From: a virus
Length of the DNA: 29,713 bases
Virus record (IMG/VR): IMGVR_UViG_3300009079_000081
Location: 1 to 29,713 of that record
Direction: 5' to 3' (one strand)
In this document: positions 1-29,713 of the stretch, in pieces
How positions within the stretch are numbered: the first letter of the stretch is position 1
Layout of the letters: each line of letters starts with the position of its first letter
Position numbers and translations under genes: made by a program
The notes under the pieces: generated by a model
What the model saw: the letters and a program-made list of their open reading frames with translations, nothing else
The model's database searches: none
Told to the model about the DNA's origin: nothing

Positions 1-218
1 ATAAATCTGCTTACCAATGGGGTGATTATATCATGGAAGATTCTACAGTAATCATTGCTATCCCTCAAGGTGGTTCTGATCTTACTCAAGACTTTGAAGA
101 TATCTTAGTAGCTGCTTTAGGACCTGTTGCAGATGATAATGATTGTGTAATTACAACCACTACTACATCAACTGCTGCGCCTTCAACAACAACCACTTCA
201 TCTACTAACATTCCTTAA
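1..218 (+). CDS. C-terminal part of a Thr-tailed phage protein (5' end outside window)
   Basis: The frame is open from the window edge to a TAA at 216-218, so at least 72 residues of a longer protein are visible; the ATG at 33 is probably internal. The visible part has a short acidic segment (DLTQDFEDILVAALG), then a Cys, then a C-terminal tail made almost only of Thr, Ser, Ala and Pro. The Cys followed by a Thr run is the same linker style seen in the hub protein at 966, the adhesins at 5523-8753 and the muzzle at 12372, so a virion surface or fibre role is likely by association. I do not recognise the family. A strong terminator follows 33 bases after the stop, so this is the last gene of its transcript. 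Confidence 0.6.
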   Translation, partial: KSAYQWGDYIMEDSTVIIAIPQGGSDLTQDFEDILVAALGPVADDNDCVITTTTTSTAAPSTTTTSSTNIP

Positions 219-250
219 GGATAAGTAGAGAATAATAAATTCCTAGTATC

Positions 251-288
251 AAGGGGAGATGAGTAAAACACTCTCTCCCCTTTTTATT
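251..288 (+). terminator. Strong intrinsic terminator
   Basis: Left arm AAGGGGAGA (251-259) pairs with TCTCCCCTT (274-282). After a single bulged T, GAGT (261-264) pairs with ACTC (270-273), closing a five-base AAAAC loop. The right arm runs into TTTTTATT (281-288). This GC-rich stem stands out in AT-rich DNA and lies just after the stop at 218. Confidence 0.88.
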
Positions 289-307
289 AACCTTCAAACA
301 CAAACTC

Positions 308-868
308 ATGGCAGATTTAAAATTAGATATAATTGTAGTACCTACATATAGTACATTATCACTTGGCGTAATGGACGCTTCAACCTATCCTGATTCACCA
401 CCTATTAGTAGTCCAAGTATTAGGATAACTGTTCCTGGATTTGGTGATACAACATTACCATTTGATATAAATTCATTTAATATATATAACTCTGGCAATC
501 TTGGCATTACTGAAGTTGGTGTGGATCAACCTCTACCTGATGGAATTTATAGATTACGTTACTCTGTGGCACCAGCATACTTAAACTTTGTAGAAAGAAC
601 AATAATGCGTACAGAGAAAATACAAGAGAAGTTTGACAGAGCTTTTCTTCAATTAGATTTAATGGAATGCGATAGAGCAATTAAAACACAATCTACCGTT
701 ACATTAAACACAATCAACTTTTTCATACAAGGAGCAATTGCTGCAGGTAATAACTGTGCAGAGTATGAAGCAAATAGATTGTATAATCAAGCAGATAATA
801 TGTTAAATACTTTTTTAAAATCTAACTGTGGTTGTTCAGGTAACAACTATCAAATTAATTTCAATTAA
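308..868 (+). CDS. crAss-like tail hub/baseplate-type structural protein
   Basis: This 186-residue protein has two parts. Residues 1 to about 90 look like a beta-rich domain (DLKLDIIVVPTYSTLSLGVMD, then ITVPGFGDTTLPFD) ending in the phrase GIYRLRYSVAP. Residues about 95-175 are helical, with FVERTIMRT, ECDRA and a late Cys-rich end (NCGCSG). From memory, a beta domain ending in 'LRYSVAP' followed by a helical bundle with spaced Cys occurs in a small tail-hub-region protein of crAss-like phages. It lies at the head of the hub and fibre gene cluster, 2 bases before a 29-residue Cys-rich gene, which suggests tight co-translation. There is no Shine-Dalgarno site; the leader is CAAACACAAACTC. An uncharacterised fibre-anchoring protein is the main alternative. 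Confidence 0.6.
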   Translation: MADLKLDIIVVPTYSTLSLGVMDASTYPDSPPISSPSIRITVPGFGDTTLPFDINSFNIYNSGNLGITEVGVDQPLPDGIYRLRYSVAPAYLNFVERTIMRTEKIQEKFDRAFLQLDLMECDRAIKTQSTVTLNTINFFIQGAIAAGNNCAEYEANRLYNQADNMLNTFLKSNCGCSGNNYQINFN

Positions 869-870
869 TC

Positions 871-960
871 ATGGCACAATGTAATTCATGTGGAGCTAAT
901 GTGGGATGTGGATGTCAATTAAAAAATGGACTATGTGCTACATGCGCAGCTAAAAAATAA
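871..960 (+). CDS. 29-residue Cys-rich (zinc-ribbon-like) microprotein
   Basis: This short ORF has an ATG at 871 and a TAA at 958-960. It fits exactly between its neighbours: 2 bases after the upstream stop and 5 bases before the next ATG. The product has six cysteines at positions 4, 7, 13, 15, 22 and 25 (CNSC, CGC, CATC), a spacing compatible with one zinc ion held by two CxxC knuckles, and a basic AAKK end. The tight operon fit and the non-random Cys spacing argue that it is a real gene. It is too short for most gene callers. Its neighbours are tail-hub-like proteins that are themselves Cys-rich, so a small structural staple or assembly factor is a reasonable guess. The function is unknown. 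Confidence 0.72.
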   Translation: MAQCNSCGANVGCGCQLKNGLCATCAAKK

Positions 961-965
961 TAAAT

Positions 966-1649
966 ATGTTAACACCTAGATTAACTAACTGTCCTGAATG
1001 TGCGGACATTCCTAATTTATTAAAAAAGATAGATTGTAAGTTAGCAGAATATGCTAATGGTCTATATAACAATGTTGTATTTATGTTGAATCAAGTTGTT
1101 CCTGCTGGAGCAATGATTCAACTTTTGGCGTATAAAAGGATTCTTACATACAAACAATGTAACCCAGATTACCTAAGTGATTTCTGTATGGATAAGATTG
1201 TAAGTAAGGTGATAAGATTAACATTAGGCTGTGACATCAGACCCATCTTTACACCAATCCCTACAACATCTACAACATCAACATCAACCACTTGTCCCCC
1301 ACTAACCACTACAACAACATCAAGTAGTACATCAACAAGTACAAGTACAAGTACAAGCACTAGTACATCCACTACTACTAGCACTACCACTGTAAATTGC
1401 ATTAGTTGGGCATATAGTATATCTTTATACAATTGTAATGATTGTATTCAAACAGGAGGAGGATCAGTGGTTAATTCAGAACCTCTTACTGTAGGTAAAT
1501 GGTATGTTTATGGAAATTTTAAAATGTACATTGAGTCATATATTGAATGTTCAGCTGGAGATCCTGTAGAAAATATATTAGATTCAAGTCAAGAAGATAC
1601 ATGTGAGGCAGTAACTTGTCCTACAACAACAACAACAACAACACTATAA
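966..1649 (+). CDS. crAss-like tail hub protein with Thr/Ser linker and C-terminal adhesin module
   Basis: The protein is about 227 residues. Residues 1-89 form the recognisable part (LTNCPECADIPNLLKKIDCK, then NPDYLSDFCMDKIVSKV). I recall this pattern as a widespread small tail-hub or fibre-anchor protein of crAss-like phages, normally ending soon after. Here it continues. A Thr/Ser linker (about 97-142, interrupted by CPP) leads to a Cys-rich domain of about 75 residues containing SSQEDTCEA, and the protein ends in CP followed by seven Thr and a Leu. A near-identical GSQEDACNA motif occurs in the muzzle C-terminal extension around 17160. The linker is encoded partly by an in-frame hexanucleotide microsatellite, so its length can change without a frameshift. 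A hub protein carrying its own adhesin domain is the best reading. Confidence 0.62.
   Translation: MLTPRLTNCPECADIPNLLKKIDCKLAEYANGLYNNVVFMLNQVVPAGAMIQLLAYKRILTYKQCNPDYLSDFCMDKIVSKVIRLTLGCDIRPIFTPIPTTSTTSTSTTCPPLTTTTTSSSTSTSTSTSTSTSTSTTTSTTTVNCISWAYSISLYNCNDCIQTGGGSVVNSEPLTVGKWYVYGNFKMYIESYIECSAGDPVENILDSSQEDTCEAVTCPTTTTTTTL
1337..1360 (+). repeat. Hexanucleotide microsatellite (AAGTAC)n in a Ser/Thr linker
   Basis: Three perfect AAGTAC units (1337-1354) are followed by one AAGCAC unit (1355-1360), inside a longer ACA/ACT/AGT-rich stretch (about 1260-1395). It encodes alternating Ser and Thr. Slippage would change linker length two residues at a time while keeping frame. Confidence 0.75.
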
Positions 1650-1661
1650 AATAAATATAAT

Positions 1662-2786
1662 ATGTCCAATTGTAATAATTGTTTTAATGGATGCACTGAA
1701 ACTATTTCAGATCAATGCATCAGATATACAGGAATAGATGTTCCTGAATTAGGAATTAGCACTGGTGATCCTTTATCAGTGATTGAACAATCTCTAACTA
1801 CATTTCTTGTTTCTGCATTAAATGGATCTGGAATAAAAATAGATCTTAGTAGCATAGATGTATGTACAGTGGTACAGAAATATCTTCCTACGTGTGGAGA
1901 GCTATCTATTGCAGATATATCAAAAGCTCTAATAGAAGCTGCATGTGATATACAAGATCAAGTAGATGCTATTAATGCTACACTTGCTGTATTAAACGCT
2001 GATTATACAATCGGATGTTTAACAGGCGTTACAGCTTCATCTGATACACATGCTATTGTACAAGCTACAATAACAAAGCTTTGTAGTGTTGATGCTAGTT
2101 TAACATTTGTAATTAGTCAACTATCATCATATGCACTAAAATCAGAAATCTGTACATTAGTTGATGAATGTTTAAATGATAACATTGGAACAGCTTTAGC
2201 TAGTTCTAAAATGCTTCCTTATAGTGTTATTCCTTATTATGGACCAGCATCTGGATATCCAACTGTATCAGATGGATTTAATAGTACAGGTGCAGGATAT
2301 GGATATTGGCTTAATGTATATTTATGTAATGGAGGAAATCCAGGAGTTCCAGATTTAAGAGGAAGAGTTGCTGTAGGTGCTACAGATATGGCAACAGCAA
2401 CCTGGCCTGCACAAACAAATCCTGCTAATCCAGGTAATCTTACATATGGTTATAAAGATCCAGGTACAGAAGTACAAGGAACTAATACAATTCAATTAAG
2501 TTTACCACAAATACCAGCACATAATCATACTGGTTCTACAGCTACTACTATTATTTCTCCTAATCCACATAGTCATAACTATGATACTAGAACTACTAAT
2601 AATAGAGCACAGTTTTCAAATAGTGAAAGAGAAGTTACCACTTGGGCAACATCTACGTTAGCTACTACATCTGTAAATTTAACAGCTACAACAACATTAA
2701 CAATATTACCACAAGGACAGAACGAAGCTCATTCTAATGTTCAACCAGGACTTGCAGTTTACTATCTCATCTATATTCCAGCATAA
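1662..2786 (+). CDS. Tail fibre protein with C-terminal phage tail-collar domain
   Basis: This 374-residue protein starts with a Cys-rich anchor (CNNCFNGC) and a helical or coiled shaft of about 200 residues containing regularly spaced Cys. A classical phage tail-collar domain follows from about residue 217 to the end. Visible hallmarks are the PYSVIPYYG start, a DGFNSTG-type turn, PDLRGRVAVGA, LSLPQIPAHNHTGS and the closing YYLIYIPA. The family is short-fibre or collar, mediating binding to the cell surface, with a His-rich metal-binding core; the HNH and HSHN here fit that. The N-terminal Cys cluster resembles the microprotein at 871 and the next gene, so these proteins may dock on the same hub. 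The stop is a tandem TAATAA, 6 bases before the next ATG. Confidence 0.83.
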   Translation: MSNCNNCFNGCTETISDQCIRYTGIDVPELGISTGDPLSVIEQSLTTFLVSALNGSGIKIDLSSIDVCTVVQKYLPTCGELSIADISKALIEAACDIQDQVDAINATLAVLNADYTIGCLTGVTASSDTHAIVQATITKLCSVDASLTFVISQLSSYALKSEICTLVDECLNDNIGTALASSKMLPYSVIPYYGPASGYPTVSDGFNSTGAGYGYWLNVYLCNGGNPGVPDLRGRVAVGATDMATATWPAQTNPANPGNLTYGYKDPGTEVQGTNTIQLSLPQIPAHNHTGSTATTIISPNPHSHNYDTRTTNNRAQFSNSEREVTTWATSTLATTSVNLTATTTLTILPQGQNEAHSNVQPGLAVYYLIYIPA

Positions 2787-2792
2787 TAATAT

Positions 2793-4631
2793 ATGTCTTA
2801 CCCACCTATTCCACAAAGAAAAGCTTGCGACTGTAGTGATCCTTGTATCTCTACAGATGATGTTTACTATGCTGGTCCCAATCTTCCAAACTCAGGAATT
2901 AATACTTACAATGTATTAACATCAGTTATAGAAAAGCTAGATGCTATCTATGCTGTTCCTACATTACAGAGAGTAACAGAGATGGGTAATTATACCACTC
3001 TACCAATTATTGCAGATTCATTTGTAAAGATTGGTGGAGATGGTACTAATTTATTATTGGATGACGGTACAGTGTTACCTATAGGTGATTTACCAACAGG
3101 AGTTACAGAAACATCTCAGTTGATTAATGATGGTGAAGATGGAATAAATCCATTCATTACAGCATTAGATATTCCAGCATTTAATCCATCTGATTATGAT
3201 CTAGATGAATTTACAAATTTAAACGTAGATCCATTTGCTCATGTGTCAGATATACCTGCACCTTTAGGATATGTCCCAGTTAATAAAGCTGGTGACACAA
3301 TGCTTGGAGATTTAATATTAAACCAAGATCCATCAACTGCTTTACAAGCAGCAACAAAACAGTATGTAGATAACATAGTTTCTGGAATTAATTTTCACCC
3401 ACCTGTAGTAGTAGCAACAGATGTGTCATTAGTAGCTACATATGATAATGGAATTGCTGGTGTAGGAGCTACACTAACAGGACCATCAGTTGGAGTATTA
3501 TCAATAGATGGAGAGACACCTACATATTTACAGAGAATATTAGTATGGCAACAAGCAGATCCTATTCAAAATGGTGTATATGATCTAACTACAGTAGGTG
3601 ACAGTGTAACTGTGTATCAGTTAACAAGATCATCAGATGCTGACAACAGTCCTCCAGGAGAGATACACTATGGAGACTACACGCTTGTGTTGTCTGGAGA
3701 CACAAATGGCGGGTTTGGATTTATATGTAACACACAAGGCACAATAGACATTGGGATAACACCAATCAATTATATTCAGTTCAATGCTGCACAAGCAGTA
3801 ACAGCTGGTTATGGATTACAAGAGGCTGTTTCAAATGTAATATCAATTGATCCACTAGTAACACAGGAAAAGATAACCCTTACAACAACAGGTTCTGGTG
3901 CAGCTACATTGATTAGCAACACACTTAATATACCACAGGCTGATAACTATTGGACTAAGACAGGGAACGATATTGTAAATAATAATATAGGAAAAGTAGA
4001 GATTTCTGCAGGAGGAAATTCAACTTGGGAGTTTGCAGAGGGTGTTTATATGTATTCTGGAAACGCTTCTGTTTATTTAGAAGAAAACAGAAATGTACTA
4101 GAGTTCTCAGGTAGTTTTTCTCGTCAATATTTTGATGTAAATGGAATTAGTTTATATGCTCCTACTAATGCAATAGTATCACTTAATAGTGGTAGCCAAA
4201 GTAGTAATAAAGTTTCTATAAATATTAGTCAGCAAGCAGGAGGTTTTAAAATAGATGATAGTAGAGCGACACCAAGAACAGGAATTGAGTATGCAGCTGA
4301 TTATTCAGCAAACTATACTAACAGAAGTTTAGTAGATAAAGGATATGTAAACAACAGACTAGTAGTTGAAACAGCATCACCATACACACTAACAAATGCA
4401 GATAGTGGAGGAATAGTTATATTCACAGCATCTACAACACTAACCATACCAACAGGACTTGCTGATGGGTTCGAGTGTACGTTTGTGACACTATCTGGTG
4501 TGACGCTAACAGTTGTATCAACTGGTAACACACTGAACAACGCAACAAGCACAACTATGCTTCCACAACTAAGTTTCACACTTAAGAGGATGCTAGCAGC
4601 AGACACCTATATAGCAACAGGAAACCTATGA
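2793..4631 (+). CDS. Long tail fibre protein
   Basis: This 612-residue protein opens with a Cys-containing anchor (ACDCSDPC) and a segment about picking an entity index (NVLTSVIEKLDAIYAVP). At residues about 168-194 it has the tail-fibre shaft motif NKAGDTMLGDL...LQAATKQYVD, widely seen in phage fibres. A receptor-binding-like domain follows, with HPPVVVATDVSL, YDNGIAGVGATL and NGVYDLTTVGD. The second half is beta-rich and repeat-like, ending in a TLTIPTGL / TLTVVSTGNTL tip of the kind found in trimeric fibres. The stop overlaps the next start (ATGA, 4628-4631), so this and the next gene are translationally coupled. That coupling suggests fibre shaft and tip in two chains, although the next protein could also be a chaperone. 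Confidence 0.8.
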   Translation: MSYPPIPQRKACDCSDPCISTDDVYYAGPNLPNSGINTYNVLTSVIEKLDAIYAVPTLQRVTEMGNYTTLPIIADSFVKIGGDGTNLLLDDGTVLPIGDLPTGVTETSQLINDGEDGINPFITALDIPAFNPSDYDLDEFTNLNVDPFAHVSDIPAPLGYVPVNKAGDTMLGDLILNQDPSTALQAATKQYVDNIVSGINFHPPVVVATDVSLVATYDNGIAGVGATLTGPSVGVLSIDGETPTYLQRILVWQQADPIQNGVYDLTTVGDSVTVYQLTRSSDADNSPPGEIHYGDYTLVLSGDTNGGFGFICNTQGTIDIGITPINYIQFNAAQAVTAGYGLQEAVSNVISIDPLVTQEKITLTTTGSGAATLISNTLNIPQADNYWTKTGNDIVNNNIGKVEISAGGNSTWEFAEGVYMYSGNASVYLEENRNVLEFSGSFSRQYFDVNGISLYAPTNAIVSLNSGSQSSNKVSINISQQAGGFKIDDSRATPRTGIEYAADYSANYTNRSLVDKGYVNNRLVVETASPYTLTNADSGGIVIFTASTTLTIPTGLADGFECTFVTLSGVTLTVVSTGNTLNNATSTTMLPQLSFTLKRMLAADTYIATGNL

Positions 4632-5473
4632 ACAATGTAGCCTTTCAGATATATGGTTCGAAAAGAAACTCACTTAATGCAAGATGGGATACAAAGTCTT
4701 ATGTTCCTGTAAATAATGCATTTGATGTAAGAAGAAGTACTGACAATGTTACACAAACATTTAATTATACACAATTAATTGATGGGACATACGATACGTT
4801 TTTAACAGGAGGAGCTACAGGATATATAAGTAAATGGTATGGTGATAATTATAATTTAACAAATACTAATACAACATATCAACCTAAGTTAATATCTAAT
4901 TCAGGAAATCCTTATAGTTATTCATATGGTACAGCTCCTTTTGGCGGAAATACTTTACTATGCGACCATAATATTAAATTTTTAAATGATTGGATTGTAA
5001 CAATAGTTTTAAATGGCGAAGAAAATAATAATAGTCAAAGAGCTAATTTAACTATAGCAACTAGTAGTAAAGTGGTACTTGCTTTTCAAATAGAAACATC
5101 ATCAACATCCACTTTTGCTACGTTATTATACGAAAAAAATGTAAGTGCTATTGGCACTAATATGATTGCTGATTATAGATTTAGTATTTCAAATCCTAGT
5201 TTTAAGTTAGTTACTTTTAAATATATAGGTGGAGTGCTATCAGTATATGTAAATAATGTATTAGTAACATTAACATCAGGGGCAAGTGGTTACGCAATTG
5301 GAATGTCAACAGGATTAATAGGTAAAATAAATTTAGGAGCAACTAGAGGTATTGGTGGGAATGTTGGAAAGGTTAATAAGTACAAGCATCTATCAATAGT
5401 ATCTGGAAGTGATTTAAGTTCTTTTGATGTTAGTTCATATAATTCAGAGATAATAACTAGATATTCATTATGA
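4628..5473 (+). CDS. Fibre-tip protein with concanavalin A/LamG-like carbohydrate-binding fold
   Basis: This 281-residue protein has a start that overlaps the previous stop by four bases (ATGA). Residues about 45-90 contain TGGATGYISKWYGDNYN followed by YQPKLI, a hallmark of the concanavalin-like domain related to alpha-L-arabinofuranosidase B and common in Bacteroidetes surface proteins and phage fibres. Beta strands typical of LamG folds follow (DWIVTIVLNGEE, FKLVTFKYIGGVLSVYVNN, GLIGKINLGA), and the end (FDVSSYNSEIITRYSL) also fits. It probably binds a host capsule or surface polysaccharide; I see no clear catalytic residues. The coding region ends in a tandem TGA TAA. About 49 A-rich bases with no gene separate it from the adhesin array. 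Confidence 0.72.
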   Translation: MNNVAFQIYGSKRNSLNARWDTKSYVPVNNAFDVRRSTDNVTQTFNYTQLIDGTYDTFLTGGATGYISKWYGDNYNLTNTNTTYQPKLISNSGNPYSYSYGTAPFGGNTLLCDHNIKFLNDWIVTIVLNGEENNNSQRANLTIATSSKVVLAFQIETSSTSTFATLLYEKNVSAIGTNMIADYRFSISNPSFKLVTFKYIGGVLSVYVNNVLVTLTSGASGYAIGMSTGLIGKINLGATRGIGGNVGKVNKYKHLSIVSGSDLSSFDVSSYNSEIITRYSL

Positions 5474-5506
5474 TAAAAATAAAAAAATACCAGATTGAGG
5501 ACTAAC

Positions 5507-5518
5507 AATAAAACCAAA
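5507..5518 (+). repeat. Intercistronic 12-mer AATAAAACCAAA, copy 1
   Basis: The exact 12-mer lies four bases before the ATG of the first array adhesin (5523). The same word precedes the adhesins at 7555 and 8193, and a shortened form (TTAAACCAA, 5972-5980) precedes the one at 5980. I did not notice it before other genes of the window. Confidence 0.75.
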
Positions 5519-5522
5519 TAAC

Positions 5523-5966
5523 ATGACAGTACTAATAACATTAACAGAAATAGGGCTAGATGATGGACCATTTGATTTATATTCAAATGTCGATAATTAC
5601 ACAGATCCTTTTGCAGAATCAATTGATGCAATTGTTTTAGGTGGGGGGTATATATCTGATGTAGTTCCTGATCTAACTACTAATATAAAAGTGACATCTA
5701 CTAGTGCATGTACTAACTCAATTAATATTCCAGTGGTGCCAGCATTTCAAACTACAACCACCACTACAACTTTACCACCACCATGTTATACATTTGTAAG
5801 TGCTCCATACAATAATAGAATTGTAATAACATATATTAATTGTTCAGGAAATTTACAAACACTAGAACATTTTTGTACAACAGGAACTTGTACCAAAGAA
5901 ATATGTGCAAGGCTTATAATAGGAGCTTCAGAAATAATGACAAATACAGGACCTTGTATCCTTTAA
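5523..5966 (+). CDS. Array adhesin 1: GPFNLYS domain, Thr linker, NCSG module
   Basis: This 147-residue protein is the first of four tandem paralogues. Residues 1-72 are the shared N-terminal domain: short strands (VLITLTEIG), DGPFDLYSN, a GGYISD turn, VPD, then STSACTNSINI. A run of seven Thr (77-83) and three Pro lead to a compact Cys-rich domain (88-147) with CYTF, ITYINCSG, EICAR and NTGPC. The C-terminal domain matches, motif for motif, the last domain of the 1754-residue muzzle protein (CFSF, VTYTNCSG, FCAR, NNGSC). I infer a receptor-binding or decoration protein, docked by the shared N-terminal domain with the variable end outward. No enzyme motif is seen. Confidence 0.7.
   Translation: MTVLITLTEIGLDDGPFDLYSNVDNYTDPFAESIDAIVLGGGYISDVVPDLTTNIKVTSTSACTNSINIPVVPAFQTTTTTTTLPPPCYTFVSAPYNNRIVITYINCSGNLQTLEHFCTTGTCTKEICARLIIGASEIMTNTGPCIL
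5751..5770 (+). repeat. Thr-linker direct repeat, copy 1
   Basis: The 20-mer ACTACAACCACCACTACAAC is identical to 7777-7796 in the third array adhesin. It encodes the poly-Thr linker in both places and is a possible template for homologous exchange of C-terminal domains. Confidence 0.8.
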
Positions 5967-5979
5967 TACCCTTAAACCA

Positions 5980-7539
5980 ATGACAGGAATAATATTATTA
6001 ACAACAGTGGGAGATGATGCTGGACCATTTAATCTATATTCAAATGCATCTATCCCAGAATTTAGTGTACCGTTTGGTGATTTATATATAACTGCAGAAC
6101 AATTACTAGCAGGTTATGTAACAGATCAAATTCCAGATGGTACAACAACAATTAGAGTTAAGTCTATCAATGCCAATTGTACAAATTATATTGATATAAA
6201 CATTCCCGCATGTTTGTTTAATGGAAATGCACAAGAATTATTCACACCAACATCTTGTTATAAATTTGAACCTTCTGGAATTTATCTAACTTCAAATATA
6301 ATCAAATCTGATAAAATATATTCTTATGGAGCTTTTACAGGATATAGTGAAGAAGGAGTTATAACTAATTCACCATATTTAATTAAATTAAATGATGATT
6401 TAACAATAGATACATCATTTGATGCTGGTACTAGTTTTAATGAAGTATTATATGCTGGGTCTTCAATTATTGAACAATCTGATGATAAAATAATTGTAAC
6501 AGGTTCATTTACAACATACCAAGGGGTGGGAGCTAATCGTATTATTAGATTAAATACTGATGGAACTAGAGATAATACATTTGTGATCGGTAGTGGATTT
6601 AATGACTATACACAAGTTCCTGCAATAGATTCTTTAAATAGAATAATAGTTCCAGGAGCTTTTGACTATTATAATGGTAACTATGCTCCTCTATTAGCTA
6701 GATTATTAAGTGATGGAACATTTGATCCTACATTAGTTATTAGTGGATTTAATAATGTTACAACATCTGTATTAACCAATACAGATAATTCTTTAATTGT
6801 TGGAGGATATTTTACAACGTATGCTAGTGTAGGTGCAGAAGGTATTGTTAAATTAAATGAAAACGGAACAATAGATCCCTCATTTAATTCTGGTACAGGT
6901 TTTAGTCCAGGATGGGAATATCATGGAATTTATACTTGTAGAATTCCAGGAGAAGATTCTTTTTATGTAGGTGGAAGATTCACTTCTTACAATGGAATAT
7001 CAGCTAATCGTATTATTAAGTTAAACCAGAATGGAACAAGAGATACTTCATTTGACTATGGTACAGGTTTTGATACTGATAGTGTATATTTCATGAGTGT
7101 GATATGGGGTGATAAATTATTTATAGATGGTGGTTTTACAAGTTACAATGGAGTTGATTCTTTTTATTATATAATATTAAATTCAGATGGTAGTGTATTA
7201 GCTTCTTTTGATCTTACCCCATCTGATTCAGAATTATCAATTTCTGGAACATCAGATAATGGAGGATTGATTAGAGTGACAACAGCCACCCCTCATGGAT
7301 TTTTAACAGATGATTATATTTATATTTATGGAGTGGAGGGTACAATGAATGCAAATGGATTCTGGTATGTAACTGTGATAAGTCCAAATATAATAGAACT
7401 TCAAGGAAGTATATATGATGCAGCATACACAAGTGGTGGTAGTATAGTATCAGATGTAATTGTAATTCCTATAGGAAATAATGTATTTAGATCAATAAAT
7501 AATGGTTGCTTTGAAAGAGTTTACACATATGTCCCTTAA
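5980..7539 (+). CDS. Array adhesin 2: GPFNLYS domain, delta-60-repeat propeller, E1_FCCH-like domain
   Basis: This is the 519-residue member of the array. Residues 1-77 are the shared domain (AGPFNLYSN, PDGTTTIRV, NCTNYIDINIP). Residues about 100-410 are a series of delta-60 repeats, recognisable by recurring IIVTGSFTTYQG, GANRIIRLNTDGTRD and FNSGTGF units (also GGYFTTYAS, GGRFTSYNG, GGFTSYNGV). From the family, these should fold as a beta-propeller. Residues about 418-492 (ISGTSDNGGLIRVTTATPHG, GVEGTMNANGFW, AYTSGGSI) resemble the small FCCH-type beta domain seen in phage tail proteins. Unlike its neighbours it has no Thr linker. Its leader carries only a shortened form of the array's intercistronic word (TTAAACCAA). 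It probably binds a glycan or surface protein. Confidence 0.8.
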   Translation: MTGIILLTTVGDDAGPFNLYSNASIPEFSVPFGDLYITAEQLLAGYVTDQIPDGTTTIRVKSINANCTNYIDINIPACLFNGNAQELFTPTSCYKFEPSGIYLTSNIIKSDKIYSYGAFTGYSEEGVITNSPYLIKLNDDLTIDTSFDAGTSFNEVLYAGSSIIEQSDDKIIVTGSFTTYQGVGANRIIRLNTDGTRDNTFVIGSGFNDYTQVPAIDSLNRIIVPGAFDYYNGNYAPLLARLLSDGTFDPTLVISGFNNVTTSVLTNTDNSLIVGGYFTTYASVGAEGIVKLNENGTIDPSFNSGTGFSPGWEYHGIYTCRIPGEDSFYVGGRFTSYNGISANRIIKLNQNGTRDTSFDYGTGFDTDSVYFMSVIWGDKLFIDGGFTSYNGVDSFYYIILNSDGSVLASFDLTPSDSELSISGTSDNGGLIRVTTATPHGFLTDDYIYIYGVEGTMNANGFWYVTVISPNIIELQGSIYDAAYTSGGSIVSDVIVIPIGNNVFRSINNGCFERVYTYVP

Positions 7540-7549
7540 TAAAACCAAA
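7538..7549 (+). repeat. Intercistronic 12-mer AATAAAACCAAA, copy 2
   Basis: Exact copy of the word at 5507-5518. It begins inside the TAA of the previous gene (7537-7539) and ends five bases before the ATG at 7555. Confidence 0.75.
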
Positions 7550-7554
7550 AACAA

Positions 7555-8181
7555 ATGAATTTACTTATAACATTAACAAGCGCAGGCCTCAACTCAGGAC
7601 CATTTAATCTGTATTCAAATGTAGATGGTTACCAAGCAGCATTTGAATCTGATGTACCTAAACAAGATTTATTAGATGGATATGTGTCCATTCTAGTTCC
7701 TGATGGTACTACATTGGTTAGAGTTCAATCTGATAATAATTTATGTACTAACTACATAGATTTATCTACAGCTGGAACTACAACCACCACTACAACAATA
7801 GGAGCTACTTATTGTGTAAACTGGACAGCAGCAAATCTAGATAATATAAAAATGTCTACTCAAGGTTATATTGATTTCTCAGCAATACTAGCTGGAAGAA
7901 CTATATTGCCTACAAGTTGTGAAGGAAACATAATTGGATATACAGTTTCTGGTGTTGGGACATTTATTTGTTCTATCCCTATGGATTTTAGTGTATCACC
8001 TCTTGCAACATGGGATACAGATTTACTTCCTGCAGTTACAGACACAGTATTAAATTCTTTAATATACACTGTTTATGTAGAATTTACTGATTCAAGTTAT
8101 TATGAAATAATTAATGGTCAAACAAATGCTGTTGTAATTCCAGGACAACTGACTTCAGAATATAATGATTGTCCAATTTAA
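7555..8181 (+). CDS. Array adhesin 3: GPFNLYS domain, Thr linker, unique beta domain
   Basis: This 208-residue protein has the shared N-terminal domain at residues 1-72 (NLLITLTSAGLNSGPFNLYS, GYVSILVPDGTTLVRV, LCTNYIDL). A six-Thr linker (75-80) follows, then a C-terminal domain of about 125 residues, starting YCVNWTAANLDN and ending EYNDCPI, unlike those of its neighbours. The GPFNLYS coding DNA (7597-7621) differs by one base in 25 from that of the adhesin at 5980, and the Thr-linker DNA shares an exact 20-mer with the adhesin at 5523. Anchor and linker are thus conserved at DNA level while the outer domain differs. I do not recognise the outer domain; a receptor-binding role is inferred from the array. 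Confidence 0.7.
   Translation: MNLLITLTSAGLNSGPFNLYSNVDGYQAAFESDVPKQDLLDGYVSILVPDGTTLVRVQSDNNLCTNYIDLSTAGTTTTTTTIGATYCVNWTAANLDNIKMSTQGYIDFSAILAGRTILPTSCEGNIIGYTVSGVGTFICSIPMDFSVSPLATWDTDLLPAVTDTVLNSLIYTVYVEFTDSSYYEIINGQTNAVVIPGQLTSEYNDCPI
7777..7796 (+). repeat. Thr-linker direct repeat, copy 2
   Basis: The exact 20-mer also present at 5751-5770, about 2 kb upstream, in the same place relative to the anchor domain of its gene. Confidence 0.8.
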
Positions 8182-8193
8182 AATAAAACCAAA
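8182..8193 (+). repeat. Intercistronic 12-mer AATAAAACCAAA, copy 3
   Basis: Exact copy. Its last A is the A of the ATG at 8193, so distance to the start codon varies between copies (0 to 5 bases). That argues against a fixed ribosome-binding role. Confidence 0.75.
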
Positions 8194-8753
8194 TGACAAT
8201 ATTCTTACAATTAACAACCGCTGGATCTGATTCAGGTCCATTCAATCTTTATTCTGATTTAGATGGATATACAATTCCATTTGAAACAGATGTGTTTAAA
8301 TCTTCATTAGAAGTAGGTTATACAACAGATGCACCAGATGGTACACAAACTGTAAAAGTTGTATCTACAGGAGCGTGTATAAATTCTACATATATAACAC
8401 TAGCAATACCAGATTGTACATTAGCTGGATATGTAGAAGAGATAACTACAACCACTACCACTACTATAGCTTGTGAATGTTTTCAAATACAAGCAAATAT
8501 TAGTCAATTAGATTTAGATGATGCTACTGGAAATACTAATCCTGTAAACAATAATGTAATTAGTTTGATATATTTAGATTGTAATGGTATATTTTCAGTT
8601 CAGAATTACACAGTAGCTGGTACAAATATTATTTATCCATCTGGATGTACAAATGATTCATTGAACATATTAAACTTTAGATATTTCAAAAATGATGTAG
8701 AAATAACATCTGTTGTTTCAACAGCATCTTTGTCTAGTTTTTGTTGTATATAA
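8193..8753 (+). CDS. Array adhesin 4: GPFNLYS domain, Thr linker, Cys-rich C-terminal domain
   Basis: This 186-residue protein is the last of the array. Residues 1-73 are the shared anchor (SGPFNLYSDLDGY, APDGTQTVKV, TGACINSTYI). The linker at 85-91 is seven Thr, followed by a Cys-rich domain beginning CECFQIQANI, with LIYLDCNG in the middle and SSFCCI at the end. The YLDCNG element resembles the YINCSG and YTNCSG elements of the array protein at 5523 and the muzzle tail, so this may be a diverged member of the same outer-domain type. A terminator region follows, so it is the last gene of the fibre transcript. A receptor-binding role is inferred from context. Confidence 0.7.
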   Translation: MTIFLQLTTAGSDSGPFNLYSDLDGYTIPFETDVFKSSLEVGYTTDAPDGTQTVKVVSTGACINSTYITLAIPDCTLAGYVEEITTTTTTTIACECFQIQANISQLDLDDATGNTNPVNNNVISLIYLDCNGIFSVQNYTVAGTNIIYPSGCTNDSLNILNFRYFKNDVEITSVVSTASLSSFCCI

Positions 8754-8780
8754 TATAATTACTACAATACTAATATAAAA

Positions 8781-8812
8781 AAAATCTGAGTTTGTTGGTT
8801 TTCTTAGATTTT
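8781..8812 (+). other. A/T-rich hairpin directly before the terminator
   Basis: AAAATCTGAG (8781-8790) pairs with CTTAGATTTT (8803-8812), with one G-U pair and a 12-base loop. It ends one base before the terminator stem below. With A-runs on its left and T on its right it could be a weaker bidirectional or accessory terminator. Confidence 0.5.
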
Positions 8813-8845
8813 CTCCTCAAGATATTCTTGGGGAGTTTTTGTTTT
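8813..8845 (+). terminator. Strong intrinsic terminator at end of fibre/adhesin module
   Basis: CTCCTCAAGA (8813-8822) pairs with TCTTGGGGAG (8826-8835), ten pairs with one G-U, across a three-base loop. It is followed by TTTTTGTTTT. It separates the fibre/adhesin genes from the neck operon. Confidence 0.88.
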
Positions 8846-8889
8846 ATAACTATTTTGATTATAAAGAATAACCTATTTAGTTAAATTTA

Positions 8890-8921
8890 TTTGCATAGTA
8901 AGAAAACTATTTTTATCTTTA
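8890..8921 (+). promoter_or_regulatory. Probable Bacteroidetes-type promoter for the neck operon
   Basis: TTTG (8890-8893), then 20 bases, then TATCTTTA (8914-8921). This is one base off the Bacteroidetes -7 consensus TAnnTTTG at near-standard spacing. It lies between the terminator ending at 8845 and the ATG at 8950, where a promoter is needed. The rest of this gap (8846-8949) is plain AT-rich DNA without a gene. Confidence 0.45.
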
Positions 8922-8949
8922 CCCTAATTTTAAGTAAACTAAACTAAAT

Positions 8950-10182
8950 ATGACTGAGAATCAAGATTTATTATTCAAGTTAGAAGAGTTGTTGAAGCAA
9001 AAGAAAAGTAAAAAGTTCTATGCAGAGAGATTAGGAATAAGTGAAAATGAAGTGAATGAACTTCTTAAAGAACTTAGAGAGAAAGATGATAGTGAAGCAA
9101 CTATATTGCTATCTAAAACTCAGAATATAGAAGAATGCAGAAAGGTAAATGTTGAGAAGGGTACAATAGAAAGTGTTATTACTAGTGACTTTGATCCAAA
9201 GGATGACATTGAACTAGCAGCATTACACAAAATAAATTTAGATAAATACATCATTACCAACTACTGGTCTAAGATGTTACCAAGTGGGAAGTTTACTTCT
9301 TCTGTCTTTAGTAAAAAGAAACAACCACAAGATTACTCTCCTGAAGACTTTGCTAAGTTTTTAGAAAACTACAAACCAAACAATATAGCTGTTGTTAAAC
9401 CAGAAACAAATATTACTAAGGAACATGTAGATGTAGAGATATCTATTTCTGATTTCCATTTAGCTAAGAAACATGTAGATGGAGATAATGATCCTGGAAG
9501 TAGAGCATTAAGATATTTTAATGTAGCACAATCTTTGATACTGAAAGTGAGAGCTAATTACAATATAGACACTGTTATCCTTCCTATATCGAATGATTTC
9601 TTCCACACTGATAACTATCAACATCAAACTACAAATGGTACTCCACAGGACACTATAGTAGATTATGCAGATGAATATGAATTAGGCTTTGCAGTTCTTG
9701 TAGATACAATCAATATGTTGAGACAGAATGCAAATGATGTAAAGGTAATACTTGTACAGGGTAATCATGACAGAACTAAATCATTCTACCTAGCACACGC
9801 ACTAGATGTGTATTTCACAGACCATTTTGATGTAGAGTTTGATAGATCACACAGTACAATAAAAGGACTTACAGTTGGTAATACATTCATAGGATGGCAC
9901 CATGGTAATTGTAAACTAGATGATCTTCCATTATTGTTTGCTACACATACTAAATTTAGTCATCAGTTTGGAGATGCTAATTACAGAGAGATACACACAG
10001 GTGATAAACATCACTACATGGCAAAAGAACTCAAAGGAGTTAGAATACAACAAATGCCTAGCTTATCAGGAACAGATAGATGGCACCTAGATAATAACTT
10101 CGTACACTCAGTACGAGCAGCTCTTGCTCTAGTTTATGATAGAAAGCTAGGAAAGATAGCAGAGTTTGAAACACGAATATAA
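8950..10182 (+). CDS. HTH plus calcineurin-like metallophosphoesterase protein
   Basis: This 410-residue protein has a helix-turn-helix-like segment at about residues 20-42 (KKFYAERLGISENEVNELLK), then a spacer, then a metallophosphoesterase domain from about 160 to the end. Metal-site motifs appear in order: SDFH (D168, H170), SNDFFH (D216, in place of the usual GD), GNHD (271-274), HHG (317-319) and GDKHH (351-355, in place of GHxH). The family includes SbcD/Mre11-type nucleases and other phosphodiesterases, so a DNA-end or nucleotide phosphoesterase is likely; the substrate cannot be told. It opens the neck operon right after the probable promoter. It could act in virion maturation, DNA-end trimming or anti-defence. 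The next gene starts two bases later. Confidence 0.78.
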   Translation: MTENQDLLFKLEELLKQKKSKKFYAERLGISENEVNELLKELREKDDSEATILLSKTQNIEECRKVNVEKGTIESVITSDFDPKDDIELAALHKINLDKYIITNYWSKMLPSGKFTSSVFSKKKQPQDYSPEDFAKFLENYKPNNIAVVKPETNITKEHVDVEISISDFHLAKKHVDGDNDPGSRALRYFNVAQSLILKVRANYNIDTVILPISNDFFHTDNYQHQTTNGTPQDTIVDYADEYELGFAVLVDTINMLRQNANDVKVILVQGNHDRTKSFYLAHALDVYFTDHFDVEFDRSHSTIKGLTVGNTFIGWHHGNCKLDDLPLLFATHTKFSHQFGDANYREIHTGDKHHYMAKELKGVRIQQMPSLSGTDRWHLDNNFVHSVRAALALVYDRKLGKIAEFETRI

Positions 10183-10184
10183 CT

Positions 10185-10913
10185 ATGTCAACATTACGGA
10201 AATTAGTATCAGATGTTAGAAGTGTCCATAAGATACTTTCTACAGATAGTCTTATCACAGATAGAGCAATTGCATCTGAGATAAGAAACAATGCTTTATT
10301 GCTTATTAAGCGTGAGACAAATCTTAGAAAGCTATGGGCTACAGATACATTGTTTACAACAATTCCTTGTTTGGAAATGTGTGAAGTGTCTATATCTGAA
10401 TGTTGTGACTATGTGGATCCTTGTTCTGTTGCAAGAACTACATTTAAACTCCCACGTATATCTGAAGGAAACTATCAGTATGTGATACAGGGAGTTTATT
10501 CTATTAATGCAATGAGTGGAAAAGGAAGAAAGCTAAAAGAAATAACTGTCAATAGATATATAAACTTACTTAAACTTCCTGTAATCAAGAAAGAAGAATA
10601 CTTCTGGATATCTAATGGATATTTATATGTAAGTAATCCACTTCTTAAAGCAATTAGATTTGTAGCTTTATTTGAAGAAGATGTAACTAATGAAATCATG
10701 TATCCAGAATGTGGATGTGGAACTCCTAATTACACACTGGAACAATTGTGTCAAAATCCTTTAGATAAAGAGTTTGCTCTTCCTGGATACTTAGAACAAC
10801 AAGTGTTAGAATTAACATCCAAGAAACTTCTATCTACTTACTTCCAAATTAAAACAGATGTAAGTCAAGAAGGAATAGATGGACAAGCTCCAAATTCAAA
10901 ATCAACTAATTAA
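10185..10913 (+). CDS. crAss-like neck/ring structural protein
   Basis: This 242-residue protein has an N-terminal helical part (residues 1-50, STLRKLVSDVRSVHKILSTD), a Cys-containing middle (PCLEMCEVSISECCDYVDPC) and a beta region ending NGYLYVSNPLLKAIRFVALFE. A Cys pair in ECGCG follows, then a helical end with YLEQQVLELTSKKLLSTYFQ. From memory this matches a conserved protein of crAss-like phages encoded a few genes before the muzzle, in the set that forms the stacked rings below the portal. Its stop overlaps the next start (TAATG, 10911-10915), so the two are probably made in step. I cannot say which ring it forms, and I see no enzymatic motif. Confidence 0.6.
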   Translation: MSTLRKLVSDVRSVHKILSTDSLITDRAIASEIRNNALLLIKRETNLRKLWATDTLFTTIPCLEMCEVSISECCDYVDPCSVARTTFKLPRISEGNYQYVIQGVYSINAMSGKGRKLKEITVNRYINLLKLPVIKKEEYFWISNGYLYVSNPLLKAIRFVALFEEDVTNEIMYPECGCGTPNYTLEQLCQNPLDKEFALPGYLEQQVLELTSKKLLSTYFQIKTDVSQEGIDGQAPNSKSTN

Positions 10914-11392
10914 TGAGTAGAGTTAAAGTGGACTGGAGATCTTCTAGTAAGGATAATTATAATTTATTTTGTAAGAATCATCCATCTATTAAACTTACAT
11001 ACGATGAATGGAGAAACATTATATATACATATAATGAACTATTCAAAGAATACATATTAGAGACTGGAGAGAAAGCAAAACTACCTTATGGTTTTGGAGA
11101 GTTCTCTATCAACAAGAAGAAGAGAAGGAAGATGAAGCAAGCTGATGGAAAAGAGTTTGTTAACTTACCCATCGACTGGCAGAAAACTAAAGAGAAAGGA
11201 AAGGTTATCTATAACTTTAACTATCACACAGAAGGATACTTTTTTGGTTGGATGTGGTTTAAACCCACAGCACGTTTCAAGAACTCTGACCTCTGGTACT
11301 TCAAACCTTCTAGACTCACATCAAGACTACTATCACATTACTTAAAGACCAACGACAAGTACCAACATATTTACCAAGAATGGAAAAAATAA
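10913..11392 (+). CDS. Conserved small crAss-like neck-region protein
   Basis: This 159-residue basic protein contains FCKNHPSIKLTYDEWRNIIY, LETGEKAKLPYGFGEFSINK, a KKKRRKMK cluster, NFNYHTEGYFFGWMW and WYFKPSRLTSRLLSHYLK. From memory, these blocks recur in a strongly conserved core gene of crAss-like phages located in the neck/tail cluster. The aromatic and basic make-up suggests packing against other tail proteins or DNA. It starts within the previous stop codon (TAATG) and ends six bases before the next ATG, so it sits inside a tightly packed operon. No catalytic motif is seen. Its exact role (ring subunit, assembly factor or connector) is not known to me. Confidence 0.62.
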   Translation: MSRVKVDWRSSSKDNYNLFCKNHPSIKLTYDEWRNIIYTYNELFKEYILETGEKAKLPYGFGEFSINKKKRRKMKQADGKEFVNLPIDWQKTKEKGKVIYNFNYHTEGYFFGWMWFKPTARFKNSDLWYFKPSRLTSRLLSHYLKTNDKYQHIYQEWKK

Positions 11393-11398
11393 TGAACT

Positions 11399-12358
11399 AT
11401 GTCATACTATTATAAATATGCTTTCGTAAGCCCAGAACCTGTTTACTCAACTGTTAAAGAAGAGCTTAAGAGCTATTTTGATACAGGTGCTGTGGATGAT
11501 CTTTTATTTCCTACCTATTTAGATAAAGCTCTAAAGAAGTTAGGAAGAACAACTTATGTGATCACTGATGAGATTCTTTTTGTAGAAGACTTTCAAGCTA
11601 GACTTCCTGATAACTTTTATGCTGTTAGAGAAGCATGGATGACTACAGAAGTGGCTAACTATCCATATCAATCAGCTAACTCATTCTATTCACAAGCAGC
11701 TTCTGAAACAACAATACAAGTTTCTCCTGTAACTTCTGGTGGTGCTCCTTGTACAAATCTTGAATGCACAACAGGATGTCCTGCGTGTATGCCTGTATTA
11801 ATACAAGCTGTTTACAAGACAAATAATAGTGTAGCTAGAGGATTTACTCACAACTACCTACTTAAGCCTGGAAACATATCTGCAAGAAAGAATTGTGATG
11901 TAGAATATACAAACAACTGGGACTTCCAAGCACAACCTATTCCTGTAAACAATTTTACTCCTGGTTCTGCTAGTATTGATAGCTTTGACATTAGAGACAA
12001 TAAATTTGTAACTAATTTTAGAAATGGTGTTGTACATTTAATATTCTATGCTACAGAGTATGATGAGATAGGAAATCAATTGATTCCTGACAATTATCGT
12101 ATCAGAGAATATGTAGAAGCATTCCTTAAGTTTAAAGTGTTTGAAACTCTTACTAATCAAACTGTTGATGAAACATTCAATCAATTGCAACAGAAATTGA
12201 TGTATCACAAACAAGCTTATGAAGAATCTTTCATCATGGCAAGTATAGAAGTTAAGAAACAAACTGGCTGGGAGAAACAACGAAGAATCAAAAATGACTT
12301 AAATAGATTTAATATGTACGAACTTCCTACTAGTAGATATGGTAGAAGACGTAACTAA
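11399..12358 (+). CDS. crAss-like tail tubular/portal-adaptor ring protein
   Basis: This 319-residue protein opens with FVSPEPVYSTVKEELKSYFD, LFPTYLDKALKKLGRTTYVI and FQARLPDNFYAVREAWMT, the signature I associate with the tail-tubular or ring protein encoded just before the muzzle in crAss-like phages. By position it is analogous to P22 gp4 and T7 gp11 adaptors, which ring the portal. A Cys-rich insertion (CTNLECTTGCPACMP) lies at about residues 117-131, and a helical tail (YVEAFLKFKVFETL, QQKLMYHKQAYEESF) ends the protein, as in adaptor proteins. It is followed after 13 bases by the muzzle gene, so stoichiometric co-expression is likely. The assignment to the adaptor position is an inference from order and memory. 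Confidence 0.68.
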   Translation: MSYYYKYAFVSPEPVYSTVKEELKSYFDTGAVDDLLFPTYLDKALKKLGRTTYVITDEILFVEDFQARLPDNFYAVREAWMTTEVANYPYQSANSFYSQAASETTIQVSPVTSGGAPCTNLECTTGCPACMPVLIQAVYKTNNSVARGFTHNYLLKPGNISARKNCDVEYTNNWDFQAQPIPVNNFTPGSASIDSFDIRDNKFVTNFRNGVVHLIFYATEYDEIGNQLIPDNYRIREYVEAFLKFKVFETLTNQTVDETFNQLQQKLMYHKQAYEESFIMASIEVKKQTGWEKQRRIKNDLNRFNMYELPTSRYGRRRN

Positions 12359-12371
12359 TTAAAATATTATT

Positions 12372-15300
12372 ATGGCTGAAGAACAATCACAAGGAAATAT
12401 AAAACAAGAACTTAATAGTGCTAACATAGGGCTAAACCTTGATAACACATTAAATCAAATTAAACAGGGCACGCTAACGTATGCTCTGAATGCTGCTGTT
12501 GAAAACTTTGATTCTTCTTCTGTTAACTATCAGAATGAACAAGGTAATGAACTGTGTGTTACATTTCCTAAAGAATATGTATTGATAGGAACGCATTTTA
12601 TTAATGAACAAAGTAAACATATATTCTTCATCACCAATCCTAATACAGGAGATAGTGAGATAGGATATATGGATAACAATGATTGTATCTATCGTCCATT
12701 AGTTAATGCAATATGTCTTAACTTCAATGTTGATCATCCTATTCATAAAGCTGTACATAAAATTACAAATTGTACAACAGAGATATATTGGACAGATGGA
12801 TTCAATCCTAGAAGATATTTAGATATAAATGATATACCATATATATTAAGAAGTGGATCTGCACTTTGTGATCCTCTTTTTTCAGATCAATTAGATTGTA
12901 ACCAATTAAAGCTACAACCTAATTTTAATATTCCAAACCTTGCTATTGCAGATGTTACTACAGGAGGATCTCTTCTTGCTGGTACATATCAATTTGCAGT
13001 GCAGTATTCTGATGCTGTAGGTAATCCTTTCACTTCTTATTATTCTATTACCAATCCTACACCAATTGCTGATCCACAAATTGCAACAGTTAACTTTAAC
13101 TATGTTGTAGGAAAGTCTGTAGTTGTTGCTGTAGATAACTTAGATTCATCTGGACAGTTTCAATATTTCAACCTAGCTGTTATCAAAACAGTTAATGCAA
13201 TTACATCTGTAGAATTGATTGGAACATATTTTATAGATAACACATCTTTAAATATAACTTACACAGGACAGATAGTTGATGACATTCGTTTATCAATGAA
13301 TGATATATTTGAGAAGTTTCCATATTATGATGTAGCAGAAGATTTAACAGCTGTGCAGGATGTTCTTGTATGGGATGGACTTGCGTCTATAGATAGAATT
13401 AATTATCAATCTATAGCTTCACAAATAAATTTGTTATGGGAAACATATGCAATTCCTCCAAATGAAAACTACGCAAATGAATTAAATGCTACAAACCTTA
13501 GAGGATATTTACGTGATGAGGTGTATGCATTTGAAATTGTATTCTTATTAAAGAATGGAAAACAAACAGATGGCTTCCATATTCCTGGTAGAATATTAAC
13601 TACACAAGAACAGTTTCTTCCAGAAATCCCTGATACAAATAATGATTTTATAGGAACACCTGCAAGAATAGATGATGAAACAGGAATTGGATATAGTCCT
13701 TATTGGAAGATATATAATACAGCTTCTGTCATTGATGTTGCTCAAGGAGATTCTATTGGAAATGCAACTCCTTATGAATATGGAAACTTTGCATATTGGG
13801 AGTCAACAGAAGAGTATCCATGTAATAAAGATCTTTGGGGAGACTTAGCTGGTCAAAATATAAGACATCACAAGTTTCCTGATGTATTAGTATCTCCTAT
13901 TACAAAACCAGTTATAGAGTATGATTCTTCAAAAGGTTTAGCTGGTCTAGCTGTACAAAATGATTATGTATATCCAATAGGAGTTAGATTAGATACTGCG
14001 CAAGTTAGTAATTTAATACAGACATCATCATTAACAGATGATCAGAAAGCTGATATAGTAGGATACAAAATAGTAAGAGGAGATAGAGGAACAAATAAAT
14101 CTATTGTAGCAAAAGGTATATTACGTAACGTAGGAGAATATAAAAGAGAAGAACAATCTTTTTACTTTCCTAACTATCCATATAACGATCTTAATGAAGA
14201 TGTATTTCTTAATGCAACTAATAATGCTTGGTCTAATGAAACAACTCCTTGGTTAGTTACTTGTAATAGTATAGATCCTACATTAGGATATGCAAAAGTT
14301 TCCTATACAGATCCAAATACAAATAGAGAGAATACATGGAATGTAAAATTAAATGAAACTGTAGAGTTTTGTTCAGCAACTAGGCCAATTACTGTTTTAG
14401 GAGTTTGTAACATTGGTCCAGGAAATTATGATGTTTGGTACGCAACAGGTTGTTTAGGATGTAGAGGATATAACATATTCTGGGATGATCCCTTCACTAT
14501 AGATAATTCAACAGTTAATCATAGACAAGATTATTTAGATGGAACTGGAGTACTTGATCTTAATAGTGGAGGTTGTGATACTACATATGCAACTGTTGAA
14601 CAAGGATTTGGAATTGACAGTGATTGTTCAAATGGCTTTTGGGATGGATTGTGTAAATGTAATTCTTGGGGTTCATTTGGTCTTGAAGCTATTTATTTAA
14701 CTACTGCAGTTGATCAAGATGAAGCTCAAATTCTTCCTAATGTAGGAAGAAGATCTAAATTAAATTGTAAGGTGCCAACACCTTTAAGTCCTATTAGCAG
14801 TAATACAGAACTTAGCAAAAGACAAATATTTAATTCTCCAGAAACTTCTTTTGGTCAACCGTTCTTAGGAGACATTCTTAAACTAGAGAATGTAATGTAT
14901 GGTAAAGGATACGCACATTTTGTACAGGTAAAGAGTAATGCTAAGTATAGACTACTTACAAAAGAAGCGCAAGAAGATGCTTTAGAAAGCTCTAATAAAT
15001 TAGGAAGTATTACAGATCCATTTAATGCTACTGCTATGTTTACAGCATACCAAGCATATTTACAAATATATATAAATGGTATAACTAGAAGGAACTATGC
15101 ATATTCATTTAACTCTACAGCTAGTTATGATTACAATGCAGATATTACTAATAGTGGAAACAAACAAAGAACATTAGATATTAAAAGATATTTAATTCCA
15201 GGAGTACAAAATGTAGGAGATGATTTTAATATTAATAACTATCAACGAGAATCTTCTGTTTATTTAAGAACAGATGAAAATAAAACTGGATTACCATTTC

Positions 15301-17636
15301 CTAGTGTTAGTGGAGTTACAGATAAATCTAGATTAACAATAGGAGGTAGCGGTGCTTGTGCTACTCCTGCAAGAGAACAAGATATAAGTGTTGTTTCTTA
15401 TTATGCATCATTAAAGAATACATTTGTAAATCAATATGGACAAATATATTCTTATGATACAATTGATACAGGATTTCAAACAAGTGTAACATCTAATACT
15501 ACTGCTGTAGTATTTGGAGGAGATACATTCATATCTAGGTTTGCATTTAAAACTAAACTTCCTTTCTTTATAGATAATAGAGTTAATGCTCCTGATGATA
15601 GTGATATATTCTATGATGAGATAGGTAATGTAGCTTATCCAAAATACTGGCACTCGGCTAGATCTATATTAAGTAATTTTGATCTTACTAATACTCATGG
15701 TGGTACACCTACATTAACAAATATTATTTCATATAAAGCACATAACTTTGATTGTCCTAATGATCCATTACCTGCTGAGGGAACTGGTAGAACATTCTAT
15801 GATGGATATTTCTATTTGTTTGCTTATGGTATTCCTAATTTCTATTGTGAGAGTTCTTATAACACAGATCTAAGACAAGCATTTAATAATAAAGAAGGAG
15901 ACTTCTGGCCACATGTATCTACAGGTATTCCCGATGATTGGGTACAAGAAGATTTTGTATCAATAGCAAATGATAATACATATACATATAATGTAACATT
16001 CTCTAAACAGAATAAAGAAAATACATTTACACATTTACCAGCAGATTATGATGGAAATCCATGTTATACATACTATCCATTTAGAGCTGTATATTCAGAT
16101 GCACAGAACACTGATGCTGATAACAGAGTAAATAGTTGGTTAACTTATAGAGCTATTTCTTATTTTGATTTTCCTCAGAACTATGGGGCACTTATATCAT
16201 TAGATGGTATTCAAAACAAAGCTGTATTAGCTAGGTTTGAGAATAAAACATTAATGTATAACAACCTCCTTACAATTGACACGAGTAATCCACAAGCTGC
16301 ATATGTAGGTAATCCTAATATGTTTAAAGGAGCACCTCCTATTGACTTTGCAGAAACAGATCTTGGATATGTAGGTAGCCAAAATAAAATGTTATTGAAG
16401 ATTCCTCAAGGACAGATAACAGTTGATGCTAAAAGAGGACAAGTTTTTCTTATTCAAGGAACACAAGTAGAAGACTTATCTGCATTTGGTTCTGGAATGA
16501 ATAGATTCTTCACAGACCATTTAGCTTTTGAAATCTTGAGATACTTTCCAAAGGTAGATACAGATAACAATTTTAATGGTGTAGGATTGCATGGTGTGTA
16601 TGATAGTAAGTTTGATAGAGTGATACTTACTAAGTTAGATTACATTCCATTGAGTAATGATATTAAGTATGATACTACAACAAGAGATTTTTATATAGAA
16701 GAACCATTAGGTAATAATGTTTTTAATAAATTAGTTGTAAGTTTAAAAGACTCAGATTACTTTTGTAATAAGTCTTGGACACTTTCATTTAATGTAAATA
16801 CTAAAAGCTGGATATCTTTTCATAGTTATATTCCTAACTGGTATATAGCAGAAAACAATTTCTTTTATTCTGGTATTAATGGATGTTGTGATGAGTTTGA
16901 TTTTATTGCAGGATCTATTGTACCTACACCAAGTACAACAACAACTACTTCTTCTTCCACTTCAACATCAACTACTACTTCTACTACTACAATAAAAGAT
17001 TGTACAATAGAAGGACAATTAATATTAACTAATTGTGATATAGAAGGAGAAGGTTACATAATTCCACAACCATGTCAAAGACCTATGCACTTACTAACAT
17101 TTGCACTTATACCAGGATATGTAATAATATCTCCTCCTTCAACAGTAGTTTCTACAGGAAGTCAAGAAGATGCATGTAATGCCATCTCTTATTTAAAGTC
17201 ACTTACTAATGATACTACTGCAAGTGTTACTAATCTTTTAGCTAGTGCTGTAAGTTTAACAGTTGGACAGACTTTATACAACACTTCAACAGGAACAGAT
17301 TGTACATTGATACCTGATGGTTGGTATTTTACAGCAAGTACTATAGAGAGTGAAATAGTATACAATGTAGTAAATGGTGTAATAACTGAAATAGTTAATT
17401 GTAATCCAGTTACTACAACAAGTACTACTACAGCATCAAATTGTTTCTCATTCACAATACGTAAATCATCAATTGGTGTTGTAGCAGTAACTTATACTAA
17501 TTGTTCAGGAGTAGCATCAAGTATAAATATTGGTAACCCAACACCAGGTGGACCTTCTGAAGCAACGTTCTGTGCACGTAATGGTAGCATAACTGTACCT
17601 CCTGATGTATCGTTAATTAATAATGGATCTTGTTAA
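12372..17636 (+). CDS. crAss-like muzzle / tail-stabilisation protein, main part, with adhesin-like C-terminal extension
   Basis: This 1754-residue protein has a core (residues 1 to about 1515) whose start (GLNLDNTLNQIKQGTLTYAL) and recurrent propeller-like beta blocks match, from memory, the muzzle protein that closes the crAss-like tail and relates to P22-type tail-stabilisation proteins. Conserved blocks include IYWTDGFNPRRYLDIND, FNSPETSFGQPFLG and SWISFHSYIPNWYIAENNFF. Between about 600 and 815 there is a Cys-rich stretch (ten Cys) that looks inserted. After FYSGINGCCDEFDF the core stops and two Thr-linker modules follow: a Ser/Thr linker (about 1518-1540), a domain with GSQEDACNA, a second Thr linker (about 1680), and a last domain with VTYTNCSG, FCAR and NNGSC, the same type as the adhesin at 5523. 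The expected muzzle C-terminus is missing here and appears in the next gene. Confidence 0.72.
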   Translation: MAEEQSQGNIKQELNSANIGLNLDNTLNQIKQGTLTYALNAAVENFDSSSVNYQNEQGNELCVTFPKEYVLIGTHFINEQSKHIFFITNPNTGDSEIGYMDNNDCIYRPLVNAICLNFNVDHPIHKAVHKITNCTTEIYWTDGFNPRRYLDINDIPYILRSGSALCDPLFSDQLDCNQLKLQPNFNIPNLAIADVTTGGSLLAGTYQFAVQYSDAVGNPFTSYYSITNPTPIADPQIATVNFNYVVGKSVVVAVDNLDSSGQFQYFNLAVIKTVNAITSVELIGTYFIDNTSLNITYTGQIVDDIRLSMNDIFEKFPYYDVAEDLTAVQDVLVWDGLASIDRINYQSIASQINLLWETYAIPPNENYANELNATNLRGYLRDEVYAFEIVFLLKNGKQTDGFHIPGRILTTQEQFLPEIPDTNNDFIGTPARIDDETGIGYSPYWKIYNTASVIDVAQGDSIGNATPYEYGNFAYWESTEEYPCNKDLWGDLAGQNIRHHKFPDVLVSPITKPVIEYDSSKGLAGLAVQNDYVYPIGVRLDTAQVSNLIQTSSLTDDQKADIVGYKIVRGDRGTNKSIVAKGILRNVGEYKREEQSFYFPNYPYNDLNEDVFLNATNNAWSNETTPWLVTCNSIDPTLGYAKVSYTDPNTNRENTWNVKLNETVEFCSATRPITVLGVCNIGPGNYDVWYATGCLGCRGYNIFWDDPFTIDNSTVNHRQDYLDGTGVLDLNSGGCDTTYATVEQGFGIDSDCSNGFWDGLCKCNSWGSFGLEAIYLTTAVDQDEAQILPNVGRRSKLNCKVPTPLSPISSNTELSKRQIFNSPETSFGQPFLGDILKLENVMYGKGYAHFVQVKSNAKYRLLTKEAQEDALESSNKLGSITDPFNATAMFTAYQAYLQIYINGITRRNYAYSFNSTASYDYNADITNSGNKQRTLDIKRYLIPGVQNVGDDFNINNYQRESSVYLRTDENKTGLPFPSVSGVTDKSRLTIGGSGACATPAREQDISVVSYYASLKNTFVNQYGQIYSYDTIDTGFQTSVTSNTTAVVFGGDTFISRFAFKTKLPFFIDNRVNAPDDSDIFYDEIGNVAYPKYWHSARSILSNFDLTNTHGGTPTLTNIISYKAHNFDCPNDPLPAEGTGRTFYDGYFYLFAYGIPNFYCESSYNTDLRQAFNNKEGDFWPHVSTGIPDDWVQEDFVSIANDNTYTYNVTFSKQNKENTFTHLPADYDGNPCYTYYPFRAVYSDAQNTDADNRVNSWLTYRAISYFDFPQNYGALISLDGIQNKAVLARFENKTLMYNNLLTIDTSNPQAAYVGNPNMFKGAPPIDFAETDLGYVGSQNKMLLKIPQGQITVDAKRGQVFLIQGTQVEDLSAFGSGMNRFFTDHLAFEILRYFPKVDTDNNFNGVGLHGVYDSKFDRVILTKLDYIPLSNDIKYDTTTRDFYIEEPLGNNVFNKLVVSLKDSDYFCNKSWTLSFNVNTKSWISFHSYIPNWYIAENNFFYSGINGCCDEFDFIAGSIVPTPSTTTTTSSSTSTSTTTSTTTIKDCTIEGQLILTNCDIEGEGYIIPQPCQRPMHLLTFALIPGYVIISPPSTVVSTGSQEDACNAISYLKSLTNDTTASVTNLLASAVSLTVGQTLYNTSTGTDCTLIPDGWYFTASTIESEIVYNVVNGVITEIVNCNPVTTTSTTTASNCFSFTIRKSSIGVVAVTYTNCSGVASSINIGNPTPGGPSEATFCARNGSITVPPDVSLINNGSC

Positions 17637-17645
17637 TAAATTAAT

Positions 17646-18512
17646 ATGTCAAAAATAATAACAATAAGGTTAACTCAAGTGTCACCATCTTCTGGACCAT
17701 TTACAATCTATGATCAGTTTGGGAATGTGATAGCAGAAGGTGTGACTAAGAAAGCTCTCATTGATGGGATTAACTATTCTGTGGATGATGATGTGTTATC
17801 AATTACATTAAAATCTACAGGTAATTGTAAAATACAAAAGACAGTGTATGTAAGTGACATTACAGAAGAGGAATATATTAATATCAAATTAAAACAAATT
17901 GTAACAGGATGTATATGGAGACACTTAACTAATATACAATTATACAATTCTTACTATGGTGTTACAGAACCATACATAATTGAATATCCATTTGCTTATA
18001 GTAACCAAGATGAGATCTTACAGAACGTAAAAGATTACACTAAAGCATATGAATATATATCTATACCAGATGGTGTCTTTAATGATAACACAAGAATAGA
18101 AACAAACAACAAGTGGTTTAACAAAGCTATTTTATATAATGGACAACAGAGTTCAGGAGTGTTAACTCTTGTTGCTAAACCTCTTAATGATATGCGTGCA
18201 TACATGCAATATCCAATATTCAATACAGATAGTAAAACAATCACGTACACTAAGAGTGATAACTTCTATCAGTATAATACATTCTGGGCTCTACAGAAAA
18301 GTTCTCAAGTTCCATTGTTTAATACAGGATGTGAAAGTCTTTCTATTGATAAGGTGATTAACCAAAGCAATATGGATTATGGATCCAGAAGTTTCAAGAA
18401 AGCTACACTAAGAGCTAAAGAACTCAAGATACGTCATATATTAGATGACAATTGTACAACTCATCTTGTCTCACAATTTATCCTAAGCCCTAGTCAAATC
18501 AGTTACAAGTAA
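17646..18512 (+). CDS. GPF-anchor domain fused to the C-terminal domain of a muzzle protein
   Basis: This 288-residue protein begins with a diverged copy of the adhesin anchor at residues 1 to about 75: ITIRLTQVSPSSGPFTIYDQ, then STGNCKIQ. From about residue 88 (CIWRHLTNIQLYNSYYG) to the end it matches what I recall as the C-terminal domain of crAss-like muzzle proteins: PYIIEYPFAYSNQDEILQNV, a KAILYNGQQSSGVL segment, SDNFYQYNTFW, CESLSIDK, NQSNMDY, LRAKELKIRHILDD and the closing HLVSQFILSPSQISYK. The preceding ORF carries the rest of the muzzle and ends in other modules. The pair is best read as a muzzle split by insertion of adhesin modules. The next gene starts in its stop codon (TAATG, 18510-18514). 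Confidence 0.72.
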   Translation: MSKIITIRLTQVSPSSGPFTIYDQFGNVIAEGVTKKALIDGINYSVDDDVLSITLKSTGNCKIQKTVYVSDITEEEYINIKLKQIVTGCIWRHLTNIQLYNSYYGVTEPYIIEYPFAYSNQDEILQNVKDYTKAYEYISIPDGVFNDNTRIETNNKWFNKAILYNGQQSSGVLTLVAKPLNDMRAYMQYPIFNTDSKTITYTKSDNFYQYNTFWALQKSSQVPLFNTGCESLSIDKVINQSNMDYGSRSFKKATLRAKELKIRHILDDNCTTHLVSQFILSPSQISYK

Positions 18513-20827
18513 TGAAAAAGAATACACAAACATCAAACTGGTTAGAGAATTATAATGATTCTAATGTAAATTTACCTCAAGGATATGTAGGAGAAGGAAT
18601 ATTCAATGGTCCTATATTTGAAAACCCTGCTGTTAAAGGACAATTTCAAATGGGTGGTAATATACCAGGAGCTGTAGGACATATGTATGCTAGAACAGGA
18701 GCTCCTAGTAAAGGACCACGTAGAAACCAAACTGATGTTACAGATGCTTCTGCACAGAATGGCAAAGAGATGCAATACTACCAACAAGGATTAGATTGGA
18801 AACCTAAATCTATTAGTCAAAATGGAAGTTATAATACTGGGGATAAAGTAACTTATGGAACTCCTGAATATAGAGAAGCATATAATAGAGGTGAGGTGAT
18901 TACAGATGAAGGAGTTCGTTCTCCTATACAATTAGATGAAGTAGTAATAAAAGGAAAGAAGAAAGATAAGAATTGGTTAGAACAATATGCAAGTAAGATT
19001 GCAGAAGAGAATAGAGATGCTGGGCTATTAGGTGCAATCATTGGTACACCTATTTCTGCTATTACAAGTCTTCCTCAACTTATGGGAATGAAAGCTTTAA
19101 CAGGAGAAATGCAAAGACCATCAGAAGGATTAGATATTAAAAATCCTTATGGAGCTATGGCAGTTGATGCTATAGCAGATCCTTCAACCTGGATAGGTGT
19201 TGGTGAGTTATCAGGATTAAGTAAACTAACTAAAGAAAAAGCTCTTGCAAAATTATCTAATCTAAAAAATATAAATGCAGAAGGTAAGATATTTAGTGGA
19301 ATGAACAATCAACTAAATAGTATTGTTAAAAATACTGCAAACACATCAAAAAATTTAGAAGACTTAACTCATGCTAAAGATTGGGCAAAACAATATGGAT
19401 ATGAATTACCAGAAAACTTAGAAAGAATTGCTCAATCTGATGAACTTACTAATAGAACTGTAAGAGGTATGATGAATAGACATAATACTTTTGTTAGAGG
19501 CGTGAGTACTAACTGGGATGAACTTGCAACAAGAAATCCTGAAATATTAAGACATCTTGAAGGAAAAGGAATTGATTGGCAAAATAACCCAAAAGCAGCT
19601 GCAGAATATATGGCAACGCATGTTCCTATACAAACAGGGTATGGTAGAGCAGACCTAAATCAGCAAGTTTTTGGACAAGGGTTAGATGCAATTTATACAT
19701 CTAATTCTATCCCTACTGCTGAAGGTTACACTTATGGACAAGGTTATATAACAAAAGTTAAAAAACCAACTGACTTTTCTTCTTTAGATAGAAAAGATTG
19801 GATTACTAAAAATAATCCAGAATATTATGAAAATTCATTACCATCATCAAGAGTATTTAGTGTTGAAAATTTAGATCAACTTAATCCTAAAATTGCAAGT
19901 GATTTTCTTGAGCAAGGAAGAATCAACAATGATGAATATAAAAAAATGTTAAAATATTTTGAAGAATCAAATAATAAACATGTAGATTTACATAAAGAAC
20001 ACAAAATAAGTGAATTACCAGAAAGCATTTGGGATCAAACTCCTGAGCATGATGAAATATTTGATAATTATTATAATGCATTAAAAAAAGAAAAAGAAGC
20101 AATTGCTAAAAATCTTTTTTTTGAAGATTATAGTGGTAAAACATTAAGAACGGAAAGAGCTCCTATTTCTAATTCAGTTTTTCATACTAATAAAATAATT
20201 GACAAATTTCTTGCAACTAAAGGTAAAAATACTTGGAGCAGTGCAAAAGGTACTTCTGAAGGAGAGAAATTATATCAAGATATAATAAATATTCAAAAAA
20301 ATAATCCAGATAATAATAAAGCAGTTTTAGATTTTATACAAAAAAATTATCCTGAGTTTGATCCTATAGATAGATATTCACATTATATACATTTAGGAAC
20401 TCCAGGTGAAAAAATATTAGAACCAATTAAAAGCTGGGAGATTACTCCTGATATATGGAAGAACAAAAGTAGAGCACATACTAATGCTTATTCTAAGAAA
20501 TTATCAGCAATGGAAGAAGGAGGAATCATTAAAGATGATAGAGGACAATGGGATCATCCAGGAGAGATAACAGAAATAGGAAGTAATGAAATAACAATGG
20601 AAGGAGTTCATTATGATGTTCTTGGTGTATCAGATACTGGTGATACTAAACTAATGAAACCAGGAAAGAATTATAAGTTCAAAGGAAAGAAGGTGACAGA
20701 ATATCCTATGGCTAAGAATGGTGTAAACCAACAAGATCAAAAAACTTTGCAACAATTAGATCAATTGACTAACTTTACAAATTATAATAAACCACAACCA
20801 GGAGGTTGGTTAGAAGCTTACAAATGA
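18512..20827 (+). CDS. crAss-like virion cargo protein with a candidate ADP-ribosyltransferase-like region
   Basis: This 771-residue protein has an N-terminus (SNWLENYNDSNVNLPQGYVG, IPGAVGHMYARTGAPS, SAQNGKEMQYYQQGLDWKPK) and C-terminus (WDHPGEITEIGSNEITMEGV, KFKGKKVTEYPMAKNG) that I recall as framing a protein after the muzzle in crAss-like phages, where internal cargo is encoded. Residues about 172-195 form a small hydrophobic stretch. The middle (about 320-430) contains TFVRGVST (326-333), YTSNSI (395-400), TAEGYTYGQGYITKVKK and DFSS. The spaced RG and YTS resemble the R-S part of R-S-E ADP-ribosyltransferases; I could not place the catalytic Glu. Cargo is thought to be ejected into the cell, so an effector is possible. 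The stop overlaps the next ATG (ATGA). Confidence 0.65.
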   Translation: MKKNTQTSNWLENYNDSNVNLPQGYVGEGIFNGPIFENPAVKGQFQMGGNIPGAVGHMYARTGAPSKGPRRNQTDVTDASAQNGKEMQYYQQGLDWKPKSISQNGSYNTGDKVTYGTPEYREAYNRGEVITDEGVRSPIQLDEVVIKGKKKDKNWLEQYASKIAEENRDAGLLGAIIGTPISAITSLPQLMGMKALTGEMQRPSEGLDIKNPYGAMAVDAIADPSTWIGVGELSGLSKLTKEKALAKLSNLKNINAEGKIFSGMNNQLNSIVKNTANTSKNLEDLTHAKDWAKQYGYELPENLERIAQSDELTNRTVRGMMNRHNTFVRGVSTNWDELATRNPEILRHLEGKGIDWQNNPKAAAEYMATHVPIQTGYGRADLNQQVFGQGLDAIYTSNSIPTAEGYTYGQGYITKVKKPTDFSSLDRKDWITKNNPEYYENSLPSSRVFSVENLDQLNPKIASDFLEQGRINNDEYKKMLKYFEESNNKHVDLHKEHKISELPESIWDQTPEHDEIFDNYYNALKKEKEAIAKNLFFEDYSGKTLRTERAPISNSVFHTNKIIDKFLATKGKNTWSSAKGTSEGEKLYQDIINIQKNNPDNNKAVLDFIQKNYPEFDPIDRYSHYIHLGTPGEKILEPIKSWEITPDIWKNKSRAHTNAYSKKLSAMEEGGIIKDDRGQWDHPGEITEIGSNEITMEGVHYDVLGVSDTGDTKLMKPGKNYKFKGKKVTEYPMAKNGVNQQDQKTLQQLDQLTNFTNYNKPQPGGWLEAYK

Positions 20828-21447
20828 AAACAGGTATATATACAATAACTAATACTATTACAAACCATATATACGTGGGAGCTGCTTCTGACATTCTAAA
20901 AAGATTAAATCAACATTTATTAGGATTAAGAAGAAATAATCATGATAACGATTATTTACAAAATTCTTTTAATAAGTACAAGGAAGAAAGTTTTATCTTT
21001 GAAACATTGGAAGAATGTAACAAAAAATACTTGTACTCTCAAGAACATTATTGGTGTAATATGTTAAATACACATAATAAAAGTTTTGGATTTAATTTAA
21101 AACCAACACATCCAGATAACCTATCTTTGTGTAGTGAAGAAACTAGAACAAAAATTAGATTAAAGGCTACTGGTAGAAAATGGTCTGATGAATATAAACA
21201 ATTGTTTAGAGAAAAACAATTAGGAAAAAAACAATCAGAAGAACAAATTACAAAATCTAAAGAAAGCAAATACAAAAAAGTTTATCAATATTCTTTAGAA
21301 GGGAAGTTAATTAAAGAGTGGCCTTCAGCTCAACACATAAAAAAAGAATTAAACATACCAGCAAATAACATATCTAATTGCTGTAATAATAAAAAGTCTT
21401 GTAATACTGTAAAAGGTTTTAAATGGACATATATAAATCAAGGCTAA
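20824..21447 (+). CDS. Free-standing GIY-YIG homing endonuclease with NUMOD modules
   Basis: This 207-residue protein starts at the ATG overlapping the upstream stop (ATGA, 20824-20827). A longer TTG start at 20806 is possible but less likely because it would sit inside the cargo gene. The GIY-YIG nuclease signature is visible: GIY (4-6), YVG (17-19), R27 and H31, SQEHYW with E74, and GFNLKP with N91. Downstream, two GRKWS / GKKQS repeats (about 118-145) resemble NUMOD3, and YQYSLEGKLIKEWPSAQHIK...NISNCC...KGFKW is NUMOD1-like, both DNA-binding modules of homing enzymes. The gene probably moved in between two cargo genes as a selfish element without disrupting either. It should cut cognate sites in phages lacking it. 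Its coding style is Lys-rich and intron-like compared with its neighbours. Confidence 0.87.
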   Translation: MKTGIYTITNTITNHIYVGAASDILKRLNQHLLGLRRNNHDNDYLQNSFNKYKEESFIFETLEECNKKYLYSQEHYWCNMLNTHNKSFGFNLKPTHPDNLSLCSEETRTKIRLKATGRKWSDEYKQLFREKQLGKKQSEEQITKSKESKYKKVYQYSLEGKLIKEWPSAQHIKKELNIPANNISNCCNNKKSCNTVKGFKWTYINQG

Positions 21448-21460
21448 ACAAATATAAATC

Positions 21461-24400
21461 ATGAAAGCACAAATTTTAAAAATTGCAGGAGTTAAATCTG
21501 AAAAGGAGTTCTATAAAAAGTTTCCTTCAGAAGAAGCCTTTATGAAGAAACATGGTAAAGAGTTTAAGAAAGCTCAGACTGGTGCTGCAATTAATGCATC
21601 ACAAGTACGTCAACCAGCTTTCAAACCTTTAAGTTATCAAGATCAAGTTGATGATGTTGACAAAATGTTAACAGGTTCAACAGCTGCACAAAGACAAGAG
21701 CTTGCACTTAAACAACAAGCTGCTTCAAAAGATAGTGGTAGTGGTGGAGGTTTTGACATTGCTGGTCTTATGAAACTAGCTGGAGGTGCTATGCAAGGAG
21801 GAGAAGGCATGGAAGGCATAGGTGATTTGGGTGGAGCTGCAAGTGGTGCTGGAGCAGGTGTAGCAGCAGCAGCAAGATATGGAGCAGATATTCCTATGGC
21901 TCAAGATGGAGATTGGTATTCTAAGAATCCTATAGGAGGTTCAACTAGTTATGGACAAGTGCAACCTGTAAGTGGATTAAAATCTGCAGGTTCTACAAAT
22001 CCTTTAGCTACTGGTGGAACAGGAGGATTTGATGTTTCTAAATTAGGTCCTCAAGGAGTTGGTTCAAAAGCAGAAGATAATACATGGTCTAAAGTGGGAG
22101 GAGCGTTAGGTAAATATGCAGGACCAGTTGGAGATGTTATTAGTGGTATTGGAGAATTAAAGAAAGAGAAAGAAGCAAGAAAAGCTGCTGAGCAAGCAAG
22201 AGATGTAAGTAAAATATCTCTTCAAGCAGCAACAAGTGTTGATGTAGATGCAAGAAGACAACAATCTGAAAACATAGCTAAGCAAAGAGAAGCACAAATG
22301 CCAGTTAATACAGGAGAAGAATTCTTTCCTATATATGGTGTAGGTACAAATGTTCTTGCTAGAAATGGTATGATGTTACAAGGTGGCGGTGAAATACAAA
22401 ATACATATGATCCATATGATATATATGAAGATAGTGGATATGAGCCATTGAATGATAGTAACGTGAAACAATACTACCATGGTGGAAGATTACATAAAAT
22501 GCAAGATGGTGGAGGAACTCCTTGGGGAGCTATTGGACAAAAAGCTACAGGCATAGGACAATCATTAATGGGTGGTCAAAATGCTGGTGGTAAAATTGGT
22601 GGTACAATAGGTTCAAGTATTGGTAATGCTATTGTTCCAGGACTAGGTGGAGCTATTGGTGGATTTGTTGGAGGATTAGCTGGTAATGCTTTAGATACTA
22701 ATGCTAAGAGAATGAAGAAAGCACAAGATGCTACACAAAGAAATATGCAAGGAATGGCTAATGCTAATATGGCTAAAGGTATTCAAGCACAGAACCAATC
22801 ATATATGGAAGATGGTGGATGGGTATCTAACGATTGGACTCCACAAGTTATAGCTTCATTCGGTGGTCTCGATGAACAAGAAGTATATGACTATGCACAT
22901 GAAGGAATGGATACACTAAGAGCTGGTGGACATTTAAGAGATTACACACCTCCTAGTGATAGAGCTATGGAAATATATGAAGATGGTGGAGAGATTCAAT
23001 CTTATGGATTAGGTGGAGAGTTACAAACACATTGGGGTGGAGGAGCTGAAACTATTTCACGTAACCCTTACTTACCTGGTACAGGAGAAACAATTATGTT
23101 TAGAGGTAAGAGTCATGAAGAATATTCTCCAAATGGAGAAACAGGAATTGGTGTTACATATGGTGGTAACCCAGTAGAAGTAGAAAGAGGAGAACCTATG
23201 GTAGAATTAGAAGAAGGTGGAACAATAGATCCTGAAACAGGAGAAGTTCAAAAATCAGGAGTGGTGTTTGGTAATCTTCAAATACCTAATCAATATATAG
23301 ATATGTTAGGAGATAAAAATGCAAAAGGTAAAAAGTTTAAAAACTATGTAGCTGATTTATCTAAGATAGAAGAAAAACAAAATACTATCATAGATAAATC
23401 ATCTAAAGAACTTAATGCTCTTGATCCTGTAAACTCTTTTGATAAATTAAAACTTACAGCATTGCAAGCTAATATACAAGGAGCTAATATGAAACTTAAA
23501 GATCTTGCTGATAAAAAGATAAATGCAGCTTCTCTTCAGAATGCTATCAATGATACAGCAGAAGAACATGGATTAGTTGCTGATGATCTTGCTAGAGGTA
23601 AAGCAAAGGTTGATAAAAAAGCTTTACGAGACTATGCTGAATATGGTAAACAAATGTTTGCAGATGGTGGTTCTATAATTGATCCTTTAGAACAATTAAA
23701 AGAATTACTAGGAAATAAAGGATTTGATTATAAACAATCAAGTGGTATAAGAACAGGTTCAAAAACTAAACAAGGAAAAGCATCTAGACATAGTACTGGA
23801 GAAGCTATGGATTTAACATTTCCTAAATTAGGAAAAGATTCATACAACGCAATGTTACAAGATCCTGAGATAGCTCAATTCATGTTAGATAATAATCTTA
23901 CAGCTATAGATGAATATGATGATGACATAAGAAAACAAACAGGAGGATCTGGAGGACATTTGCATATTGGATTAGATAAGGGTACAGCTGTTGCAGATAG
24001 ATTTAGAAATCAAGCTCAAGCATTGTATGGTGCTAAAACACCAGCTACTACAACTGACAATACTACTAGTGCAGCAACTACTACAACTGAGATTACTAAA
24101 CCTCCAAAAATGACAACAGCAGAAGCTATTAGTAAAGGATTTAAATACAATCCAACAACTAAGCAATATGAAAAAACAGTTAAAGGAGTACAAGCAACTG
24201 ATACTGCAACAAATGAAGGGACAGCATTAGAGAAAATTCCTGCAGGACAAAAACGTGGTACATCAGGTTTGTATGGTAAAGTGACACAAGAAGCTTTTGA
24301 TACAGCTAAAAAAGAAAACCCTTGGTTTGATTGGACAGGTTTTGATCCTTCTAAGAAAGCAGATGTATTACGTTATCAAAATGCATTTAACACTAAAGCT

Positions 24401-25342
24401 AAAGAGATTGGATCAAAAGCTTATGTTAAACCAGATAGTGCATTTGGAGAACAAACAGCAAGTGCTAGAATAGCTCAAGCTAAACAACAAACTCCTCCTG
24501 CTGATAGAGTAGAGATAGCAGATGTATACGAACCTGAAGCAACAACAACTACAGAAGAAACTACTAAAACAAATTGGTGGGACACAGCATCAACTGCATT
24601 TAATGCAATACTTCCTAGTATTAGACCAAGTGATGCAGAAGGATTAGATACAGCTCAGTTATATCCAGAGATGTTTGCTATGGCTACTAACCAAGTGGCT
24701 CCTGTACAAGCACAAACATTCCAACCTGATTTAGGAGTTCCTTATGATATATCATATCAAGATCAGTTGAATGCTAATCAAGCAGACTATAGAGCAGCAC
24801 AAAGAATGATGGGTTATAACCCAGCAGCTCAAGCTAATCTAAATGCACAGAAGTATCAGGCTAACCAATCTGTATTAGCTGATCAGTTCAGAGCTAACCA
24901 AGCAATGAAAGATAAAGTGTATGGTGAGAATAGAAACATGCTTAATCAAGCTAAACTTACTAACCTTGGTATCTTTGATAAGCAATACGAAAGACAAACA
25001 GAAGCATTAGCTAATACAAAAGCTACAACACAAGCTGCTTTGAATTCTATATCTGATAAGTATGCTAAGAATAAATTAGAGAACAGAGAGTTGAAAACAT
25101 ATGAGAATATGTACAACTATAGATTTGGTCCTAACTTCAGAGCACAGAACATGAATCCTTTAGCACAGTTTGATACAGATTATAAAGGAGCTTCAGCAGA
25201 AGAACTCGATGCTATGTCAGCTTATAAAAAAGCATTAGCTAAAAGAGAAGCTGCTGAAGAAAAGAAAAAGAAACCTTCATTAGCTGGAGAAAGTATTGCC
25301 AAAAGAAATGGTTCTATCGTAAAATCTTACAAGAATATATAA
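21461..25342 (+). CDS. crAss-like cargo/internal virion protein with M15-type peptidase and peptidoglycan-binding domains
   Basis: This 1293-residue protein has an N-terminus (MKAQILKIAGVKSEKEFYKK, then FMKKHGKEFKKAQ) that I recall as a conserved start in this phage group. Gly/Ala-rich stretches at about 108-141 and 376-412 could cross or disturb a membrane. Residues about 500-590 carry GGGAETISRNPYLPGTGETI and FRGKSHEEYS, typical of cargo proteins. Residues about 745-845 form a D,D/L,D-peptidase domain of the M15 type, with SRHSTGEAMDL (H777, D784) and GHLHIGL (H833, H835) supplying the zinc and active-site pattern. Residues about 930-1005 (VTQEAFDTAKKEN, YQNAFNTKAKEIGS, DSAFGEQTASA) look like a peptidoglycan-binding fold. 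The end is Gln/Lys-rich and helical. I infer cutting of cell-wall cross-links during genome entry. The GIY-YIG gene precedes it by 13 bases. Confidence 0.75.
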   Translation: MKAQILKIAGVKSEKEFYKKFPSEEAFMKKHGKEFKKAQTGAAINASQVRQPAFKPLSYQDQVDDVDKMLTGSTAAQRQELALKQQAASKDSGSGGGFDIAGLMKLAGGAMQGGEGMEGIGDLGGAASGAGAGVAAAARYGADIPMAQDGDWYSKNPIGGSTSYGQVQPVSGLKSAGSTNPLATGGTGGFDVSKLGPQGVGSKAEDNTWSKVGGALGKYAGPVGDVISGIGELKKEKEARKAAEQARDVSKISLQAATSVDVDARRQQSENIAKQREAQMPVNTGEEFFPIYGVGTNVLARNGMMLQGGGEIQNTYDPYDIYEDSGYEPLNDSNVKQYYHGGRLHKMQDGGGTPWGAIGQKATGIGQSLMGGQNAGGKIGGTIGSSIGNAIVPGLGGAIGGFVGGLAGNALDTNAKRMKKAQDATQRNMQGMANANMAKGIQAQNQSYMEDGGWVSNDWTPQVIASFGGLDEQEVYDYAHEGMDTLRAGGHLRDYTPPSDRAMEIYEDGGEIQSYGLGGELQTHWGGGAETISRNPYLPGTGETIMFRGKSHEEYSPNGETGIGVTYGGNPVEVERGEPMVELEEGGTIDPETGEVQKSGVVFGNLQIPNQYIDMLGDKNAKGKKFKNYVADLSKIEEKQNTIIDKSSKELNALDPVNSFDKLKLTALQANIQGANMKLKDLADKKINAASLQNAINDTAEEHGLVADDLARGKAKVDKKALRDYAEYGKQMFADGGSIIDPLEQLKELLGNKGFDYKQSSGIRTGSKTKQGKASRHSTGEAMDLTFPKLGKDSYNAMLQDPEIAQFMLDNNLTAIDEYDDDIRKQTGGSGGHLHIGLDKGTAVADRFRNQAQALYGAKTPATTTDNTTSAATTTTEITKPPKMTTAEAISKGFKYNPTTKQYEKTVKGVQATDTATNEGTALEKIPAGQKRGTSGLYGKVTQEAFDTAKKENPWFDWTGFDPSKKADVLRYQNAFNTKAKEIGSKAYVKPDSAFGEQTASARIAQAKQQTPPADRVEIADVYEPEATTTTEETTKTNWWDTASTAFNAILPSIRPSDAEGLDTAQLYPEMFAMATNQVAPVQAQTFQPDLGVPYDISYQDQLNANQADYRAAQRMMGYNPAAQANLNAQKYQANQSVLADQFRANQAMKDKVYGENRNMLNQAKLTNLGIFDKQYERQTEALANTKATTQAALNSISDKYAKNKLENRELKTYENMYNYRFGPNFRAQNMNPLAQFDTDYKGASAEELDAMSAYKKALAKREAAEEKKKKPSLAGESIAKRNGSIVKSYKNI

Positions 25343-25383
25343 TTAAACTCATTATAAAACATTACTACAAAATGTTATTAAAT

Positions 25384-25414
25384 TTTGATAGTATAATAAT
25401 TTAAATTAAATTTG
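25384..25414 (+). promoter_or_regulatory. Consensus Bacteroidetes-type promoter
   Basis: TTTG (25384-25387), a 19-base spacer, then TAAATTTG (25407-25414), a perfect match to TAnnTTTG and followed by C. It sits in the 109-base gap before the ATG at 25452, leaving a short leader. This is the form recognised by the primary sigma factor of Bacteroidetes, so the downstream genes can be read by host polymerase. Confidence 0.72.
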
Positions 25415-25420
25415 CTAATC

Positions 25421-25436
25421 TACATATTTATATGTA
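25421..25436 (+). promoter_or_regulatory. Inverted repeat at or just after the probable transcription start
   Basis: TACATA (25421-25426) pairs with TATGTA (25431-25436) across TTTA. It lies 6 bases after the -7 element and could be an operator or a small leader hairpin. In AT-rich DNA chance is a real alternative. Confidence 0.35.
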
Positions 25437-25451
25437 TTAAAATAACAGACT

Positions 25452-27980
25452 ATGGCTTCATGGGCAGATAAAATACCAACTTTCAATCCTTACGTACAAC
25501 AACTTCCTGTAGATGCTATGGTGAAGGTTGGTATGGCTAAACAAGCTCAGTATGAGGAAGGGGTACAAAAGATACAAACAAGTATTGACAATGTTGCAGG
25601 ACTTGATGTTGCTAATGATGTAGATAAAAAGTATTTACAATCTAAACTTAACTCATTAGGTAATAACTTAAAATTGGTAGCTGCTGGAGATTTTTCTAAT
25701 TTCCAGTTAGTCAACTCTGTTTCTGGTATGGCTAAGCAAATTACCAAAGATCAGAACGTAATCAATGCTGTAAGTTCTACATCGTGGTTGAGAAAGCAAC
25801 AAGCTGAAATGGAAAAAGCTATTTCAGAAGGAAAATCTTCACAAGCTAATCAATGGGACTTTGGAGAAAAGGCAAATAGATATTTAAATTCTACTAAAGC
25901 TGGAGAAAAGTTTAATGGAAGATACACTCAATATACAGATGTAAACAAAAAATGGTTAGAAGTTTTTAAAACTTTACATCCTAGTATAACAGAAGAGGAT
26001 ATGCCATATGTTAAAAATAATGATGGCACTATAAATTATGGTAAGACAGCTGCAGCAATGACTGAAATAAGTAAAGAAACAGTATCTGAACAACAGATAG
26101 CAGATGCATTACGTTCTAGTTTAACTCCTGATGATCTAAATCAATTATCTATAAATGGTAGATACCAATTTCAAAGTGCTGGTCCAGAACAATTAAATCA
26201 ATACTCTACAAAAAAATATGAAAGTGCAGTTAAAGGATATGATGGTTATATAAAACATTTTGAAGGTCTTGCTAACATGAGCAATGCTGATCCTGAAGTA
26301 AAGAAACAAGCATTAGCATCAATTGATTATTATAAAAAAGCTAAAGAGAATGCTAAGATAGAATTATCAGAAGATCTTGAATTGTCAATTAGTAATCCCG
26401 ATGAAGCTAAATCTAAAATTTATAAGAATGGAGCCATAGAAGAATTTGCACATGCCTATTCTTGGGAAAGTAATAAATTAAAAATTTCAGAAAATCCTAT
26501 ATTAAGTGCTGAGTACAAAGAAAAGAATTATCGTTTAGACGTGGCTAAATATGATTTATCTGTTAAAGCTGAAAAATTTAACCAATGGAAAGATATAAAA
26601 ACTTTAGAAAATTCAGATAGAGATTATGATTTAAAACTTAAAGAGTTAGTTCTCAAAACTACAGGAAGTCAAAGTGGTGCTGTTGTATATGGTGGTAAAG
26701 CTACAAATATAAAAGATCCATTAACAGCTATGAATAATGATGCTGTAGAGTCTGACGCTGCTGCTAATTCTATTATATCTAAGTATGCAAAAGCAAACAA
26801 TGTTAATTTTGATACAGCACAGAAAAGATTTGAAGCATACAGAAGAGGAGATAAAACTGCTATTGATAGTAGATGGCAAGGTGAAGCTCAAAACTGGAAA
26901 AAGAATACAACAGAATCTGAAAATATTTTAGAAGCAATTGCCTTAACTAAAAAAGAAGTATATAGTTCTGATGAAGCTAAAATAGCTAACGCTAAATTTA
27001 AAGCTGATGTTAATGCACTTCCTGCTTTAAAATATAATATTAATGGTAAAGTGTACTCTTTTACGAAAGAAGAATTAGTTGAGTACACAAAAAAAACTAA
27101 ACCTATCACTGCAACTTATGGTTTAAATATTACTAATAAACCATTAACATTAAAAGAAAAAATTCTAGATAGTATTTCAAAAAATGATATTACAGCAGCA
27201 AATAATTTAAATAGATATCGTGTTGCTGTTGATAATAACTATAGAAATATTAAAAAATTAGATGATAGAGTTAATGAGATATTGTTAGATAGAAATGGAT
27301 CATATGTTCCAGCTGTCTATAATATGAATGTAACAAATAAAGAAGGTGCTACGTCTAGAGATAATATGGAAGGAATAGCTATGAATGCATTATTAAAATT
27401 TGGTACAACACTAGGAGGTCAAAAAGGAGGTGCAGAAACTTTAAGTGCTGACAAAGTTAATATAGCAAGAGGGTGGTTAGCTGGAGAAGGTAAAGATGAT
27501 ATACAGTATAAAAGACTTAAACAAGGTAAAAAGCAATATATTGTAATGATTAAAGGTGCTGAAGAAATTGTTGTACCATTAACAAATGAAGAAATACCGT
27601 TTCTACCTAAAAATGAAAATGAACCTTCTCCTGTAGAAGCTGATGTAATATCATTACAAGAAAAATTTAACGGTACAACAAATTATAAACATATTCCTCA
27701 TAAAGGATATTTTCAACCAGAAGATTTTACAAATGTTAAAAACTTAAATGTAACAGCTGATCTTGAATGGGATGAAAGTAATCATTCATTGAATTACATT
27801 AACTATAATATTAAACTTCCATCAGGTTGGTATTACATGCAACTAGAAGGATATAAAATGAGTGCTGATGAAGCTGCAAAAGTTATACAAGGAAATACAG
27901 ATAATCAGATAAAGCAACTGTTCTTAAATAATCCTAAAGTTGGTTCAAAGATTAAAAAAGAAATACTAAACCTTAAATAA
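25452..27980 (+). CDS. crAss-like internal virion (cargo) protein
   Basis: This 842-residue protein opens with the phrase IPTFNPYVQQLPVDAMVKVG, followed by KQAQYEEGVQKIQTSIDNVA, GLDVANDVDKKYLQSKLNSL and AAGDFSNFQLVNSV. I recall this block as highly conserved in an internal protein of crAss-like phages encoded after the muzzle and first cargo genes. The rest is largely charged and helical, with long coiled-coil-like stretches, and has no transmembrane segment or enzyme motif that I can see. It has its own consensus promoter upstream, unusual in this packed gene string, and ends in tandem TAATAA, 7 bases before the next ATG. It is probably stored in the capsid or tail and ejected with DNA, perhaps lining a channel. 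Confidence 0.65.
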   Translation: MASWADKIPTFNPYVQQLPVDAMVKVGMAKQAQYEEGVQKIQTSIDNVAGLDVANDVDKKYLQSKLNSLGNNLKLVAAGDFSNFQLVNSVSGMAKQITKDQNVINAVSSTSWLRKQQAEMEKAISEGKSSQANQWDFGEKANRYLNSTKAGEKFNGRYTQYTDVNKKWLEVFKTLHPSITEEDMPYVKNNDGTINYGKTAAAMTEISKETVSEQQIADALRSSLTPDDLNQLSINGRYQFQSAGPEQLNQYSTKKYESAVKGYDGYIKHFEGLANMSNADPEVKKQALASIDYYKKAKENAKIELSEDLELSISNPDEAKSKIYKNGAIEEFAHAYSWESNKLKISENPILSAEYKEKNYRLDVAKYDLSVKAEKFNQWKDIKTLENSDRDYDLKLKELVLKTTGSQSGAVVYGGKATNIKDPLTAMNNDAVESDAAANSIISKYAKANNVNFDTAQKRFEAYRRGDKTAIDSRWQGEAQNWKKNTTESENILEAIALTKKEVYSSDEAKIANAKFKADVNALPALKYNINGKVYSFTKEELVEYTKKTKPITATYGLNITNKPLTLKEKILDSISKNDITAANNLNRYRVAVDNNYRNIKKLDDRVNEILLDRNGSYVPAVYNMNVTNKEGATSRDNMEGIAMNALLKFGTTLGGQKGGAETLSADKVNIARGWLAGEGKDDIQYKRLKQGKKQYIVMIKGAEEIVVPLTNEEIPFLPKNENEPSPVEADVISLQEKFNGTTNYKHIPHKGYFQPEDFTNVKNLNVTADLEWDESNHSLNYINYNIKLPSGWYYMQLEGYKMSADEAAKVIQGNTDNQIKQLFLNNPKVGSKIKKEILNLK

Positions 27981-27987
27981 TAAACCT

Positions 27988-29713
27988 ATGCCAGATTTTG
28001 ATAAAAATCTTCAACCTATAATTGAAAGTACAAAGTTTCCTGGATTTGATTTAAATGTACAAGAAGTAAGACCACAACCTATGCCAGATCTGTTATCAGG
28101 GTTTGGTGGAGGAACTTCTGATCATACTGAAAAAGATATTTATGATATATTAGGACAAGCTCAAGCAAATTCTAGACAGAAAGGTAGAGGTGTTAGGGTT
28201 ATGGATGCTCAATTAGTAGCTAATAAAAGATATGATTTCTTTAATCCTACTATAGAGAACTATGAAGACTTTGCATCTTATGGTCAATCTGGTTGGGAGA
28301 AAGCTAGGAATGGTGTACTTAAAGGAACTAATCTAGCAGGTACAACAGTACTTGGTGGGTTTGGTATGTTATATGGTATAGGTAAATCTTTGTTTGGTTC
28401 AGAACATAAACTATCTAGTATATGGGATAATGAGATTATGCAAGGGTTAGATAAATGGAATAACAAAGTTGATCAAGAGTATCTACCTAATTACTATTCT
28501 GAAAAAGAAACAAATGCAGATTGGTATGATAGAGATAACTGGATGACTACTAATTTTCTATTTGATAAAGTTATTAAGAATGCTGGATTTGCTGTAGGAG
28601 CAGTATATTCTGGTAACATAGCTAATGGAGTGTTAGGTGCAGCTGGTGCTGTTATAGGAGAGTCAGCTATGGCTAGAGCTATAGCTATGGAATCTTCTCA
28701 AGTATTCAAAGCATTTGCTCCATTATTAAAGAATACAGCAAGAGCTTTTTCTAAAGCTAAAAATATTGAAGCTTCGGAAGTATTAAAAAAAGGTATAACA
28801 TCTATTGCAGATGTAGCAGACCAATCTTCACAGATAGCAAAAATTGCTAAGATAACAAATCAATTTAATAATTTTAGTGATGCTGCAAGAAGAACAGCAA
28901 TAGCTGCTTATTCATCAGGAGGTGAAGCTACATTTGAAGCATTACAAACTTCTAATGAGCATAGAACTAATTTAATTAATAATTATAAAAATACACATGG
29001 AGGAGTTGGTCCTACAGGAAAAGATTTATCAGATATTGATAATGAAGTTGCTGATGTAGGAAGAGCTTCTTTCTTAGGTAATATGGCTTTGTTATCTATA
29101 ACAGAATATGTGCAGCTTCCTAAGTTATTAGGAAGTTCATACGCTGCTGAGAGACAAGCTTCAAATAGTTTATTAGGGAAAGCAGATGATGTTCTTCTTG
29201 ACAAAGGGAAATATATAGCTAAAGAAGCTACAACTAAGTTTGGTAAATTATATAACAGAGCTGCAGGAGTAAGTAGATATGTTTTTGATCCTAAAGAAGG
29301 TGGTCAAGAATTAGGACAATATGCTTTACAAGTAGGAACACAAAACTATTATAAAAAATCTAGAGAGACAGGTGCTGCAAATATGTGGACTGATGGATTT
29401 GTTTATGGATTTGTTGGAACAGATGAAAAAGGAGAAGATGTTGGAGCTTTAACTTCTAAAGCAGGTGCTGAAGGTGGTATAATAGGTGCATTTACTGGAG
29501 GAGTTATGCAAGCAAGATCAACTTATGCTACAAAGAAACAAGCTAAAACAGGAACTGCTAACTTTTTAAATTTACTTAATGATGCACCAACATTTAGAGA
29601 TGCATTTAAAGATAAATTAGATTCAGCTAATAGAGGTATTAAACTTCAAGAACAACAACAAGATGCTGTACTTAGTGGTGATAAATTAGAAGCTATTGAT
29701 TTAAGATCAGACA
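27988..29713 (+). CDS. N-terminal part of a large crAss-like internal virion protein (3' end outside window)
   Basis: The frame opens at an ATG at 27988 and stays open for 575 codons to the window edge, so no stop is seen. The start (PDFDKNLQPIIESTKFPGFD) leads to RYDFFNPTIENYEDFASYGQ, which I recall as strongly conserved in a giant internal protein of crAss-like phages. Gly/Ala-rich hydrophobic segments lie at about residues 111-130 and 195-230, followed by helical segments and another glycine-rich hydrophobic stretch near 490-510. Such segments could insert into the host membrane during DNA ejection. In related phages the genes in this position are very long, and some carry a virion RNA polymerase; no polymerase motif is in the visible part. 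It shares the transcript of the preceding gene. Confidence 0.7.
   Translation, partial: MPDFDKNLQPIIESTKFPGFDLNVQEVRPQPMPDLLSGFGGGTSDHTEKDIYDILGQAQANSRQKGRGVRVMDAQLVANKRYDFFNPTIENYEDFASYGQSGWEKARNGVLKGTNLAGTTVLGGFGMLYGIGKSLFGSEHKLSSIWDNEIMQGLDKWNNKVDQEYLPNYYSEKETNADWYDRDNWMTTNFLFDKVIKNAGFAVGAVYSGNIANGVLGAAGAVIGESAMARAIAMESSQVFKAFAPLLKNTARAFSKAKNIEASEVLKKGITSIADVADQSSQIAKIAKITNQFNNFSDAARRTAIAAYSSGGEATFEALQTSNEHRTNLINNYKNTHGGVGPTGKDLSDIDNEVADVGRASFLGNMALLSITEYVQLPKLLGSSYAAERQASNSLLGKADDVLLDKGKYIAKEATTKFGKLYNRAAGVSRYVFDPKEGGQELGQYALQVGTQNYYKKSRETGAANMWTDGFVYGFVGTDEKGEDVGALTSKAGAEGGIIGAFTGGVMQARSTYATKKQAKTGTANFLNLLNDAPTFRDAFKDKLDSANRGIKLQEQQQDAVLSGDKLEAIDLRSD

Follow-up and report, generated by a model that had tools for sequence, protein, structure and literature searches.

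A putative Ig-like carrier domain, its exchangeable outer modules and a split muzzle in the tail genes of crAss-like phages

The tail genes of a lineage of crAss-like phages encode a small N-terminal domain, here called the anchor, behind which different outer domains are exchanged, and one copy of the anchor opens the second half of a muzzle gene that is split in two. We give a probability of about 60% to the joint reading that the anchors make up a new family of Ig-like domains, small in size and serving as carriers in the crAss-like tail, that the split muzzle is anchored by one of its members and that the modules carried by the others are displayed and exchangeable. CrAss-like phages are abundant, and their host recognition is poorly known. 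The stretch of DNA analysed (29,713 nucleotides, IMG/VR record IMGVR_UViG_3300009079_000081; hereafter the window) is a block of tail genes of such a phage, with crAss_MUZ at 12372 and nearby ORFs that match PHROG virion structural proteins. An artefact of the coding code was rejected, as the 19 complete window ORFs that were checked end in TAA or TGA and recoding is not needed.

A shared anchor in four neighbouring genes

Four neighbouring ORFs on the + strand, at 5523–5966 (147 aa), 5980–7539 (519 aa), 7555–8181 (208 aa) and 8193–8753 (186 aa), are separated by gaps of only 11–15 bp. They had been predicted to share an N-terminal domain of about 72 residues and to differ in their outer parts, and this proved correct, with a common domain of ~72–75 residues: the first ~72 residues are 45–49% identical to those of the first copy, and the motifs GPF, L-x-x-G-Y, PD-x-T and C-x-N are kept across the array. 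When used as a query within the window, the gene at 5980 matched the other three array genes (E 1e-12 to 2e-14). A profile built from relatives retrieved all five window copies, including a diverged one at 17646, with E values of 5e-23 to 4e-31, and chance similarity is therefore excluded.

Gene 1 (HMM E 3e-28) consists of the anchor (residues 1–75), a poly-T linker and an NCSG module. In gene 2 (E 5e-23) the anchor is followed by a DUF5122 beta-propeller with five delta-60 repeats (Pfam PF17164, E 2e-48) and by an FCCH-like stretch that scored 19.9 bits against PF16190, under the Pfam cut-off of 29.5. These outer parts are those named in the original prediction, the last of them below cut-off. 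Genes 3 (E 4e-31) and 4 (E 5e-27) each contain an anchor and a poly-T linker, followed by an outer domain that is Cys-rich in gene 4. The outer domain of gene 3 had been regarded as unique, which it is not, since a 70% identical copy was found on an anchor ORF of another locus (L172). Across the array proteins, some outer domains match families seen in surface proteins (Fib_succ_major, Lcl_C and DUF5122 propellers), together with a weak match to the SprB repeat.

Scanning IMG/VR with the four array anchors yielded 244 confirmed relatives, from which 80 loci were taken for study; by this one scan the anchor is common among environmental crAss-like phage contigs. In the 80 loci it always stands at the start of its ORF and occurs once per ORF. 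Neither the anchors of the five window genes nor 21 diverse anchors, searched at E up to 1, gave a Pfam match. The anchor region has no PHROG match (in the genes at 5980 and 17646, PHROG matches are confined to the outer or muzzle parts), a PDB sequence search gave no match, and tblastn retrieved no relatives from INPHARED phages. A scan of GTDB contigs with the narrower profile A2, used because profile A3 is too divergent for a contig scan, found no anchor, at a sensitivity at which a distant bacterial relative could be missed. In searches of open-licence papers, none was found to describe this anchor, Thr-rich linkers or a split muzzle. The expectation that the anchor has no described name is thus borne out in Pfam, PHROG and the papers searched.

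AlphaFold2 predicted the anchor as a small Ig-like beta-sandwich with one short helix. In the model of array gene 1, pLDDT was 88–96 across most of the anchor, 81–92 in the module and below 50 in the linker, and it was 80–92 in residues 1–80 of the protein encoded at 17646; the anchor is thus modelled as an autonomous fold. Foldseek searches against the PDB gave no match at E <= 0.001 for either model. Among predicted viral structures, several Virus NIOZ-UU157 proteins have the same fold, superposing at ~1 A across 75 residues, and two of these are stand-alone copies of 77 residues. The remaining structural matches are generic Ig/Fn3-like ones with Z below 8.

Exchange of outer domains

Two loci, L013 and L014, share 97% identity along a 3.6 kb stretch, and their array anchors 1 and 3 match in place, with 97.8% and 98.7% DNA identity. 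The outer domain of gene 1 in L013 is, by contrast with these anchors, 97.9% identical to that of gene 3 in L014, and the outer domain of gene 3 in L013 is 92.5% identical to that of gene 1 in L014; all other pairings reach about 76–81% over short stretches. As judged from these alignments, the outer domains of genes 1 and 3 have been swapped reciprocally behind unchanged anchors.

The nearest relative of the window, L005, has all four anchors in common with it and is 97.7% identical downstream, but differs at two of the four genes. Its gene 3 stops after the linker, and its gene 4 carries a Fib_succ_major domain (E 2e-32) behind the same anchor, in place of the Cys-rich outer domain. Homology is lost at the linkers of both genes, the DNA match in gene 4 breaking at 8464, inside the linker. 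Both comparisons agree with the proposal that outer domains are swapped behind a common anchor, and the outer domains vary rather than being fixed. When the 86 array proteins that carry an outer part were compared, those whose anchors are 50–80% identical rarely had a detectable outer domain in common. The outer domains turn over much faster than the anchor, with breakpoints that map to the repetitive DNA of the Thr linkers, where homologous recombination may drive the exchange. As a separate observation on L014, its swapped domain starts with a TAG codon, and that copy may be off.

The modules are also found beyond the array. A hub-like protein encoded at 966–1649 (+ strand), assigned to the THB position by place and appearance only, carries a Thr-linked C-terminal module that is present elsewhere on similar hub-like, MuzN and anchor ORFs. 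The window further contains a tail-fibre-like gene at 2793–4631 (+ strand), and ORFs of relatives with an N-terminus that looks similar by eye bear array-type modules; the fibre-like ORFs of L083, L069 and L016 hold the module of the 8193 type. Outer modules of the array thus recur on hub-like, muzzle and tail-fibre-like proteins. The pool of swappable parts extends beyond the array, which suggests that one module pool serves several tail proteins.

A muzzle split at an anchor

The N-terminal and central parts of the muzzle are encoded by MuzN at 12372–17636 (+ strand; PF25731 crAss_MUZ, E 1.5e-31, 109.9 bits against a cut-off of 27). Its likeness to intact muzzles stops at about residue 1507, and the remaining ~247 aa consist of Thr/Ser linkers and modules. 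The next gene, MuzC, at 17646–18512 (+ strand), comprises the fifth anchor (residues 1–78; HMM E 3e-23) and a C-terminal muzzle segment (residues 90–288) that matches the muzzle C-termini of Flavobacterium phage Fpv3 (27.5%) and Leptolyngbya phage Lbo-JY46 (31%). A diverged anchor fused to the muzzle C-terminus had been predicted here and is present, but the gene is the downstream part of a muzzle gene cut in two rather than an added adhesin. In Fpv3 and Lbo-JY46, intact single-chain muzzles span the cut site, and the junction is seamless: the MuzN match ends at Fpv3 residue 1767 and residue 90 of MuzC starts at 1768. The order at the cut is MuzN linkers and modules, stop, restart, anchor and muzzle C-terminus. 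MuzN and MuzC are two ORFs and not one polypeptide, with stop and restart kept across 72 orthologues, and this two-ORF form is still homologous to the Crassvirales muzzle, as a split form of it. The anchor was found in 72 of 73 distinct MuzC orthologues, the remaining one being cut by the contig end; on these genes, split and anchor are fixed in the clade.

VIA aligned MuzC residues 93–281 with residues 1242–1367 of phi-crAss001 gp44 (7qok_A) at Z 5.0, and a weak profile alignment (probability 74%) placed a conserved W of MuzC at gp44 ~1239. By these two alignments the cut maps to gp44 ~1239–1242 (~W1239), C-terminal to the IG2/crass region at 318–1021 (PMC10172136). The muzzle part of MuzC folded alone gave AlphaFold2 pLDDT values of 29–62 per block. 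Such values would be expected if this part is a fragment completing MuzN, although the narrow alignment could also account for them. The inserted stretch (linker, module, stop, ATG, anchor) is arranged just as at the boundary of neighbouring array genes, and we infer that it derives from array DNA. In a tree, the muzzle anchors form one clade apart from the array anchors (support 0.71); four foreign tips come from locus ends, at the place where a muzzle copy would be expected, and resemble truncated muzzle copies.

Array anchors were present in 39 of 40 records with an anchored muzzle, at one to five per record, and the exception is cut by the contig end upstream. A second record set showed array and anchored muzzle together in 16 of 18 cases, while the other two records stop short of the place of the muzzle. 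No anchors were found elsewhere in records of at least 110 kb. Conversely, 29 of 31 muzzle relatives without a muzzle anchor have no anchor at all, whereas the other two, G021 and G023, have one array-type anchor each. This association may partly reflect common descent, as the muzzle anchors form one clade and the samples are phylogenetically non-independent. A mirror-tree test of array against muzzle anchors, itself a weak one, gave no covariation beyond the genome background (partial Mantel -0.005, p 0.52). Together with G021 and G023, this null result indicates that docking of the array proteins does not have to involve the muzzle anchor, and the single shared virion socket of the original prediction is left unsupported by these exceptions and by this indirect, weak test.

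Role of the anchor and comparison with known systems

In the reading that we favour, each array protein would be a display unit, docking on the virion tail by its N-terminal anchor and holding a small, exchangeable binding module outward on a flexible Thr/Ser linker. As the gene structure indicates, one anchor copy became part of the muzzle early in the lineage. The muzzle chain is cut near gp44 W1239; the C-terminus thus created on MuzN acquired linkers and modules, and the new N-terminus of MuzC acquired an anchor. The two chains presumably re-associate, which would bring six anchors and six module tails to the same place on each muzzle hexamer. Modules, to judge from the swaps, are traded between array genes and between phages, probably by way of the linker repeats, and most likely bind glycans or proteins of the host surface; anchor-only genes may be blank units or structural parts in their own right. 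The arrangement resembles a toolkit by which the virus could alter what its tail adheres to, and a change of host range, as first proposed, would be a possible consequence. In its favour we counted the strictly N-terminal, single anchor and its autonomous fold, the seamless muzzle junction, the near-universal anchor of MuzC, the co-occurrence of array and anchored muzzle, the swaps, the common modules and the outer domains that match families known from surface proteins. Counted against it were G021 and G023, the null mirror-tree test, the possible effect of common descent, the large records with only a naked anchor besides MuzC (see below) and the generic fold matches. More tentatively, the parts might form an undescribed accessory layer at the tail tip, an Ig collar seeded by the muzzle anchor and filled by up to five adhesin or blank anchor proteins, with recombination in the repeats of the Thr/Ser linkers reshuffling modules among the genes for muzzle, hub, fibre and array proteins.

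Anchor-only genes bring in a serious rival. Fewer than 30 residues follow the anchor in 40 of 129 complete array proteins; such naked anchors were seen in 21 of the 50 loci whose array is interior, some of which have no other array gene, and in the 113 kb record G011 a naked anchor is all that is found besides MuzC. Some phages thus carry only a naked anchor, and the anchor probably has a role beyond carrying adhesins. That role could be mainly structural, with the array proteins and the MuzC copy assembling together at the muzzle into an accessory ring or collar of Ig domains, on which the outer modules would be optional. The near-constant pairing of array and anchored muzzle would fit such a ring, as would extra anchor genes between MuzN and MuzC (L057/L278, L221 and L163), but the lack of a mirror-tree signal and the array anchors of G021 and G023 do not, and we consider it unlikely as the primary explanation. 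Less probable still is a generic Ig-like decoration, comparable to Hoc or BACON proteins and itself weakly carbohydrate-binding, with no specific socket. The fold is indeed a common Ig/Fn3-like sandwich, and Ig-like proteins mediate phage adherence in gut phages (PMC13370021), but the strict N-terminal, one-per-gene placement is unlike that of multi-domain BACON or PKD proteins, the anchor sequence is kept while outer parts turn over, and the muzzle fusion is fixed in the whole clade. That the array proteins are no part of the virion and are secreted or exposed on the cell surface late in infection, for instance to block superinfection, is very improbable, since the array genes lie inside the tail gene block, their modules are in common with hub-like, muzzle and fibre-like genes, and one anchor copy is covalently part of the muzzle.

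The carrier-domain reading can be set against several known systems. Like gp44 of phi-crAss001, MuzN and MuzC together make up the muzzle; gp44 is one chain, however, whereas here the muzzle is made of a pair of chains that bear modules and an anchor where they are cut. Muzzle length has been described to vary by insertion into muzzle domains (PMC10172136); the crass and IG2 regions that receive these insertions are N-terminal to the cut. The modular Ig-like adhesins of gut phages (BACON, PKD and Hoc) also combine small Ig-like domains (PMC13370021, PMC6949934), but in the array proteins the Ig domain is the constant N-terminal part and not the variable displayed part, and no BACON or PKD match was found for the five window genes or for the 21 diverse anchors at E up to 1. 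The best structural match is a type IX secretion C-terminal domain, a group (RemZ, RemA, RgpB) with a similar beta-sandwich shape: RemZ aligned at Z 6.2, with 2.3 A over 64 residues and 17% identity, where Z below 8 can reflect a common arrangement. The anchor is N-terminal in every ORF found, the shape match is weak and there is no sequence-profile match, and we do not place the anchor in this family.

Tailspike and fibre receptor-binding proteins have a conserved N-terminal structural part and a variable outer part, and a virion can carry several different ones. The available accounts of Klebsiella phage KP32, Ackermannviridae and Alcyoneusvirus describe such modular proteins with a conserved N-terminal anchor (PMC13082707, PMC11721090, PMC10253068). 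A conserved N-terminus with exchanged outer domains, as in this group, is what the array genes encode, and by analogy the array proteins would work in the same way. Their anchor, however, is an Ig-like domain of ~75 aa, usually Thr/Ser-linked to small modules; none of them was seen to carry a trimeric beta-helix depolymerase; one anchor copy is built into a split muzzle, and anchor-only genes are common. The analysis makes it testable where new binding specificities plug in and which tail part bears them, and it yields an unnamed domain family, a lineage-wide muzzle split and sequence snapshots of module exchange between near-identical phages. What sets the array apart from known receptor-binding systems is its family of anchors, the muzzle that is both split and anchored, the occurrence of blank anchors and a common pool of modules.

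Recurrent splitting of the muzzle gene

A second muzzle lineage (L246, L248, L250-L254, L259, L262-L267 and L269) is also split near the C-terminus. Its cut lies about 65 residues before that of the window-type muzzle, and its C-terminal piece opens with a Cys-rich domain unrelated to the anchor, the N-terminal Ig-like domain with which MuzC starts. Splitting of the muzzle is thus recurrent near this C-terminal site. Additional anchor genes were found between MuzN and MuzC, the two muzzle pieces, in three related loci (L057, 9985-11398; L221, 9177-10705; L163, from 6219 onward), so an array can sit within the muzzle split itself.

Leaders and outer domains of the anchor genes

The array genes have in common an A-rich leader, about AAAACCAA, upstream of the ATG (window 5503-8192), and no Shine-Dalgarno site is evident ahead of them in this interval. 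Together, the leader and the anchor could provide homology flanking each outer domain on either side. L013 and L014 are 97%-identical contigs in which the outer domains of array genes 1 and 3 are traded. The first codon of the swapped outer domain is TAG in L014 (7832-7834) and TAT at that place in L013; the TAG possibly marks an off state or a decayed copy. In G021, a related record whose muzzle lacks the anchor, the array anchor gene (L321, 2341-3960, minus strand) appears by eye to encode thrombospondin type 1-like repeats (DWSAWSAC).

Genes downstream of MuzC

Between the gene after MuzC and a large gene at 21461 lies an ORF (window 20806-21447) resembling, by eye, a GIY-YIG homing endonuclease. 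The large gene (window 21461-25342) has a stretch (RHSTGEAMDL...GGHLHIG) that, again by eye, resembles a D,D-peptidase, and its product is probably a cargo protein.

Muzzles of described phages

Phage Lbo-JY46, whose host is the cyanobacterium Leptolyngbya, encodes an intact crAss-type muzzle (L085, 15618-20582) with 33-36% identity to that of the window; the muzzle of Flavobacterium phage Fpv3 is more distant.
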